Of a stretch of 64,000 bases of DNA, positions 1 to 64,000 are shown in pieces. A program made the position numbers and the translations under genes. Source of the DNA: Ideonella livida (lineage in GTDB: Bacteria; Pseudomonadota; Gammaproteobacteria; Burkholderiales; Burkholderiaceae_C). The notes beneath the pieces are model-generated. The model was not told where the DNA came from. It saw nothing but the letters and a program-made list of their open reading frames with translations, and did no database searches. The DNA lies in the NCBI RefSeq assembly GCF_010499455.1, contig NZ_JAAGOH010000020.1:1-64000 (forward strand), given 5' to 3'. The stretch's first letter is position 1. The number at the start of each line of letters is the position of its first letter.

Positions 1-1188
1 GCCGCGGGCCACGGCCGCCGCGGCCACCGGCGCGGTGTCCACGCCCCGCGCGGCGGCGAAGGCGGCCTGCAGCAGCGGACGGGCGGCGTAGGGCTGCGCC
101 TCCAGGCCCAGGCGGCCGCGGGCGTCGGCCTCGCAGGCCAACAGGGCCTGCTCAAAGCGCTCGGGCCGGCGAAAGGCGTCGCAGCGTTCCATCAGCCGCA
201 GCAGGGCCGAGGCGCCGCCCTCGGGGCTGCGGTGGATGTGGGTGTGTTCCCGGGCCACCAGCAGGGCCAGCTCGGCGCAGTCGCCCGGCACCTTCAGCCG
301 GGCGTTGACGGTGCGCACCAGCGCCTCGCTGCGCGCCTCATGGCCCAGGTGCCGCGGCAGGATGTCCGCCGGCGTGTTGCCTTTGCCCAGGTCATGGCCC
401 AGGCAGGCGTAGCGCACCGCCAGCGGGGCCTGCAGGCGCGCGGCCTGCTGCAGCACCATCATGGTGTGGATGCCGGTGTCCACCTCCGGGTGGTAGTCGG
501 CGCGCTGGGGCACGCCCCACAGCCGGTTCAGCTCGGGCCACAGCCGGGCCAGGGCGCCGGCTTGCCGCAGCACCTCGAACATGCGCTCGGGCCTTGCCTC
601 CATCAGGCCCTTGGCCAATTCCTGCCACACGCGCTCGGCCACCAGGGCGTCCACCTCGCCGGCGTCCACCATCTGCCGCATCAGGGCCAGGGTCTCGGGC
701 GCCACGTCAAAGCCCTCGAAGCGGGCGGCAAAACGCGCCAGGCGCAGGATGCGCACCGGGTCTTCGGCAAAGGCCGGGCTGACGTGGCGCAGCACCCGCG
801 CGGCCAGGTCCGCCTGGCCGCCGTGCGGGTCGACCAGGGTGCCGTCTTCGGCCCGGGCCATGGCGTTGATGGTGAGGTCGCGGCGCACCAGGTCGTCTTC
901 CAGCGTGACGCTGGCGTCGGCGTGGAAGACGAAGCCGTGGTAGCCCGGCGCGGTCTTGCGCTCGGTGCGGGCCAGGGCGTATTCCTCGTGCGTGGCCGGG
1001 TGCAGGAAGACCGGGAAGTCCTTGCCCACCGGCTGGTAGCCGGCGGCGGCCATGGCCTCGGGCGTGGCACCGACCACCACCCAGTCCCGGTCCTGCACCG
1101 GGCGACCCAGCAGGGCATCGCGCACGGCACCGCCCACTTGGTAGCAGCGGGCGCCGGGGGGCAGGGAAACGCGGGTGGCGGTGAGCAT
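1..1188 (-). CDS. cca: Multifunctional CCA tRNA nucleotidyltransferase, C-terminus cut by window edge
   Basis: Adds or repairs the 3'-terminal CCA of tRNAs using CTP and ATP; the long bacterial form also carries an HD phosphohydrolase domain. Translation from the ATG at 1188 gives the family's N-terminal signature [13 protein letters not shown], then the catalytic Asp pair in DRDWVVVG, the [10 protein letters not shown] motif, [16 protein letters not shown], and an HD domain with HDLGKG around residue 275. The frame stays open to base 1, giving 396 codons against about 410 for the E. coli protein, so only a short C-terminal tail is missing. Lies upstream of nothing else visible on this strand. 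Confidence 0.95.
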
Positions 1189-1279
1189 GGCGCAGGCAGG
1201 TCAGGACGTGGCGGACAAGGGGCTCGACGCCCTTACCTGGGGTGTCGGCCGGCGGGGGGCTGGGCTGGAGGACGGCGAT

Positions 1280-2251
1280 TCAGTGATGAAGGGCCCGCCA
1301 GCGGTCCAGTCGTGCGCATCGCTGGCCGGGCCGCAGGTAGGTGGGGGTCACCGCGGCCAGGGGCGTGGGGTTCAGGCCCAGCGCCGCCAGGCCGGGCAGC
1401 TGCCCGCTGGCGATGTTGGGCACCTGCATCGAGGCCAGGTTGTCCCGGCTCATCAACGGTCCGCCGGGCGCAAACTCCAGCGCCGTGGCCTGCAGCCAGG
1501 CCAGGGGACCGGGCAGGGGCAGCACAGGGCGGGGGTGGCCGGCTTCGCGGCCGGCCAGGCCCACCAGCTCGGCCAGGGTGAAGACCTCGGGCCCGGCGCA
1601 CTCGTAGGTGTGGCCCCGGGTGGCGGGTTGGCGCAGGCAGGCGGCGATGGCCTGGGCCACGTCACCCACCCAGACCGGCTGGAAGCGGGCACCGGCGCCG
1701 CCCAGCGGCACCACCGGCGCCAGCGCCTGCAGCCGGGCAAAGAGGTTGAGGAAGCGGTCTTCGGCACCGAAGATCACCGAGGGCCGCAGCAGGGTCAAGT
1801 CCAGCCCCGGCGAGGCCGCGGCGGCGGCCTGCAGCACTGCCTCGCCCCGGGCCTTGCTGCGCAGGTAGCGTGACGGGGCCTCCAGGCCCACGCCCAGGGC
1901 GCTCACATGCACCACACGGCGCACGCCGGCGGCCTGGGCGGCGGCGGCCAGCCGCCGGGGCAGGCCGACGTGCGCGGCCTCGAAGGCCGCCTCGCTGCCA
2001 TGCAGGATGGCCACGAGGTTGACCACGGCATCGCAGCCCTGCAGCAGCCCGGTCAGTTGGCGGTCGTCGTGCACGTCGGCTTCGGCCAGGGTCACGCCGG
2101 GCAGGGCCTGCAGGGCAGTGCCGTGCGCGCGGCGCCGGGTGGCCACCCGCAGGCGCAGAGGCTCGCCGGCGGCCTGGGCCTGGCGGGCCAGGGTGTCGCA
2201 GAGGGCCCGGCCGACGAAGCCGGTGCCTCCGAGCAAAAGCAGCTGGGTCAT
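1280..2251 (-). CDS. NAD(P)-binding Rossmann-fold protein (NDUFA9-like / atypical SDR)
   Basis: 323 residues with an N-terminal dinucleotide-binding motif GGTGFVGRAL and a downstream VVNLVAILHG segment. This is the pattern of the atypical short-chain dehydrogenase group that includes complex I subunit NDUFA9 and NAD-dependent epimerase-like proteins. The classical YxxxK pair is replaced by YLRSKARGE around residue 125, which keeps a Tyr and a Lys. Substrate unknown. It sits 91 bp upstream of cca and 110 bp downstream of the lytic transglycosylase, all on one strand; co-transcription is possible but not shown. Confidence 0.85.
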   Translation of the reverse strand: MTQLLLLGGTGFVGRALCDTLARQAQAAGEPLRLRVATRRRAHGTALQALPGVTLAEADVHDDRQLTGLLQGCDAVVNLVAILHGSEAAFEAAHVGLPRRLAAAAQAAGVRRVVHVSALGVGLEAPSRYLRSKARGEAVLQAAAAASPGLDLTLLRPSVIFGAEDRFLNLFARLQALAPVVPLGGAGARFQPVWVGDVAQAIAACLRQPATRGHTYECAGPEVFTLAELVGLAGREAGHPRPVLPLPGPLAWLQATALEFAPGGPLMSRDNLASMQVPNIASGQLPGLAALGLNPTPLAAVTPTYLRPGQRCARLDRWRALHH

Positions 2252-2361
2252 GTCGTGTTCTCCCTTCTCGGGGCAGGGGGCTGGCGCGGTGCGCCCGATC
2301 GCATGATGGCCCGGAGCGGCTTGCCCGTGCTGGCGTCAGGGCGGCGCGATCAGGGGGGTGT

Positions 2362-4467
2362 TCAGGGCAGGTCGGGGTCGGTGGGCGGGGGGGCGCTGCG
2401 TGGGCCGACCGTGGCGCCGAGCCGGGCCTTGAGCGAGGCCGGGCGTCCGCTGAACAGGCCGGCGTAGACCGTGGCGTTGGCCGTGACCTTCTTCACGTAG
2501 TCGCGGGTTTCGTTGAAGGGGATGTTCTCCACCCAGATGGCGGTCTCCAGCTCCGGCCCGTTGCGCCAGCGCCGCGGCCGGCTGGGGCCGGCGTTGTAGG
2601 CGGCGGCGGCCAGGGCCTGCGCCCCGCCCTGGTCGTCCAGCACCAGCTTGAGGTAGGCGGTGCCGATGCGCAGGTTCACGTCGCGCTCGGTGATCTGTTC
2701 CGGCCGGAAGTCGGTCATGCCGATTTTCTTGGCGGTCCATTTGGCGGTGGCGGGCATGACCTGCATCAGGCCCGAGGCGCCCACATGGGAGCGGGCGTCC
2801 ATGATGAAGCGCGATTCCTGGCGGATGAGGCCGTACACGTAGGCCGGGTCCAGCCCGATCTCGCGGCTGCGGGCCAGCACGTCCTGGCGCAGCGGCGTGG
2901 GGTAGCGCTGGCCCAGGTCGATTTCGGTGCGGCTGCGTTCGCTGCTGTTGATGCAGCGGTCCCAGACCTCACGCTCGCAGGCCCACTGGGCGGCCGCCAG
3001 CAGTTCGCGGTCGTTCAGGCCCAGCAGGGAGAAGTTCCATTCCCGCACGCCTTCGGGCCGCAGGCCGGCGGCGATCATGGCCAGGGCCCGCTGCAGGCCC
3101 GGGTGGGCGCGGGCGGCCTCGCGCTCGGTCGGCTGGACGGCGGCCGGGGTTGGCGGCGGGGTCAGGGGCTGGCCCAGGTCCTCCAGGGCCAGCTGACCGT
3201 AGAAGGTCAGCGGCTGGGCCACGGCGGCCAGGGCGCGCTGGGCCTCCTCGCGCTGGGCGCGGCCGGCTTCGCCCGGGCGGGCCAGGGCGGCCACCGCGCG
3301 CGCGCGCCAGTATTGCCAGGTGGGGTCGGCACGCTCGGCGGGGCCCATGGCGTCCACCGCGCGCAGCACGCCCTGCCAGCGCGCCTCTCCAGTGCCCAGG
3401 CGCAGCGACACGCGGGCCAGCCAGCCCAGGGTCTCGTCGCTCCAGTCGGGGCGGGCCGGGTCGGGGGTGTGGCGGGCAGCGGCCCAGGCGTGGTCGGCCC
3501 AGGTCAGGGCGTCGGCGTTCAGGGCCAGGCCGGCTTGCTTGGCGATCTGCGACCAGACCCAGGCGGTGCGTTCGGGGCCGATCACATGGTCCCAGCGCTT
3601 GAGGAGCCGCTGCGCCGCCTCGTCGGTGTCGGTGGCGGCCAGGCGGGCCAGGGCCAGCGCCGTCAGCTCGGCCTGGCCCTGGCCGAAGGCGTTGGCCTTG
3701 CGGTTGAGGTGGCGGGCCGGGTTTTCCAGCACCTCGGCCAGGGTTTTGGCCAGGGTGGGGCTCAGGATCTCCGCGGTGTTGCGGGCCAGTCGCTGGCGGT
3801 TGTGCTCCACCGCATGGCGCACCTTGCGCCAGAGGTCGGCGTCGCGCAGGACCTTGGCCTCGTGCAGGGTCTGGGCCAGGCGCTGGCAGCCGTCGTCCGG
3901 CTCGCGCTGGGGCATCCAGGCCTTGAGGGCGGCTTCGCGCAGGCCGGCGGCGGTCTGTCCGGTGGTGGGCTGGGCCAGCAGGGCGTAGCAGGCGACCTCG
4001 CGGTCGTCGTTCATGCGAAAGCGCGGGTGGACCTGGGCGAAGGTGGCCCAGTCGCGCCGCCGCCCCAGCTCCAGCAGCCAGTCGTTGCGCAGCCGGTCCT
4101 CCTGGTAACTGCCTGGCCAGCGGGCGAAGAAGGCCTCGACCTCGTCGGCGCGGGCTTCGCCCAGGCGCAGGTTGAGGTCCCAGTAATCCACCCAGGGGGC
4201 CAGGGGATGGCGTTGGGCCAGGGCCTGCTGGCGCAGGGCGGCCAGGCGGGACTTGTCACGCCGGCCCCAGGCTTCGCGCGCCTGCGGCACCAGTTCGTCG
4301 CGGTCGGCGGCCGGCGGCGCCGGCTGGGCGGTGGCCGGCGGCGCGGTCAGGGCCAGCAGCGGGGCGGCCAGCAGCAGGGCAAGCAGCGCGCCGGGCCGCA
4401 GGGCGGACCCGGTGCGGACGGCGCAGATGAGGGCAGGAAGACGCAGGATGCGAGCGGCTGGGAACAT
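2362..4467 (-). CDS. slt: Soluble lytic murein transglycosylase (Slt70 type)
   Basis: Periplasmic enzyme that cleaves the MurNAc-GlcNAc bond of peptidoglycan to form 1,6-anhydro-muropeptides. The open frame runs further 5', but the ATG at 4467 begins a proper signal peptide (hydrophobic core LLALLLAAPLLALTAPPATA), giving 701 residues, a little longer than E. coli Slt70 (645). The helical ring domain fills the middle. The C-terminal SLT domain shows the catalytic Glu in GLIRQESRF (about residue 552), then ASGLMQVMPATA and AAAYNAGPSRPRRW. Product links to anmK at 33740, which recycles anhydro-MurNAc. Confidence 0.93.
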   Translation of the reverse strand: MFPAARILRLPALICAVRTGSALRPGALLALLLAAPLLALTAPPATAQPAPPAADRDELVPQAREAWGRRDKSRLAALRQQALAQRHPLAPWVDYWDLNLRLGEARADEVEAFFARWPGSYQEDRLRNDWLLELGRRRDWATFAQVHPRFRMNDDREVACYALLAQPTTGQTAAGLREAALKAWMPQREPDDGCQRLAQTLHEAKVLRDADLWRKVRHAVEHNRQRLARNTAEILSPTLAKTLAEVLENPARHLNRKANAFGQGQAELTALALARLAATDTDEAAQRLLKRWDHVIGPERTAWVWSQIAKQAGLALNADALTWADHAWAAARHTPDPARPDWSDETLGWLARVSLRLGTGEARWQGVLRAVDAMGPAERADPTWQYWRARAVAALARPGEAGRAQREEAQRALAAVAQPLTFYGQLALEDLGQPLTPPPTPAAVQPTEREAARAHPGLQRALAMIAAGLRPEGVREWNFSLLGLNDRELLAAAQWACEREVWDRCINSSERSRTEIDLGQRYPTPLRQDVLARSREIGLDPAYVYGLIRQESRFIMDARSHVGASGLMQVMPATAKWTAKKIGMTDFRPEQITERDVNLRIGTAYLKLVLDDQGGAQALAAAAYNAGPSRPRRWRNGPELETAIWVENIPFNETRDYVKKVTANATVYAGLFSGRPASLKARLGATVGPRSAPPPTDPDLP

Positions 4468-4546
4468 GCGGTTCACTGTACCCCAGGGGTCCCCCGCCCT
4501 GTGGCGGGCAGGGGCGGGACGCCGTCCCGGCGCCGGAGGGGGGGGC

Positions 4547-5233
4547 TCAGCCCCGGCCTTGGCGGTAGGGTTCCTCAAAGTCCAGGAAGTCCTGCTCGGC
4601 CAGGGCGCCGCGCACCCAGCCTTGCACGCCGGCGCTGTCCCAGACCGCGGCCAGGTAGGGCTGCACCTCGGCCGGCATGGGCAGGCCGTAGGTGCGCAGC
4701 CGGGCCACGACCGGGGCGAACATGGCGTCGGCGATGGTGAAGTGGCCAAAGAGGAAGGGGCCGCCGTGGCGCTGCAGCAACTCGCCCCAGAGGCGGGCCA
4801 GGCGCTGCAGGTCGGCGTTGACACCGGGATGCTCGGCCAGCACCCGCTCGCCCACCTCCGGCAGGAAGGCCTCGATGTTCATGGGGCAGTGGCTGCGCAG
4901 GGCACCAAAGCCGCTGTGCATCTCGGCGCTGACCGCCCGGGCGTGGGCACGGGCAGCCGGGTCCGCGGGCCACAGTCCGGCCTGGGGGAAGCGCTCGGCC
5001 AAGGTCTCGGCAATGGCCAGGCTGTCCCAGACCACCGTGCCGTCGTCCAGCACCAGCGCGGGCACCTTGCCGGTGGGGCTGACCGCGCCGATGCGGGTCT
5101 TGAACTGCGAGCCAGGCTCGAAGCTGTCAAAGCGCACCAGGACCTCCTCAAAAGGCAGGCCGGCCTGGGTGAGCAGCACCCAGGGGCGCATGGACCAGGA
5201 GGAATAGTTCTTGTTGCCGATGTAGAGCTTCAT
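4547..5233 (-). CDS. Glutathione S-transferase family protein
   Basis: 228 residues from the ATG at 5233 (MKLYIGNKNYSSWSMRPW), where similarity to the family begins; the frame is open further upstream but that part looks non-coding. An N-terminal thioredoxin-like domain carries the SSWSMRPW turn, with Ser residues where other GSTs have the catalytic residue, and the glutathione-binding segment TGKVPALVLDDGTVVWDSLAI. An all-helical C-terminal domain follows. Substrate cannot be predicted. The LysR gene upstream on the same strand, and a palindrome at 5345 in front of this gene, suggest regulation by that LysR protein. Confidence 0.9.
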   Translation of the reverse strand: MKLYIGNKNYSSWSMRPWVLLTQAGLPFEEVLVRFDSFEPGSQFKTRIGAVSPTGKVPALVLDDGTVVWDSLAIAETLAERFPQAGLWPADPAARAHARAVSAEMHSGFGALRSHCPMNIEAFLPEVGERVLAEHPGVNADLQRLARLWGELLQRHGGPFLFGHFTIADAMFAPVVARLRTYGLPMPAEVQPYLAAVWDSAGVQGWVRGALAEQDFLDFEEPYRQGRG

Positions 5234-5344
5234 GCCGGAGTTCTCCCAGAAGGCGGCGGGACGGGCTGACCCGGCCGCCGGAAACAAGCCTGGATGCTAG
5301 GGCGGCCACGGGGCCGCGTCGCTTGAGTTTCCTGCATGGCAGGC

Positions 5345-5359
5345 ATGCACGGCGTGCAT
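5345..5359. promoter_or_regulatory. Palindrome of LysR-box shape upstream of the GST gene
   Basis: ATGCAC-GGC-GTGCAT is a perfect 6+3+6 dyad with the T-N11-A geometry of LysR-type binding sites. It lies about 112 bp upstream of the GST start and just beyond the lysR stop codon. The same frame ATGC-N7-GCAT occurs at 6441-6455, upstream of lysR itself. Binding is inferred only from symmetry and position; it could equally be a weak terminator of lysR, though no T-tract follows. Confidence 0.4.
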
Positions 5360-5380
5360 GCGTGTGCAGGTGCCGGCCCC

Positions 5381-6385
5381 TCAGTCGCAGTGGGCCAGCT
5401 CGTCGGTGTCCGGGCCCTCGCCCAGGGCGCAGCGGGTCTCGGCGGCCTGGGCCAGCACCCAGTCGCAGAAGGCGCCCACCTCGGCGCGTGGTGCGGCCTG
5501 GCCGGTGGCGCCGCCGTGCTGCAGGGGCACCAGCCAGTAGGCGGTGGGGGCATGCAGGCGGCCGGCCGGCCCGAAGGGTTCCACCAGTTCGCCACGGCGC
5601 AGGGCGTCATGCACCAGGGGCAGTCGGGCCAGCGCCACGCCCTGACCGGCCTGTGCCGCCTGGATCTGCTGGTGGGTGTAGTTCATGCTCAGCCAGCGCC
5701 GGGGCACCAGGTCGAGCAGGTTGTGCGACTGCAGCCAGTGGGGCCAACCCAGGTCCACGCTGTGGGCCATGCGGTCGTCCATCTCGATGAGGGTGTGGTG
5801 GGCCAGGTCGGCGGGGCTGCGCAACGGCGGGGCGTCGCCGGCGGCGATGGCCCCGGCCAGTCGGGCACCGATCAGCGGTGAGAGCACCTCGCCGAAGAGG
5901 CGGATGGCCCCGGGCTGGGCGCGCGCCGCGGTGCAGTGGCGCAGGGCCAGGTCGATCTCGGGGTCCCGGTCGTCCAGCAATTCGTCGGTGGCCGACAGGC
6001 GCAAGTCCACCCGCGGGTGCTGCGCCTCGAAGGCGGTCAGGCGCGGCATGAGCCAAAGCGAGCTGAACGAGGCGAAGGTGGTCAGGTGCACCTGCTGCCG
6101 GCCCTGGCTCATGCGGATGTGGCGCACGCTGCTGTCCAGCCGCGCCAGCAGAGGCTGCACGGTGTGCAGCAGGGTGTGGCCGGCGCTGGTCAGGTCAATG
6201 CGGCGGGTGCCGCGCACGAACAGCGGGGTGCCCAGGTCTTCTTCCAGGCTGCGGATCTGGCGGCTGACGGCCGGCTGGGTCAGGTGCAGCTCCTCGGCGG
6301 CCAGGCTGAAGCTGAGGTGCCGGGCCACGGCGGCGAAGCTGCGCAGGAAGTCCAGGGACAGGGGGCGGTGCAGGGGGCGGCTCAT
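5381..6385 (-). CDS. LysR-family transcriptional regulator (GcvA-like)
   Basis: 334 residues. The N-terminal winged helix-turn-helix (about residues 10-70) shows the family pattern FAAVARHLSFSLAAEELHLTQ followed by PAVSRQIRSLEEDLG; the rest is a periplasmic-binding-like effector domain. The GcvA-like assignment rests on the overall layout, for example LFVRGTRRIDLTSAG. A DUF2917 gene is divergent, a neighbour often seen with such regulators in Burkholderiales. A dyad at 6441-6455 with T-N11-A geometry lies between the two genes and is a plausible autoregulatory site. Confidence 0.92.
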   Translation of the reverse strand: MSRPLHRPLSLDFLRSFAAVARHLSFSLAAEELHLTQPAVSRQIRSLEEDLGTPLFVRGTRRIDLTSAGHTLLHTVQPLLARLDSSVRHIRMSQGRQQVHLTTFASFSSLWLMPRLTAFEAQHPRVDLRLSATDELLDDRDPEIDLALRHCTAARAQPGAIRLFGEVLSPLIGARLAGAIAAGDAPPLRSPADLAHHTLIEMDDRMAHSVDLGWPHWLQSHNLLDLVPRRWLSMNYTHQQIQAAQAGQGVALARLPLVHDALRRGELVEPFGPAGRLHAPTAYWLVPLQHGGATGQAAPRAEVGAFCDWVLAQAAETRCALGEGPDTDELAHCD

Positions 6386-6440
6386 CGGCAGCTCATGGGC
6401 GGTTGCGGCGGCGGGCGTTTGGGGCGTTGGCGGGGCATGG

Positions 6441-6455
6441 ATGCCGCCACGGCAT
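6441..6455. promoter_or_regulatory. Candidate LysR box in the lysR/DUF2917 divergent region
   Basis: ATGCCG-CCA-CGGCAT is a perfect 6+3+6 inverted repeat with T-N11-A spacing, 56 bp upstream of the lysR start codon and 97 bp upstream of the DUF2917 start. Its outer halves match the dyad at 5345-5359. Position and shape fit an autoregulatory LysR site serving both divergent genes. Confidence 0.45.
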
Positions 6456-6551
6456 GCATGGCAGGCGGCAACGTCATTGGACCATGCGCCCCCACCCCGG
6501 CAGGATAAGCACCATCGGGTCCCGCCTTGGGGCCCTCACCGGGAGCCTCAC

Positions 6552-6935
6552 ATGTCACGTCTGCATTCCCTCTCTTTCTGGGCTGGCCAGGAGCTGGCCA
6601 GTGTCCGCTGCGCCGTGGTGACCCAGCCGGGCGAGCTGTGCGTGATGCCCGGCGGCCGCCTCTGGGTCACGGTGCAGGGGCAGCCGCAGGACCATGTCCT
6701 GGCGCCGGGGCAGCGCATGGCGGTGCGTCCGGGGCAGGTGGTGTGGGTGGGGGGCTGGACGCCCGGGGTGGCCGCCCGCCTGGCCTGGCAGCCGCGGCAG
6801 GCGCCGGCGCTTCAGCGGGCGTCGGGCGTGCTGGGCGGGTCTGCGCGCCTCCTGCGCCGCGCCGCGGGTGGGCTGCTGGCCCTGGCGCGCAAGGCCGAGT
6901 CCAGCGCCAGCCGGGCCCAGGGCCGCATGGCCTGA
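6552..6935 (+). CDS. DUF2917 family protein
   Basis: 127 residues from the ATG at 6552. The central part, with GELCVMPGGRLWVTVQG, DHVLAPGQRMAVRPGQ and VVWVGGW, is the cupin-like beta pattern of DUF2917, a small family of unknown function found mainly in Betaproteobacteria and commonly divergent from a LysR gene, as here. The tail after residue 85 is Ala/Arg-rich. Its last 124 bases overlap the 3' end of the convergent TfoX-like gene, so the tail of one of the two proteins may be over-extended. Confidence 0.75.
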   Translation: MSRLHSLSFWAGQELASVRCAVVTQPGELCVMPGGRLWVTVQGQPQDHVLAPGQRMAVRPGQVVWVGGWTPGVAARLAWQPRQAPALQRASGVLGGSARLLRRAAGGLLALARKAESSASRAQGRMA

Positions 6936-7225
6936 GGATCGTCCAGCGCTTCGGCCGGGGCTTGGTAGAAGCCCAGCTGGCCGGTGCCGCGGGCGCTGGC
7001 GTAGGTGAAGCGGGGGCAGCCTGCATCTTCATAGCGGCCCTGGCTCAGGGCATCGGCCTTGAGGTAGAGCTGGTCCCGCATGAGGATGGCCACGAACAGA
7101 CCGTCAACGTACAGGCCGTGGCCGCCAAACATCCGCCGGCTGCGCACCGTACCGGCCACGCTGAGCAGTTCTTGGCACCAGGCCAGAAATTCGGAGGGTG
7201 GGGGGCTGGCGGTAGATCGTGGCAT
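6812..7225 (-). CDS. TfoX/Sxy N-terminal domain protein
   Basis: 137 residues from the ATG at 7225. The TfoX N-terminal fold is recognisable by SRRMFGGHGLYVDGLFVAIL, LYLKAD and FTYASARG. In gammaproteobacteria TfoX/Sxy co-activates competence genes with CRP, but single-domain versions like this one have no assigned role. The last ~30 residues are Arg/Pro-rich and lie over the 3' end of DUF2917 on the other strand, so the conserved part probably ends near DDPQAMRPWARLALDSAL. Confidence 0.8.
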   Translation of the reverse strand: MPRSTASPPPSEFLAWCQELLSVAGTVRSRRMFGGHGLYVDGLFVAILMRDQLYLKADALSQGRYEDAGCPRFTYASARGTGQLGFYQAPAEALDDPQAMRPWARLALDSALRARASSPPAARRRRRADPPSTPDAR

Positions 7226-7386
7226 GCGTCGAGACTGAGCCGGCGGGCGCCCGTCGTCAAGGGCGGAGCGCCCGCCTGTGGCGAGGCCGCGCCGTTGGCG
7301 ATCCCGACTGTTTGGCCGGGACGGGCGGGGCACGCACAATGTCCCGATTCCTGCCACGCCCCGTCAGCCCGGGGCCCCGGACCGCC

Positions 7387-7983
7387 ATGACCCTGCCGTT
7401 CAAGCTGAACCTGGAACCGCCGCGAGACAAGGCCACGCTGCGCAAGCAACTGCAGGCCGAGCGGATGGGCCTGCTGGATCGCCACCAGCGCGCCGCGCAC
7501 CTGCAGGAGGTGCTGATGGTGTGGCTGATCAGCCGCCCGGAGACGACCATTGGTGCTTACTGGCCCATCAAGGGCGAGTTTGACGCTCTGCCCGCGCTCT
7601 ACCGCTGGAGCGAGGCGGGCCAGGGACGGCGCATCGGCCTGCCGGTGATCAACCGGGAGACCAAGCAGCTGACCTTCCACGTCTGGTATCCCGGCTGCCC
7701 GATGGAGGAGGATGCCTACGGCATTCCCAAGCCGAAGGACACCGAGGCCTTCCATCCTGAGCTGCTGCTGGTGCCCTGCGTGGGCTTCGGGCCCGGCGGC
7801 ACACGCTTGGGCTATGGGGGCGGCTTCTACGACCGCACCCTGGCCGCCTTGTCGCCGGCACCCCGCACCGCTGGCGTGGGCTACGCCCATGGCTATGTGC
7901 CCTGGCTGACCGCTGAGCCCCACGACATGCCGCTCGATGCGGTGTTGACCGAGGAAGGCGTGTTCTGGCAGCGCGAGTCCTGA
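7387..7983 (+). CDS. 5-formyltetrahydrofolate cyclo-ligase
   Basis: Converts 5-formyl-THF to 5,10-methenyl-THF with ATP, returning a storage folate to the one-carbon pool. 198 residues from the ATG at 7387; an in-frame ATG at 7339 would add 16 residues and has a G-rich stretch before it, so the start is uncertain. Family signatures are DKATLRKQL near the N-terminus, TIGAYWPIKGEFD, and the C-terminal GGTRLGYGGGFYDRTL phosphate-binding loop. Functionally it belongs with metF, encoded convergently downstream. Confidence 0.9.
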   Translation: MTLPFKLNLEPPRDKATLRKQLQAERMGLLDRHQRAAHLQEVLMVWLISRPETTIGAYWPIKGEFDALPALYRWSEAGQGRRIGLPVINRETKQLTFHVWYPGCPMEEDAYGIPKPKDTEAFHPELLLVPCVGFGPGGTRLGYGGGFYDRTLAALSPAPRTAGVGYAHGYVPWLTAEPHDMPLDAVLTEEGVFWQRES

Positions 7984-8030
7984 GCCGCTGTGCGCGGCGC
8001 CGCTGCGGGGGGCGGCCTGCCGTGCCCTGA

Positions 8031-8064
8031 AAAGAAAGAAGGGTGGCCGTTGCGGGCCACCCTT
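8031..8064 (-). terminator. Rho-independent terminator of the ahcY-tlyA-metF operon
   Basis: Perfect 10-bp stem (AAGGGTGGCC at 8039-8048 with GGCCACCCTT at 8055-8064) and a 6-nt loop. On the minus strand it is followed by TTCTTTCTTTTC. It lies about 190 bp past the metF stop; the stem could also serve the convergent cyclo-ligase gene, but the T-rich side faces the minus-strand transcript. Confidence 0.8.
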
Positions 8065-8069
8065 GAGAA

Positions 8070-8110
8070 GACACATCCCCGGATGTGTCCACCGACCCCA
8101 GTCCGGGTGG
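8070..8110 (-). other. Tandem hairpins in the metF 3' untranslated region
   Basis: A perfect 9-bp inverted repeat with a 2-nt centre (GACACATCC/GGATGTGTC, 8070-8089) abuts a second imperfect hairpin (8089-8110), and the terminator stem follows at once on the minus strand. The three form a compact structured 3' end. Could protect the mRNA or be a 3'UTR-derived small RNA; no function is shown. Confidence 0.4.
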
Positions 8111-8255
8111 TGCAGGTGAATGTGGGCCACCGGTGGGCGACCGCTGAACTTGGACCGCCGGCGCCTGGAGACGCCGTCTGTCCATGCCTGCATTGCACAC
8201 GGTCCGCCGCGGGCCGGCCTTGCGCCTGGTCAAGGTCGGGCGCCGGGCGGCGGGC

Positions 8256-9107
8256 TCACAGCCCCAAGCGGCGGCAGATCTCCAGCACCGGGACGCTTTG
8301 GTTCATGGTGTAGAAGTGCAGGCCCGGCACCCCCGCGCAGCGCAGCTGGTCGCACAGGTCGGTCACCACGTCCAGGCCGAAGGCCTTGATGCTGGCGGTG
8401 TCGTCGCCGAAGCTTTGCAGCCGCAGGCGGATCCAGCGTGGCACCTCGGCGCCGCAGCCGTCGGCAAAGCGCAGGATGCCGCTGGCGTTGGTGATGGGCA
8501 TGATGCCCGGCACCACCGGCACGTCCGCGCCCAAGGCATGGGCCTCATCCACGAAGCGGAAGTAGGCGTCGCTGTTGAAGAAGAACTGGGTGATGGCCGA
8601 ATCTGCCCCGGCCTTGACCTTGGCGGCGAAGGCCTGCACGTCGGCCTGGGGGGAGCGGGCCTGGGGATGCATTTCCGGATAGGCCGCCACCTCCAGGTGG
8701 AAGTGCTGCCCAGTCTCGGCGCGGATGAAGGCGATCAGGTCAGCCGCGTAACGGAATTCACCCATGGCGCCATAGCCGCTGGGCAGGTCGCCGCGCAGCG
8801 CCACCAGACGCTTGAGGCCCATGGCCTGGAATTCGGCCAGGCGTGTGCGCACCGAGTCGCGGGTGGCGCCCACGCAGGTGAAGTGCGAGGCGCCTTCGCA
8901 GCCTTCGGCCAGGATGGCCTGCACGGTCTGCAGCGTGCCGTCCTGGGTGGAGCCGCCGGCCCCGTAGGTCACCGAGCAGAAGGTGGGCCGCAGGGCGTAG
9001 AGGTCCTGGCGCACGGCCGCCAGCTTGGCCGTGCCTTCTGGCGTCTTGGGCGGGAAGAATTCCAGGCTCACCGGCAGGCCGGCGCCGGGGTGGGTGGCGG
9101 TGTTCAT
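8256..9107 (-). CDS. metF: Methylenetetrahydrofolate reductase
   Basis: Reduces 5,10-methylene-THF to 5-methyl-THF, the methyl donor for methionine synthesis. 283 residues, a normal bacterial length. TIM-barrel flavoprotein signatures: SLEFFPPKTPEG at the N-terminus (Glu in the active site), FCSVTYGAGGST, ALRGDLPSG (the conserved folate-binding Asp) and AYPEMHP. Its ATG overlaps the TGA of tlyA by four bases (ATGA), so the two are translationally coupled. With ahcY and tlyA it forms an operon behind an SAH riboswitch, tying methyl supply to SAH level. Confidence 0.96.
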   Translation of the reverse strand: MNTATHPGAGLPVSLEFFPPKTPEGTAKLAAVRQDLYALRPTFCSVTYGAGGSTQDGTLQTVQAILAEGCEGASHFTCVGATRDSVRTRLAEFQAMGLKRLVALRGDLPSGYGAMGEFRYAADLIAFIRAETGQHFHLEVAAYPEMHPQARSPQADVQAFAAKVKAGADSAITQFFFNSDAYFRFVDEAHALGADVPVVPGIMPITNASGILRFADGCGAEVPRWIRLRLQSFGDDTASIKAFGLDVVTDLCDQLRCAGVPGLHFYTMNQSVPVLEICRRLGL

Positions 9108-10102
9108 GCGGCCCTCCGGGCGTGGATGAAGAATTCGCGGTTGCCATCGCCGCCGGCGATCGGGCTGTCGATCCAGGCCTGCACCTGCAGGCCAGCTTCG
9201 GCGCAGGCGCTGCGCAGTCGCTCCTGGACCACGGCATAGAGCGACTCGTCCTTGACCAGTCCGCCCTTGCCCACCTGGCCGGGTTGCAGCTCAAACTGCG
9301 GCTTGACCAGCAGCACCAGCTGGCCGCCCGGGGCCACCAGGGGCACCAGGGCCGGCAGCACCAGGGTCAGGGAGATGAAGGACAGGTCGCCGGTCACCAG
9401 GTCAAAGACGGTGTCGATGCGGGCGTCGGCGAACTCGGGCTTGCGCCGGCGCTCCCGGGGCAGGGTGCCGGTGGCCTCGGCCTTGGCGCGGGCGGCGCGC
9501 TGGGCCTTGAAGTCCTCGATCTCATGCTCCTTGGCGTCGTCGCTGTCGTCGTAGTCGTCGTCGACCACACCGCCGTTGCGCATCCAGGCGTAAGGGGCCT
9601 CGGGCAAGGTGTCGTTGTCCTCTTCCTCTTCCACCAGCTCGCTGAGTGCCTCCTCCCAGGCCTCGGCCAGCAGGGCCGGGGTGAGGGCACGGGCGTTGAG
9701 CCCTTCGATGCACACCACGCGGGCGTCGGCCCGCAGTTGGGAATGGAGCTGGCCGTGGCCCACGTCCACGCCGACCACCTGCTGCGCGCCCTGGCTGAGC
9801 AGGCAGTCGGTGAAGCCGCCGGTGGACTGCCCCACGTCCAGGCAGCGCAGGCCCTGCACGGACAGGCCCAGTTGCCGCAGGGCGCCTTCGAGCTTGAGCC
9901 CGCCGCGGGAGACGAAACGCGCCTCGGCCTGGTCCAGCAGGCGGACTTCGGCGCCCGAGGGGATCTCGTCGCCGTTCTTGATGACCTTCTTCCAGGGGGC
10001 CGGGGCGCCCACGCGCCATTCGACGCCCGAGGCGATCAGGCGCTGGGCCTGGGAGCGGGTGGAGGCATGGCCATGCTCCACCAGAAACGTGTCAGCGCGC
10101 AT
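9104..10102 (-). CDS. tlyA: TlyA-family RNA methyltransferase with an acidic insertion
   Basis: S-adenosylmethionine-dependent RNA 2'-O-methyltransferase of the TlyA (haemolysin A/FtsJ-like) family. The start at 10102 gives an N-terminal S4 RNA-binding domain (MRADTFLVEHGHASTRSQAQ, then RLIASGVEW), followed by the Rossmann methyltransferase motif CLDVGQSTGGFTDCLL, later DLVTGDLSFISL and LVKPQFE. At 332 residues it is about 60-80 longer than usual. The excess lies between about residues 155 and 220 and is strongly acidic (EEEEDND, DDDYDDSDD), probably a disordered loop. It makes SAH as by-product, fitting its place after ahcY; metF overlaps its stop. Confidence 0.92.
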   Translation of the reverse strand: MRADTFLVEHGHASTRSQAQRLIASGVEWRVGAPAPWKKVIKNGDEIPSGAEVRLLDQAEARFVSRGGLKLEGALRQLGLSVQGLRCLDVGQSTGGFTDCLLSQGAQQVVGVDVGHGQLHSQLRADARVVCIEGLNARALTPALLAEAWEEALSELVEEEEDNDTLPEAPYAWMRNGGVVDDDYDDSDDAKEHEIEDFKAQRAARAKAEATGTLPRERRRKPEFADARIDTVFDLVTGDLSFISLTLVLPALVPLVAPGGQLVLLVKPQFELQPGQVGKGGLVKDESLYAVVQERLRSACAEAGLQVQAWIDSPIAGGDGNREFFIHARRAA

Positions 10103-10212
10103 GGCGCGGTGTCCTTCCAGAGGACCGCGGGCGGCGACCGGCAACGGTCCACCACCGCCACCGGCGGGCGGTGGCAGGAGGGGGAAACGCCGGGCCGCGA
10201 CCGCGGTCGGGG

Positions 10213-11658
<1,446 letters not shown>

Positions 11659-11722
11659 GGCGGTGGTTCTGACCGGTGAAGGTGAAACAGCCGCAGCGCG
11701 AGGAGGGGGCGGAGACGGGTCA

Positions 11723-11778
11723 ACACCGGGCCAGGGCCCAGGTGTGCTCACCCCCGCGATACCGCGGTGCGGGTGAGC
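11723..11778 (-). promoter_or_regulatory. Expression-platform hairpins after the SAH riboswitch
   Basis: On the minus strand GCTCACCCGC (11778-11769) can pair with GCGGGGGTGAGC (11757-11746). The first strand is also the 3' strand of the riboswitch core, so the two folds exclude each other. A second hairpin (ACACC-GGGCC type, 11745-11723) follows. Neither has a T-tract, and neither covers the ahcY start codon, so the readout mechanism (transcription, Rho access or stability) is open. Confidence 0.5.
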
Positions 11779-11884
11779 GCCGTTGCCACCGGAGAGGCGG
11801 CCAGCGGGCGCTGGTCGCATCCGGCTTTCCGAGCCTGGGGCCTGCCGGCATGCCGGCAACCTCGCAACGCTCCTCGGAAAGAGA
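11769..11884 (-). ncRNA. SAH riboswitch (S-adenosylhomocysteine-sensing)
   Basis: The minus strand reads CTTTCCGAGGAGCGTTGC, then a GGTTGCCGGCATGCCGGC hairpin region, then CCCCAGGCTCGGAAAG, and after a linker GCAACGGCGCTCACCC. These are the conserved blocks of the SAH riboswitch: P1 formed by CTTTCCGAG (11881-11873) with CTCGGAAAG (11833-11825), the AGGAGCG core, the CCAGGCUCGG strand, and the downstream strand GCAACGGCGCTCACC (11786-11772), which can pair back to GAGCGTTGC. Family knowledge: found in front of ahcY in beta- and gammaproteobacteria and activates expression when bound to SAH. It lies 110 nt upstream of the ahcY ATG. Confidence 0.93.
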
Positions 11885-11913
11885 GGCTGGATTCTAGGGG
11901 AGGTCGGAGAGGC

Positions 11914-13026
11914 TCAGGAACGGGCAGGGCCAAAGCCACGGCCCGCACCGTGCAATGCTGCGCGCCGCGCACGCCGCAGGACCGGCGCGAGCCCGGCCAG
12001 CAGCAGGGCCCAGGTGCCAGGCTCGGGCACGGCGCTGACGGTGGGCACGGTACCGCTGAAGGCCTGCAGGTGGATTTCGCCGTACTGCACCAGGGACTGG
12101 ACGAAGACACCGCCCTCGATATTGTTCGAATGGGTCAGCGTGGCCTCGGTGGCCAGCACCGCACCCCCGAACTGGGTGCCCAGGTTCAGGCTGGTGGCGT
12201 TGTAGAAGTTCCAGATGGTGCGGCTGCCGATGGCCTGTGCACTGCCGCCCAGGAAATTGGCGTTGATCTGGGCGGCACTGACGTCGGTGTTGAAGATGAC
12301 GGTGGTGGCGCTGCCCAGGTCGAACTCGAACTCCGAGAGGGCCAGCAGCGAGTCATCCACTGCGGTGAGGTCGAAGACCGCCAGGCCTTGGGCGTCGGCC
12401 ACCGCATGGAAGGTGACCTTGCCGCCGTTCACGTTCCAGTGGCTGCCCGTGCTGGCCAGGCTGGCCAGGTTGTCGGAGAGGCCGTGCAGCACGCTGGCGA
12501 AGTCGGTGGATTGCGCCACGGCGGTGGCGGCCTGCGCGCTGCCCAGGCTCAGGTTGCCGCTGTTGGCGTTCACCCCGCTGCGGCTGCCGTACACATAGGA
12601 GCCGCCACTGCCGTTGAAATTGCTGTTGCTGGCGTTGCCCCCCACCACGACCGGCCCGTTGTTGATGTTGGCGTTGCTCAGGTGGCCCAGCACGGTGGCC
12701 CCATCGGCCGTGACGTGGAGCCCGCTGGCGTTGCCGGCCACGGTCAGGCCGGCATAGCCGGTGCTGCTGGCGGGCATGTCCTGGGGGTGCATGGCGAACA
12801 CCGCGCCCTGCCCGGTCAGGGTGCCGCCGATATAGCTGCGGCCGTCCACATGCGAGGCCATCTGGGCCTGGCCCAGCGTGACGAGGTTGAATTCCCGCAG
12901 CACCTGCTGGGCGCCCAGCGGGGCCGGCGCGGCCGCCCAGCCCGATCCTGCCGCCAAGCCGAGCCATCCCGCCAGCAGCAGGGGGGCGGCGTGGGCGGGG
13001 GCGGTGCGCAGGGTGGGGGCGGACAT
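11914..13026 (-). CDS. Choice-of-anchor A family protein with PEP-CTERM sorting signal
   Basis: Secreted, surface-directed protein of 370 residues. Signal peptide at the N-terminus (AAPLLLAGWLGLAAGSGWAA), then a choice-of-anchor A domain with the start LREFNLVTLG, Asn/Gly-rich repeats (NANINNGPVVVGGNASNSN), IWNFYNAT and GGAVLATEATLTHSNNIEG. It ends with a PEP-CTERM signal, VPEPGTWALLLAGLAPVLRR, the tag recognised by exosortase EpsH/XrtA in bacteria that make exopolysaccharide. The ATG at 13026 has GGAG nine bases upstream; an ATG six bases earlier lies too close to it. No exosortase or EPS genes are in the window, so they must be elsewhere. Confidence 0.9.
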   Translation of the reverse strand: MSAPTLRTAPAHAAPLLLAGWLGLAAGSGWAAAPAPLGAQQVLREFNLVTLGQAQMASHVDGRSYIGGTLTGQGAVFAMHPQDMPASSTGYAGLTVAGNASGLHVTADGATVLGHLSNANINNGPVVVGGNASNSNFNGSGGSYVYGSRSGVNANSGNLSLGSAQAATAVAQSTDFASVLHGLSDNLASLASTGSHWNVNGGKVTFHAVADAQGLAVFDLTAVDDSLLALSEFEFDLGSATTVIFNTDVSAAQINANFLGGSAQAIGSRTIWNFYNATSLNLGTQFGGAVLATEATLTHSNNIEGGVFVQSLVQYGEIHLQAFSGTVPTVSAVPEPGTWALLLAGLAPVLRRARRAALHGAGRGFGPARS

Positions 13027-13174
13027 GGGCATGGACTCCAACGGCGGCCCGTACGACGGTGCAGGCCTTTTGTTGCCAACTGTAAGTTGTCCGGCACTTT
13101 CGTGCTGGCCCCGCGGCGGGTCGGCGGCTCTGGCCATCCCGCGCCGCGGCCCGTCCATCCATCCCGGCAGGGGG

Positions 13175-14479
13175 TCAGCCGGCGCCGTTGGCGGCCAGTG
13201 CGTCGTCGCCCAGGGTGGACACCAGGGCTGGGCGGCCGACGATCAGCGGGTCCACCGGCCCCATGGCGGCCAGGTCCTTGTTGGTGTAGGGCAGGCGGTG
13301 CAGCACATAACGCATGGCGTTGAGCCGCGCGCGCTTCTTGCAGTCGCTCTTGATCACCGTCCAGGGCGCATCCGAGGTGTCGCAGTGCAGGAACATCGCC
13401 TCCTTGGCCCGGGTGTAGTCGTCCCACTTGTCCAGGCTGGCCTTGTCGATGGGGCTGAGCTTCCACTGCTTGAGCGGGTGCAACTCGCGCTCCTTGAAGC
13501 GCCGGCGCTGCTCCGCCCGGCTCACCGAGAACCAGAATTTGAAGAGATGCACGCCTGAGCGCACCAGCTGGCGCTCGAATTCTGGCGCCTGCCGCAGGAA
13601 TTCGTCGTACTCCTGGGGCGAGCAGAAGCCCATGACCCGTTCGACGCCGGCGCGGTTGTACCAGCTGCGGTCGAACAGCACGATCTCGCCGCGGGTGGGC
13701 AGGTGGGCGATGTAGCGCTGGAAGTACCACTGCCCGCGCTCGACCTCGCTGGGCTTCTCCAGGGCCACCACGCGGGCGCCCCGGGGGTTGAGGTGCTCCA
13801 TGAATCGTTTGATGGTGCCGCCCTTGCCCGCTGCGTCGCGCCCCTCAAAGAGGATCACCACCCGGGCGCCGGTCTCCTTGACCCAGGCTTGCAGCTTGAG
13901 CAGTTCCACCTGCAGGCGGTACTTCTGCTTTTCGTAGCGTCGACGTGAGAGCAGGTTCTTGTAGGGGTAGGCCCCTTCGCGCCAATGGGCGGAGAGTTCC
14001 ATGTCGGGATCGGTGCCAGGGCGCGGCTCGGGGTCGGCATGGCGCAAAGCCTGGCGCAGGGCCCGCACGTCATCGGGGGACGCGCCCTTCAACAGCACCT
14101 GCAGCCGGTCCAGGCGGCTGCTCGCCGGTGCCCTGGCTTGCAGCAGTTCGCGGGCGACCTCCTGCTGCAGACCCCGTGCCGAGGCGGTGGCATGACGCAC
14201 CTTGTCGGCCCCCAGGGCGGTGGCGTCATGGGCCGGGGCGACGTCTCCGGCCTGGGTGGCGCGTGGGCGGCGGGCAGCACGTGGCGGCCGCGCGGGGGCG
14301 GGTGCCGGAGCAGGTGTCGGAGCGGGTGTCGGAGCAGGTGCCGGAGCAGGTGCTGGCGCTGTGGCTGGGGCAGTTTTTTCCGTCAGTTCAGGGGCGCCTG
14401 TCCCTGCGACAGGTGCGGAGGCGACGGCGGTGGGGGCGGATGCGGTGCGGCGGCGAGAGGAGGCGGCGGAGGTGGCCAT
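13175..14479 (-). CDS. ppk2: Polyphosphate kinase 2
   Basis: Transfers phosphate between polyphosphate and nucleoside diphosphates. 434 residues; the PPK2 domain occupies about 150-400 with the Walker A loop EGRDAAGKGGTIKRF, the following HLNPRGARVVAL, the Walker B/lid segment LFDRSWYNRAGVERVMGF, and SPIDKASLDKWDDY. It resembles class I (ADP-phosphorylating) enzymes. The first ~75 residues are a low-complexity Ala/Pro/Thr linker made by a 12-bp repeat in the DNA. A candidate FNR/ANR box lies 61 bp upstream of the start, suggesting induction at low oxygen. Confidence 0.93.
   Translation of the reverse strand: MATSAASSRRRTASAPTAVASAPVAGTGAPELTEKTAPATAPAPAPAPAPTPAPTPAPAPAPARPPRAARRPRATQAGDVAPAHDATALGADKVRHATASARGLQQEVARELLQARAPASSRLDRLQVLLKGASPDDVRALRQALRHADPEPRPGTDPDMELSAHWREGAYPYKNLLSRRRYEKQKYRLQVELLKLQAWVKETGARVVILFEGRDAAGKGGTIKRFMEHLNPRGARVVALEKPSEVERGQWYFQRYIAHLPTRGEIVLFDRSWYNRAGVERVMGFCSPQEYDEFLRQAPEFERQLVRSGVHLFKFWFSVSRAEQRRRFKERELHPLKQWKLSPIDKASLDKWDDYTRAKEAMFLHCDTSDAPWTVIKSDCKKRARLNAMRYVLHRLPYTNKDLAAMGPVDPLIVGRPALVSTLGDDALAANGAG
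14301..14360. repeat. Five 12-bp tandem repeats inside ppk2
   Basis: Five consecutive near-identical units of the form GGTGYCGGAGCR (14301, 14313, 14325, 14337 and a diverged fifth at 14349). Read on the minus strand they encode the Ala-Pro-Thr-Pro linker near the N-terminus of PPK2. As the unit is a multiple of three, copy-number change would lengthen or shorten the linker without a frameshift. Confidence 0.85.
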
Positions 14480-14533
14480 GGCAGTGATGACAAAACGATG
14501 ACGGTGATCTTGAAACTTCGCCGGGGGCGGGTC

Positions 14534-14547
14534 TTGATGGGGGTCAA
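14534..14547. promoter_or_regulatory. Candidate FNR/ANR box
   Basis: TTGAT-GGGG-GTCAA matches the FNR/ANR consensus TTGAT-N4-ATCAA at nine of ten defined bases. Its centre is about 61 bp upstream of the ppk2 start, where a -41.5 activator site would sit for a short leader, and about 175 bp upstream of the GGDEF-EAL gene on the other strand. Regulation is inferred from the match alone. Confidence 0.5.
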
Positions 14548-14715
14548 GCCAGGCCTTTGCCTGCGGCCAATTTCCCAGTGCCCCTGACGGCGGGCGGCGC
14601 GGATGAGGCCCACGGCCTGCGGCCGGCGCTCAAGCTGGGCCTAGTCCGGTCGATATCCACTCAGACCTACGGGGCATGTGCCCTGACCTGCCCACTGCCC
14701 ACGCCGCCCTCCGCC

Positions 14716-16731
14716 ATGCTGACCCGCCCACTTCTTCGCGTGCAATTGCCCGTCCTGTTGGTGCTGGCCGCTGTGGTCGCGGTCCTGGGCCTGGGGCCGC
14801 GGGCCGTGGCCGACCGCTTGATGGCGGCCGAGGGCGAAGACGCCGCCTACGACTGGGCCCAGACCCTGGTGCTGGTGGTCCCTGGGTTGGAGCGGCTCTT
14901 CTCCGGGCGCGGTTTTGGTGAGGACACCGTGGAGCACCTGCTGGTGCTGCGCGACCTCCACGACGTCTTTCGCTTCAAATTCTTCAAGCCGTCGGGCGAG
15001 CTGCTGCTCAGCTCCGACAACCTGGAGGCACTGGGGCCTGTACCTGTGGAGGGACAGTCCTCGCCAGCCGCAGCCGGGTTGGCGTTGCGGCTGGCCACGC
15101 AGATGGCCCGCCAGTCGATGGAGCCGCCCAGCGACATCGCAGCCGAGGTGGCGCGCACGCGGCGCCCCATCGCGCAGATGGAACGCGGCGGTCCGGACCG
15201 GCCTGCCTTGTACACCGAGGCCTATGTGCCGGTGGAACACCAGGGGCAGGTGCTGGGTGTGGTGGAGGTGTATGTGGACCAGACCACCCGGACTGGCCAC
15301 ATTCAGCGCGCTTTTGCCTGGTTGTCGGTGACGGTAGGTCTGGTGATGGTGGTGCTGGGCGCACTGGGGCGCTGGCTGTGGCGGCAGCGCATGGCGCGCG
15401 CCCGCCAGGACGAGGAGCAGGCCCGCTACCTGGCACGGTTCGATCCGCTGAGTGGGACCCTCAACCGCAGCAGTTTCAACGAGGCGCTGACGGCCCAGGT
15501 GTCGCTCTCGGCCCAAGGGGGACCGGGCTTTGCGGTCCTTTGTGTGAACCTGGACCACTTCAAGCGGGTGAACGACCAGTTCGGCCTGGCCGCCGGCGAC
15601 GCCGTGCTGCATGAGGTGGGGGAGCGCCTGCGGGGTCTGGTGCGCCATGGCGACCAGGTGGCGCGCCTGGGCGGGGATGAATTCGCCATCCTGCAGTCGG
15701 ATGTCAAGGGGGAAGAGGATGTCGGGGTGCTGGCGCAGCGCATCATCGAGAGCCTTGGCGAGCCCTTGAGCCTGGACAAGGGTGAGGTGCCGCTGGGCTG
15801 CAGCGTAGGGGCTGCCCTGTGGGGGGTGGACGCCCGTGACGTGGACGGACTGATGCACAAGGCCGACATGGCGCTTTACCGGGCCAAGTGCGACGGGCGT
15901 GGCACCTTCAGCTTCTATGACGCCCGGTTGGACCAGCAGCTGCAGGATCGCCGAGACCTGACCCGCGACCTGGGTCAGGCCATAGCCCAGCAGCAGCTGG
16001 CGCTGCATTTCCAGCCCCTGTTTTGCGCCGAGGACGGGGCCCTGACCGGCTACGAGGCCCTGGCGCGGTGGCCGCACCCGCAGCGGGGCTTCATCTCGCC
16101 GGCGGTCTTCATCAGCCTGGCCGAGGAGTCGGGCCTGATCGAGGCCCTGGGCGGCTGGGTGCTGCGGCAGGCCTGCACGGAAGCCGCCCAGTGGCCGGCC
16201 CCGCTGACCGTGGCGGTCAACCTTTCGGCCGCGCAGTTCCGCCGCGGCGATCTGGTGGGCGAGGTGCGCCAGTGCCTGCAGGAGACCGGCCTGCCCCCTG
16301 AGCGGCTGGAGTTGGAGGTCACCGAGTCGCTGCTGATCGGCAGCCCCGAGGCGGTGGCCGACACGCTCAAGGCCCTGACCGGGCTCGGGGTGCGCATCGC
16401 CATGGACGACTTTGGCACGGGCTACTCCAGCCTGGCCTACCTCTGGCGCTTCCCCTTCCACAAGCTCAAGATCGACCGGGCCTTCACCCAGCACCTGGAG
16501 AACGATCCCAAGGTCCGGGTGATCGTGCGCTCCATCATCTCCCTGGCCCACTCGCTGGACATCCGCGTCAATGCGGAAGGGGTGGAGACCGACGGACAGC
16601 GTGCCGCATTGCAGGGGCTGGGGTGCGACGAACTGCAGGGCTTTCTGTTGGGAAGACCCGCGCCGGTGGAGGCCCTGACCCACCGCGCGCGCCGCGTGGT
16701 CAAGACGGTGGTGGAGCCGGCCGGCGCCTGA
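14716..16731 (+). CDS. Membrane-bound GGDEF-EAL cyclic-di-GMP protein
   Basis: 671 residues from the ATG at 14716. TM1 (about residues 8-27) and TM2 (about 202-222, [20 protein letters not shown]) flank a periplasmic sensor region of ~175 residues with no named domain that I recognise. The diguanylate cyclase domain has an intact [10 protein letters not shown] active site and an inhibitory RxxD site (RHGD) five residues before it. The phosphodiesterase domain has YEALARW, the metal-binding [16 protein letters not shown] and NAEGVET, so both halves appear catalytically competent. Likely sets local c-di-GMP level in response to an external signal. Stands alone between ppk2 (divergent) and purT. 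Confidence 0.93.
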
Positions 16732-16816
16732 GCGACCCGGTCCCGGGTGCCGGGGACTTGGGCGTCAGGGGGGCGGCGACAATGGCGACCTCCTTTGCCA
16801 TTGCCATCCGCCTGCC

Positions 16817-18022
16817 ATGACCAAGCCCCTGGGCACGCCCCTGTCTCCCGCCGCCACCCGTGTGATGCTCCTGGGCTCCGGGGAATTGGGCAAGGAAGTC
16901 CTCATTGCCTTGCAGCGCCTGGGCGTCGAGACGATCGCGGTCGACCGCTACGAGAACGCCCCCGGCCAGCAGGTGGCCCACCACGCCCGCACCATCACCA
17001 TGAGCGACCCGGCCCAGCTGCGCGCCCTGATCGAGGCCGAGCGGCCCGACCTGGTGGTGCCCGAGATCGAGGCGATTGCCACCCCGGTGCTCGAGGCCCT
17101 GGAGTCCGAGGGCCTGGTCCGCTGCATCCCCACCGCCCGCGCCGCGCGCCTGACCATGGACCGCGAGGGCATCCGCCGCCTGGCGGCCGAGACCCTGGGC
17201 CTGCCGACCAGCCCGTACCGGTTCTGCGACTCCTTCGAGGCGCTGCAGGCCGCGATCGACGGCGGCATCGGCTACCCCTGCGTGGTCAAGCCGGTGATGA
17301 GCAGCTCGGGCAAGGGCCAGAGCAAGATCGACGGCCCGGCCGACGTGCGCAAGGCCTGGGATTACGCCATGGCCGGCGGCCGCGTCGGCCCGGGCCGCAT
17401 CATCGTCGAGGGCTTCATCGACTTCGACTACGAGATCACCCAGCTGACCGTGCGCGCGCTGGGCGCCGACGGCCAGGTCCAGACCCACTTCTGCGACCCG
17501 ATCGGCCATGTGCAGGTCAGCGGCGACTATGTCGAGAGCTGGCAGCCGCACCCGATGAGCCCGGTCGCGCTCGAGAAGTCGCGCGAGATCGCCCGCGCCA
17601 TCACCGCCGACCTGGGCGGCCAGGGCCTGTTCGGGGTCGAGCTCTTCGTCAAGGGCGACCAGGTCTGGTTCAGCGAGGTCTCGCCCCGCCCGCACGACAC
17701 CGGCATGGTGACCATGGCCACCCAGTGGCAGAACGAGTTCGAGCTGCACGCCCGCGCCATCCTGGGCCTGCCGGTGGACACCTCCCTCAAGAGCCCCGGC
17801 GCCAGTGCGGTGATCTACGGTGGCGTCGACGCCACCGGCATCGTCTTCGATGGCGTGGCCGAGGCGCTGGCGGTGCCCCACAGCGAGCTGCGCCTGTTCG
17901 GCAAGCCCGAGAGCTTCACCAAGCGCCGCATGGGCGTGGCCCTGGTGCACGACGCCGACGTCGAGCACGCCCGCGCCCAGGCCAAGCTGGCCGCCTCGCG
18001 CGTCAAGCCGCGCCAGGCCTGA
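16817..18022 (+). CDS. purT: Formate-dependent phosphoribosylglycinamide formyltransferase
   Basis: ATP-grasp enzyme that formylates GAR with formate and ATP in purine synthesis, the folate-independent alternative to PurN. 401 residues, normal length. Signatures: [20 protein letters not shown] at the N-terminus, [16 protein letters not shown], the ATP-grasp loop [28 protein letters not shown] near the C-terminus, and FGKPES. Downstream is a bidirectional terminator shared with clpA. Confidence 0.96.
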
Positions 18023-18064
18023 GGCGACATTCCCGGTGGCTGCCACGCCGTGGCGGTCCGGCAT

Positions 18065-18091
18065 GAAAAAGGCCCGCAGGTGCGGGCCTCT
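18065..18091 (-). terminator. Bidirectional terminator between purT and clpA
   Basis: GGCCCGC (18071-18077), loop AGGT, GCGGGCC (18082-18088), with AAAAA before the stem and TCTT after it. The A-run makes a T-tract for the minus strand, so it fits clpA best and purT more weakly. Confidence 0.85.
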
Positions 18092-18113
18092 TGGCGGGGC
18101 GTGAGCCCAATGG

Positions 18114-20423
18114 TCAGGCGGCGGCGGCCTCGGCCTTGGGCTTGTCGCCGCTCTTGCCGGCGGGCTGGATGTCCAGCTGCACCTGCCCCTCGGCGTCCAC
18201 ATCCACCTTCAGGCGGCCACCGTCGGTCAGGCGGCCGAACAGCAGCTCGTCGGCCAGCGCGCGGCGGATGGTGTCTTGGATCAGGCGCTGCATCGGGCGG
18301 GCGCCCATCAGCGGGTCGAAGCCCTTCTTGGCCAGGTGCTGTCTCAGGGCGTCGGTGAAGGTGACGTCCACCTTCTTGTCGCCCAGCTGCTGCTCCAGCT
18401 GCAGCAGGAACTTGTCCACCACGCGCAGGATGATCTCCTGGTCCAGCGCCCGGAAGTTCACGATGGCGTCCAACCGGTTGCGGAACTCCGGCGTGAACAG
18501 GCGCTTGATGTCGGCCATCTCGTCGCCCTTTTCGCGCGCCGTGGTGAAGCCGATGGTGGACTTGGTCATGATCTCCGCGCCCGCATTGGTCGTCATGATG
18601 ATGATGACGTTGCGGAAGTCGGACTTGCGACCGTTGTTGTCGGTCAGCGTGCCGTGGTCCATCACCTGCAGCAGCACGTTGAAGACGTCCGGGTGCGCCT
18701 TCTCGATCTCGTCGAGCAGCAGCACGGCGTGCGGCTTCTTGTTGATGGCCTCGGTCAGCAGGCCGCCCTGGTCAAAGCCCACATAGCCCGGCGGCGCGCC
18801 GATCAGGCGGCTCACCGCATGCCGTTCCATGTACTCCGACATGTCGAAGCGGATCAGCTCGATGCCCAGGATGTAGGCCAGCTGCTTGGCCACTTCTGTC
18901 TTGCCTACTCCAGTGGGGCCGCTGAAGAGGAAGGAGCCGATCGGCTTGTCGGGCTTGCCCAGGCCCGAGCGCGCCATCTTGATGGCGGCCGACAGGGCAT
19001 CGACGGCAGGGTCTTGACCGTACACCACGCTCTTCAGGTCACGGTCCAGGTTCTTCAGCTTGCTGCGGTCGTCGCTGGAGACGCTGGCCGGCGGGATGCG
19101 GGCGATCTTGGCCACGATCTCCTCGACCTCGTTGCGGGTGATGGTCTTCTTTTGACGGCTCTTGGGCAGCACGCGCTGTGCCGCGCCGGCCTCGTCGATC
19201 ACGTCGATGGCCTTGTCCGGCAGGTGACGGTCACCGATGTACTTGGCCGAGAGCTCGGCCGCCGCCTGCAGGGCCCCCAAGGCGTACTTCACGCTGTGGT
19301 GCTCCTCAAAGCGGGACTTCAGTCCCTTGAGGATCTCCACCGTCTGCTCCACCGTCGGTTCGACCACGTCCACCTTCTGGAAGCGCCGCGACAGGGCCGC
19401 GTCCTTCTCGAAGATGCCGCGGTACTCGGTGAAGGTGGTGGCACCGATGCACTTGAGTGAGCCGTTGGACAGCGCCGGCTTGAGCAGGTTGCTCGCGTCC
19501 AGCGTGCCGCCCGACGCGGCACCCGCCCCGATCAGGGTGTGGATCTCGTCGATGAACAGCACCGAGCGCGGCTGTTCCTTGAGTTGCTTGAGCACGCCTT
19601 TCAGGCGCTGCTCGAAGTCGCCCCGGTACTTGGTGCCGGCCAGCAGGGCACCCATGTCCAGCGCGTAGACGGTGGCATCGGCCAGCACGTCGGGCACCGT
19701 GCCCTCGGTGATGCGCCAAGCCAGGCCCTCGGCGATGGCGGTCTTGCCCACGCCTGCCTCGCCCACCAGCAGCGGGTTGTTCTTGCGGCGCCGGCACAAC
19801 ACCTGGATGACCCGTTCGACCTCATGCTCGCGGCCGATCAGGGGGTCGATCTTGCCGTCGCGGGCCTGCTGGTTGAGGTTGGTGGTGAACTGGTCCAGCG
19901 GCGAACCCTTGGCGTCACCAGACTCTTCCTTGTCCTGTTCGTTGGACGGGGTTTCACCGCTGTTCTTGGCCGGTTCCTGGGAATCGGCTTTCTTGATGCC
20001 GTGGGCAATGAAATTGACCACGTCCAGCCGGGTCACGCCCTGCTGGTGCAGGTAATAGACGGCGTGGGAGTCCTTTTCACCAAAGATGGCCACGAGCACG
20101 TTGGCGCCGGTGACTTCCTTCTTGGCGCCGCCAGTGGACTGGACGTGCATGATCGCCCGCTGAATCACGCGCTGGAAACCCAGGGTCGGCTGGGTATCGA
20201 CCTCTTCGGTTCCGCCCACCGTGGGGGTGTTTTCGCGGATGAAAACCGTCAGGCTCTTGCGCAATTCCTCAATATTGGCGGCGCAGGCGCGCAACACTTC
20301 GGAGGCGGAGGGGTTGTCCAGCAGCGCGAGCAGCAGGTGCTCGACGGTGATGAACTCATGACGCTGCTGACGGGCCTCGACGAAGGCCATGTGCAGGCTG
20401 ACTTCAAGTTCCTGGGCAATCAT
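18114..20423 (-). CDS. clpA: ATP-dependent Clp protease ATP-binding subunit ClpA
   Basis: Hexameric AAA+ unfoldase that feeds substrates to ClpP. 769 residues from the ATG at 20423. The N-terminal Clp repeat domain ([20 protein letters not shown]) docks ClpS. There are two AAA+ modules: Walker [13 protein letters not shown] and then [13 protein letters not shown], with sensor/arginine-finger regions and the IGF-containing loop segment [13 protein letters not shown] that contacts ClpP. Its ATG overlaps the clpS TGA by four bases, the usual clpS-clpA operon arrangement. Confidence 0.97.
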
Positions 20424-20776
20424 GCTGCCTCCATAATGCATTGAAGCGGGTGACCGGAACGGCGAGCAGCTGCAAGCACCAATTCCACTTTGGTGGCGGC
20501 AATGTCACGTGAAAAAACACCGCACACCGCTCGACCCTCATGGTGAATCTGCAGCATCACCTGAGTGGCCTTTTCAATGTCCATGCGGAAATACTCCTGC
20601 AGGACCATGACGACAAATTCCATCGGGGTGTAATCGTCATTGATCATCACCACTTGGAACATACGGGGGGGTTTGGTACGCGCGGCCAGGCTTTCCTCGA
20701 CGACAGCGCCCTGCCCCTGGTCGGGGGGGAGTACCGGCCGGGGAGGCGTGGGAGGCTTGGGGCGACTGGAAGCCAT
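20420..20776 (-). CDS. clpS: ATP-dependent Clp protease adaptor ClpS
   Basis: Adaptor that delivers N-degron substrates to ClpA. 118 residues from the ATG at 20776: a flexible Pro-rich N-terminal tail, then the core with [20 protein letters not shown] (the N-degron pocket Asn-Asp-Asp and Met), [20 protein letters not shown] (conserved His, Gly and Val-Phe), ending just after the RSGHPLQC segment. The last four bases ATGA are shared with clpA. A frame open further 5' lacks family similarity. Confidence 0.95.
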
Positions 20777-20910
20777 GAGAACCAGTATAGCGAGTTGCTT
20801 TTCTTGGGGCGGGCGTAGGAGATGGACTGTGTTTTGCCGCCGCAAGCCCCTGTGTGGCGTGCGCGCCGCAGACCGATGCTTCATCGGGCGGGCATCGTCA
20901 AAGTTGAGTA

Positions 20911-20940
20911 TTGACGAGAAGCCAAGGCCTTTCAAGAATT
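20911..20940 (+). promoter_or_regulatory. Possible promoter of the cold-shock gene
   Basis: TTGACG (20911-20916) and AGAATT (20935-20940) with 18 bp between them resemble sigma-70 -35 and -10 boxes. They lie 37 bp upstream of the csp ATG, in an unusually AT-rich stretch for this window. The short leader would leave little room for a long cold-shock UTR. Tentative. Confidence 0.35.
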
Positions 20941-20976
20941 GTGCCAATCTTCACGTACACAACAGGGAGCAAGAAG

Positions 20977-21210
20977 ATGCAGGCCTCAGGAAAGGTCAAG
21001 TGGTTCAACGACGCCAAGGGCTTTGGCTTCATTGAGTTGGACAACGGTGGTGGTGATGTGTTTGCTCACTTCTCTGCCATCCAGATGGACGGTTTCCGCA
21101 CCCTGCGCCAGGGCAGCCGGGTGACCTTCGATCTGGTCGACGGGCCCAAGGGCCTGGCGGCTGCGGAGATCCGGCCGGAGCCGGCCACGGAGCCCCAGAG
21201 CGTGGGCTGA
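20977..21210 (+). CDS. Cold-shock domain protein (CspA family)
   Basis: 77 residues, a single cold-shock OB-fold binding single-stranded RNA/DNA. RNP1 is KGFGFIEL and RNP2 is [10 protein letters not shown], both intact, preceded by the typical [11 protein letters not shown] start. A strong ribosome binding site AGGGAG (20963-20968) sits eight bases before the ATG, which fixes the start. The acidic tail [11 protein letters not shown] is slightly longer than in E. coli CspA. Divergent from clpS. Confidence 0.93.
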
Positions 21211-21365
21211 GTCCCGCAGGGCTGGCGGCGGGCCATTTGCCTGCCGTCTCATCGCTGACAATCCTTGACAACCGCCCGCGTCGCCGCGCGGACAGGCGGA
21301 GCGCTTGCGTGCGCCCGCTTTCCATTTTTTGAGGCGCCGCTGGCGCATCACCGCAAGGATTGCCC

Positions 21366-21995
21366 ATGGAATGCCCTGACTATCAACCCGATCTCGCCAC
21401 CTCCGCCCTGGATGAGGTGGCGCTGGACGAGCTCGACACCCTGCTGCAGGGGCTGGAGGCCACCGGTGGCATGCCCAGCCTGGATGCGCTGGACGGCTAC
21501 GTCACCGGCCTGTTGACCGGCCCCCGGCTCGGCTGCAGCCTGCCGGGTCGCGATTGGATGCCGGCGGTATGGGGCGGGGCCGACCAGGAGGCGCGGGCCT
21601 TTGCCAGCCAGAAGCGTCGCAAGCGCCTGATCACCCAGGTGCTGCGCTACATGCGGCAGGTCGATGCGGACCTGGCGGGCGGCGCGTTGCACTGGGAGCC
21701 GGTGTTCAGCATGGCCGAGGATGGCGACGGGCGCGAGTGGGTGGATGCGCGCGACTGGTGTGCGGGCTTCCTCTCGGCGGTGGATCTGGATCCCGCGGCC
21801 TGGCAGGCCTGGTGCGCGGAGCAGGCCATCGGGGCCGAGCTGTGGGCGCCCGTACGCCAGCTGGCCGGGGACGGCGAGCTGGCGTCGCCGGAAGAACCCG
21901 AGGCCGTGGACGCGCTCAGCCGCGCGGTCCCGGCCCTGGTTGACGCGCTGGCCGGGTTGTCGGCCGACGAGGCCGGGGGCGAGGCCGAGGCCTGA
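21366..21995 (+). CDS. UPF0149 family protein (YecA/YgfB)
   Basis: 209 residues from the ATG at 21366, with AAGGA six bases upstream (21355-21359). The family pattern is visible: LDELDTLLQGLEATGGMPSL, then LDGYVTGLLTGPRL, and a Trp-rich middle (DWMPAVWGG, WVDARDWCAGFLSAVDLDP). The function of the family is unknown. The C-terminal SEC-C zinc motif of YecA is absent. Not clearly linked to neighbours. Confidence 0.85.
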   Translation: MECPDYQPDLATSALDEVALDELDTLLQGLEATGGMPSLDALDGYVTGLLTGPRLGCSLPGRDWMPAVWGGADQEARAFASQKRRKRLITQVLRYMRQVDADLAGGALHWEPVFSMAEDGDGREWVDARDWCAGFLSAVDLDPAAWQAWCAEQAIGAELWAPVRQLAGDGELASPEEPEAVDALSRAVPALVDALAGLSADEAGGEAEA

Positions 21996-22040
21996 GGCTG
22001 GCAGGCCGGGGCGCCTTGAGGCGTGCGCCCGGGCCTTGCC

Positions 22041-22922
22041 TCAGCCGCCGGCCGCGTCCAGCGCCTGGTCCAGCCGATCCAGCAGCGCTGCCGACAGCAC
22101 CGGGTCGGTCTTGCGCACGAAGAATTTGCCGCTGGCAGCAATGGTGGGCCAATCCTCCAGGGTCAGGGTCTTGGGCCCGGGTTGCACCGTCCAGTCGATG
22201 TGGTGCAGGTTGCCCTTGCAGCGCGTGGCGAAAGGGCTGTGCGCCAGCAGGGTGGTGTAGACGGCTTCGTCGGCGTTGCGGGTGAAGCGGAAGCGTTTGC
22301 GCCAGTAGGGTTCGCGGGCGTATTTGGTCGACACCCAGGTCGCCGCGGCCCGGCTCAACACCCACCAGGTGGAGCCGACGTGCAGCGGCAGTCGCACCGG
22401 GGGTTGGGTCAGTTTCTGGTCCCGCACGAAGTCCCCGAGGTATTGCCGCAGGCTCTGCTGACCGTCGGCTTGGACCGCCGCGCCACGCGGATTCAGCCAT
22501 TCGTGGTCCATGAAATGGAAGCGGTGGTAGCGGTTCCAGAACCGGTGCTGCTCATCGATGGCGCGGTAGCCTATGTGCTCATGCGCGCTGGTGGCTAGAT
22601 ATTGGCGCAGCGCGCTCAGGGGGCGGCAGGGGTAGCAACTGGCGCTCAGCAGGGCCAGGTGCTCCACCGCGGGGTCTTGCAGCGCGGCTTCGATGAGGTG
22701 GGTCGCGGCGTCCACGAAGCCGCTGCCTGCCCACCACACGCGCTGGCGGGTGTCCAACCAGCGGATGCCTGGCAGATCGGCCAGGGCCGCCTGGAAGGTG
22801 GTGGCGTCGGCGCTGGCGTCCAGGTGGATCCAGCAGCCGTCTCCCTCGCGGGTGAGCTGCTGGCACAGCCGCCGCAGCGCCTGTGGATGCTGGTGGGCGA
22901 GGATGAGAAAGGCAATGCTCAT
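22041..22922 (-). CDS. Branch-type glycosyltransferase (GT14, core-2/I-branching fold)
   Basis: 293 residues. MSIAFLILAHQHPQALRRL is the typical start of bacterial members of the family that includes beta-1,6-N-acetylglucosaminyltransferases; ALLSASCYPCRPL, YLATSAHEHIGY and LHVGSTWWVLSR are further matches. Bacterial members are thought to act on surface polysaccharide, but the acceptor here is unknown. The ATG overlaps the stop codon of the upstream ferredoxin gene by four bases, an odd partner for a glycosyltransferase. No other polysaccharide genes nearby. Confidence 0.85.
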   Translation of the reverse strand: MSIAFLILAHQHPQALRRLCQQLTREGDGCWIHLDASADATTFQAALADLPGIRWLDTRQRVWWAGSGFVDAATHLIEAALQDPAVEHLALLSASCYPCRPLSALRQYLATSAHEHIGYRAIDEQHRFWNRYHRFHFMDHEWLNPRGAAVQADGQQSLRQYLGDFVRDQKLTQPPVRLPLHVGSTWWVLSRAAATWVSTKYAREPYWRKRFRFTRNADEAVYTTLLAHSPFATRCKGNLHHIDWTVQPGPKTLTLEDWPTIAASGKFFVRKTDPVLSAALLDRLDQALDAAGG

Positions 22923-23263
22923 GGCGTGCGAGTGTCCCCCGAGGGGGGCAGCAGCCGGCGCGCACGGGGCTGGATCAGGCGGACATCCCCCCAGGTTTCG
23001 GCCACGCAGGGCAGGATCCACCCTTGTGCCCGTTCCTCGGCCAGCACGCCGGGCCAGTCCACACGCCAGTGCACCTCGCCGGCCTCCAGCTGGCACAGGC
23101 AGGCGCGGCAGGTGCCGTTGCGGCAGGAGCGTGGCAAGTGGATGCCCGCGGCCTGGGCCGCTTCCAGCAGGCTTTGGCCGGGCGCCACCGGTGCCTGCCA
23201 GCCCGAGGGCAGCAGGGTCAGGGTGGCCGGTGCCGTCTGTGCACCTGGGGAGGACTCGCGCAT
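22919..23263 (-). CDS. Plant-type [2Fe-2S] ferredoxin
   Basis: 114 residues from the ATG at 23263. The cluster motif CRNGTCRACLC, preceded by GIHLPRS and with a fourth Cys in WILPCVAET, is the plant/vertebrate-type [2Fe-2S] fold. The first Cys lacks the extra upstream loop Cys found in some relatives: CRNGTCRAC supplies two spaced Cys plus one more, and the distal Cys completes the set. No cognate reductase or oxygenase is nearby; the window's P450 at 61.5 kb is a possible but unproven partner. Coupled to the glycosyltransferase by an ATGA overlap. Confidence 0.85.
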   Translation of the reverse strand: MRESSPGAQTAPATLTLLPSGWQAPVAPGQSLLEAAQAAGIHLPRSCRNGTCRACLCQLEAGEVHWRVDWPGVLAEERAQGWILPCVAETWGDVRLIQPRARRLLPPSGDTRTP

Positions 23264-23274
23264 GCCGTCAGCAT

Positions 23275-23286
23275 GCCATGCATGGC
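23275..23286. other. 12-bp palindrome between divergent genes
   Basis: GCCATGCATGGC is a perfect palindrome in the 85-bp divergent region between the ferredoxin gene and the NUDIX-MBL gene. Related CATGCATGG strings occur near 5332 and 6452 by the LysR dyads. Could be an operator; no more can be said. Confidence 0.25.
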
Positions 23287-23348
23287 GCCAGGGCGTCAGG
23301 TGGCGCGCCGGCGCGCTCCTACACTGCGCCGCCGAGGAGACACCGACC

Positions 23349-25046
23349 ATGATGATCGAGCCACCAAGTGACGAGGAGCTGGAACGGGATGCCCAAGGGG
23401 CCCGTCGGGCCGCCTCGCTGATCCTGCTGCGGGACGGCGCGCAGGGCCCGGAGGTGCTGATGCTGCGCCGGGCCGAGCGTCCCGGAGACTTGCGCGGCGG
23501 TGTCTGGGTGTTTCCGGGTGGGGTGCTTGATGCGGTCGACGCTACGCTGGCCGACCGCACAGACGGACCGGACGACGCCAGCTGGAGTCGGCGCTTCCAG
23601 ATGGCCGGTGGTGCCCTGGACCATGCGGTGGCCGCGCTGCGGGAGACCTACGAGGAGGTGGGCCTGCTGCTGGCCGGCCCGCCTGAGCGCGTGCCCCTGG
23701 CACTGGCCCGTCGCGCCCAGGTGCGCCGCGGGGAGGACTTCGCGCAGCTGTTGTCGTCGCTGGACCTGACGTTGCACACCTCGGCCTTGCTGCCGTTTGC
23801 CCACTGGCTCACGCCACCGGGCATTGCCAAGCGCTTTGACACCCGGTTCTTCATCGCCCGGGCGCCCTCGGACCAGCTGCCGCAGGTGGATGCGGCGGAG
23901 GCGCTGGCCCTGGACTGGCTGCGTCCGGCCGATGCCCTGGCGCCGTCGGCCGGCCTGAAGCTGCTCCCGGTCACCCGGGAGACGCTCCGTGACCTGGCCC
24001 GCCACGCCAGCGTCCAGGAGGCTCTGGATGAGGCGGCCGCCCGCCAGCAGTTTGTGCGGCAGATGCCGCGCCAGGCCCGTTACGAGGGAGGCGCCCGTTT
24101 TGTGCTGCCGCATGAGCCGGCTTGGGCCGAGATCGGGCGGCTGGACCCCTTGGGTCGTGGTGACCAGTTCCTGGACCTGGTGCCGCTGCGGCGGGTGCGC
24201 CTGTCTCCCCGGGTGGAGCGGCTGACCTGCGGCAATGGCTCGGTCATGACCGGGCCGGGAACCAACACCTACTTGATCCGGGACCCGGCCGGCGAGCAGG
24301 TGGCGGTGCTCGATCCTGGCCCGTTGGACGCGCACACCGAGGCCCATCTCCAGGCCGTGCTGGCGGCGGCGGCGCAACCCGCCGTGCCGGGGGGGGCGGC
24401 GGGCCGCATCACCCACATCCTGGTCACCCACACCCACCGGGACCACTCGCCCGCGGCGCGTCGGCTGCAGGCGCTGACCGGCGCGGCCCTGGTGGGGGCG
24501 GTGGCCCAGGATCCCACCTGGCAGGACACCGATTTCCGTCCCGACTGGACCCCGGCCGACGGCCAGGCGCTGACGCTGGGGCCCGACTGCACCCTGCAGG
24601 CCGTGGCCACACCCGGCCACGCCAGCAACCACCTGTGCTGGTGGTTGCCGCAGGAGGGGCTGCTGTTCACCGGCGACCACGTCATGCAGGGCTCCACCGT
24701 GGTCATCAACCCGCCTGATGGCGACATGGCGGCCTATTGCCGCTCGCTGCGGCGGCTGCTGGACCTGCCGCTGCGCTGGCTGGCGCCCGGGCACGGCTTT
24801 CTCATGGCCTCCCCGCCGGTCGAGGTGGGCCGCCTGCTGGCGCACCGCCAGGTCCGGGAGGCGCGGGTGCTGGCGGCGCTGCCACGCGGCGAGGGCGCTA
24901 CGCCGCAGGCCTTGGTGGCGGCGGTGTATGGCGATGTGCCCGCCAGCCGGCATGGCCTGGCGGCGCGCTCCCTGCTGGCTCACCTGCTCAAGCTGGAAGC
25001 GGAGGGGCGCGCGCGCCGCGACGGTGAGGCCTGGCGGGCGGCCTGA
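23349..25046 (+). CDS. NUDIX hydrolase fused to a metallo-beta-lactamase-fold hydrolase
   Basis: 565 residues from the ATG at 23349, with GAGGAGA nine bases upstream. N-terminal part: NUDIX-like, with RRAASLILLRDG, FPGGVLDAVD and a NUDIX helix variant RETYEEVGLLLAG. The C-terminal part from about residue 285 is a metallo-beta-lactamase domain resembling LACTB2/glyoxalase II-like enzymes: GPGTNTYLIRDP, the metal site THTHRDHSPAA, VATPGHASNHLCWW, FTGDHVMQGST and the final APGHG. Both active-site motifs look intact. Suggests hydrolysis of a nucleotide- or CoA-linked substrate in two steps; the substrate is unknown. Confidence 0.88.
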   Translation: MMIEPPSDEELERDAQGARRAASLILLRDGAQGPEVLMLRRAERPGDLRGGVWVFPGGVLDAVDATLADRTDGPDDASWSRRFQMAGGALDHAVAALRETYEEVGLLLAGPPERVPLALARRAQVRRGEDFAQLLSSLDLTLHTSALLPFAHWLTPPGIAKRFDTRFFIARAPSDQLPQVDAAEALALDWLRPADALAPSAGLKLLPVTRETLRDLARHASVQEALDEAAARQQFVRQMPRQARYEGGARFVLPHEPAWAEIGRLDPLGRGDQFLDLVPLRRVRLSPRVERLTCGNGSVMTGPGTNTYLIRDPAGEQVAVLDPGPLDAHTEAHLQAVLAAAAQPAVPGGAAGRITHILVTHTHRDHSPAARRLQALTGAALVGAVAQDPTWQDTDFRPDWTPADGQALTLGPDCTLQAVATPGHASNHLCWWLPQEGLLFTGDHVMQGSTVVINPPDGDMAAYCRSLRRLLDLPLRWLAPGHGFLMASPPVEVGRLLAHRQVREARVLAALPRGEGATPQALVAAVYGDVPASRHGLAARSLLAHLLKLEAEGRARRDGEAWRAA

Positions 25047-25079
25047 GCGGACTGCCGCGAGGAGAACGGCCGGGGGGGG

Positions 25080-25107
25080 CTTGAAATCCGCCGCCGCAGC
25101 CCCAGTT
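25080..25107 (+). promoter_or_regulatory. Sigma-32 heat-shock promoter of htpG
   Basis: CTTGAAA (25080-25086), a 13-bp spacer, then CCCCAGTT (25100-25107). This matches the sigma-32 consensus CTTGAAA-N13-CCCCATNT closely and lies 82 bp upstream of the htpG ATG. Confidence 0.85.
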
Positions 25108-25189
25108 GAGCGGTCTTGCGGGGTGGCGCGCAGCCGTTGCCCCGTGCCGGCGATGGTGCCGGTTCTCCCACCCTTGACGAACAGATCCC

Positions 25190-27070
25190 ATGAGCAAGCA
25201 GACCCATTCCTTCCAGGCCGAGGTCAAGCAGATCCTGCACCTGGTCACCCACTCGCTGTACTCCAACAAGGAGATCTTCCTGCGCGAGCTGGTGTCGAAT
25301 GCCTCTGACGCCTGCGACAAGCTTCGCTTTGAGGCCCTGGACAACGCGGGCCTCTACGAGGACGCGCCGCAGCTGGAGATCCGTGTGCTCTTCGACAAGG
25401 AGGCGCGCACGCTGACCATCCGTGACAACGGCATCGGCATGAGCGCCGAGGAGGCCGCCTCGCACCTGGGCACCATCGCCCGCAGCGGCACCCGCGAGTT
25501 CATGGCCAAGCTCGAGGGGGAGCAGCGCAAGGATGCCAACCTGATCGGCCAGTTCGGTGTCGGCTTCTACTCGGGCTTCATCGTGGCGGACCGCATGACG
25601 GTGGAGACCCGCCGCGCGGGCCTGCCCGCCGAGGCCGGCGTGCGTTGGAGCAGCGAAGGCACCGGCGAGTACGAGCTCGAGCCCCTGACCAAGGCCGGCC
25701 GCGGCACCGATGTGATCCTGCACCTGCGCGAGGAGGAGGCCGAGTTCCTGTCCACCTGGAAGCTCAAGTCCATCATCAGCAAGTACAGCGACCATCTCTC
25801 CCTGCCGGTGCTGATGCGCCGGGAGACCTGGGACGCCGAAAAGAGTGAACAAGTGCTCACCGAGGAGTGGGAGACGGTCAACAAGGCCGCGGCCATCTGG
25901 GCACGCAGCAAGAGCGACATCACCGACGCCGAGTACCAAGACTTTTACAAGCAGATCAGCTACGACCAGGAAGCCCCGCTGGCCTACACCCACAACCGGG
26001 TGGAGGGACGCAGCGAATACACCCAGCTGCTCTACATCCCGAAGAAGGCCCCCTACGACCTGTGGAACCGCGACAAGCGCGGTGGCGTCAAGCTCTACGT
26101 CAAGCGTGTCTTCATCATGGATGACGCCGAGGCGCTGATGCCGACCTACCTGCGCTTCGTCAAGGGCGTCATCGACTCGGCCGACCTGCCGCTCAACGTC
26201 AGCCGTGAGCTGCTGCAGGAGAGCCGGGACGTGAAGGCGATCCGCGAGGGCTCGACCAAGCGGGTGCTCAGCATGCTGGAGGGCCTGGCCCACAGCGACG
26301 ATGCCGCCGACAAGGACAAGTACCTTGCGTTCTGGCGCGAGTTCGGGGCCGTGCTCAAGGAGGGCCTGGGCGAGGACCATGCCAACCAGGAGCGGCTGGC
26401 CAAGCTGCTGCGCTTTGCCTCCACCCATGCCGACGAGGGTGTGGGCCTGGCCGATTACGTGGGCCGCATGAAGGAGGGCCAGGAGGCCATCTACTACATC
26501 ACCGCCGACACCCTGGCCGCGGCCAAGAGCAGCCCGCAGCTGGAGGTCTTCCGCAAGAAGGGCATCGAGGTGCTGCTGCTGAGCGACCGGGTGGACGAGT
26601 GGATGCTCAGCCACCTCTACGAGTTTGACGGCCACAGTCTGCAGAGCGTGGCCAAGGGCTCGGTGGACCTGGGCAAGCTCCAGGACGAGGAGGAGAAGCA
26701 GAAGGCCGAAGCCGCCGCCGAGGCCTTCAAGCCGGTGCTGGAGCGGCTGAAGACTGTCTTGCAGGCCCGCGCCAAGGACGTGCGCGTGACCTCCCGGCTG
26801 GTGGATTCGCCCGCTTGCCTGGTGGTGGAGGATGGGGCGATGAGCGCCCATCTGGCGCGCCTGCTCAAGCAGGCCGGTCAGGCGGCCCCGGCCGCCCAGC
26901 CCATCCTCGAGGTCAACCCCGAGCATGCGTTGGTCAAGCGCCTGGAGTCTGACCCGCGCTTTGAGGACCTGGCCCAGATCCTCTTCGACCAGGCGGTGCT
27001 GGCCGATGGCGGGCAGCTGGAGAACCCGGCCGAGCACGTCCAGCGCGTCACGCGTCTGCTCTGCGCCTGA
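25190..27070 (+). CDS. htpG: Molecular chaperone HtpG (Hsp90)
   Basis: Cytosolic ATP-dependent chaperone. 626 residues, normal for bacterial Hsp90. The N-terminal GHKL ATPase domain has [20 protein letters not shown], the Bergerat motif [14 protein letters not shown] and [11 protein letters not shown]. The middle domain carries [19 protein letters not shown] and [14 protein letters not shown] with the catalytic Arg. The C-terminal dimerisation domain follows. A sigma-32-type promoter precedes it. Transcribed alone. Confidence 0.97.
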
Positions 27071-27354
27071 GCGCTCTGCCAGCCTGGCCGGCGAACCGGC
27101 GGCGGAGCGGATTCCCGGCGGCTGTGCCTCGCTGATCGATGGCCCGCGCGCCGGTGCGTGCCGCGCCGGGCCTGCTGCACAATCGCTGCACGGGCGGCGG
27201 TGCTTGAGACGCTGCTGCCCGTCCCGTTCCTGGTGGTGCCAGGCGTGGCGCCGGCGCTTCCGGGGCCCGCGGCCGGCGTTCCCAGGCCTCCAACGCCCCG
27301 CCAGCCGGCGGCCCGTCCGCGGCGGGCGCGGCAGGTGGAACCGCCCAGCGCCCC

Positions 27355-28809
27355 ATGGCCAAGACCTGCATCGTGCATGTCGGCATGCACAAGACCGGAA
27401 CCTCGTCGATCCAGCAGACGCTGTTCCGCAACGCCAGCCTACAGGGGCTGCACTACGTCGACTTGGATACGCCCAACGCCAGCTACCCCATGCTGCTGGC
27501 CTTTGCGGAGCGTCTGGAGGGCCTGCCCTACTACGGCCGCCTGGGTACACCGCTGTCGGAGTTGGAGGTGCTGCGCCAGCGGATGCGCGACACGCTGGTC
27601 AAGGAATTGTCCAAGCCGTTCGAGCGCTTCCTGATCTCCGGCGAGGAGATCTCCAAGATGTCGGAAACCGAGGTGCGGGCCATGGCCGACCTGCTGCGCA
27701 GTTGCGTGGACGAGGTGCGGGTCGTGGCCTATGTGCGCGACGTCAAGGGCTACATGGAGAGCGCCCTGCAACAGCGCCTCAAAGGGGGTAGCCTGGACCT
27801 CGGGCGTCGCATGCGGGTCCTCTATCCCGACTACCGTGATCGGTTCCAGAAGTTCGAGACGGTCTTCGGCCCGGACCGGGTCAGCCTCTGGCCCTTCCGG
27901 CCCGATGCCTTCCCCGAGCGCTGCGTGGTCCGAGACCTGGCCGCCCGTCTGGACTTCCGCTTGGACCTGGGGACCATTGTCCGCAGCAACGAGAGCATGT
28001 CGGCCGAGGCCGCTGCGCTGCTCTACTTGGTGCGCAAGTGGCTTCCGCCGCTGCCCAAGGGGCAGGACAGCCTGGCCGGTGAGCGCAAGCTGGTGCGCGC
28101 CATCTCTCATCTGCCCGGGCGCAAGCTGCGGCTTGCCCCGCAGACCGTGCTGGAGACGGCAACGCCGCAGGCGGATGACCTGGCCTGGATCGCTGCGCGC
28201 GTTGGCCAGGAGCTTTTGCTGCCCGGGGTGGCTGGCGAAGGCGACCTGCGCGATGAGGAGGATCTGGTGGCCTTGGCGCGCTCCTGCGTGCCGTGGCTGG
28301 CCGGCCAGCTGGGTGAACCGCTGGCCACTGACATGAGCGTCGAGGATCTGGCCTGGTGCCTGGCGCGGCTGCGCAACCTCCACTGTCCCCAGGCACTGAC
28401 GACCCGCGATGCCCTGCAGGCACATCTGCAGCAGCAGGAGTTGGACCGGCTCCAACGCCGCCAGGCCCGCAAGGCCCGGCAGGCGGCGCTGCAAACGCCG
28501 GTGCGCCGTGGCGGTCGCCGGAAAGCCGTCGAGGCGGCGGGCGTTCCCGCCACCCCCGAGCCCCCGGCAGCGCCGGGCGAGCGCGTGAGTGAGCTGCTGC
28601 AGCAGTTGCGCGCCGACTTCGCCAAGCCGCCCCGGACCCCGGCCGAGGAGCGCGCGGCGCGGCAGGCCGAGCGCGAGCACAAGCAGGCCCTTCGGGCGCA
28701 ACGTGAAGCCTCCCGCGCAGGTCGCCAGGCTTTGCGGGATGTCCGCAAGGCCGAGCGCAAGGCCCAGCGGCAGACCTCGCCGGCGGGTGACGACGCCGGC
28801 GGCGCCTGA
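27355..28809 (+). CDS. Sulfotransferase-like P-loop protein with a basic C-terminal coiled coil
   Basis: 484 residues. The start IVHVGMHKTGTSSIQQTL is the 5'-phosphosulfate-binding loop type seen in sulfotransferases, and VRVVAYVRDVKGYMESAL near residue 125 resembles their 3'-phosphate segment with the conserved Arg. This suggests a PAPS-dependent sulfotransferase or a related P-loop protein of the bacterial polysaccharide type. The last ~130 residues are Ala/Arg/Lys/Gln-rich and likely helical, unlike catalytic sulfotransferases. No good ribosome binding site precedes the ATG, and the 284 bp before it hold nothing I recognise. It has no evident functional partner nearby. Confidence 0.7.
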   Translation: MAKTCIVHVGMHKTGTSSIQQTLFRNASLQGLHYVDLDTPNASYPMLLAFAERLEGLPYYGRLGTPLSELEVLRQRMRDTLVKELSKPFERFLISGEEISKMSETEVRAMADLLRSCVDEVRVVAYVRDVKGYMESALQQRLKGGSLDLGRRMRVLYPDYRDRFQKFETVFGPDRVSLWPFRPDAFPERCVVRDLAARLDFRLDLGTIVRSNESMSAEAAALLYLVRKWLPPLPKGQDSLAGERKLVRAISHLPGRKLRLAPQTVLETATPQADDLAWIAARVGQELLLPGVAGEGDLRDEEDLVALARSCVPWLAGQLGEPLATDMSVEDLAWCLARLRNLHCPQALTTRDALQAHLQQQELDRLQRRQARKARQAALQTPVRRGGRRKAVEAAGVPATPEPPAAPGERVSELLQQLRADFAKPPRTPAEERAARQAEREHKQALRAQREASRAGRQALRDVRKAERKAQRQTSPAGDDAGGA

Positions 28810-28852
28810 GGCTTCGGCGACCTCTCGACGCCCAGGGCAACCCGGGGGGGGG

Positions 28853-29938
28853 TCAGGGGGCCATGCGCTCCACCTGCTCCCACAGCTCCGTGGCCTGTTG
28901 CGCCCAGTAGCCGGGCGAGCCGAACCAGGGAAAGGCCCGCGGGAAGGCCGGATCGTGCCAGCGACGGGCGATCCAGGCGCTGTGGTGCAGCATCCGCAGC
29001 GTGCGCAGGGGCTCGATCAGGCGGAGTTCGGTCAGGTCCAGGTCGCGCACGCTCTGGTAAGCCTCCACCAGCCGGTCCAAGGCCGTGCCCGCGCTGTCCC
29101 GGTCGCCCGGCAGCAGCATCCAGAGGTCCTGGATGGCCGGACCCGTCAGGCAGTCGTCCAGGTCCACGAAGTGCGGGCCCGCCTGCTCGCCCTCCTCGCG
29201 CCACAGCACATTGCCGGGGTGGCAGTCGCCGTGCAGGCGCAGCTGGCGCAAGCCGCCGGAGGCCGAGGACACCTCGTCAAACACCGCCTGCGCCGCTTCG
29301 AGTGCGGCCTGGCTCGCACGCAGCCAGCCGGCATCCAGCTCCGGGCGCACCAGGCCCTGGTCCAGCAAGGCTTGGCGGGCAGCGGTGCCGAGCGTCTGCA
29401 CCGTCAGCCGGGGGCGGTGCTGGAAGGGCTCGCGGGCCCCGACCCGATGCAGGCGCGCCAGCAGCCGGCCGGTCCAGGCCAGGGTGCGCTCGTCTTCCAG
29501 GTCAGGGGGGCGGCCGGCACGCCGCCGGCTCACCGCGAAGCGCCAGCTGGGGCCCTCGGGCAGTTGGACATGGCCCAGCGTGCCCTGTTGGCCATCGCGG
29601 CACACGCCTGCGGCGGCATCCTCCGCGGGCAGCACGAGCGGTGGCACCACGGGCACCTCCTCGGCGGCCAGCGCCAGGGCGAAGCGATGCTCCTCCCGCA
29701 GCTGCGCATCGCTCCAGCGTTCCGGCCGGTAGAACTTGACGACGACGACTTCGCCCTCGTCCAGGTGAACCTGCCAGACACGGTTTTCATAGGAGTTGAG
29801 CTGCAGCAGCCGGCCATCCGGGTGGAAGCCGGCATGCCACAGCGTGTCCAGCACCACCTGGGGGTCCAGGGCGGCAAAGGGCGCCACAGACGTCGGGTGG
29901 GCGTCCTGTGCGGAACGGGGAAAAGGGGTGTCGGGCAT
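28853..29938 (-). CDS. srkA: Stress-response serine/threonine kinase SrkA (YihE)
   Basis: 361 residues from the ATG at 29938. Choline-kinase-like fold. Early LQLNSYENRVWQVHLDEGE and VVVKFYRPERW (the ATP-binding Lys), the catalytic loop LRLHGDCHPGNVLW and the metal-binding Asp in HFVDLDDCLTGPAIQDLWML. In E. coli YihE/SrkA counters stress-induced toxin-mediated cell death. Convergent with the sulfotransferase-like gene; the GNAT gene lies 52 bp upstream on the same strand. Confidence 0.92.
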   Translation of the reverse strand: MPDTPFPRSAQDAHPTSVAPFAALDPQVVLDTLWHAGFHPDGRLLQLNSYENRVWQVHLDEGEVVVVKFYRPERWSDAQLREEHRFALALAAEEVPVVPPLVLPAEDAAAGVCRDGQQGTLGHVQLPEGPSWRFAVSRRRAGRPPDLEDERTLAWTGRLLARLHRVGAREPFQHRPRLTVQTLGTAARQALLDQGLVRPELDAGWLRASQAALEAAQAVFDEVSSASGGLRQLRLHGDCHPGNVLWREEGEQAGPHFVDLDDCLTGPAIQDLWMLLPGDRDSAGTALDRLVEAYQSVRDLDLTELRLIEPLRTLRMLHHSAWIARRWHDPAFPRAFPWFGSPGYWAQQATELWEQVERMAP

Positions 29939-29990
29939 GGCGGCATGGTAGCGAGCTGCCCGTCGTGCACGCGCCCGGCGTGCGCTCGCT

Positions 29991-30662
29991 TCACTCGAGA
30001 CGGTCGCGTCGCACCTTCTCCACCTGCTGGCGCACGTCGGTGAACAGGCCCAGCAGCGCATCCACCCGCTTGGCCCCCAGCTTCACCTGGTAGTCCAGCT
30101 CGGCGGCCTGGTCCTCAACCAGCGCCTCCAGGTGCGAACCCAGCGTCATCGGCGGCAGCCGAAGCTTGGCTTCGGCTTCCGAGCCTTCGCGCACGACCTG
30201 GGCGCCCGCGTTGCGGGCGATGCGCAGCATGGCCGCGTTCTCGCTCAGTGCGTGGATCACCAGGGTGTCGACCTGCCGGTTGCGGGCATGCAGCATGGCA
30301 TGGCCGAACAGCCGCGCCCCATAGCCCCGGCCGCGTGCGGCCGGCACCACGGACACACCGAACTCCGCGGCCGGCGCCTCCTCCGGCAGCGGCTGCAGGT
30401 AGGCCAGGTGGGCCATGGCAATGATTTCCAGCTTCCGGTTGAAGATGCCGAATACCTCGTCCCGGTCAAAGCTGATCATGTCCACGTAGCGGGCGACCTG
30501 CGCGTCAGAGGCGCTGTAGCCGAATCGCAGGTAGCGGTCATGGGGCGCCAGCGCCATCAGGTGCGACAGGATGCGGCCGCGGTGGCGCTCGACCAGACTG
30601 CGGATGGGAATCCACCGGAAGGTCGGCGGCGTCTTGGTCTCGGGGGCGGCGGCTTCGGTCAT
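29991..30662 (-). CDS. GNAT-family N-acetyltransferase
   Basis: 223 residues from the ATG at 30662, with GGAGG seven bases upstream. The acetyl-CoA binding motif A is visible as FGVSVVPAARGRGYGARLFG, followed by ALSENAAMLRIARNAGAQV. The C-terminal third (about residue 165 on) is a helical extension outside the GNAT fold. Substrate unknown. Probably co-transcribed with srkA. Confidence 0.85.
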   Translation of the reverse strand: MTEAAAPETKTPPTFRWIPIRSLVERHRGRILSHLMALAPHDRYLRFGYSASDAQVARYVDMISFDRDEVFGIFNRKLEIIAMAHLAYLQPLPEEAPAAEFGVSVVPAARGRGYGARLFGHAMLHARNRQVDTLVIHALSENAAMLRIARNAGAQVVREGSEAEAKLRLPPMTLGSHLEALVEDQAAELDYQVKLGAKRVDALLGLFTDVRQQVEKVRRDRLE

Positions 30663-30999
30663 GGCGGTGCCTCCAGGGCGGAGGAAGGACGGCACAGTCC
30701 GTGCCGCGGGATGAGGATTGAGGGTTAACCCTTACAGCATTGTAAGGAAGGCTGATCGAAGCCGCAGGGCGTGAATGTGGGGGGATGGGCCGGGATGGGG
30801 CCTGTTCTCCTGCAGAGCGGGCCGTGTATACTCCGACGTTTCCCGTTGTTGGCGGGGAGTGGTGCATGCTGGCTCAGGCTGGCTTAAGAGGGTGCACCCG
30901 GCGAGGCCGCATGCCCGGATTCCATCCGGGGGACAAGCGGTTCCAAAGGGGCACTTCGCGCTGCAGACAGCCGACATTCTCATTGCAAGAGTTCTGCTC
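30663..30999 (+). promoter_or_regulatory. rplM-rpsI promoter and leader region
   Basis: 337 bp without a gene. TATACT at 30827-30832 is a good -10 box for an rplM promoter, though the -35 (TTCTCC, 30805-30810) is poor. The resulting leader of about 165 nt contains a perfect 7-bp hairpin with a 3-nt loop (CCCGGAT-TCC-ATCCGGG, 30914-30930). In other bacteria L13 leaders regulate their own operon; whether this one does is not shown. The left half is the divergent promoter region of the GNAT gene. Confidence 0.5.
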
Positions 31000-31428
31000 A
31001 TGAAGACCTTCAGCGCCAAGCCGGCCGAGGTGACGCACGAGTGGTTTGTGATTGACGCCACCGATAAGGTGCTCGGACGTGTCGCCAGCGAAGTGGCACT
31101 CCGTCTGCGCGGCAAGCACAAGGCCATTTACACCCCGCACGTGGATACCGGCGACTACATCGTCGTGGTCAATGCCGACAAGATCCGTGTCACTGGCAAC
31201 AAGGCCAACGACAAGATCTACTACCGTCACTCTGGCTTCCCGGGCGGCATCTACGCCACGAAGTTCAAGGACATGCAAGCCAAGCACCCCGGCCGCGCGC
31301 TGGAGAAGGCCGTCAAGGGCATGCTGCCCAAGGGCCCGCTGGGTTATGCCATGGTCAAGAAGCTGAAGGTGTACGCCGGTGCCGAGCATCCGCACACCGC
31401 CCAGCAGCCCAAGGCGCTGGAAATCTGA
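31000..31428 (+). CDS. rplM: 50S ribosomal protein L13
   Basis: 142 residues, the standard length. [20 protein letters not shown], then [34 protein letters not shown] and [13 protein letters not shown] are diagnostic. rpsI follows after 10 bp, the near-universal L13-S9 pair. Confidence 0.98.
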
Positions 31429-31438
31429 GGAGCGCTGA

Positions 31439-31831
31439 ATGATCGGTAACTGGAACTATGGCACCGGCCGTCGCAAGTCGTCTGTCGCCCGCGTCTTCCT
31501 GAAGAAGGGCACTGGCCAGATCGTCGTCAACGGCAAGCCGGTGGACAAGTACTTCGGCCGCCAGACCTCCATCATGGTGGTCAAGCAGCCGCTGGTGCTG
31601 ACCGAGAACGTCGAAGCTTTCGACGTGCAGGTCAATGTGCACGGTGGCGGTGAGTCCGGCCAAGCCGGCGCCGTCCGTCACGGCATCACCCGTGCCCTGA
31701 TCGACTACGACGCAGCCCTGAAGCCGGCCCTGAGCCAGGCAGGCTACGTGACCCGCGATGCCCGTGAGGTCGAGCGTAAGAAGGTCGGTCTGCACGGTGC
31801 TCGTCGCCGTAAGCAGTTCAGCAAGCGCTGA
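31439..31831 (+). CDS. rpsI: 30S ribosomal protein S9
   Basis: 130 residues with the S9 start [14 protein letters not shown], the core [18 protein letters not shown], and the conserved basic tail ending in QFSKR that reaches the P site. Followed by a strong terminator at 31870. Confidence 0.98.
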
Positions 31832-31869
31832 TCGCTGCTGCCAGGGCTCAAGGCCCTGGCGACACCTTG

Positions 31870-31898
31870 CAAAGGGCCGCTTCTGCGGCCCTTTGTCA
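31870..31898 (+). terminator. Rho-independent terminator of rplM-rpsI
   Basis: CAAAGGGCCGC, loop TTCT, GCGGCCCTTTG: an 11-bp perfect stem 38 bp past the rpsI stop, ending in CTTTGTC. Confidence 0.85.
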
Positions 31899-31974
31899 TG
31901 GGGACGCCGCCTCAGGGGTTGGGTCAGAATCGACGGTCCACCCTTGCCCCTCTTCTTTCAGAAAGGCCCGGCCG

Positions 31975-32682
31975 ATGCGCTGGAAGCTGTTTCGCCGTCG
32001 GCTGTCGATCTCCGCACCACGCATGATCGTGCGCAGCCATCTGCCCTGGCCGTTGCGCTGGGCGGCGCTGGCGGTCATGCTGGGCTTTTCCGGCGCGCTC
32101 GCGCTCTGGGCTTTTGAGTTCGGCAAGGACATCGCGGGCGTGGACCGTGGCAGCCGGGAGGAAGTGGTGCGCTTGCACGAGGAGCTCTCGCGTCTTCGCG
32201 ATGACCGGGACCGGGCGCAGTCCATTGCCAACACGGCAGAGAGCCTGCTCAAGACGGAGCGTGCCTCACAGGAAAAGCTGGCCGAGCAACTGCGTCAGGT
32301 GGAGGCCGACAACCTTGCCCTGAAAGCCGATCTGGGCTTTTTTGAACGCCTGCTGCCGGCGGCGGGCAAACCCGGGGGACTGCAACTGCGCGGGGTGCAG
32401 GTTCAGGCGGATGGCGCCGGGCTGCGCTACCAGGTCCTGGTGACGCAGGCGGCCAAGGCGGCTCCATTTGCCGGAAGGCTGGAACTGCAGCTCAGTGGAA
32501 CGCAGCAGGGGCGCCCCTGGAGCCTGACCCCGGCCGAGGCGGCCAGGACCCTGCAGGTGAAGTCTTACGCACGCCTGGAGGGCCACGTCAGCCTACCTGC
32601 GCAGACGGTGGTTAAACTGGTGCAGATCGCCGTGCGCGACGGCGCCGGTGCAGTGGTGGCCACCGAATCGGTGCGGCTTTGA
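31975..32682 (+). CDS. DUF6776 family membrane-anchored protein
   Basis: 235 residues from the ATG at 31975. A short basic N-terminus, one transmembrane helix (about residues 25-45, LPWPLRWAALAVMLGFSGAL), a coiled coil (about 60-110, rich in Glu/Arg/Leu), and a C-terminal beta-rich domain that ends with TVVKLVQIAVRDGAG. Function unknown; the position between rpsI and a bactofilin gene is typical of Burkholderiales. It may work with the bactofilin at the inner membrane, which is inference from order only. Confidence 0.8.
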   Translation: MRWKLFRRRLSISAPRMIVRSHLPWPLRWAALAVMLGFSGALALWAFEFGKDIAGVDRGSREEVVRLHEELSRLRDDRDRAQSIANTAESLLKTERASQEKLAEQLRQVEADNLALKADLGFFERLLPAAGKPGGLQLRGVQVQADGAGLRYQVLVTQAAKAAPFAGRLELQLSGTQQGRPWSLTPAEAARTLQVKSYARLEGHVSLPAQTVVKLVQIAVRDGAGAVVATESVRL

Positions 32683-32777
32683 CGCACGGGCCACGCCCGG
32701 CACCGTGCGGCGACGGGCGAATGACGTTGGGGCCCGCGGCGCATGACCGGGGCAAGGCAAGACACAGGAGAGCGGCC

Positions 32778-33206
32778 ATGTGGTTTGGTAAGCGCAGGAA
32801 GCAACCGCCCATCCGAAGCCTGATCGGCGAAGGCACCGTGGTGCGCGGTGAGGTGCAGTTTGAGGACGGCCTGCGGGTTGATGGCGAGATCGAGGGCGAC
32901 ATCGTCGCTACTGGCGCGGCCAGCCTGCTGGTGATCAGCGAGAATGCCCGCATCCGTGGCAAGGTCAGTGCCGGCCATGTGATCATCAACGGTGAAGTGT
33001 CCGGACCGGTGGAGGCGCTGGAGCTCCTGGAGCTCCAACCCAAGGCCCGGGTGGTGGGGGATGTGCACTACGGTGCGCTTGAAATGCACCAGGGCGCCAC
33101 GATCCAGGGGGCCTTGTGCCCCCGGTCTGCCGGGCAGGAGACGCCGGCCCTGCTGGAGAACGGCGCCAAGCCGGTCCTCAAACTGGCGGCGTCCAACGAG
33201 GCCTGA
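32778..33206 (+). CDS. Bactofilin (polymer-forming cytoskeletal protein)
   Basis: 142 residues from the ATG at 32778. The central ~95 residues form the right-handed beta-helix of bactofilins (DUF583), with repeating strands such as [30 protein letters not shown] and [17 protein letters not shown]. Short disordered basic start and C-terminal tail flank it. Self-assembling scaffold for envelope proteins. An M23 peptidase and anmK nearby fit the frequent association of bactofilins with M23 wall hydrolases. Confidence 0.9.
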
Positions 33207-33243
33207 ACACCGGGCCGGTTTGAACAAACTTGGAAGGAACGAC

Positions 33244-33624
33244 ATGAACGCAGTGGCCGAAACCCTGGCTCCCGAAACCGGCACCGAGGGGATGCCCGCT
33301 CCGCTGATCTTCACCGATGCCGCCGCCGCCAAGGTGGCTGATCTGGTGGCCGAGGAAGGTAACCCTGACCTGAAGCTGCGCGTGTTCGTGCAGGGCGGCG
33401 GTTGCTCGGGCTTCCAGTACGGTTTCACCTTCGATGAGATCGCCAACGAGGACGACACCCAAATGTCCAAGAACGGCGTCACGCTGCTGATCGATGCCAT
33501 GAGCCTGCAGTACCTGGTGGGGGCGGAGATCGACTACAAGGAAGACCTGAACGGCTCGCAGTTCGTCATCAAGAACCCGAACGCCACCACCACCTGTGGT
33601 TGCGGCTCGAGCTTCTCCGCCTGA
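33244..33624 (+). CDS. erpA: Iron-sulfur cluster insertion protein ErpA
   Basis: A-type Fe-S carrier, 126 residues. The three cluster-binding Cys are present: one in [13 protein letters not shown] and two in the C-terminal [11 protein letters not shown]. Also typical are [11 protein letters not shown] and [12 protein letters not shown]. Delivers [Fe-S] clusters to apo-enzymes. A terminator follows. Confidence 0.95.
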
Positions 33625-33682
33625 TGCGCACTGCGGTTTGAGGCAGGCGCGGGCCGGTTCCCGTCTGCTTACGCCGAACAAG

Positions 33683-33706
33683 AGGCCGCCTGAGGGCGGC
33701 CTTTTG
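33683..33706 (+). terminator. Rho-independent terminator after erpA
   Basis: AGGCCGCC (33683-33690), loop TGAG, GGCGGCCT (33695-33702), then TTTTG. It also lies at the 3' end of the convergent anmK. Confidence 0.85.
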
Positions 33707-33739
33707 CATGGCGCTCTTGTCGCCGGTCCGACGCCGGGC

Positions 33740-34888
33740 TCAGGCCGGCGTGAGGCTGCCCAGCAGGCGGGGGCCACGCGCCCCGGTGACTTCCGGCAAG
33801 CTGGCCGGCACGCGCCGGCACAGGGCACTGGCCAGCCAGGCGAAGGCGGCGGCCTCCACCTGCAGTGGCGGCAGGCCTTGGCTGTCGGTGCTGCGCACCG
33901 GCAGGCCGGGCAGGGCCCGGCGCAGCCGCGCCATCAGGTCATCGTTGAGGGCGCCGCCGCCGCACACCAGCAACTGCGCGCAGTGAGGCGCCTCGCGCCG
34001 CAGGGCCTGGGCCGCGGCCTGCGCGCTCAGCTCGGCCAGGGTGGCCTGCACATCCTGCGGGACCAGTGTCAGGCCGTCCAGACGGGCCGCCAGCCAGCCC
34101 TCGTGGAACAGGTCACGGCCGGTGCTCTTGGGCGGCCGCCGTGCGAAGAAGGGCTCAGCCAGACAGCGCGCCAGCAGCGTGGCATGGACCTGCCCGCCGG
34201 CCGACCAACGGCCCGCGGCGTCATAGGCAGTGCCCAGGTGGCGTTGGCACCAGCCGTCGAGCAGGGCGTTGGCCGGGCCGCAGTCAAACCCTGTGACCGG
34301 GCCGTCTGGCGCGGTGCTGTGGGCCGCCGCCGGCGGCAGCAGGGTCAGGTTGGCGATGCCACCCAGGTTGAGCACCGCACGGTGTTCCGTCGCCCGGCCA
34401 AAGACCAGGGCATGGAAAGCGGGCACCAGCGGTGCGCCTTGTCCGCCGGCGGCCAAGTCCCGAGGGCGGAAGTCGTGGGCCACGTCGATGCCGGTCAGCT
34501 CCGCCAGCAGGGCCGGTTGGTTGAGTTGCAGTGTGTAGCCCAGCCCATCGAACTCCCCAGGGCGATGGCGCACCGTCTGGCCATGGCTGCCGATGGCCCG
34601 GATCTCCCGGGCGGGCAGACCAGCCCGCGCCAGCAGTTCGTCCACCACCTGCGCCTGCAGCCGGGTCAGGGCGTTGGCGGCCAGGGCAGCATGGTGCAGC
34701 TCATCGGCGCCCGGGCTGTTGAGCGCCAGCAGCGTGGCGCGCAGGGCCTCCGGCATGGGTCGGTGGGCATGGGTGAGCACCTGCAAGCCGCCGGTCGCGG
34801 GAAGGCGGGCCAGGACGCCGTCCACCCCGTCCAGCGAGGTGCCCGACATCAGGCCGATGAACAGCTCGCGCGGGTCTGGCGTAGTCAC
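33740..34888 (-). CDS. anmK: Anhydro-N-acetylmuramic acid kinase
   Basis: Phosphorylates 1,6-anhydro-MurNAc released by lytic transglycosylases, for cell-wall recycling. 382 residues from a GTG at 34888 that shares GTGA with the stop of the upstream M23 gene; no in-frame ATG precedes the family motif FIGLMSGTSLDGVD. Other signatures: AIGSHGQTVRHRP, VLNLGGIANLTLLP, FDCGPANALLD and VCGGGALNDDLMARL. Partner of the lytic transglycosylase at 2.4 kb. Confidence 0.94.
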   Translation of the reverse strand: MTTPDPRELFIGLMSGTSLDGVDGVLARLPATGGLQVLTHAHRPMPEALRATLLALNSPGADELHHAALAANALTRLQAQVVDELLARAGLPAREIRAIGSHGQTVRHRPGEFDGLGYTLQLNQPALLAELTGIDVAHDFRPRDLAAGGQGAPLVPAFHALVFGRATEHRAVLNLGGIANLTLLPPAAAHSTAPDGPVTGFDCGPANALLDGWCQRHLGTAYDAAGRWSAGGQVHATLLARCLAEPFFARRPPKSTGRDLFHEGWLAARLDGLTLVPQDVQATLAELSAQAAAQALRREAPHCAQLLVCGGGALNDDLMARLRRALPGLPVRSTDSQGLPPLQVEAAAFAWLASALCRRVPASLPEVTGARGPRLLGSLTPA

Positions 34889-36270
34889 TCGAAGCGGGTG
34901 GCGCCGCCGTCCACCTGTGCGGCCAGGGCCAGTTCGGCCTGGCGCTGGCGTGCCAGATCCTGGAACCGGTTCTTCTGGGAGGCCTCGAGTTTCAGCGTCT
35001 CGGACTGCCGGGCAAATTTCAGCGGGTCCTGATGCTTGCCGTTCACCCGCACCTCGAAGTGCAGATGGGGGCCCGTGGCCCAACCGGTGGCGCCGACCGC
35101 GCCCACCCGTTGGCCCTGGTCCACGCGTTGCCCCTTCTTCACGTCGATTCGGCTCAGGTGGGCATAGAGGGTGGTGCGTTGGTTGCCGTGGTCCACCATG
35201 ACCACGTTGCCGTAGCCGCCTTGCTGTCCGGAAAAGCTCACGACGCCCTGGCCCACGCTGCGTACCGGCGTGCCGGTGGGAGCGCCGTAGTCGGTGCCCA
35301 GATGGGCCCGCCAGGTCTGCAGGATGGGGTGGAAGCGCATGGCAAAGCCCGAGGTGACCCGGGTGAACTCCATGGGGCTGGCCAGGAAGGTGCGCCGTTT
35401 GCTTTCGCCCTGCAGGTCGTAGTAGGCGCCGCGGTTGCCCTCGCCAAACCAGACGGCCTGCACTTGGCGGCCCTTGTTGACGAACTCGGCAGCCAGCACG
35501 CGGCCGGCGCCCTGGGCCCAGGGCGCCGGTTCACCATCGGCGCTCAGGCTCTCGTAGACCACGCTGAAACGGTCGCCCTTGCGCAGCTCCCGATGGAAGT
35601 CGATGTCCGCGGCGAACAGCTCGGCCAGTTGCGAGGCCACCTTGTCGGGCAGTCCCGAAGCGTCGGTGGCGGCAAAGAGCGAGCTCTGGATGGTGCCGCT
35701 GCCCAGCCGCACGCTGGCCTGCAGGGTGCCAGTGGACAACTCGCGGTGCCAACTGCCGTCGGTCTCCCGATGGAGCTGCAGGCGTTCGAAGCGGTCTGGC
35801 GTGTCGGTCAGCGGCGCGCGCACCACCAGGCTGTGTGGCTGGCCGTGCCGATCCACCTCAGCCTGCACCAGGCGGCCGGCGCGGCCTTCGGCCAGGCGCC
35901 GGAGGTCCTCGTCGCGGCGCAGCGTGGCGATGGCCTGCGGGTCGGTCACCCCCAGGCGGCGCAGCAGGCCGTCCAGGCTGTCCTGGCTGCGGGTGACCTC
36001 GGTGCGAAACAGCCGCAGGCTGCTGCTGGCCAGGGCCTCAAGCTGGGGTTCGGCCGCCTCAGGGGCCACGGCTTCCACCACCAGCCGCTGAGGCAGCTCG
36101 GCGGCGTCAGGGGCCAGCGGGGCGATGCCGAAGGCAGTGATGCCGTAGCCGGCCAGCAAGGCCAAGCCGGCGGCGCTGACCTGGCGGCGGTGACGGCTCA
36201 GCCAGTCTTGCAGCCGGGCGAGGGAATGTCCGGGAGTGGAGATGTCTTGCACAGGTCCCAACGATGTCAT
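34885..36270 (-). CDS. M23-family metallopeptidase (peptidoglycan hydrolase)
   Basis: 461 residues from the ATG at 36270, with an N-terminal membrane anchor/signal (AAGLALLAGYGITAFGIAPL), an intermediate ~220-residue domain of the type found in MepM/NlpD relatives, and the LytM domain. The zinc ligands are visible in MRFHPILQTWRAHLGTDYGA (HxxxD) and in ATGPHLHFEVRVNG (HxH). Probably a periplasmic D,D-endopeptidase that cuts peptide crosslinks. Coupled to anmK by a GTGA overlap; the bactofilin lies a few genes away. Confidence 0.92.
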   Translation of the reverse strand: MTSLGPVQDISTPGHSLARLQDWLSRHRRQVSAAGLALLAGYGITAFGIAPLAPDAAELPQRLVVEAVAPEAAEPQLEALASSSLRLFRTEVTRSQDSLDGLLRRLGVTDPQAIATLRRDEDLRRLAEGRAGRLVQAEVDRHGQPHSLVVRAPLTDTPDRFERLQLHRETDGSWHRELSTGTLQASVRLGSGTIQSSLFAATDASGLPDKVASQLAELFAADIDFHRELRKGDRFSVVYESLSADGEPAPWAQGAGRVLAAEFVNKGRQVQAVWFGEGNRGAYYDLQGESKRRTFLASPMEFTRVTSGFAMRFHPILQTWRAHLGTDYGAPTGTPVRSVGQGVVSFSGQQGGYGNVVMVDHGNQRTTLYAHLSRIDVKKGQRVDQGQRVGAVGATGWATGPHLHFEVRVNGKHQDPLKFARQSETLKLEASQKNRFQDLARQRQAELALAAQVDGGATRFE

Positions 36271-36532
36271 GGTCACCCGGGTCGCGCAGGCGCCCGGGCG
36301 GGAATGGATCGAAAGGGGCCTTGCTGCCGTCACCGTGGGTCCGGGTGCGCCAGGGGTGGCCCGTAGAATCGGCCGCCGCCGGTTCTTGTGACCGGTATGC
36401 AACGACCGGCGCGAGCCCCTTGCAGGGCACCAGGCCCTCCCGGGCGCGCGCTGGCTGAGTATAGCCACCTGATCCGGCTCCGCCGACCGGGTCTGCCCTG
36501 TCCGTCGCGCGCCTTGCAGCGCCTTGCCCGCC

Positions 36533-37789
36533 ATGTCTGACACCCCTGCCGCCACCGCCTCTTCAGCTGCCACCCCGGCTGCCGCCCTCAGTGACCGTGT
36601 GCAGGAGGCGCTGGCTGTCAGCCTGCGGGGCTGTGCCGAACTGCTGCCCCAGTCGGACTGGGTGAAGAAGCTGCAGCGCAGCGAAGCCACCGGCCAGCCG
36701 CTGCGCATCAAGCTGGGCCTGGATCCGACCGCGCCCGACATCCACCTGGGCCACACGGTGGTGCTCAACAAGATGCGCCAGCTCCAGGACCTGGGCCACC
36801 GCGTGATCTTCTTGATTGGTGACTTCACCTCCTTGATCGGCGACCCATCGGGCCGCAACAGCACCCGCCCGCCGCTCACCAAGGAGCAGATCGAGGTCAA
36901 CGCGCAGACCTACTACAAGCAGGCCAGCCTGGTGCTCGATCCGGGCAAGACCGAGATCCGCTACAACTCCGAGTGGTGTGATCCGCTGGGCGCGCGCGGC
37001 ATGATCCAGCTGGCGGCCAAGTACACCCTGGCCCGCCTGCTGGAGCGCGACGACTTCACCAAGCGCTTCCAGGCCAACGCGCCCATCTCGATGCACGAGC
37101 TGCTGTACCCGCTGATGCAGGGCTACGACTCGGTGGCCTTGAAGAGCGACCTGGAACTGGGCGGCACCGACCAGAAGTTCAACCTGCTGGTGGGCCGCGC
37201 CCTGCAAGCTGAGTACGGCCAGGAGGCCCAGTGCGTGCTGACCATGCCGCTGCTGGAGGGGCTGGATGGCATCGAGAAGATGTCCAAGTCCAAGAACAAT
37301 TACGTGGGCATCACCGAGGCGCCCAACAGCATGTTCGCCAAGATCCTGTCCATCAGCGACGAGCAGATGTGGAAGTGGTTCACACTGCTGTCCTTCCGCA
37401 GCGAACGCGAGATCGAGGCCCTCAAGGCCGAGGTGGTGGCGGGCCGCAACCCCAAGGACGCCAAGGTGCTGCTGGCCAAGGAGATCACGGCCCGCTTCCA
37501 CGATGCCGCCGCGGCCGACACCGCCGAGCAGGATTTCAACAACCGCGCCAAGGGCGGCATCCCGGAGGACATCCCCGAGGTGAGCCTGTCGGGTGCGCCC
37601 CTGGCGATTGGTGCCCTGCTGAAGGCCGCCAACCTGGTGCCCAGCACCAGCGAAGGCCTGCGCATGGTGGAGCAGGGCGGTGTGCGCCTGGATGGCACGG
37701 TGCTGTCGGACAAGGGCCTCAAGATCAACGCCGGCACCTTTGTGCTGCAGGTGGGCAAGCGCAAGTTCGCCCGCGTCACCCTGGCTTGA
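36533..37789 (+). CDS. tyrS: Tyrosyl-tRNA synthetase
   Basis: Class I synthetase, 418 residues from the ATG at 36533. HIGH-type motif [15 protein letters not shown]-type motif [12 protein letters not shown], and a C-terminal S4-like RNA-binding domain ending [11 protein letters not shown]. The segment [20 protein letters not shown] is typical of the TyrZ/TyrRS subgroup common in Betaproteobacteria. The FKBP gene follows after 16 bp. Confidence 0.96.
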
Positions 37790-37805
37790 GGCAAGGAGCC
37801 GGCAC

Positions 37806-38312
37806 ATGGCCATGCGCATGACCAAGCCCCTGTTTGTCCTGACGCTGTGCGTGGCGGTGGGCATGATCGCCTTTGGCGGCTGGTCCATCCGCCAGATGCC
37901 CAAGGCGGGGGCGCCGGCGCCGGCGGCTTCCGGCCCGGTGGTGGACCTGCTGGCCCAGGCCCGCCAGGCCCCCGGTGCCCAGGTGTTGCCCAGCGGGGTG
38001 GTGGTGGAGGTGCTGCAGGCCGGACAAGGCCGCAAGCCCCGCGCCACCGACACCGTCAAGGTGCACTACCGGGGGGTGATGGCCGATGGCACCGAGTTCG
38101 ACAGTTCCTACCGGCGTGGCCAGCCGGCCGAGTTTCCGCTCGACAAGGTCATTGCCTGCTGGACCCAGGGCCTGCAGGAGCTGTCGGCGGGCGCCAAGGC
38201 CCGCCTGACCTGCCCGGCAGCCACCGCCTATGGCGAGCGCGGTGCGGGCGGATTGATTCCGCCGGGCGCGGTGCTGCAGTTCGAGGTGGAGCTGCTGGGC
38301 CTGATCTTCTGA
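37806..38312 (+). CDS. FKBP-type peptidyl-prolyl isomerase, membrane-anchored
   Basis: 168 residues; AAGGAG lies seven bases before the ATG at 37806. One N-terminal hydrophobic segment (LFVLTLCVAVGMIAFGGW) then an FKBP domain: TVKVHYRGVMADGTEFDSS, WTQGLQELSAGAKARLTCPA, YGERGAGGLIPPGAVLQF. The active-site Tyr, Asp and Ile-Pro segment are present; the Lys/Arg flap is usual. Expected to help folding in the periplasm. Likely co-transcribed with tyrS. Confidence 0.9.
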   Translation: MAMRMTKPLFVLTLCVAVGMIAFGGWSIRQMPKAGAPAPAASGPVVDLLAQARQAPGAQVLPSGVVVEVLQAGQGRKPRATDTVKVHYRGVMADGTEFDSSYRRGQPAEFPLDKVIACWTQGLQELSAGAKARLTCPAATAYGERGAGGLIPPGAVLQFEVELLGLIF

Positions 38313-38322
38313 GGCCCGGGTT

Positions 38323-39402
38323 TCAGCGCGCCACGGCCGGGCCCCGCGCCGCTCCCGCCGGGGTCGGCCGCGCCAACTCCAGCGCCCGCTGGGTGTCGGC
38401 CACGGCGGCAGCCCAGTGTGGCTCGCCGGCCAGCCGCTGCTGCGCCCGGGACAGCGCCTGTTCCGCCGCCTCGAGTTCACCGGCTTGCAGATGGCACCAG
38501 GCCAGGTTGTTCCAGGCCACGGCCGAATCCTGACGCGCCACCAGCCCTTTGAAGGCCTGTGCGGCGGCCGGCCAGTCCTGGCGCGCGGCCAGCGCGTTGC
38601 CCCAGCCCAGCCAAAAACTTGCCACGTCGGGATGGCGTTCCTGGGCGGCTGCCCAGGCCTGTAGCACCGCGGGCGCCTCACTGCCCAGGGCCTGTTCCAG
38701 CCCCAGCACATCCGCCAGCAGGCGTTCCGGCTCGGTGTGCCGCGGCAGCGTGCCAGGGCGGCACGCCCGCAGGGCCCAGTGGCCGCTGCGGGCCCAGGTG
38801 TGCTCCAGCGTCGACAAGGGCCAGTGGGCGTCCGGGGTATCGCCGCTGTGCAGTCGCACGGTCTGGGCCTGCAGGTCATAACCGGTGAGCACGGCGTAGT
38901 GCCAGCGGGTCCACCAAGACAGCGAGAGATTGAGCAGCACGGCCACCGGCTGGCCATGGGCCAGCTCGTCCAAGGCGTCCGACAGGGCATGGGGTGCCGG
39001 TCGCAGGCGCCCGGCCAGCAGGCCTTCACGGCGCAGCGTGGCCAGCATCTCGGCTTGCAGACTGCCCTGGCGGCCGGGCAGGTAGGTCCGGGCGGTCAGT
39101 CGGGACAAGGGGGCCGGCTGGCCCGCGTGGCCCAGCAGCATCGCCAGGCTGGCGGGCCCGCAAAGCAGGTCGCCCTGGGCCACAAAGGGCACGTCGCGCA
39201 CCTCGGCGCGGGTTGGCCGCGCGGCCTCGGGGTCTCGCTGCAGGGCCTGGGTCAGCGGGGGCGTGAGCGTGCGCGAGAGCGGGGCGCAGCCCGCCAGCCC
39301 GCCGCCAAGCCCGCCTATCAGGGGCAAGGCGCCCAGCCCGCCCCAGCGGCGCAGCCGACCCAGGCAGGCGCGGCGCGTCAGCGGCTGCCGGGGCGTGGGC
39401 AT
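38323..39402 (-). CDS. PA2778-family cysteine peptidase with TPR repeats
   Basis: 359 residues. Twin Arg near the start and a lipobox LAGC (Cys about 39) suggest export as a lipoprotein. A papain-like C39-type domain follows, with the nucleophile in DLLCGPASLAMLLG and the His in HYAVLTGYD. The C-terminal ~130 residues form TPR-like helices (FWLGWGNALAARQDWPAAAQ, WNNLAWCHLQAGELEAAEQ). Paired with a PA2779-family gene 14 bp upstream, as in Pseudomonas aeruginosa, where the pair has no established role. Confidence 0.88.
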   Translation of the reverse strand: MPTPRQPLTRRACLGRLRRWGGLGALPLIGGLGGGLAGCAPLSRTLTPPLTQALQRDPEAARPTRAEVRDVPFVAQGDLLCGPASLAMLLGHAGQPAPLSRLTARTYLPGRQGSLQAEMLATLRREGLLAGRLRPAPHALSDALDELAHGQPVAVLLNLSLSWWTRWHYAVLTGYDLQAQTVRLHSGDTPDAHWPLSTLEHTWARSGHWALRACRPGTLPRHTEPERLLADVLGLEQALGSEAPAVLQAWAAAQERHPDVASFWLGWGNALAARQDWPAAAQAFKGLVARQDSAVAWNNLAWCHLQAGELEAAEQALSRAQQRLAGEPHWAAAVADTQRALELARPTPAGAARGPAVAR

Positions 39403-39416
39403 GCGGCGGGCTGCCG

Positions 39417-39812
39417 TCAGCGGATGGAGCGGGTGAAGGGGAAGACCTTGGTGAAGCCCAGGATATCGGTGGTCAGCAGGACGAGGAAGACGAACACGGC
39501 CGTGCCGATGAGGTCGCCGGCGCCGGCCGGGTCCTGGTCAATGCGTGCCAGCACCTGCTGGGCCTCGGCCTCGCTCAGGGCGGCCACCCGGGCCTGGGCT
39601 TCGTCCAGGTCCACGCCACGGGCCTGCAGCGCCTGGGCCACCTCCGCACGCATCAGGGTGGCCTGCAGACGCGCCGGCGCGCTGTCGGCAGCGGTTTCAG
39701 CCGCCAGGGCGGGGGCGGTGCCGATCAGGGCGGCCTGGGCAGGCTGCATCAGGCCGGCAAAACTCAGGCAGGCTGAGAGGCTCCAGGCCAGCAGTCGGGG
39801 GGAACGGCGCAT
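39417..39812 (-). CDS. PA2779-family protein
   Basis: 131 residues: signal peptide (LLAWSLSACLSFAGLMQPAQA), a short helical middle with LMRAEVAQALQARGVDLDEA and QVLARIDQDPAGAG, then a hydrophobic segment VFVFLVLLTTDILGFTKVFP that should be a transmembrane helix. Matches the family always found beside PA2778-type cysteine peptidases; probably the peptidase's membrane partner or substrate. Function not known. Confidence 0.82.
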   Translation of the reverse strand: MRRSPRLLAWSLSACLSFAGLMQPAQAALIGTAPALAAETAADSAPARLQATLMRAEVAQALQARGVDLDEAQARVAALSEAEAQQVLARIDQDPAGAGDLIGTAVFVFLVLLTTDILGFTKVFPFTRSIR

Positions 39813-39947
39813 GGGAGATCTCCTTGTGTGGGATGGGCTGGGCCGCCGTGGCGGCCGGTCGTGTCAGGCCCGATGGTAGAAGCAAGTGCGGGGCCGGTAC
39901 CCACCTGCAAGCTGGGGGGCACCCGTCAGCGGGCGGACAATCGGCGC

Positions 39948-40847
39948 ATGGAAGTGGCAAGTTACCTCAAGGTGTCGGTGGCGGTCGCCGTGGCCACCAT
40001 CGGCCTGAAGACCGGCGCCTGGTGGCTCACCGATTCGGTCAGCCTGCTGTCCGATGCGCTGGAGTCGCTGGTCAACCTGGCCGGGGCGATGTTCGCGCTG
40101 GCCATGGTGACCCTGGCGGCCCAGCCGCCGGACGAGGACCATCCCTACGGCCACCACAAGGCGGAGTACTTCTCCAGCGGCTTCGAGGGGGTGCTGATCC
40201 TCGCGGCGGCGCTGGGCATCATCGCGGCGGCTGTGGACCGCTGGTGGCATCCCCAGCCGCTGGAGCAGCTGGGCTGGGGCATGGCGCTGTCGCTGTTCAG
40301 CTCCGGCCTGAACGGTGCGCTGGCGCTGGCGATGCTGCGCAAGGCGCGCCAGCATCACTCGATGGCCTTGGAGGCCGACGCCCGCCACCTGATCACCGAC
40401 GTGTGGACGTCGGCCGGGGTGCTGCTGGGCCTCCTGGCGGTGCAGATCACCGACTGGCTATGGCTGGATCCAGTGGCGGCCATCCTGGTGGCGCTCAACA
40501 TCCTGCGCGAGGGCGTCTCCCTGGTGCGGCGTTCCGCGGACGGGCTGATGGACCAGGCCCTGGAGCCGGAGCACCAGCAGGCCATCGACCGGGTGCTGGA
40601 GAACTTTGAGGACCCGATGATCCGTTTTGACCATCGGGTGTCCCGGCGGGCCGGGGCGCGCCGCCATGTGGACCTGCACATGCATGTGCCGGCCGACTGG
40701 ACGCTGCGGCAGGCCGCGGCGGCGCGCGGCGCGGTGGAGCTGGCGCTGATGGAGGCCGTGCCGGGCCTGCGCGCCACGCTGCAGCTGTTACCAATGGATG
40801 TGGAGGCGCACGATCCCCAGACGCGCCGCCCGGAGGAATACACATGA
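39948..40847 (+). CDS. Cation diffusion facilitator transporter
   Basis: 299 residues from the ATG at 39948. Six predicted TM helices with the CDF metal site residues in TM2 ([17 protein letters not shown], with Asp) and TM5 ([17 protein letters not shown], His-xxx-Asp), and a cytoplasmic ferredoxin-like C-terminal domain with [19 protein letters not shown]. Exports a divalent metal (Zn, Co, Fe or Mn) against protons; the metal cannot be told. Shares ATGA with dtd. Confidence 0.92.
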
Positions 40848-41302
40848 TCGCGTTGATCCAGCGGGTGGCCCGGGCCCGCGTCGAAGTGGCCGGCGAGGTG
40901 GTGGGCGCCATCGACCGCGGCCTGCTGGTGCTGGTGTGCGCCGAGCCGGCGGACACGCCCCTGGCCGCGCGCCGGTTGGTGGACAAGCTGCTGAAGCTGC
41001 GGGTCTTCGCCGACGGGGCCGGCAAGATGAACCGCAGCGTGACCGATCTGGACGGCGCTGGCACCGCGGGTGGGCTGCTGCTGGTCTCGCAGTTCACGCT
41101 GGCGGCCGACACCTCGGGCGGCAACCGCCCCAGTTTCACCGGGGCGGCGCCGTCCGCAATTGGTCGCGCGCTCTACGAGGAGGTGCTGGCACAGGCCCGG
41201 TCCCGCCATCCGCAGGTGGCCGCCGGCGTCTTCGGGGCCGACATGCAGGTGCATCTGGTCAATGACGGGCCGGTCACCCTGCCGATGCGCGTCACGGGCT
41301 GA
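40844..41302 (+). CDS. dtd: D-aminoacyl-tRNA deacylase
   Basis: Removes D-amino acids (and Gly mischarged on tRNA-Ala) from tRNA. 152 residues, normal length. [15 protein letters not shown] at the start, the active-site [17 protein letters not shown], and the cis-Pro motif in [13 protein letters not shown]. Overlaps the CDF gene by four bases. Confidence 0.96.
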
Positions 41303-41324
41303 GTCTGTCAAGCGGGCGGCCATG

Positions 41325-41352
41325 AAAAAGGCGCCCCTGTAGGGCGCCTGGT
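41325..41352 (-). terminator. Terminator between dtd and the Bug-type gene
   Basis: AGGCGCCC (41329-41336), loop CTGTA, GGGCGCCT (41342-41349), with AAAA directly before the stem, so the T-tract serves the minus-strand gene at 41403; it may also stop dtd. Confidence 0.8.
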
Positions 41353-41402
41353 CTGGGGGCGGCGGGTTGAGCCCACCGCCGGTGCGCAGGGTCTGCGCCG
41401 GA

Positions 41403-42386
41403 TCAGTCGGCGTACTGGCCGGCAGCCTTGATGGCCGGGCCCCACTTGTTGATCTCGGCCTCGACGAACTTCTTGTGTTCGGCGCCGCCCACGCGGCCGT
41501 CGGTCACGATGACTGCGCCCAGGGCTTCCTGGCGCTTTTGGAAGTCGGTGTCCTTGAGGGCGGTGCGCAGGGCGGCGTTGACCTTGTCCAGCACCGCCTT
41601 GGGCGTGCCCTTGGGGGCGTACAGGCCGTGCCAGATGCTGACGTTGAAGCCCTTGAGGCCGGATTCATCCAGCGTCGGCAGCTTGGCCAGCGCCGGGGTG
41701 CTCAGCTTCTTGGTGGTGGTCACCGCGAAGGCCTTGACCTTGCCCGACTCGATCTGGCTGGTGGTGTTGGTGGTCTGGTCGCACATGATGTCCACCTGGC
41801 CGCCCAGCAGGTCGGTCATGGCGGGGGCGGTGCCCTTGTAGGGCACGGTGGTCATGTCGATCTTCAGGCTCTGCTGGAACAGCAGGCCGCACAGGTGCGA
41901 GGCCGAACCCAGACCGGCGTTGGCCAGGTTGATCTTGCCCTGGTTGGCCGACAGCCACTTGGAGAGTTCGGCGTAGTTGGCCGCCGGCAGCGTGGTGCGG
42001 CCGATCAGGGTCATGGGCACCTCGTTGATCAGGCCCAGGTACTCGAAGTCGTCCAGCGTCTTGTATTGCAGCGAGCGGTACAGGGCCGGCGAAGTGGCCA
42101 TGCCGATGTGGTGCAGCAACAGGGTGTAGCCATCGGGCGCGGCCTTGGCCACCTTGGTGGCGCCCAGGGTGCCACCGGCGCCCCCCACGTTCTCGATGAC
42201 GATGGTGCCGCCCAGCGGCTTGCGCAGGGCCTCGGCCAGGTCGCGTGCCACCTTGTCGGTGGGGCCGCCGGCGGTGAAGGGCACGATGATGGTGACCGGC
42301 TTTTCCGGGTACTCGGCCAGGGCGGGCAGGGCTGAGGCCAGCAGGACGGCGGCGGCCGCGGCGCTGAGGGTGAAACGGCGATTCAT
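41403..42386 (-). CDS. Bug-family tripartite tricarboxylate transporter substrate-binding protein
   Basis: Periplasmic binding protein of the TctC/Bug superfamily, 327 residues. Signal peptide (LSAAAAAVLLASALPALAEYP), then PVTIIVPFTAGGPTDKVARDL, IENVGGAGGTLGATKVAKA, DMTTVPYKGTAPAMTDLLGGQVD and WHGLYAPKGTPKAVL, all typical. No tctA/tctB membrane genes are near, as is usual for the expanded Bug family of Burkholderiales. Ligand unknown, probably an organic acid. Confidence 0.93.
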   Translation of the reverse strand: MNRRFTLSAAAAAVLLASALPALAEYPEKPVTIIVPFTAGGPTDKVARDLAEALRKPLGGTIVIENVGGAGGTLGATKVAKAAPDGYTLLLHHIGMATSPALYRSLQYKTLDDFEYLGLINEVPMTLIGRTTLPAANYAELSKWLSANQGKINLANAGLGSASHLCGLLFQQSLKIDMTTVPYKGTAPAMTDLLGGQVDIMCDQTTNTTSQIESGKVKAFAVTTTKKLSTPALAKLPTLDESGLKGFNVSIWHGLYAPKGTPKAVLDKVNAALRTALKDTDFQKRQEALGAVIVTDGRVGGAEHKKFVEAEINKWGPAIKAAGQYAD

Positions 42387-42600
42387 CAGGTGGTTTCCTT
42401 CCGGGATGGGCCGCAGGGGTTGTGGATCTCGGTATGGTGACCCTGCGGACGGCCTGTGGTCAGGGTGCTGTGGATGCTAGGGGCGGCGGGGCGCCGCGGT
42501 CATCGCGGGAACTACGTAAGGCGTGGCGGCTGACCCTAAGATGCGCGACATCCTCGACGAACCACAAGCCGCACCGGCGCCTGCCGGTCGACGCCGCGCC

Positions 42601-42957
42601 ATGAGCCGCATCCTCCGATTCGACCCGCCTGACACCCTGCCCGAGCGCGACCAGCCCCGCCTGGAGCGGCGCGAGGTGGGGGCCCCCGTGCGGCAGACCT
42701 GGACCCTCTACGAGCCGGCAGGCGAGGGCCTGTGCGCCGGCATCTGGACCTGTGAGCCGGGCCGCTGGCGCATCGTCTTCGGCCCGCATGAGCATGAGTA
42801 CTTCATGGTGCTGGAAGGGCGTGTCCGCCTGCACGACGCCCAGGGCGGCGTGACCGAGGCCGGTCCGGGCCAGGCACTGGTGATCCCCGCGGGATTCGAG
42901 GGCTCCTTCGAGGTGCTGGAGCGGGTGCGCAAGCACTTTGTGGTCGTCAGACGCTGA
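42601..42957 (+). CDS. Cupin domain-containing protein
   Basis: 118 residues from the ATG at 42601; an in-frame ATG at 42541 is possible but the extra residues look non-conserved. A single small cupin with AGIWTCEPGRWRIVFGPHEHEY type motif (metal-binding His-xx-His then Glu) and LEGRVRLHDAQGGVTEAGPG, resembling the cupin_3 group. Function unknown. Divergent from the Bug-type gene. Confidence 0.75.
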   Translation: MSRILRFDPPDTLPERDQPRLERREVGAPVRQTWTLYEPAGEGLCAGIWTCEPGRWRIVFGPHEHEYFMVLEGRVRLHDAQGGVTEAGPGQALVIPAGFEGSFEVLERVRKHFVVVRR

Positions 42958-43077
42958 GCGGGTGGCGGGGCGCCTGGCCCCATACTTGCGTCTTCGCCCC
43001 GACCCCGGCTTCAGACCGCACGGGCTGCGCCGTGAGGAGGGCCCTGCGTCCCTTGCCTGCCCCACGCCCCGCCCACG

Positions 43078-44442
43078 ATGCTCCAGCCTGATACGCCTGC
43101 CGTCACACCTGCGGCACCCGACGCCCTCCGCGCCCTGCCGCCCGACGATCCCCAGCGCGAGCGCCTGCACAACGAGGTCCATGCCCGACCGCCGGCCCGC
43201 ATCCGATTGCCGGCGCTGGTGGTCTATGTGGCGGTGCTCAACGAAGGCATCAGCCGCGATCAGGAATGTGCCCACCTGCAGCGCCTGCCCGGCCAGGCCG
43301 GCCTGCAGCCCGAAGACCTGGCTGGCAGCTTCCTGCGCCTGCGCGGTGAGGGCTACACCCTCAAGTGGGAGCGCCACACCGAGTTCTCGCGCTACTCCCT
43401 GGTCCAGCCTCTGCCGGCCGGTGCCGGCTTGGGCGCCGAGCAGCCACCGCTGTTGCCCGGGTTGGTCTTGCCCGCCGACTGGTTCGCCACGCTACCCGGC
43501 CGCACCGTGGCCGCGGTCAAGCTGGTGTTGGTGGAGCAGGACCTCACGGATCCGCAGGCCGCGCTGGCGCTGGGCCAGCGCTGGCTGGGCGGGCGCACCG
43601 TGGTGGCCTCCCACCTGGGGCACAACGGGCACTCCATCGCCGTGACCAACTTCCGCCTGCAGCCCAACGGCTTTGAACGCATGCTGGTCATGGCCGCCCC
43701 TGGCACCAGCGAGACCCGCGCCGGCCGTATATCCGCCCGGCTGCTGGAGCTGGAAACCTACCGCCTGATGGCCCTGCGCGGTCTGCCGGCGGCCAAGACC
43801 CTGGCGCCTGAGCTGGCCGCGGCCGAGGCGGACCTGGCCGACACCATCGCCCAGCTGGAACGCCGCCATGCGTCGGAGCAGGACCTGCTCGACCGGCTCA
43901 TCCATGTCGCTGCCGGCGTTGAGCGCGCCAACGCCCAGCACCAGTACCGCTTCTCGGCCACCCAGGCCTATGCCGAGTTGGTGCGCCAGCGCACTGCCGA
44001 GCTGCGTGAGAAGGCGATTCCCGGCACCCAAACCATCGGCGAGTTCATGCAGCGCCGGCTCAGTCCCGCCATTGCCACTGTGGCGGCCACGGAGCGCCGC
44101 CTGGCCAGCCTGTCGCAGCGCATCGAGCGCGCCAGTGCCTTGTTGCGTACCCGCGTGGACATTGCCACCGAAACCCAGAACCAACAGCTGTTGGCCAAGC
44201 TCACCCAGGGCCAGGCCTTGCAGCTGCAGCTGCAGAGCACGGTGGAGGGCCTGTCCATTGCGGCCATCTCCTACTACATGGTCAGCCTGCTGCTCTATGG
44301 CGCCAAGGCGGCCAAGGGCCTGGGCCTTCCGCTCAACCCGGAGATGACCGCAGGCGCGATGATTCCCTTTGTACTCTGGGGGGTATGGAAGACCACCCAG
44401 CGCATCCACGCCAAACTCCATGCCCGGGGCGACGCCCACTGA
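43078..44442 (+). CDS. DUF3422 family membrane protein
   Basis: 454 residues. Recognised by LHNEVHARPPARIRLPALVV near the start, LRGEGYTLKWERHTEFSRYS and VVASHLGHNGHSIAVTNF. The long middle is helical (coiled coil, residues ~240-390), followed by a hydrophobic segment ISYYMVSLLLYGAKAAKGLG and a last hydrophobic stretch, so it is probably anchored at the C-terminus with a large soluble domain. The family has no assigned function. Confidence 0.88.
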   Translation: MLQPDTPAVTPAAPDALRALPPDDPQRERLHNEVHARPPARIRLPALVVYVAVLNEGISRDQECAHLQRLPGQAGLQPEDLAGSFLRLRGEGYTLKWERHTEFSRYSLVQPLPAGAGLGAEQPPLLPGLVLPADWFATLPGRTVAAVKLVLVEQDLTDPQAALALGQRWLGGRTVVASHLGHNGHSIAVTNFRLQPNGFERMLVMAAPGTSETRAGRISARLLELETYRLMALRGLPAAKTLAPELAAAEADLADTIAQLERRHASEQDLLDRLIHVAAGVERANAQHQYRFSATQAYAELVRQRTAELREKAIPGTQTIGEFMQRRLSPAIATVAATERRLASLSQRIERASALLRTRVDIATETQNQQLLAKLTQGQALQLQLQSTVEGLSIAAISYYMVSLLLYGAKAAKGLGLPLNPEMTAGAMIPFVLWGVWKTTQRIHAKLHARGDAH

Positions 44443-44538
44443 GGTCGCGGGTGCCCGCGCACGGTGGAAGCCGTGCGCGTGGTGACGGCACCGTGGCGTG
44501 CCCCAAGAATCTGTACGACAGTGGAGAGGAGGTCTGTG

Positions 44539-45546
44539 ATGGCGACGGTGGATGCCAAGTTGAAGTACCTATTTCCCGGCTGGTTTGCCGTGGTGATGGG
44601 CCTGAGCGGACTGTCGCTGGCTTGGCACCGCGCGGCGCCGCTGATGGGCGAGATGGCCACAGGCTTCGCGCTGGTGATCGGGGCGCTGGCGGCGGCGGTG
44701 CTGGTGGTGCTGGCCGTGGCGGCACTGCTGCGCTGGCGGCGTCATCCCGAGGCCTGGGCCGAGGACCTGAAGCACCCGGTGCGCCACACTTTTGTGGCGG
44801 CCATCCCGATTGCGCTGCTGCTGGTGGCCACGGTAGGCACGGCGCTGCTGGGGCCGGGGCCGGTGCAGCGCGCGCTGTGGTGGGCCGGCTCGCTGGGCCA
44901 GTTCGGCGTGACCTGGTGGGTGCTGCGGCGCTGGTGGCTGGGCCACAAGGCCGGCGGGCTGGTGTGGGCTTCGGTCACGCCGGCGCTGTTCATCCCCATT
45001 GTGGGCAATGTGCTGGCCCCGCTGGCCGGCGTGCCCCTGGGGCATGCCGAGTGGGCGGCGGCGCAGTTCGGCCTGGGCCTGATGTTCTGGCCGGTGGTGC
45101 TGGTGCTGCTGGTGGTACGCCTGGCGGTGCAGGGCAGCTGGCCGGACCGTTTGGCGCCCACCGCCTTCATCGTCATCGCGCCGCCGGCGGTGGTGGGCCT
45201 GTCGGCCCTGCAGTTGGGCGCACCGCTTCTGGTGGGCTGGGGGCTGTGGGGCATGGCGCTGTTCAGCCTGTTGTGGGCGGGGGCCCAGGCCGGGCGTATC
45301 CGCACGCTGCCGTTCTCGCTGCCGCACTGGGGCATGAGCTTCCCGCTGGCGGCGCTGGCGGCGTTGACGCTGCGTCTGGCCACCCCGGGTCAAGGCCTGC
45401 TGGCGGTGGTGGCCCCGCTGCTGCTGGCGCTGGCTTCCCTGGTGATCGTCACGCTGTGTGCGGGTACGGTGCGTGGCCTGCGCGACGGCAGCCTGCTGGC
45501 GCCGGAGCCGGTGGCGGCCATCGTGCCGGTGTCCGCGCCGGGGTGA
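44539..45546 (+). CDS. TDT/SLAC1-family transporter (C4-dicarboxylate or anion)
   Basis: 335 residues from the ATG at 44539, preceded by AGGAGGT five bases upstream. Ten predicted transmembrane helices with the family start KYLFPGWFAVVMGLSGLSLA, WWVLRRWW, ALFIPIVGNVLAPLAGV and SLPHWGMSFPLAALAALTL. The family includes TehA and plant SLAC1 anion channels and dicarboxylate/malate transporters; substrate not predictable. Convergent with corA. Confidence 0.85.
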   Translation: MATVDAKLKYLFPGWFAVVMGLSGLSLAWHRAAPLMGEMATGFALVIGALAAAVLVVLAVAALLRWRRHPEAWAEDLKHPVRHTFVAAIPIALLLVATVGTALLGPGPVQRALWWAGSLGQFGVTWWVLRRWWLGHKAGGLVWASVTPALFIPIVGNVLAPLAGVPLGHAEWAAAQFGLGLMFWPVVLVLLVVRLAVQGSWPDRLAPTAFIVIAPPAVVGLSALQLGAPLLVGWGLWGMALFSLLWAGAQAGRIRTLPFSLPHWGMSFPLAALAALTLRLATPGQGLLAVVAPLLLALASLVIVTLCAGTVRGLRDGSLLAPEPVAAIVPVSAPG

Positions 45547-45563
45547 TGGCTGTACGCGGGCCG

Positions 45564-46667
45564 CTACTTGCGCAGGCGGCCGCCCAGGTAGCGCTTGCGC
45601 CTGAAGAACCAGCCCAGGATGCTGGCCACCAGCACCATGGCGCCCAGGGCGAACCAGAAGCCCGTGCGCGAGTGGATCAGCGGCAGGCCATCGAAGTTCA
45701 TGCCGAAGATGCCGGTGATGAGGTTGAGCGGCAGGAAGATGGCGGTGAGCACCGTGAGCGTGCGCATGATGTCGTTGGTGCGGTGCCCCAGCAGGCTGAA
45801 GTGCATTTGCACCGCCGCTTCGACGCTCTGCTCCAGCCGGCGCACATGGCTGAGCACGCGCTCGATGTGCTCCAGCACGTCGCGTGAGCGCACCCGCAGC
45901 AGCTCGCGTTCGCGCCTGGCGCCGGCCTCGGTTTCCGCGGGCCATTCTTCCAGGGCGTCGATCCACTCCTGCACGGCGCTGCGCTGGTCTTCGCCGCTGT
46001 CCTCCAGCAGATGCAGCTTGTCGCGGGCGGCCAGCAGCATCTGCCAGTCGTCGAAGCGGCTGCGCGGATTCAGCAGCTCGGCCTGCAGCGTGCCCAGGTG
46101 GCGGGTGAGCAGGCGGCGCAGCTCCAGGTAGCTGTCCACCATGTGGTTGACCATGCGCAGCATCAGGTCCGCCGGCCCGCTGGGCAGGCGGGCGCTGCCC
46201 CGCAGGTCGCCCTCCCGGGCCTGTTGCCCCAGCCGCTGGGCAAAGTGCTCGCGCACCTGGCAGTCAGCGGGGTGCACGGTCAGCAACACCCGGTCAAAGA
46301 CCACAAAGCCCACCGGGCTGGTGTCGATGGCCTCCAGGGCGGCGCGGGCGGTGCCCAGGCTGCCGTGCTGCTCGTCCAGGAACAGCTCGCGTCCCCCGGC
46401 CCCGACAAGCAGGCGGCGGAAGATCAGCATGTCGTACCAGCTGGTGTCCTCGTAATGCGAGGGCAGCTGGTGGTTGAGCAGGTCGGAGACGTGCAGGTCC
46501 ACCAAGCCGCCGGTGCCCCAGCGCAACAGGGCGTCCTGGACGGTGCCGCGTTGCACCTCGAAGGGGCGTCGCGCGATGCCGATCCAGAGGAAGCCCTGCG
46601 CCGGCAAGGCGTCGGGCAGACCGTCGAGCTCGCTGAATTGCTCCGGTGTGACGTGGAAGATGCGCAC
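45564..46667 (-). CDS. corA: CorA-family divalent metal transporter
   Basis: 367 residues: a large cytoplasmic N-terminal domain and two C-terminal TM helices. The signature GIFGMNFDGLPL with the GMN selectivity motif follows TM1 (TLTVLTAIFLPLNLI), and the basic tail FFRRKRYLGGRLRK ends the protein. Transports Mg2+ (Co2+, Ni2+ possible); ZntB-like relatives use Zn2+. It lies 22 bp downstream of hemB on the same strand and is probably co-transcribed. Confidence 0.9.
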   Translation of the reverse strand: MRIFHVTPEQFSELDGLPDALPAQGFLWIGIARRPFEVQRGTVQDALLRWGTGGLVDLHVSDLLNHQLPSHYEDTSWYDMLIFRRLLVGAGGRELFLDEQHGSLGTARAALEAIDTSPVGFVVFDRVLLTVHPADCQVREHFAQRLGQQAREGDLRGSARLPSGPADLMLRMVNHMVDSYLELRRLLTRHLGTLQAELLNPRSRFDDWQMLLAARDKLHLLEDSGEDQRSAVQEWIDALEEWPAETEAGARRERELLRVRSRDVLEHIERVLSHVRRLEQSVEAAVQMHFSLLGHRTNDIMRTLTVLTAIFLPLNLITGIFGMNFDGLPLIHSRTGFWFALGAMVLVASILGWFFRRKRYLGGRLRK

Positions 46668-46689
46668 CGCGCGTGTCGCCGTCCGGGCC

Positions 46690-47781
<1,092 letters not shown>

Positions 47782-47843
47782 CTATGGTACAGAGCCGAAA
47801 GACGGTGTTACAGTCCGTGCCGGGCGATACCCGCGAGGGTTGA

Positions 47844-47937
47844 CCCCCCTGCTTTTCCTCCCTGAGCAGGCGCCTTTACGTGATGACAGCGTCAAGGCTT
47901 TTCAGCCCCAGCCCATTGGCTGGGGCTCTTTCTTTTC
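47844..47937 (+). ncRNA. Candidate small RNA or attenuator upstream of the HemJ-like gene
   Basis: Two hairpins in a row in the hemB/HemJ-like intergenic region. The first (CCTGCT-AGCAGG, 47848-47870) exposes a loop TTTCCTCCCTG containing CCUCC, the complement of a Shine-Dalgarno site. The second is a perfect 10-bp stem (AGCCCCAGCC/GGCTGGGGCT, 47904-47927) followed by CTTTCTTTTC, a strong intrinsic terminator that ends 21 bp before the ATG at 47958. Something on the plus strand is stopped here: either a free small RNA or an attenuated leader of the downstream gene. The 5' end and promoter are not defined. Confidence 0.5.
47904..47937 (+). terminator. Intrinsic terminator just upstream of the HemJ-like gene
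   Basis: 10-bp perfect stem, 4-nt loop CATT, then CTTTCTTTTC. It lies in front of, not behind, a coding gene on the plus strand. Confidence 0.8.
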
Positions 47938-47957
47938 AGGCCCCCATAATCCGGCGC

Positions 47958-48398
47958 ATGAGCAATGCGTACCTTTGGGTCAAGGCCTTCCACATCGTCT
48001 TCGTTGCGGCCTGGTTCGCGGGGCTGTTCTACCTGCCGCGCATCCTGGTGAACCTGGCCATGGTGCCGGCCGGCAGTGATGCCGAGCGCGACCGCCTGCT
48101 GCTGATGGGGCGCAAGCTCCACCGCTTCTCGCACATCCTCATGGGCGTGGCCCTGCTGCTGGGCGGCGTGCTTTGGCTGGGGTACGGTGTGGGCCGTGGT
48201 CCGGGGAACGGATGGATGCATGCCAAGCTCACGCTGGTGGTGCTCACCATCGCCTACCAGGTGGTGTGCGGCCGTCACCTGCGCCGTTTCGCCCAGGGGC
48301 AGGTGCCGCATACCCACACCTGGTACCGGGTCTTCAACGAGGTGACGGTGCTGATGTTCGCCGCCATCGTGGTGCTGGTGGTCGTCAAGCCCTTCTGA
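47958..48398 (+). CDS. HemJ/UPF0093-like membrane protein (also annotated CopD family)
   Basis: 146 residues, four predicted TM helices. LWVKAFHIVFVAAWFAGLFY and LPRILVN match the start of HemJ, the oxygen-independent protoporphyrinogen IX oxidase, with the heme-ligand His in KAFH; WMHAKLTLVVLTIAY and GRHLRRFA match the third-helix region. Automatic pipelines often call this group CopD. Position opposite hemB supports a role in heme synthesis. The family's usual Tyr-His in helix 3 reads Tyr-Gln here. Confidence 0.75.
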   Translation: MSNAYLWVKAFHIVFVAAWFAGLFYLPRILVNLAMVPAGSDAERDRLLLMGRKLHRFSHILMGVALLLGGVLWLGYGVGRGPGNGWMHAKLTLVVLTIAYQVVCGRHLRRFAQGQVPHTHTWYRVFNEVTVLMFAAIVVLVVVKPF

Positions 48399-48420
48399 GG
48401 GCCCGTCCCCTTCGCCCGTC

Positions 48421-49668
48421 ATGAGCAGGACCCGGCGCTCCTCCGCCAAGGCTCCGCCGGACGCGGCCCCGGGATCGGTCACCGGGGCGGAGGGGCAGCC
48501 GCCGCGCGGGCATCGCAGTTCCGCCCTGCCGCTGGCCTGGGCGCTGGCGGCCCTGGTGGCGTATGCCAGCCTCTATCCCTTCGTCGGCTGGCGCTGGCCG
48601 GCGGGACTGTCCCCCGAGGCGCTGCTCGTCCTGCCGTTGCCGCCCTGGCGTGTGCCCTTCGACATGGTGGCCAATGGCCTGGGCTACGTGCCGCTGGGCC
48701 TGCTGGTGTGCCTGGCCGGTCTGCGGCAGGGCTTGTCCTGGCCTCTGGCCTGGGGGCTGGCCATCTTGGCACCGGGGGCCTGGTCGTACCTGATGGAATG
48801 CCTGCAGCACCTGCTGCCGGGCCGGTTCCCTTCGCGGCTGGATTGGCTGCTCAACCTGGGTGGGGCGGCCGTCGGTGGGATGCTGGGCTGCCTGCTGCGC
48901 GGCAGCCGCTGGCTGGCCCGCTGGCAGCGCTGGCGCCAGGCCTGGCTGGTCGAGCGCAGTGCCGGCGCTCTGGTGCTGCTGGCCTTGTGGCCGCTGGCCT
49001 TGCTCTTTCCCACGGCCCTGCCGTTTGGTCTGGGGGTGGAAGGGGTGCGCCTGCAGGATGCGCTGGTGGATCTGCTGCTGGACGTGCCGTGGGCGCAGTC
49101 GGGTCTGGAGTGGGTGCTGGCCTGGTCCCTGGGCGAGGCGCCCTTGGGCGCGGGCAGCGAGCTGTCGGCCGCGGTCCTCGGCCTGCTGGCGCCCTGCTGC
49201 ATCGCCCACGCCGTGCTGCGCGGGCCTGGCCACCGTGCGGTTGCGGTGCCGGTGGTGATGGGGGTGGGCGGGTTGGCGGCCACGGCGTCGGCGGGCTTGA
49301 ACTTTGGCGCGGTGCATGCCCTGGCTTGGGTGACGCCCCTGCTGCTGGCGGCCGGCGGCTTGGCCGCCCTGGCCGGTCTGGCCTGTGCGCTGGCGCCGCA
49401 GCGGCTCAACGCCGCGCTGGGCATGGTGGGCGTGGCCTTGTTGCTGCAGTTGGTGCTGCAGGCCCCCGCCGATCCCTATCTGGCGGCCAGCCTGCAAGGC
49501 TGGGAGATGTCGCGCTGGGCGCGCTTCCACGGCTTGGCCCAGTGGCTGGGCTGGGGTTGGCCTTTGGCCGCCCTGTGCTGGCTGGGTTGGCGGGTGGCCC
49601 TGCCGCAGCAGGCAGTGGATGGCGCGTCCGCCGGCACCGTGCCCGCGGGCCGGCGCGCCCGCGGCTGA
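48421..49668 (+). CDS. VanZ-family membrane protein
   Basis: 415 residues with about ten TM helices. The N-terminal half carries the VanZ pattern: PFDMVANGLGYVPLGLLVC, an acidic/aromatic SYLMECLQHLLPGRFPS and DWLLNLGGAAVGGMLG. The C-terminal half is further membrane segments of unknown type, making it much longer than VanZ itself (161). The function of VanZ proteins outside teicoplanin resistance is unclear. Starts 22 bp after the HemJ-like gene. Confidence 0.82.
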   Translation: MSRTRRSSAKAPPDAAPGSVTGAEGQPPRGHRSSALPLAWALAALVAYASLYPFVGWRWPAGLSPEALLVLPLPPWRVPFDMVANGLGYVPLGLLVCLAGLRQGLSWPLAWGLAILAPGAWSYLMECLQHLLPGRFPSRLDWLLNLGGAAVGGMLGCLLRGSRWLARWQRWRQAWLVERSAGALVLLALWPLALLFPTALPFGLGVEGVRLQDALVDLLLDVPWAQSGLEWVLAWSLGEAPLGAGSELSAAVLGLLAPCCIAHAVLRGPGHRAVAVPVVMGVGGLAATASAGLNFGAVHALAWVTPLLLAAGGLAALAGLACALAPQRLNAALGMVGVALLLQLVLQAPADPYLAASLQGWEMSRWARFHGLAQWLGWGWPLAALCWLGWRVALPQQAVDGASAGTVPAGRRARG

Positions 49669-49742
49669 CGCCCCGGGTCGGTGCCGCTGGCTGCCCGCCC
49701 CCGGGGCACCCGGGCGGGTGGCCCGCTGCCTACAATTCGGGC

Positions 49743-50069
49743 ATGAGCTATTACCGCCACCACATCTTCTTCTGCCTCAACCAGCGCGACAACGGCCAGG
49801 CCTGCTGCGCGCAGCAGGGGGCCCAGGCGGCATTCGACCATTGCAAGGCCCAGGTCAAGGCGGCCGGTCTGGCGGGGCCGGGCGGAGTACGTGTCAACAA
49901 GGCCGGCTGCCTGGACCGCTGCGCCGGCGCGCCGGTGGCGGTGGTCTATCCCGAAGGCACCTGGTACACCTTCGTCGACACCGCCGACATCGACGAGATC
50001 GTCGAGTCCCACCTGCGGGGCGGTCGTCCGGTGGAGCGCCTGAAGCTGGCGCCGGAGGTGGGCCGTTGA
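49743..50069 (+). CDS. Thioredoxin-like [2Fe-2S] ferredoxin
   Basis: 108 residues from the ATG at 49743. Start YYRHHIFFCLNQRDNGQACC and later VRVNKAGCLDRCAGAPVAVV give four cluster-type Cys in the arrangement of thioredoxin-like [2Fe-2S] ferredoxins, and YTFVDTADIDEIVESHL ends it. The role of this group in Burkholderiales is unknown. Overlaps the following hydrolase gene by four bases (TTGA). Confidence 0.87.
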   Translation: MSYYRHHIFFCLNQRDNGQACCAQQGAQAAFDHCKAQVKAAGLAGPGGVRVNKAGCLDRCAGAPVAVVYPEGTWYTFVDTADIDEIVESHLRGGRPVERLKLAPEVGR

Positions 50070-50695
50070 ACGCCAATACCCAACGCCTGGTGCTGGACGG
50101 CCCGGTCGGCGCCCTGTCCGTGGCCGTGGATGAGCCCCATCCGGCGCCCGCAGCCGGCCTGCGCGGCGTGGCCGTGATCTGCCATCCCCACCCCCTGCAC
50201 GGCGGCACCATGGACAACAAGGTGGCCCAGACGCTGGCGCGAGCCTTCCTGGCCCTGGGCTACCGCGCGGTGCGCTTCAACTTCCGTGGCGTCGGGGACT
50301 CCCAGGGCCAGTGGGATGGTGGCCGTGGCGAAGTGGACGATGCCTTGGCGGTGATCGCCGCGCAGCGCCTGCCGGGCTTGCCGCTGGCGCTGGCCGGCTT
50401 CTCCTTTGGGGCCTACGTGGCCAGCCAGGCCGGTGCCCGGCTGCCGCCCGAGGCCGCCGCCGAACGCCTGGTGCTCATCGGGCCGGCCACCGTCAATTTC
50501 GAGGTGGCGGCGGTGCCGGCCGACACCGTGGTGGTGCATGGCGAGGCCGACGAGGTCGTGCCGCTGCAGGCCACCCTCGATTGGGCCCGGCCCCAGCATC
50601 TGCCGGTGGTGGTGGTGCCCGGTGTCGGCCACTTCTTCCACGGCCAGCTGTCGCTGCTCAAGTCCATCGTCACCCGGGCCTGGCACCCTGCCTGA
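50066..50695 (+). CDS. Alpha/beta hydrolase (TTG start)
   Basis: 209 residues. A TTG at 50066, overlapping the TGA of the ferredoxin gene (TTGA), is the likely start: GGAGG lies seven bases upstream and the family start follows directly; there is no suitable ATG. Motifs: AVICHPHPLHGGTMDNKV, FNFRGVGDSQG, nucleophile Ser in AGFSFGAYVA (GxSxG), Asp in HGEADEVVP and His in GVGHFFHG. Resembles the small YqiA/PHA-depolymerase-like hydrolases found next to this ferredoxin type. Substrate unknown. Confidence 0.87.
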   Translation: MNANTQRLVLDGPVGALSVAVDEPHPAPAAGLRGVAVICHPHPLHGGTMDNKVAQTLARAFLALGYRAVRFNFRGVGDSQGQWDGGRGEVDDALAVIAAQRLPGLPLALAGFSFGAYVASQAGARLPPEAAAERLVLIGPATVNFEVAAVPADTVVVHGEADEVVPLQATLDWARPQHLPVVVVPGVGHFFHGQLSLLKSIVTRAWHPA

Positions 50696-50802
50696 GGCAG
50701 GCGGAACCCCCGGGGGGCCTGAAGGGTCGAAGGCTGGCGTCGCGCGGCCCGGCCCCGACCTCTCCCGCAACCCCTGCCCGTGGGCAGGCACCTGAGACCT
50801 GA

Positions 50803-51960
50803 ATGATCCGTTTCGCTTCCCTGCTGCTGGGCGTCAGCCTGGCCCTGGCCGCCCCGCTGGCCCGGGCCCAGGCCCCCCAGCCTCCCGAGATCGCCGCGCG
50901 CGGTTATCTGCTGGTGGACATGACCGCCAACCAAGTGCTGGCAGAGCGCAACGCCGACACGCCGGCTGAGCCCGCGTCGCTGACCAAGCTCATGACCGCC
51001 TACTTGGTGTTCCAGGCGATCAAGGACCGCAAACTCACGCTGGAGCAGACCCTGCCGGTCTCCGAGCGTGCCTGGGCCGAGCGCAAGTATGGCGGCTCGC
51101 TGATGTTCATCGACCCCAAGATGACCCCCACCGTGGACGAACTGCTCAAGGGCATGATCGTGCAGAGCGGCAACGATGCCTCGGTGGCCCTGGCCGAGGG
51201 CGTGGGCGGCACCGTCGAGAACTTCGTGGCGCTGATGAACCGCCAGGCCCAGGCCTGGGGGCTCAAGGCCACCAGCTTCCGCAACCCGACCGGACTGACC
51301 GAGGCGGGCCACCGCAGCACGGCCCGCGAGCTGGCCTTCATCGCCCAGCGCATCATCCGGGACTTTCCAGAGCGCTACGCCTACTACGCGATGCCGGAAT
51401 GGACCTTCAACCGCATCCGCCAGGACAACCGCAACCTGCTGCTGCGCCGCGACCCCACCGTCGACGGCATGAAGACCGGCTACACCGAGGCCGCCGGCTA
51501 CTGCCTCATCTCCTCCGCTCAGCGTGACTTTCCCAACGGCAAGCGCCGCCTGCTCTCGGTGGTGATGGGGGCCGACTCCATGCAGGCCCGCGCCAACGAG
51601 AGCCAGAAGCTGCTGAACTGGGGCTACACCGCCTATGACGCGGTTCGTCTGTTCGAGGCCGGCAAGCCCGTGGCCACCGTGCCCGTCTGGAAGGGCAGCG
51701 CCCCTGAGGCCCGCCTGGGGGCCGAGGGCGCGCTCTTCGTGGCCGTGCCGCGCGGCGAAGGCGAGCGCCTGCAGACCAAGATCGAGCGCACCGACCCGCT
51801 GGTGGCCCCGCTGGCCAAGGGCCAGCGCGTGGGCACCCTCAAGGTCAGCACCGCCTCTGGCACCGCCGTGGCCACCGTGCCCCTGGTGGTGCAGGAGGAG
51901 GTGCCGCAGGCCGGCTTCCTGGGCCGTGCCTGGGACGCCCTGCGTCTGTGGATCAAGTGA
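50803..51960 (+). CDS. dacC: D-alanyl-D-alanine carboxypeptidase (PBP5/6 type)
   Basis: Trims the terminal D-Ala of peptidoglycan stem peptides. 385 residues: signal peptide (SLLLGVSLALAAPLARAQA), a penicillin-binding domain with SLTKLMTAY (SxxK, the acylated Ser), VQSGNDAS (SxN) and DGMKTGYTEAA (KTG), then a C-terminal beta domain ending in an amphipathic helix DALRLWIK that would anchor it to the membrane. The symbol could also be dacA; the family does not decide this. Followed by the remains of a D-amino-acid aminotransferase gene. Confidence 0.94.
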   Translation: MIRFASLLLGVSLALAAPLARAQAPQPPEIAARGYLLVDMTANQVLAERNADTPAEPASLTKLMTAYLVFQAIKDRKLTLEQTLPVSERAWAERKYGGSLMFIDPKMTPTVDELLKGMIVQSGNDASVALAEGVGGTVENFVALMNRQAQAWGLKATSFRNPTGLTEAGHRSTARELAFIAQRIIRDFPERYAYYAMPEWTFNRIRQDNRNLLLRRDPTVDGMKTGYTEAAGYCLISSAQRDFPNGKRRLLSVVMGADSMQARANESQKLLNWGYTAYDAVRLFEAGKPVATVPVWKGSAPEARLGAEGALFVAVPRGEGERLQTKIERTDPLVAPLAKGQRVGTLKVSTASGTAVATVPLVVQEEVPQAGFLGRAWDALRLWIK

Positions 51961-51988
51961 CGCCCAGGCCCTGAACCGGAGCACCCCG

Positions 51989-52175
51989 ATGACGACCGAC
52001 CCGACCCTGCCCGACCGCGAAGGCTGGCAGCGTCGGACTTGCGCACCGCCGACAAGTTGCTGCTCAGCTCGGCGGGCAAGGAGGTGCTGGCCGTCACCCG
52101 GGTGGAGGGCGAGCCGCTGGGCCATGGCGCCCTGCGCGGCCAGCCCGGCCCGGTTTACGCCCGCCTTTCCTTTCC
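51989..52175 (+). pseudogene. Remnant of a D-amino-acid aminotransferase gene
   Basis: The region between dacC and DUF493 in related Burkholderiales usually holds a full D-amino-acid aminotransferase (PLP fold type IV). Here, one frame (from ~52030) encodes LRTADKLLLSSAGKEVLAVT and RGQPGPVYARL, the C-terminal signature of that family, about 45 codons with no proper stop of its own. At 51989 an ATG with GGAG upstream opens MTTDPTLPDREGW in a different frame, which may be what is left of the original start. Around 240 internal codons are missing. No intact product can be made. Confidence 0.72.
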
Positions 52176-52199
52176 CCCTTCCGCCCCCATCTGCTTGCC

Positions 52200-52475
52200 A
52201 TGCGTGACATTCCTCCCGAGCAAAGCCTCATCGAATACCCCAGCGTCTTCCCCATCAAGGTCATGGGGGCGCAGGTCGAGGGTTTCGTTGAGGCCCTGGT
52301 GACCGTGGCCCGGCACTTTGACCCCCAGTTCGACCCTGCCACCGTCGAGACGCGGCCCAGCAGCACCGGCAAGTACCTGGGGGTGACGCTGAACATCACC
52401 GCCACCAGCCGCGAGCAGCTAGACGAGCTCTACCGCACGCTGACCTCCCACCCGATGGTCAAGATCGTGCTGTGA
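52200..52475 (+). CDS. DUF493 family protein (YbeD)
   Basis: 91 residues. [20 protein letters not shown] then [20 protein letters not shown] and [18 protein letters not shown] are typical of YbeD, a small alpha/beta protein with a regulatory-domain fold of unknown function that precedes lipB in many proteobacteria. Its TGA overlaps a GTG that is an alternative lipB start. Confidence 0.93.
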
Positions 52476-52483
52476 GTCCTGCC

Positions 52484-53218
52484 ATGAACGTTTCACCGTC
52501 CGCGGCTGAGGCGGACCCGGCAGGCCTGCCACCGGCCGAGGCCGGCCCGGCGGGCTTCATCCTGCGCCGCTGGGGTGTGGTGGAGTACGCCCGCACCTTC
52601 GCTGCGATGCAGGCCTTCACCGCCGCCCGCAGCCCGCAGACGCCTGACGAGCTCTGGCTCGTCACCCACCCGCCGGTCTTCACCCAGGGCGTGGCGGGAC
52701 GGCCCGAGCACCTGCTGGCCCCCGGAGATATCCCGGTGGTGCCCAGCAACCGGGGCGGGCAGGTCACCTACCACGGGCCCGGGCAGGTGGTGGTCTACCC
52801 CCTGGTCGACCTGCGGCGCCTGGGCATCTACGTCAAGGAATACGTCTTCCGGCTGGAAGCTGCCGTGATCCAGACGCTGGAGGCCGTGGGCGTGGTGGGC
52901 TTTCGGGTGGAGAGCGCGCCGGGCATCTACGTGAACCTGGCCGACCCCTTCCAGGCGGGCTTGCCCGCCGGGCCACGCCAGGATCCCTTCGCCGGTCTGG
53001 GCAAGGTGGCACAGCTGGGCATCAAGGTCTCCGGGCACTGCACGTACCACGGCGTCTCGCTCAACGTCGCCATGGACCTGAAACCCTTTCTGCGCATCAA
53101 CCCCTGCGGCTACGCCGGGCTGGCCACGGTGGACCTCGCTACACTGGGCGCCCCGTCGGACCCCGAGGCCGTGGCCGAGCGCCTGGCCGAGCGCCTGGCG
53201 CACCACCTCTCGCGCTGA
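52484..53218 (+). CDS. lipB: Octanoyl-ACP:protein N-octanoyltransferase
   Basis: Transfers octanoate from ACP to lipoyl domains, the first step of lipoylation. 244 residues from the ATG at 52484; a GTG at 52472 that overlaps the DUF493 stop would add four. Motifs: [40 protein letters not shown] with the catalytic Lys, and [12 protein letters not shown] with the acyl-thioester Cys. About 20 residues ([19 protein letters not shown]) between strands are longer than in E. coli LipB. lipA follows after 76 bp. Confidence 0.95.
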
Positions 53219-53294
53219 TCCGCCGCGCGTCTGCCGGGCGGTCAGGCCCAGGCCGGCCGCCCCTCCTGCATCCCTCTCCCCATCTGGCACCGTC

Positions 53295-54278
53295 ATGGCC
53301 ACTTCCAACGTCACCCACGAAGCCAAGTCCGCCGCGGAGTACGACGCCACCGCCAAGCAGAAGGCGCAGGCCAAGACCGCCCGCATCCCCATCAAGATCG
53401 TGCCCGCGGAGACGCTCAAGAAGCCGGACTGGATCCGGGTCAAGGCCGGCAGCCCGACCACCCGTTTCTACGAGATCAAGCAGATCCTGCGTGAGCACAA
53501 GCTGCACACCGTCTGCGAGGAAGCCAGCTGCCCCAACATCGGCGAATGTTTCGGCCACGGCACCGCCACCTTCATGATCATGGGGGACAAGTGCACCCGC
53601 CGCTGCCCCTTCTGTGACGTGGGTCATGGCCGCCCCGACCCGCTGGACGTGGACGAGCCCGGCAACCTGGCCAAGACCATCGCCGCGCTCAAGCTCAAGT
53701 ACGTGGTCATCACCAGCGTGGACCGCGACGACCTGCGCGATGGCGGTGCCGGCCACTATGCCGAATGCATCCGCCAGGTGCGCGAGCAGTCGCCGGCCAC
53801 GCGCATCGAGGTGCTGGTGCCCGACTTCCGGGGCCGCCTGGACAAGGCGCTGGACATCCTCAAGGCGGCGCCGCCGGACGTGATGAACCATAACCTGGAG
53901 ACCGTGCCGCGCCTGTACAAGGAAGCGCGTCCGGGGGCTGACTACCAATTCAGCCTGACCCTGCTGCAACGCTTCAAGCAGGAAGTGCCCGGTGTGCCCA
54001 CCAAGAGCGGTCTGATGGTGGGCCTGGGGGAGACCGATGAGGAAATCCTCGAGGTCATGCGCGACATGCGCGCCCACGACATCGACATGCTGACCATCGG
54101 CCAGTACCTGGCGCCCAGCGGCCACCACCTGCCGGTGCGCCGTTATGTGCACCCCGACACCTTCAAGATGTTCGAGGAGCAGGCCAAGGCCATGGGCTTC
54201 ACCCACGCCGCGGTGGGGGCCATGGTGCGTTCAAGCTACCACGCCGACCAGCAGGCCGCCGGCGCCGGCGTGGTCTGA
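53295..54278 (+). CDS. lipA: Lipoyl synthase
   Basis: Radical-SAM enzyme that inserts two sulfurs into octanoyl groups. 327 residues. The auxiliary cluster motif [13 protein letters not shown], the radical-SAM [10 protein letters not shown], the substrate region [19 protein letters not shown] and the final RSSYHAD Ser ligand are all present. Works directly after lipB. A G+C hairpin follows the stop. Confidence 0.97.
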
Positions 54279-54288
54279 CCGGCGACAC

Positions 54289-54314
54289 CCTGCCCCGTCG
54301 CGCGGCGGGGCAGG
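54289..54314. terminator. Hairpin between convergent lipA and TlpA-like genes
   Basis: Perfect 9-bp stem CCTGCCCCG/CGGGGCAGG with an 8-nt loop, in the 40-bp gap between two convergent genes. No T-tract, so termination is plausible but not certain. Confidence 0.45.
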
Positions 54315-54318
54315 CGAC

Positions 54319-54816
54319 TCAGGCCGCCAGCAGCTCGCCGATGAGCTGATGCAGCGCAGCAAAGTCCGGAGCGCCCACATAGCGCTTGACGATGCGGCCG
54401 CGCTTGTCGATCAGCAGCGAGGTCGGGGTCAGGCGGATGTCACCAAAGGCCTTGGCCACGCCGCCGTCGTGGTCCAGGGCCACCGTGAAGGGCAACTGGC
54501 GCGACTTGACGAAGTTGGCCACGAAGTCCGGCGGGTCGTAGCTCATGGCCACCGCCACGGTCTCGTAGCCCTGGGCCTGGAACTTCTGGAAAGTGCTCAC
54601 CAGGTGCGGCATCTCGCCCACACAGGTGGTGCAGCTGGTGGCCCAGAAGTTGACCAGCACCACCTTGCCCTGCAGCGCGGACAGCCCGGTGACGCCGCCA
54701 TCCAGGCGGGTGAAGCGCACGTCCGGCGCGGTGTCGGCGCCGGAGCAGGCTCCCAGCCCCGCGCAGGCGGCGGCCAGTCCGGCCGTCCAGCCCAGGTGTT
54801 GACGACGGTTGAGCAT
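54319..54816 (-). CDS. TlpA-like thiol:disulfide redoxin lipoprotein
   Basis: 165 residues from the ATG at 54816. Basic start, hydrophobic stretch and lipobox GLGAC (Cys about 24) make it a probable lipoprotein exported to the periplasm. Redoxin domain with GKVVLVNFWATSCTTCVGEM (CxxC is CTTC) and PTSLLIDKRGRIVKRYVG (cis-Pro). Probably a periplasmic reductant for cytochrome c maturation or oxidised proteins; the partner is unknown. Confidence 0.88.
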   Translation of the reverse strand: MLNRRQHLGWTAGLAAACAGLGACSGADTAPDVRFTRLDGGVTGLSALQGKVVLVNFWATSCTTCVGEMPHLVSTFQKFQAQGYETVAVAMSYDPPDFVANFVKSRQLPFTVALDHDGGVAKAFGDIRLTPTSLLIDKRGRIVKRYVGAPDFAALHQLIGELLAA

Positions 54817-54897
54817 GGCGGAATTCCTTCGGTGGCGGCCGAGGCCGCGAACAACTGCAAACAACAGCACGGAATTGTCCGTCATCGGCGTTCCGCC

Positions 54898-54923
54898 CGG
54901 GTCAACACGGGTCAACGCGGGTT
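54898..54923. repeat. Short direct repeats upstream of the PTS genes
   Basis: CGGGTCAACA, CGGGTCAACG and a partial CGGGTT in direct succession (10-bp spacing, one helical turn) in the divergent region between the TlpA-like gene and the EIIA gene. The spacing could suit a regulator binding on one face of the DNA. Confidence 0.35.
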
Positions 54924-55023
54924 GGTGCCGAGCCGACCCCACGGGCTGATCCCGCGGTCCATGCTGCGGCCCGCCGATTTGCGGCATCATCCGCGCTGTC
55001 TTGGTGCAGGTAGGTAGTTTGGA

Positions 55024-55464
55024 ATGCCTGGTTTCTTGATCGTCGCGCACGCGCCGCTGGCCACGGCCATGAAGGCCACGGCGATGCACGCCTTTCCGGA
55101 TGCGGCCGGGCAGGTGCAGGCCTTGGACGTGGAGCCCCACTGGTCTCCCGACGAGGTGGAGCTGCGCGCGCGCGGGCTGCTGAGCCTGGGCGACACACTC
55201 ATCCTGACCGACGTCTTTGGCGCCACGCCCTGCAATGGCGCCCAGCGCCTGTGCGAGGGGCCGTCCGTCCGCCTGGTGGCGGGCCTCAACGTGCCCATGC
55301 TCTGGCGGGTGCTCTGCTACGCGGGCGAGCCGCTGGATGCGCTGGTGGGCCGTGCGGTGGCCGGCGGCACCCAGGGGGTTCTGCAGGCGGCATCCCAGCG
55401 GCCCCAGAACCAGCCGATACACTCAGCCCGCCATGATCAAGACCACGCTCGTCATCAGCAATAA
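55024..55464 (+). CDS. PTS EIIA component, mannose family
   Basis: 146 residues. The phosphorylated His lies in FLIVAHAPLATAMK, followed by GDTLILTDVFGATPCNGA and VAGLNVPMLWRVLCY. The tail after residue 125 overlaps the HPr gene by 32 bp and is not conserved in type. No EIIB or EIIC genes follow, so this is the regulatory, sugar-independent type of PTS seen in Betaproteobacteria. Confidence 0.9.
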   Translation: MPGFLIVAHAPLATAMKATAMHAFPDAAGQVQALDVEPHWSPDEVELRARGLLSLGDTLILTDVFGATPCNGAQRLCEGPSVRLVAGLNVPMLWRVLCYAGEPLDALVGRAVAGGTQGVLQAASQRPQNQPIHSARHDQDHARHQQ

Positions 55465-55702
55465 GCTCGGGCTGCACGCCCGGGCTTCGGCCAAACTCAC
55501 CAAGCTCGCGGGCAGCTTCAAGTCCGAGGTTTTCCTCACCCGCAACGCCCGCCGCGTCAATGCCAAGAGCATCATGGGCGTGATGATGCTGGCCGCCGGC
55601 CTGGGCAGCGAGGTCGAGATGGAAGTCGAGGGCCCCGACGAGGCTCCGGCCACCGAGGCGCTGGTGGCGCTGGTCAACGACAAGTTCGGCGAAGGGCAGT
55701 GA
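55433..55702 (+). CDS. ptsH: Phosphocarrier protein HPr
   Basis: 89 residues. The phosphorylated His is in NKLGLHARASAKLTKLA and the regulatory Ser in AKSIMGVMMLAAG, as in HPr proteins targeted by HPr kinase; whether that kinase exists cannot be seen here. Its start lies inside the end of the EIIA gene, out of frame. Confidence 0.94.
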   Translation: MIKTTLVISNKLGLHARASAKLTKLAGSFKSEVFLTRNARRVNAKSIMGVMMLAAGLGSEVEMEVEGPDEAPATEALVALVNDKFGEGQ

Positions 55703-55723
55703 GGCGCCGCCGGCGCTCCGCGG

Positions 55724-56569
55724 TCAACCCAGGAAGTGCCGGCGATAGCGCGCCGGCAGGTCAGCCATGTCCATCATGATGGGCAGGTCCGCGGTGTTGA
55801 ACTGCGGGTCCCAGGCCGGGGCGCCCAGCAGCCGGGCGCCACAGCGCAGGTAACCTTTGATCAACGGCGGGGCCTCCACCGCATGGTCCGGGGCCAGGGC
55901 GTCCACCGGCAGCGGCAGGTGCGGCGTGACCCGCCAGACCGGATCGGCCAGGTGGGTGGCGCTGAGCTGCCGCCACAGGCCCGCTGCCTGGCGTCCGCCG
56001 TCGCGCAGGCTCACGCTGGCGCAGCCGATCATGGTGTCCAGGCCGTTGTCGTGCATGAAGCGCGCCAGCGCGGACCACAGCAGCAGGATCACGCCGCCGT
56101 CCCGGTGCGCCGGATGCACGCAGGATCGGCCCAGTTCCACCAGGCGCGGCAGGCGTGTGGCCAGGGCGGACAGGTCGAATTCCTGGGCGGAATAGAAGCC
56201 GCCGGCCCGCTGCGCCGCCTGCGGGGTGAGCAGGCGGTAGGTGCCCACCACCGCCGCCGGGCTGCCGTCGGCCGGCAGGTGGCGCACCAGCAGGTGCTCG
56301 CAGTGGGCGTCAAAGGCGTCCACGTCATGGCCGGGCAGTGCCCGGTCGTCGATCTCAGCGCCCATCTCCCCGGCGAACACGGCATGGCGCAGGCGCTGGG
56401 CCTCGCGCACCTCGTCCTGGTGCCGGGCCCAGCTGAACTGGTAGGGCTGCGGACCGGCGCCGGCCCGGGCCGTGGCGCCCCCGTTGACGGGGTGCGGCCA
56501 AGCCGGCGCAGGCGAGGCCGTCCGGCTCTCGGGCGTGAGGACGTCGTCGGTGGGCGGGGTGCGGTTCAT
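55724..56569 (-). CDS. GNAT-fold acyltransferase, OlsB-like
   Basis: 281 residues from the ATG at 56569. LRHAVFAGEMGAEID, VVGTYRLLTPQAA, VELGRSCVHPAHRDGGVILL and a metal/substrate region near LIKGYLRCGARLLGAPAWD match the acetyltransf_5 (haemolysin-like) group that includes OlsB, which N-acylates ornithine in ornithine-lipid synthesis. It sits on the opposite strand between ptsH and ptsI, splitting an operon that is usually contiguous. OlsA is not in the window, so the ornithine-lipid role is uncertain. Confidence 0.8.
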   Translation of the reverse strand: MNRTPPTDDVLTPESRTASPAPAWPHPVNGGATARAGAGPQPYQFSWARHQDEVREAQRLRHAVFAGEMGAEIDDRALPGHDVDAFDAHCEHLLVRHLPADGSPAAVVGTYRLLTPQAAQRAGGFYSAQEFDLSALATRLPRLVELGRSCVHPAHRDGGVILLLWSALARFMHDNGLDTMIGCASVSLRDGGRQAAGLWRQLSATHLADPVWRVTPHLPLPVDALAPDHAVEAPPLIKGYLRCGARLLGAPAWDPQFNTADLPIMMDMADLPARYRRHFLG

Positions 56570-56708
56570 GGCGGCGATGTTGGTCAGCGGCCGTGTCAGC
56601 CCCATGAACCGGGCCTGACGGGGCCGTGACAGCTGCAGGGCCGCTGGCGCCGGCGCCCGGGATTTCGTCAAGGCGCACCGGGTGGGGGCGCTGCTACATT
56701 CCCAGCGC

Positions 56709-58451
56709 ATGAGCATCCAGGTTTTCGGTCTTCCGGTCTCTCGTGGTGTGGCCATCGGCCGCGCGGTGCTGGTGGCGTCCAGCCGGGTGGACGTGGCCCA
56801 CTACTACGTGGAGGCGCAGGCCGTCGAGCACGAGGTCGAGCGGCTGCGGCATGCCCGCGACGCCGTGGCCCAGGAGCTCATGCTGCTCAAGGAGGAGGTG
56901 CCCGAGGATGCGCACGCCGAGTTGGTGGCGCTGCTGGACGTGCACCTCATGCTGTTGCACGACGACTCCCTGGCCGAGGCCACCAAGCAATGGGTGCGCG
57001 AGCGCCACTACAACGCTGAGTGGGCCATTGCCGCGCAGCTGGAGGTGGTGGCGCGGCAGTTCGACGAGATGGAGGACGAGTACCTGCGCGAGCGCAAGGC
57101 CGACGTCGAGCAGGTGGCCGAGCGCCTGCTGCTGGCCCTGGGCCGCGCCGCCGCCCTGCAGCCTGAAGCCCTCAAGCCGCGCGACTTCGCCGGTGAGGAC
57201 CCGCTGGTGCTGGTGGCCAACGACATCTCGCCGGCGGACATGCTGCAGTTCAAGCGCAGCGTGTTCACCGGTTTTGTCACCGACGTCGGCGGGCGCACTT
57301 CGCACACGGCCATCGTGGCCCGGTCCATGGACATCCCGGCGGTGGTGGGCGCCCGTGAGGCCAGCCGCCTGGTGCGGCAGGACGACTGGCTGGTGATCGA
57401 CGGCGATGCCGGTGTGCTCATCGTCAACCCTTCGCCCATCGTGCTGGAGGAGTACCGCTTCCGCCAGCGCCAGTGCGAGCTGGAGCGTGCCCGCCTGGAC
57501 CGCCTGCGCCACACCCCCTGCGTCACCCTGGACGGCCAGGCGGTGGAGCTGCTGGCCAACATCGAGCTGCCCGCCGATGCCCCCACGGCGCTGGCCTCCG
57601 GGGCGGTGGGGGTGGGCCTGTTCCGCACCGAGTTCATGTTCATGAACCGCGAGGGCCGCCTGCCCGATGAGGAGGAGCAGTTCGAGGGCTACCGGCAGGC
57701 GGTGGCGGGCCTCAAGGGCCTGCCGGTGACCATCCGCACAGTGGACATCGGTGCGGACAAGCCGCTGGACCGGATGAACGTCCACGAGCTGCGCCATGAG
57801 CACCTGCTCAATCCGGCGCTGGGCCTGCGGGCCATCCGCTGGAGCCTGTCGGAGCCGGAGATGTTTGCCCGGCAGCTGCGCGCGGTGCTGCGTGCCGCGG
57901 CCCTGGGCAAGGTCCGCCTGCTCATTCCGATGCTGGCGCATGTCGAGGAGATCCTGCGGGTCAAGGCGGCCATCGCCGAGGCGCAGGAGAGCCTGGCCCG
58001 CCAGGGCTTGGCCCATGGCCGCGTGGAGCTGGGCGCCATGATCGAGGTGCCGGCGGCCGCGCTGATGATGCCGGTCTTCCTGCGCCACTTCGACTTCGTC
58101 TCCATCGGCACCAACGACCTGATCCAGTACACCCTGGCCATCGACCGGGCCGACGAGACCGTCTCGCACCTGTACGACGCCTGGCACCCGGTGGTGCTGC
58201 AACTGGTGCATCAGGTCATCACCCAGGCCCAGCAGGCCGGCAAGCCGGTGTGTGTGTGCGGTGAGATGGCGGGAGACCCCGACTTCACCGAGCTGCTGCT
58301 GGCCATGGGCCTGCGCAGCTTCTCCATGCACCCGTCGCAGATCAGCCTGATCAAGCAGCGCGTGCTGCGCACCGACACCCGCACCCTGCGGGCCCGGCTG
58401 GCCGCCACCCTGGCCAGCGACCGTCCGCAGGACACCTGGGCCGGCGGCTGA
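56709..58451 (+). CDS. ptsI: Phosphoenolpyruvate-protein phosphotransferase (enzyme I)
   Basis: 580 residues from the ATG at 56709, slightly shorter than the open frame upstream. The phosphorylated His is in GGRTSHTAIVARSMDIP, the PEP-binding Arg in LFRTEFMFMNRE, Cys in VCVCGEMAGDP, and the Mg site in IGTNDLIQYTL. Phosphorylates HPr. Separated from ptsH by the opposite-strand acyltransferase. Confidence 0.96.
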   Translation: MSIQVFGLPVSRGVAIGRAVLVASSRVDVAHYYVEAQAVEHEVERLRHARDAVAQELMLLKEEVPEDAHAELVALLDVHLMLLHDDSLAEATKQWVRERHYNAEWAIAAQLEVVARQFDEMEDEYLRERKADVEQVAERLLLALGRAAALQPEALKPRDFAGEDPLVLVANDISPADMLQFKRSVFTGFVTDVGGRTSHTAIVARSMDIPAVVGAREASRLVRQDDWLVIDGDAGVLIVNPSPIVLEEYRFRQRQCELERARLDRLRHTPCVTLDGQAVELLANIELPADAPTALASGAVGVGLFRTEFMFMNREGRLPDEEEQFEGYRQAVAGLKGLPVTIRTVDIGADKPLDRMNVHELRHEHLLNPALGLRAIRWSLSEPEMFARQLRAVLRAAALGKVRLLIPMLAHVEEILRVKAAIAEAQESLARQGLAHGRVELGAMIEVPAAALMMPVFLRHFDFVSIGTNDLIQYTLAIDRADETVSHLYDAWHPVVLQLVHQVITQAQQAGKPVCVCGEMAGDPDFTELLLAMGLRSFSMHPSQISLIKQRVLRTDTRTLRARLAATLASDRPQDTWAGG

Positions 58452-58471
58452 GGCCGGCGGCGGCCGGGCTT

Positions 58472-59791
58472 TCAGCCGGGCAGTGCCCGGCCGGCGTGCA
58501 GGCGGTGCAGCACCGCCTGAACCGCCGCATTGGGTCGGCCCGGCAGGCTCCAGCCCCCGCGCACCGGGGCGCGCGGTGCCGCCGCGGCCCGCAGGCAACT
58601 GGCCACCACCTGCGTCACCGTGGGGCGCCGTGGCCACCGCGGCAGCCCCAGGGGAGCCTGCAGGCCTTGCAGCCGCCAGGCGTTGTCGAACTGGTCATAG
58701 GCCTGGGGCCAGGCCCACTGCGGCACGCCGGCGGCCAGGCCCTGTGCGCAGGCGCCGATCCCTCCATGGTGCAGGAAGGCCTGGGCCTGGGGCAGCAGCC
58801 AGGCCAGCGGGGCCGAGGCAGTCTGCCGTTCGGTGGGGGCCAAGGGCCGGGACGGGCCCGGACCCAAGTGCAGCACCCGCCAGGTCACGCCCCCCTCGCC
58901 CTGGGCCAGCCGGTGCGCTGCCGCCGCATAGACCGCCGGCGCGGCGGTGGCCGCCGAGCCCGGGTAGCACACCAGGCGCGGGCCGCCGGGTGCCTCCCAC
59001 CATGCCTGCAGCGCCGGGTCGGGCGCCCCACCGGCCTCGTAGAGCGGAAAGCCCAGGCACGCCACCGGCATCGGCCAGTCGTCGGGCAGGGACTGCCCGG
59101 GCGGGGCGAAGTCCGCGGGAAACAGGCCCAGCACCTGCCGGGGCGACATCAAGCCCGTGGCGAACAGCGGCCGGGGCAGTGGCGGCAGGCCGAGCTGCCG
59201 GCGCCAGCCGTCGAGGCGGGCGCCGGCCATGGGCTCCAGCTTGTGGTGGTCCAGCCAGCGCCAGGCCAGGCGGCGCAGTGCATCGGGCGCCCAGGCCGGT
59301 ACGGCATGGCCTTGCAGGAAGAACGGGTGCCGGGCCGAGCGCAGGCCCGCCGGGGCGGTGTGGGCGGTGGTCAGCCGCAGGTTGAGCGACTCCAGCACCA
59401 GCCGGGCGCCGGCCACCAGGGGCGAGGCCAGCACCTGCAGCGGCGGTTCGCCGGCCGGCGGCGCCAGGCGCTGCAGGGCGGCCACGGTGGGGCCGATCGC
59501 CGGTACCGCCAGGTGGCGCCACAGCACCCCAAAGCCCCCCAGCGGGTGCCACAGGCCGGGGTGTTGAGCGCAGCGTGTCATGGTGGCGGCGTCGACCACC
59601 GCCTCAAAGGGCACACCCTGCGCCTGCACCTCCTCGCGGTGCAGTTCTCCGCCCAGGAAAAGCACCGCGTGCCCCTGCTCGGCCAGGGCGCGGGCCACGG
59701 CCAGAAAGGGGTGCAGGTCGCCGGCACTGCCCAGGGTGGCCACCACATGGGTGGGCCGGCGGCCGGTTGCCGGTGGCTTCACAGGGCTCAC
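58472..59791 (-). CDS. UGT/MGT-like glycosyltransferase (GT1, RhlB-type)
   Basis: 439 residues from a GTG at 59791 that shares GTGA with the stop of the upstream hydrolase. THVVATLGSAGDLHPFLAVA is the start of macrolide/UGT-like and RhlB-like transferases, and the C-terminal half has the nucleotide-sugar part RLVCYPGSAA and the donor motif LHHGGIGACAQGLAAGVPQW. Such enzymes add a sugar from a nucleotide donor to a hydrophobic acceptor (lipid, polyketide, hydroxy fatty acid). Last gene of the P450/hydrolase operon, so the acceptor is probably the product of that cluster. Confidence 0.85.
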   Translation of the reverse strand: MSPVKPPATGRRPTHVVATLGSAGDLHPFLAVARALAEQGHAVLFLGGELHREEVQAQGVPFEAVVDAATMTRCAQHPGLWHPLGGFGVLWRHLAVPAIGPTVAALQRLAPPAGEPPLQVLASPLVAGARLVLESLNLRLTTAHTAPAGLRSARHPFFLQGHAVPAWAPDALRRLAWRWLDHHKLEPMAGARLDGWRRQLGLPPLPRPLFATGLMSPRQVLGLFPADFAPPGQSLPDDWPMPVACLGFPLYEAGGAPDPALQAWWEAPGGPRLVCYPGSAATAAPAVYAAAAHRLAQGEGGVTWRVLHLGPGPSRPLAPTERQTASAPLAWLLPQAQAFLHHGGIGACAQGLAAGVPQWAWPQAYDQFDNAWRLQGLQAPLGLPRWPRRPTVTQVVASCLRAAAAPRAPVRGGWSLPGRPNAAVQAVLHRLHAGRALPG

Positions 59792-61062
59792 CACGGCACG
59801 GGACCGAAGTGCTGGAACTGGCGGAAGTCGGTGACGGCAGGCCGGTGGCCGCAGCGCTGCGCCAGGGTCTGCGGGCCGGCGGTGAGCCGGAAGTAGTCCA
59901 GGCTGTCCGGCCCGCCGGGCAGGTCGGCCGCCATGAGGTACTGGAAGTGGCAGCGGTACTTGTCGGCCTTGATCCGGGCGTAGGCCGCCGGGCTGAAGCG
60001 CTGGGCAAAGCGGGCGTTGAGCACCCGGGGTGAGGTGTGCGGTGGCCGTGCCCAGGGGTGGCGGGGCGGGCCTTGCAGTGGCATGCAGCAGCCGTCCACC
60101 GGTGAGCTCAGGTCCACCCAGTGCAGGCCGTCGGCCGGACCCAGGGCGGCCAGGCGGTCCAGGTCGGCGCGAAAGGCGGCCGCCTCGGGCTGGTAACTCA
60201 TGATGGGCGTGCAGTGGCCCAGGGTCAGGAAGGACAGCGGCGGGCGGGGCTGCCCGGCGGGCCAGCGGGCCAGGGCGCGGGCCACCACGATGACGGCCAT
60301 CATGGCGCCGGAGCTGTGGCCCACCACCAGCAGTTCGTCGACCGCGCGATGGGGGTCGGCCTGGGCCTGCCAGTGGTCCAGCAGCACGCCGGCCAGACGG
60401 TCCAGGCGCTCGTCGAGGTCGGGCATGCGCCCGCGCATGTGGTCCACCATGCAGGCGGTGCTGCGCATCATCCAGCCGCTGAAGCTGCGCCGTTCGGCCC
60501 ACTCGGCCGCACCGGCCAGGGCAGGCAGGCCCAGCGCGGCCAGCGCCAGGCCCCAGCCCAGCGCGCCCTGCCAGGCCAGGTGGGCGGCGCCGGCCAGCAC
60601 GCCCGCACTGCCCAGCGCCAGCAGCAGCAGGGCCAGGCCGGGAAAGGCCATGAACATGAACTGCGGCCAGGAGCTGCGCGCCAGCTTCCAGAGCACGCCG
60701 CCGCGCCACAAGGCCCAGCTGGCGTAGGCGATGCGGCCCATCAGGCCCCAGCGGCCACGCGGCCAGTGGGCGCGCACCACGTCGTCCCAACGCAGCAGGT
60801 CGAACTGGGTGTCGGTGGCGGGGGCGTCGGGGCCGGCCTGCCAGCGCACCGTCCAGCCCATGGCCTGCGGGCCGCGCTTACGCCGCGGTCCGACCTCCAG
60901 TGTCCAGCCCTCCAGCGCAGCCTGGGACCGGCCCTCGGCCTGGTAGAGCTGGTGGTAGTGGTTGGGCCCTTGCGGGTCGAAGCCGCTGACGTAGAGGACC
61001 TGGCGGCGGCGCACCGGGCCTGATTCGGGCGCGGCGGCGGGCGGGCGGGAGGGTTCGGCCAT
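59788..61062 (-). CDS. Membrane protein with a lipase-type GxSxG motif (paralogue A)
   Basis: 424 residues, no family name that I can give. N-terminal RRRQVLYVSGFDPQGPNHYH, then WDDVVRAHWPRGRWG, two or more hydrophobic segments (about residues 120-175), then ELLVVGHSSGAMMAVIVV with the nucleophile-type Ser around residue 250, and LTLGHCTPIMSYQP, LHWVDLSSPVDGC. The Ser motif suggests an alpha/beta-hydrolase-like esterase, lipase or acyltransferase. The gene ending at 62908 is a paralogue with the same order of motifs. Overlaps the glycosyltransferase gene by four bases; the small membrane protein gene is 4 bp upstream. Confidence 0.75.
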   Translation of the reverse strand: MAEPSRPPAAAPESGPVRRRQVLYVSGFDPQGPNHYHQLYQAEGRSQAALEGWTLEVGPRRKRGPQAMGWTVRWQAGPDAPATDTQFDLLRWDDVVRAHWPRGRWGLMGRIAYASWALWRGGVLWKLARSSWPQFMFMAFPGLALLLLALGSAGVLAGAAHLAWQGALGWGLALAALGLPALAGAAEWAERRSFSGWMMRSTACMVDHMRGRMPDLDERLDRLAGVLLDHWQAQADPHRAVDELLVVGHSSGAMMAVIVVARALARWPAGQPRPPLSFLTLGHCTPIMSYQPEAAAFRADLDRLAALGPADGLHWVDLSSPVDGCCMPLQGPPRHPWARPPHTSPRVLNARFAQRFSPAAYARIKADKYRCHFQYLMAADLPGGPDSLDYFRLTAGPQTLAQRCGHRPAVTDFRQFQHFGPVPW

Positions 61063-61066
61063 GGGG

Positions 61067-61414
61067 TCAGAAGATGGTCTGCTTGTGCAGGCCTTTGGCC
61101 AGCACCAGGTCTACCAGGGGTTGCTCGCGCTTGTTGGCGCGGCGGCAGTGGTCCTTCTGGAACAGGTCGGTCAGGCGGATCACCCAGCGGGCCCACCAGC
61201 GGCGCTCGCGCTCACGCCAGGCGTGGGAGGACACCGACTCCCAGGCGTAGCCGTTGAACAGCGTGGCGTTGACGAAGTGGTCCAGGGCCCGCACGCCGGC
61301 GCGCCCGCGCTCGGTGCGGCCGAAGAACCCCACCGCCACCAGCAGCAGGTAGCCCGCCACCGCCAGGGGCACGATCGCCGTCATCAACACGAAACCGGCC
61401 AGCCGTTCCTTCAT
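61067..61414 (-). CDS. Small membrane-anchored protein of unknown function
   Basis: 115 residues from the ATG at 61414, which has GAGG six bases upstream; a GTG 18 bases earlier is the alternative. One N-terminal transmembrane helix (FVLMTAIVPLAVAGYLLLVA), then a soluble part with ALDHFVNATLFNGYAWESVS, SHAWRERERRWWARWV and DLFQKDHCRRAN. The last block recalls small phage-type proteins with a similar His-Cys-Arg ending, by memory only. Lies between the P450 and hydrolase genes, so it may be an accessory subunit of that system. Confidence 0.65.
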   Translation of the reverse strand: MKERLAGFVLMTAIVPLAVAGYLLLVAVGFFGRTERGRAGVRALDHFVNATLFNGYAWESVSSHAWRERERRWWARWVIRLTDLFQKDHCRRANKREQPLVDLVLAKGLHKQTIF

Positions 61415-61462
61415 CCTTGTCCTCAAACTCACTGCGCAGGTGCCGCGTGCGGCGGCGTGGCC

Positions 61463-62911
61463 TCAGGCCCGTTGGTGCACCTTCAGGGCAATGCCATTTT
61501 CCGCGCGGATGGTCAGCCGGCCCACGGGCTCGGGCACATGGCCGGGCACCGGGGCCAGGCGCACATGCAGCGCGACGGTGGACAGCACCAGCGCCGCCTC
61601 CTGCAGGGCGAAGGCCGCGCCGATGCACACCCGAGGCCCCATGCCAAAGGGCAGGTAGGCCTTGCGCAGCGACTCCTTGGTGCTCAGGGGCTGCTGGTCT
61701 TCCTCGTGGGCGTAGCGGTCGGGGTCGAAGGCGTCGGGACGGGCCCACAGCTCGCGGTGACGCTGGATCAGCCAGGGCGAAATGACCACCGAGGCGCCGG
61801 CCTTGACCGTCTTGTCGCGCATGGGGCAGGTGCTGGCGGACTCGCGCGCCAGAAAGCCCACGGGCGGGAACAGGCGCAGGGTCTCCCGGAAGACGTTGCG
61901 CGAGAGCGCCAGCTCCTTGAGCTGGCCGGGGTCGTCACCCAGGCCGGGCAGGTGCCGCGCGGCCTCGGCGTGCAGACGCTCTTGCACGTCCGGGGCGTTG
62001 GCGATGAGGTGCAGGGCCCAGGACATGGCGCTGGCCGAGGTTTCGTGGCCGGCCAGGAAGAGCATGGCCACCTGGTCCACCAGCTCCTCGAAGCTGAAGC
62101 CTTGGCCGGTCTTCGCGTCGCGCACCATCAGGAGGGTGGCCAGGATGTCCCCGCCTTCCTCCGTGGGCGCCGGTGTGCCCGCGGCGGTGGCCTGGTGGAG
62201 CGCGGCCTGGTAGGCGTCGTGGCGCGGGCGGATCAGGCCTTCGATGAGGGCCCGGATCTCGGCGGCGGCCTGCCGGCTGCGGCGGATCTGGCCCCAGGGC
62301 CGCAGCCAGCGCAGGCCGAAGAACGCCGGCATCATCACCCGCGGGGCGGTCTCCTGGTAGCGCTCGAAGGCGCGGAAGACCTGCAGGGCCTCGGCGCTTT
62401 CCAGCGGGCGCGAGAGGATGGTGCGCAGGATGATGTCGGCCGCCACATGGGTCATCTCGACCTCCATGTCGTGCACCCCGCCCTCGGGCACGGCCTTCAG
62501 GCGGGCGACCATGGCGTCGGCCGCGTCGCGCATGCGGCCGAACACCAACTTGACCCGCGCCGCCTCGAAGGAGGGGTTCATCAGCTCGCGCTGGCGCCGC
62601 CAGGTCTCGCCGTTGGTGGTGAAGATGCTGTCGCCCAGCAGCGGGCGCAGGGCCTCGCCCAGCATGGCGTGCTTGGGAAAGGCGTCGGCCTGCTCCATCA
62701 CCTGGCGCACCAGGGGCGGCTCGTTGACCATGTAGACGTCCACCCCGGGCAGGTGGACTTCACCCATCTTCATGCGGTAGCTGCGCTCGTAGAGGCTGTC
62801 CAGCCAAGAGCGGCGCTTGCGCAGGAACATGGCCAGCAGGCTGGGCCGTTTGGCCGCGGGCTGGGGGTAGTGGGGGCAGAAGTGCTGGGCCGGGGGCTGC
62901 TTGGCGGTCAT
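61463..62911 (-). CDS. Cytochrome P450
   Basis: 482 residues. The I-helix oxygen motif FLAGHETSASAMSWALHL (about residue 289), the ExxR motif FRETLRLFPPVGFLA, and the heme-binding FGMGPRVCIGAAFALQE with the Cys ligand near residue 427. No N-terminal anchor is obvious. The P450 lacks a fused reductase, so it needs a ferredoxin and reductase from elsewhere (a [2Fe-2S] ferredoxin gene lies at 22.9 kb). Its ATG overlaps the stop of paralogue B by four bases. The general pattern is closest to fatty-acid or terpene-type P450s, but the substrate is unknown. Confidence 0.93.
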   Translation of the reverse strand: MTAKQPPAQHFCPHYPQPAAKRPSLLAMFLRKRRSWLDSLYERSYRMKMGEVHLPGVDVYMVNEPPLVRQVMEQADAFPKHAMLGEALRPLLGDSIFTTNGETWRRQRELMNPSFEAARVKLVFGRMRDAADAMVARLKAVPEGGVHDMEVEMTHVAADIILRTILSRPLESAEALQVFRAFERYQETAPRVMMPAFFGLRWLRPWGQIRRSRQAAAEIRALIEGLIRPRHDAYQAALHQATAAGTPAPTEEGGDILATLLMVRDAKTGQGFSFEELVDQVAMLFLAGHETSASAMSWALHLIANAPDVQERLHAEAARHLPGLGDDPGQLKELALSRNVFRETLRLFPPVGFLARESASTCPMRDKTVKAGASVVISPWLIQRHRELWARPDAFDPDRYAHEEDQQPLSTKESLRKAYLPFGMGPRVCIGAAFALQEAALVLSTVALHVRLAPVPGHVPEPVGRLTIRAENGIALKVHQRA

Positions 62912-64000
62912 GCGGGGGCGGACGAATCCGGGGCGGGGTGGGGGCTGGGCCGGGCGTCGCCGGAGGCGGTGGCCGTCCAGGGCCGTGCCATCTGGGTGGC
63001 CAGCGTGTCGGGGCCGGCGGTCAGGGCCACGGCATCGTAGAAACCCACCCGAGGTGTGGATTTGAGGTATTGCATGTGCAGCTCATGGCGGCGGCGCAGC
63101 AGGCGCTGGTACTGGGCCGCGTCCATGGCCTGGTGAAAGCGCGGCGAGCGTTGCTGCAGGCGCGGGGTGGCGGGTCCACCCCAGGGCGTGACCCGGGCAA
63201 AGGCGGCCCAGTCTGAAGGGGCGCTCACGTCCAGCCAGTGCAGGCCGGGGTGGGCGGCCAGCCGGTCCAGGGCGGCGCGGTAGGCGCCGGCGGCCGGCTG
63301 GTAGGCCAGGATGGGGGTGCAGTGGGCCAGGGTCAGCAGGCCCAACTGCGGGCCTTCGCGGCCCAGCCAGGGGGCCAGGCGCAGAGCGCGGTCCAGCATG
63401 TCGGTGGCCAGTATGGCGCCGGTGCTGTGGGCCACCACCAGCAGCTCGCGCACACCGGCCTCGCGGGCCTGTTCGGCATCGGCCACCAGCTCACGGGCGA
63501 AGGCGTCCAGGCGGGCTTCCAGGTCGGGTAGCCGGCCGCGGGCCTGGGCGAAGGTGAAGCCATACAGGCGCAGCAGCCATTCGGCGTCCAGCAGGCGCAC
63601 CAGGCCGCGCCACGGCAGCAGGGCCGTGGCCAGGCCGGCCAGGGCACCCAGGCTGGCCGAGGCCGCCCCGCTGGCCGTGGCCGCCCAGGCCCCCAGGCCG
63701 GCACCGGCGCCCAACGCGGCGCAGGCCACGCCAAAGGGAAAGACCGCCAGCCAGAAGGCGGCCGGGGCAGCGCGCCGCACCCGGGCGAAGGTGCCGTCGG
63801 TGCCGGCGCGGCCGTAGACCTGCAGGTAGTCGCGCAGGGCGCGGCCCAGCGGGCCCGGCCAGTGGGCCTGCACCACGTCGTGCCAGCTGAAGACGCCGTA
63901 ACGGGTGCGGCAAGAGGCCTGGCCCGGGGCCTGCCAGGCCACCTCCCAGCGGTGCAGGTGGCCGATTTGCTGGCGCTGGGTGCCGACGGTCACCGTCTCC
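62908..64000 (-). CDS. Membrane protein with a lipase-type motif (paralogue B), N-terminus cut by window edge
   Basis: The frame is open at base 64000, so the N-terminus is missing; 364 residues remain. It follows the same order as the product of the gene at 59788: FSWHDVVQAHWPGPLGR, hydrophobic segments (FWLAVFPFGVACAALGAGAG), LLVVAHSTGAILATDMLDRA, LTLAHCTPILAYQP, LHWLDVSAPSDW, and a final LTAGPDTLATQ (LTAGPQTLAQR in A). The Ser of AHSTGA is the expected nucleophile. Shared gaps and order make a duplication likely. The P450 start overlaps its stop codon. Confidence 0.75.
   Translation of the reverse strand, partial: ETVTVGTQRQQIGHLHRWEVAWQAPGQASCRTRYGVFSWHDVVQAHWPGPLGRALRDYLQVYGRAGTDGTFARVRRAAPAAFWLAVFPFGVACAALGAGAGLGAWAATASGAASASLGALAGLATALLPWRGLVRLLDAEWLLRLYGFTFAQARGRLPDLEARLDAFARELVADAEQAREAGVRELLVVAHSTGAILATDMLDRALRLAPWLGREGPQLGLLTLAHCTPILAYQPAAGAYRAALDRLAAHPGLHWLDVSAPSDWAAFARVTPWGGPATPRLQQRSPRFHQAMDAAQYQRLLRRRHELHMQYLKSTPRVGFYDAVALTAGPDTLATQMARPWTATASGDARPSPHPAPDSSAPA

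Follow-up and report, generated by a model that had tools for sequence, protein, structure and literature searches.

RhlA and RhlB, a hydrolase-fold acyl enzyme and a UGT-like transferase, together make the rhamnolipid glycolipid; RhlA is not known to have a membrane insert, nor the rhamnolipid pathway to involve a P450. The Starmerella bombicola sophorolipid cluster, in the accessible part of its description, comprises Cyp52m1, Ugta1/Ugtb1, an acetyltransferase, an MDR and a lactone esterase (PMC8476993). The wcb/rkp capsule clusters, according to the available portion of their account, contain the WcbR/RkpA PKS (PMC3908369). Here, we compare these systems with an operon at the end of the window, the whole 64,000-nucleotide stretch of Ideonella livida DNA that was analysed.

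Gene order and conservation

The operon consists of the following genes, the last two of which lie outside the window.

HydB, 62908-64000, minus strand: HydA paralogue, truncated by the window end (tblastn; 4909-6186 in L009)
Cytochrome P450, 61463-62911, minus strand: member of a hydrolase-linked clade (PF00067)
Small protein, 61067-61414, minus strand: long N-terminal helix and a helical domain common to phage proteins (phrog_3342)
HydA, 59788-61062, minus strand: serine hydrolase-like, carrying a helical insert that we interpret as transmembrane; S250-D323-H372 form a putative triad
GT, 58472-59791, minus strand: glycosyltransferase of UGT/GT28 type whose GTG start overlaps the stop codon of HydA (Pfam PF06722, PF03033)
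MBL1, 64182-65141: MBL-fold hydrolase, next gene of the run beyond the window
FadD-like acyl-CoA ligase, about 65148-66881: next after MBL1 in the run, beyond the window

The gene set, strand and spacing of the first five genes are as claimed in an earlier, sequence-only reading. HydB and the P450 overlap by 4 nt (62908-62911), the P450 is separated from the small protein by 48 nt counted from the ATG at 61414, or by 30 nt from an alternative upstream GTG at 61432, and a 4-nt gap precedes HydA, which overlaps GT by 4 nt if the latter starts at GTG 59791. On the full contig (C20), HydB extends beyond the window, with a start at ATG 64116 or 64125, TTG 64185 also being possible.

The sequence-only reading had made its proposal depend on the genes being linked in relatives, and the order HydB-P450-small protein-HydA-GT was recovered in 6/6 of them. 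Across all seven genes compared between two Ideonella species (L011 and L012), dN/dS was 0.06-0.18, indicating purifying selection. Given the retained order and these dN/dS values, the operon is more than a chance arrangement: the five-gene minus-strand unit is real and runs on past the window into the MBL-fold hydrolase and the acyl-CoA ligase. The genes called from 58.5 to 68.6 kb include one GT and none recognisable as a transporter (about 68.6-69.8 kb is without gene assignment).

HydA and HydB

The two hydrolase-like proteins share 35% identity (tblastn E 5e-45) and are paralogues; neither has a Pfam or NCBIfam match at 0.001, and together they constitute an unnamed family, here called Hyd. 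Their earlier description as two paralogous lipase-motif proteins holds in full for HydA, with the strict GxSxG motif GHSSG at its nucleophile; the window HydB is a paralogue that instead has AHSTG. HydA possesses the nucleophile elbow (G-x-S-x-G), Asp and His by which the alpha/beta-hydrolase superfamily is recognised. Within the 25 rows of the Hyd alignment D323 and H372 are invariant and S250 is at least 90% conserved, and the Hyd of L029 carries Cys at the position expected to be Ser. The Hyd tree was built from tblastn pieces of more than 300 residues, and L031 and L039 are absent from it.

In the AlphaFold model of HydA (mean pLDDT 86), S250 directly follows the strand 243-249, and two long helices of this confident model are read as membrane-spanning, which would anchor the predicted hydrolase fold in the membrane. 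Profile matches of Hyd to solved structures lay mostly around the elbow, the best being a carboxylesterase at 0.0022, and Foldseek returned no solved relative of the model at E 0.001. The phosphatase-type and other Foldseek matches had query TM-scores of 0.09-0.14 among the 50 matches listed, and were treated as no match. An identification of Hyd with RkpI was dropped, there being no sequence link; rkpI is described, in the accessible part of the source, as encoding a capsule biosynthesis/export transmembrane protein.

A recurrent hydrolase-P450 pair

Pfam bore out the P450 and UGT-like identities assigned earlier (PF00067 at 6.9e-66; PF06722 at 6.7e-10 and PF03033 at 1.6e-7). The AGHET, ExxR and F..G.R.C.G residues of the P450, including the I-helix motif and the heme Cys, are invariant in the 24 rows of alignment A5, and the Pfam profile and the motifs agree in this assignment. 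A P450 is present in 35 loci and the window, and 24 of the sequences went into the P450 profile built here. No named NCBIfam P450 subfamily applied, the best score being 169.9 bits against a cut-off of 700, and the nearest NCBIfam models were terpene P450s, below their cut-off.

In 398 genomes, Hyd lies upstream and on the same strand for 29 of 32 clade P450s, with match edges 11-159 bp apart, strengthening the linkage seen in the six relatives. All 30 genomes carrying the P450 clade contain Hyd, and of the 44 genomes with Hyd, 14 lack the P450 clade. Among plasmids, every one of the seven records whose P450 matches at 1e-60 falls within the 13 that have Hyd. The P450 is a member of a clade found beside Hyd, and the core of the operon is this hydrolase-P450 pair. 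One unpaired clade P450 adjoins a PF00487 gene (AlkB-like by eye), a neighbour compatible with alkyl-chain hydroxylation.

The pair was found in at least 25 genomes of one alphaproteobacterial family in our sample, and is scattered through other families. In the class sample, Hyd matched at 0.001 in 14/274 genomes; beyond G000 and G093, strong matches were restricted to G386, G378 and, as a piece at a contig end, G509, the remaining nine being weak (4e-5 to 9e-4). Flanks were retrieved for 40 of 53 Hyd places.

The glycosyltransferase and the small protein

GT is of UGT/GT28 type, its GT28 N domain scoring 31.9 bits (cut-off 26.2) and its EryCIII-like C domain 39.5 bits (cut-off 31.7). Among solved structures it comes closest to sterol 3-beta-glucosyltransferases (3e-12).

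The small protein, 73-88% identical across six relatives and all helical in its model (pLDDT 82), matches at its core the profiles phrog_3342 (4.8e-7, residues 49-103) and phrog_34710 (2.5e-5), and so has a domain in common with phage proteins without an assigned function. It differs from its short relatives in L033-L036 by an extra long N-terminal helix. The five Burkholderiales genomes with a strong match to it are exactly the five of 300 with Hyd at 1e-15. Six genomes with weak matches (L032-L037) have neither Hyd nor P450 in the retrieved stretches, and therefore the domain alone is no sign of the operon. Its profile matched only L038 among 57 other loci. A phage search with the window protein gave no match, and one with the distant relative from L033 gave 26 records; Foldseek gave two matches only, uninformative at E 6.4 and 8.2.

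Predicted function

The best explanation, to which we would give slightly less than even chances, is that the operon has at its core a two-gene unit for tailoring membrane lipids, extended in this lineage to make a hydroxylated, glycosylated membrane lipid. Hyd, as a membrane-anchored serine hydrolase or acyltransferase, would transfer or free an acyl chain, which its partner P450 would then hydroxylate. In the Burkholderiales lineage this unit would have been enlarged by a second Hyd, the small helical protein, GT, the acyl-CoA ligase and the MBL-fold hydrolase, with the ligase providing activated fatty acid and GT glycosylating either the new hydroxyl or the head group.

The genes found near Hyd include UGT-type transferases (window group, L038, L041 and L126), GT21-type transferases (L125, where a patatin gene precedes Hyd, and L078), a PF05159 capsule protein (L038), KpsS-like proteins below the NCBIfam cut-off (L029 and L066), and, also in L066, PKS (by eye), BioF/SPT-like and SDR proteins. 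The glycolipid or glycosylated hydroxy-acid product class proposed earlier would fit these associations. Less in keeping with that proposal, none of the transferase types searched was found near the Hyd-P450 core in most other loci screened, and fatty-acid- and alcohol-oxidising genes flank the Burkholderiales version. Lipid tailoring fits the Hyd-P450 linkage, the transferases near Hyd and the likeness of GT to sterol glucosyltransferases. Against it count the recurrent neighbours in Rhodobacter-type (f254) loci, which are ccdA-like (11/19 loci) and fumC-like (10/19) and, as named by eye, include no recognisable lipid gene, the 0 matches to KpsS/KpsC queries in 41 further loci screened, the genomes with Hyd and without the P450 clade, the Cys in L029, and the lack of a Foldseek relative.

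The flanking genes could also belong to catabolism, with the P450 oxidising alkanes, fatty acids or esters, Hyd cleaving esters, FadD activating the acid for beta-oxidation, and GT as a side activity or detoxifier. FadD is present in the window run and in 4/4 relatives whose contig reaches that far; close to it, L011 and L014 carry GMC oxidoreductase genes, and L014 and L015 lipase-like ones (Pfam for L011 only). Genes resembling quinoprotein alcohol dehydrogenases and aldehyde dehydrogenases lie about 4-9 kb upstream of FadD on the window contig (by eye), and the AlkB-like neighbour of one clade P450 points the same way. The acyl-CoA ligase and alcohol-oxidising genes keep catabolism of aliphatic compounds a rival, but we consider it unlikely, as, among the loci screened, FadD and MBL1 next to the unit are confined to the window and the six loci of its group, and Hyd meets glycosyltransferases or capsule genes in other loci.

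Those capsule genes might instead mean that Hyd serves capsule or exopolysaccharide lipid carriers, with the P450 modifying the carrier or anchor. The KpsS-like or PF05159 genes of L029, L038 and L066, the PKS and BioF/SPT-like genes of L066, a polysaccharide export gene divergent from Hyd in Methylobacterium-type loci, and KpsC/KpsS-type genes on contig C13 of the window genome all speak for such a role, which we nonetheless judge quite improbable: the surroundings of the window operon showed no recognisable capsule gene, and the KpsS and KpsC queries were negative in the other 41 loci. The accessible part of a capsule review does not mention P450 (PMC12220298). A specialised-metabolite tailoring or detoxification set, combining a P450 with a macrolide-type glycosyltransferase, seems to us very improbable; GT matches NCBIfam macrolide glycosyltransferase models and the P450 is nearest to terpene models, each below cut-off, but no backbone synthase was recognised within the operon and the core pair has a recurrent chromosomal setting within one family.

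Within the lipid-tailoring explanation, a more specific version is that in alpha- and betaproteobacteria the widespread Hyd-P450 unit has a hydroxylated membrane lipid as its product, and that the Burkholderiales version is a sophorolipid-like glycolipid pathway with a recruited phage-domain small protein, which we think rather doubtful. If a hydroxylated or glycosylated lipid is the product, it would be a bacterial membrane component awaiting identification. The operon is a gene group kept together by evolution, and its Hyd-P450 core, common to distantly related bacteria, is a conserved system with no family model for Hyd and no assigned function found; no listed paper was recognised as describing the operon in a literature search that covered few subscription journals. 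The operon also gives a defined context to a phage protein domain without assigned function.

Comparison with described pathways

Like the wcb/rkp clusters, as far as their available description extends, L066 groups a PKS, a BioF/SPT-like enzyme, an SDR and a KpsS-like protein with a Hyd relative. The window operon differs from these clusters in that no PKS, BioF-like or Kps gene was recognised in it, and the 20 kb of L009 yielded no recognisable PKS of WcbR/RkpA type in its called genes. The sophorolipid cluster, as partially described, resembles the operon in logic only, with P450 hydroxylation followed by UGT glycosylation of a fatty chain, together with a hydrolase; it is a yeast system with two UGTs and an exporter, whereas the operon has one UGT, no recognised exporter, two hydrolases with helical inserts and the small protein. 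The pairing of a putative acyl hydrolase with a UGT-like transferase resembles RhlA/RhlB, and GT matches solved rhamnosyltransferases at 2.6e-9; unlike the rhamnolipid pathway, the operon combines this pairing with predicted membrane-insert hydrolases and a P450.

Organisation and conservation of the operon

The five minus-strand genes described in the sequence-only reading, HydB-P450-small-HydA-GT, are all present in the window with the spacing claimed for them; HydA and HydB are paralogous serine hydrolase-like proteins (the Hyd family) and GT is a UGT/GT28-type glycosyltransferase. The window is part of contig C20, in a genome of 5.26 Mb, and extension past 64000, where further members had been anticipated, completed HydB and added two genes, found in a 20 kb stretch around the window end (L009):

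64182-65141, minus strand: MBL1, MBL-fold hydrolase (L009, past the window end)
about 65148-66881, minus strand: FadD-like acyl-CoA ligase (L009, past the window end)

These genes are separated by 6 nt, and a second MBL protein gene lies approximately 230 nt upstream of the FadD-like gene. The most likely HydB start is ATG 64116 or 64125, giving an MBL1-HydB spacing of approximately 60 nt. Upstream of the operon, L009 11805-19998 holds a response regulator (Pfam) and, read by eye, quinoprotein alcohol dehydrogenase-like, aldehyde dehydrogenase-like and sigma-54 activator-like genes. Within the window, 55724-56755 encodes a GNAT protein with similarity to the ornithine lipid synthase OlsB at 1.3e-46, which does not reach the cut-off, and ptsI stands between it and the operon; two related loci (L012, L013) likewise have GNAT and ptsI relatives close to the operon.

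One scan of genome contigs with HydA as query identified six relative loci. The order HydB-P450-small-HydA-GT was kept in all six, and FadD-MBL1 stands ahead of it in all four that reach that far, with L010 and L013, cut by the contig start, left out of this count. Unlinked genes in relatives had been named beforehand as a refutation of the reading; as the order is intact in 6/6, this test does not refute it. Identity to the window across the six was 77-80% for FadD, 73-88% for the small protein, 70-72% for P450, 56-65% for MBL1, 44-49% for HydA, 41-49% for GT and 36-55% for HydB (the top value from a part-gene). Between L011 and L012, dN/dS was 0.07 for FadD, 0.11 for MBL1, 0.18 for HydB, 0.07 for P450, 0.06 for the small protein, 0.13 for HydA and 0.14 for GT.

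Predicted proteins

Hyd had no match in Pfam or NCBIfam at 0.001; under relaxed thresholds, HydA matched Lipase_3 at 0.094. Across 25 aligned rows D323 and H372 are invariant and S250 is conserved at 90% or more, with Cys in L029. The Hyd AlphaFold model (16 rows; pLDDT 86, pTM 0.88) contains a strand at 243-249 followed by the nucleophile, and two long helices at 132-193, read as a putative membrane insert. The signature residues of P450 do not vary across 24 rows. The best solved chains for GT were sterol 3-beta-glucosyltransferases (3e-12), with rhamnosyltransferases also matching (2.6e-9).

The model of the small protein is entirely helical. Its domain matches phrog_3342, and 26 phage records match a distant relative. 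We inspected gene context in two records. The homologue of Mannheimia phage 587AP1 sits immediately after the tail-fibre assembly gene; that of Nitrincola phage 1M3-16 has a putative tail protein and a putative glycosyl hydrolase encoded close by.

Distribution of the Hyd-P450 pair

At 0.001, the small protein was found in 11 of 300 Burkholderiales genomes, five of them strong (171 bits or more) and exactly the five with Hyd at 1e-15; all five carry P450 in the same fetched locus. The order and orientation of Hyd, P450 and small vary in L028-L031. Transposase genes break up the Hyd gene of G093; at this locus (L031, G093:C1:3210700-3230600) P450 and small persist, with P450 approximately 4.6 kb from the larger Hyd piece.

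Among 398 Pseudomonadota genomes, Hyd at 1e-15 occurred at 53 places in 44 genomes. A profile built on 24 Hyd-linked P450s found 32 places above 560 bits, the next best scoring 443 bits, a gap sharpened by training on Hyd-linked P450s; adjacency was not a search criterion. Hyd lies upstream on the same strand of 29 of these 32 clade P450s (match edges 11-159 bp apart), the others being the G093 split gene and second copies in G779 and the window genome. Every one of the 30 genomes carrying the P450 clade also has Hyd, and 14 Hyd genomes lack the clade. On plasmids, P450 matched at 1e-60 in seven records, all of them among the 13 with Hyd. The second clade P450 of the window genome (G000:C7:161157-162533; L182 9155-10597) has no Hyd beside it and adjoins a groEL-like gene. 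At L183 9147-11917, an unpaired clade P450 is directly followed by a PF00487 membrane protein gene (AlkB-like by eye).

A Hyd tree (unrooted, 69 proteins) places the P450-linked sequences in one 42-row group (support 95/97). This also contains the L078 Hyd, which adjoins a GT21 gene in a locus with no P450 detected. The HydA (7 rows) and HydB (6 rows) sequences are resolved as separate clades, both with 100/99 support, and the duplication is therefore older than the divergence of these loci. Because family f254 includes Paracoccus and Pseudorhodobacter sequences in this tree, we identify it as Rhodobacter-type.

Genomic context of Hyd

UGT-type transferases lie near Hyd in the window group, Polaromonas JS666 plasmid 1 (L038), Methylorubrum pCMU01 (L041) and L126, and GT21-type transferases in L125 and L078. 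A PF05159 protein occurs near Hyd in L038, KpsS-like proteins in L029 and L066 (403 and 273 bits, cut-off 600), and an ICMT-like methyltransferase in L042, L047 and 5 of 40 fetched further loci. BioF/SPT-like and SDR genes, and a PKS read by eye, also lie near Hyd in L066, where 2236-15461 forms one run of PKS, BioF/SPT-like, Hyd relative, KpsS-like, SDR and sulfatase-like genes (PKS and sulfatase by eye), resembling wcb/rkp capsule lipid clusters. In five Methylobacterium-type loci (L110, L112, L117, L043, L044), Hyd relatives and a Wza-like polysaccharide export gene are divergently oriented.

Possible function and comparison with known systems

We tentatively favour lipid tailoring, at close to an even chance. 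Hyd would act on an acyl chain at the membrane, P450 would hydroxylate the chain handled by Hyd and, in the window operon, the UGT would add a sugar. Counting against lipid tailoring are the recurrent ccdA-like and fumC-like neighbours (named by eye) of the Rhodobacter-type pairs and the lack of matches to KpsS and KpsC queries in 41 further Hyd loci. Among 57 other loci, the small-protein profile hit L038 alone. A catabolic operon, which we consider unlikely, would fit the FadD within the operon run, the GMC and lipase-like genes adjoining FadD in the Ideonella group, the alcohol and aldehyde dehydrogenase-like genes approximately 4-9 kb upstream on the window contig, and the AlkB-like gene next to the unpaired P450 of G779. 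Support is lower for a capsule-carrier role, which is doubtful, and for a specialised-metabolite role, which we rate as improbable.

The kinds of component in the operon are already known. No named family was found for Hyd in Pfam, NCBIfam or phage-protein (phrog) profiles, nor, judged from listings, any paper describing the gene set; the conserved Hyd-P450 pair and its seven-gene extension appear undescribed within the literature and databases searched. Compared with the sophorolipid cluster described in PMC8476993, membership differs, the window operon having one GT and no recognised exporter, but the proposed pathway follows a logic similar to that of sophorolipid assembly.
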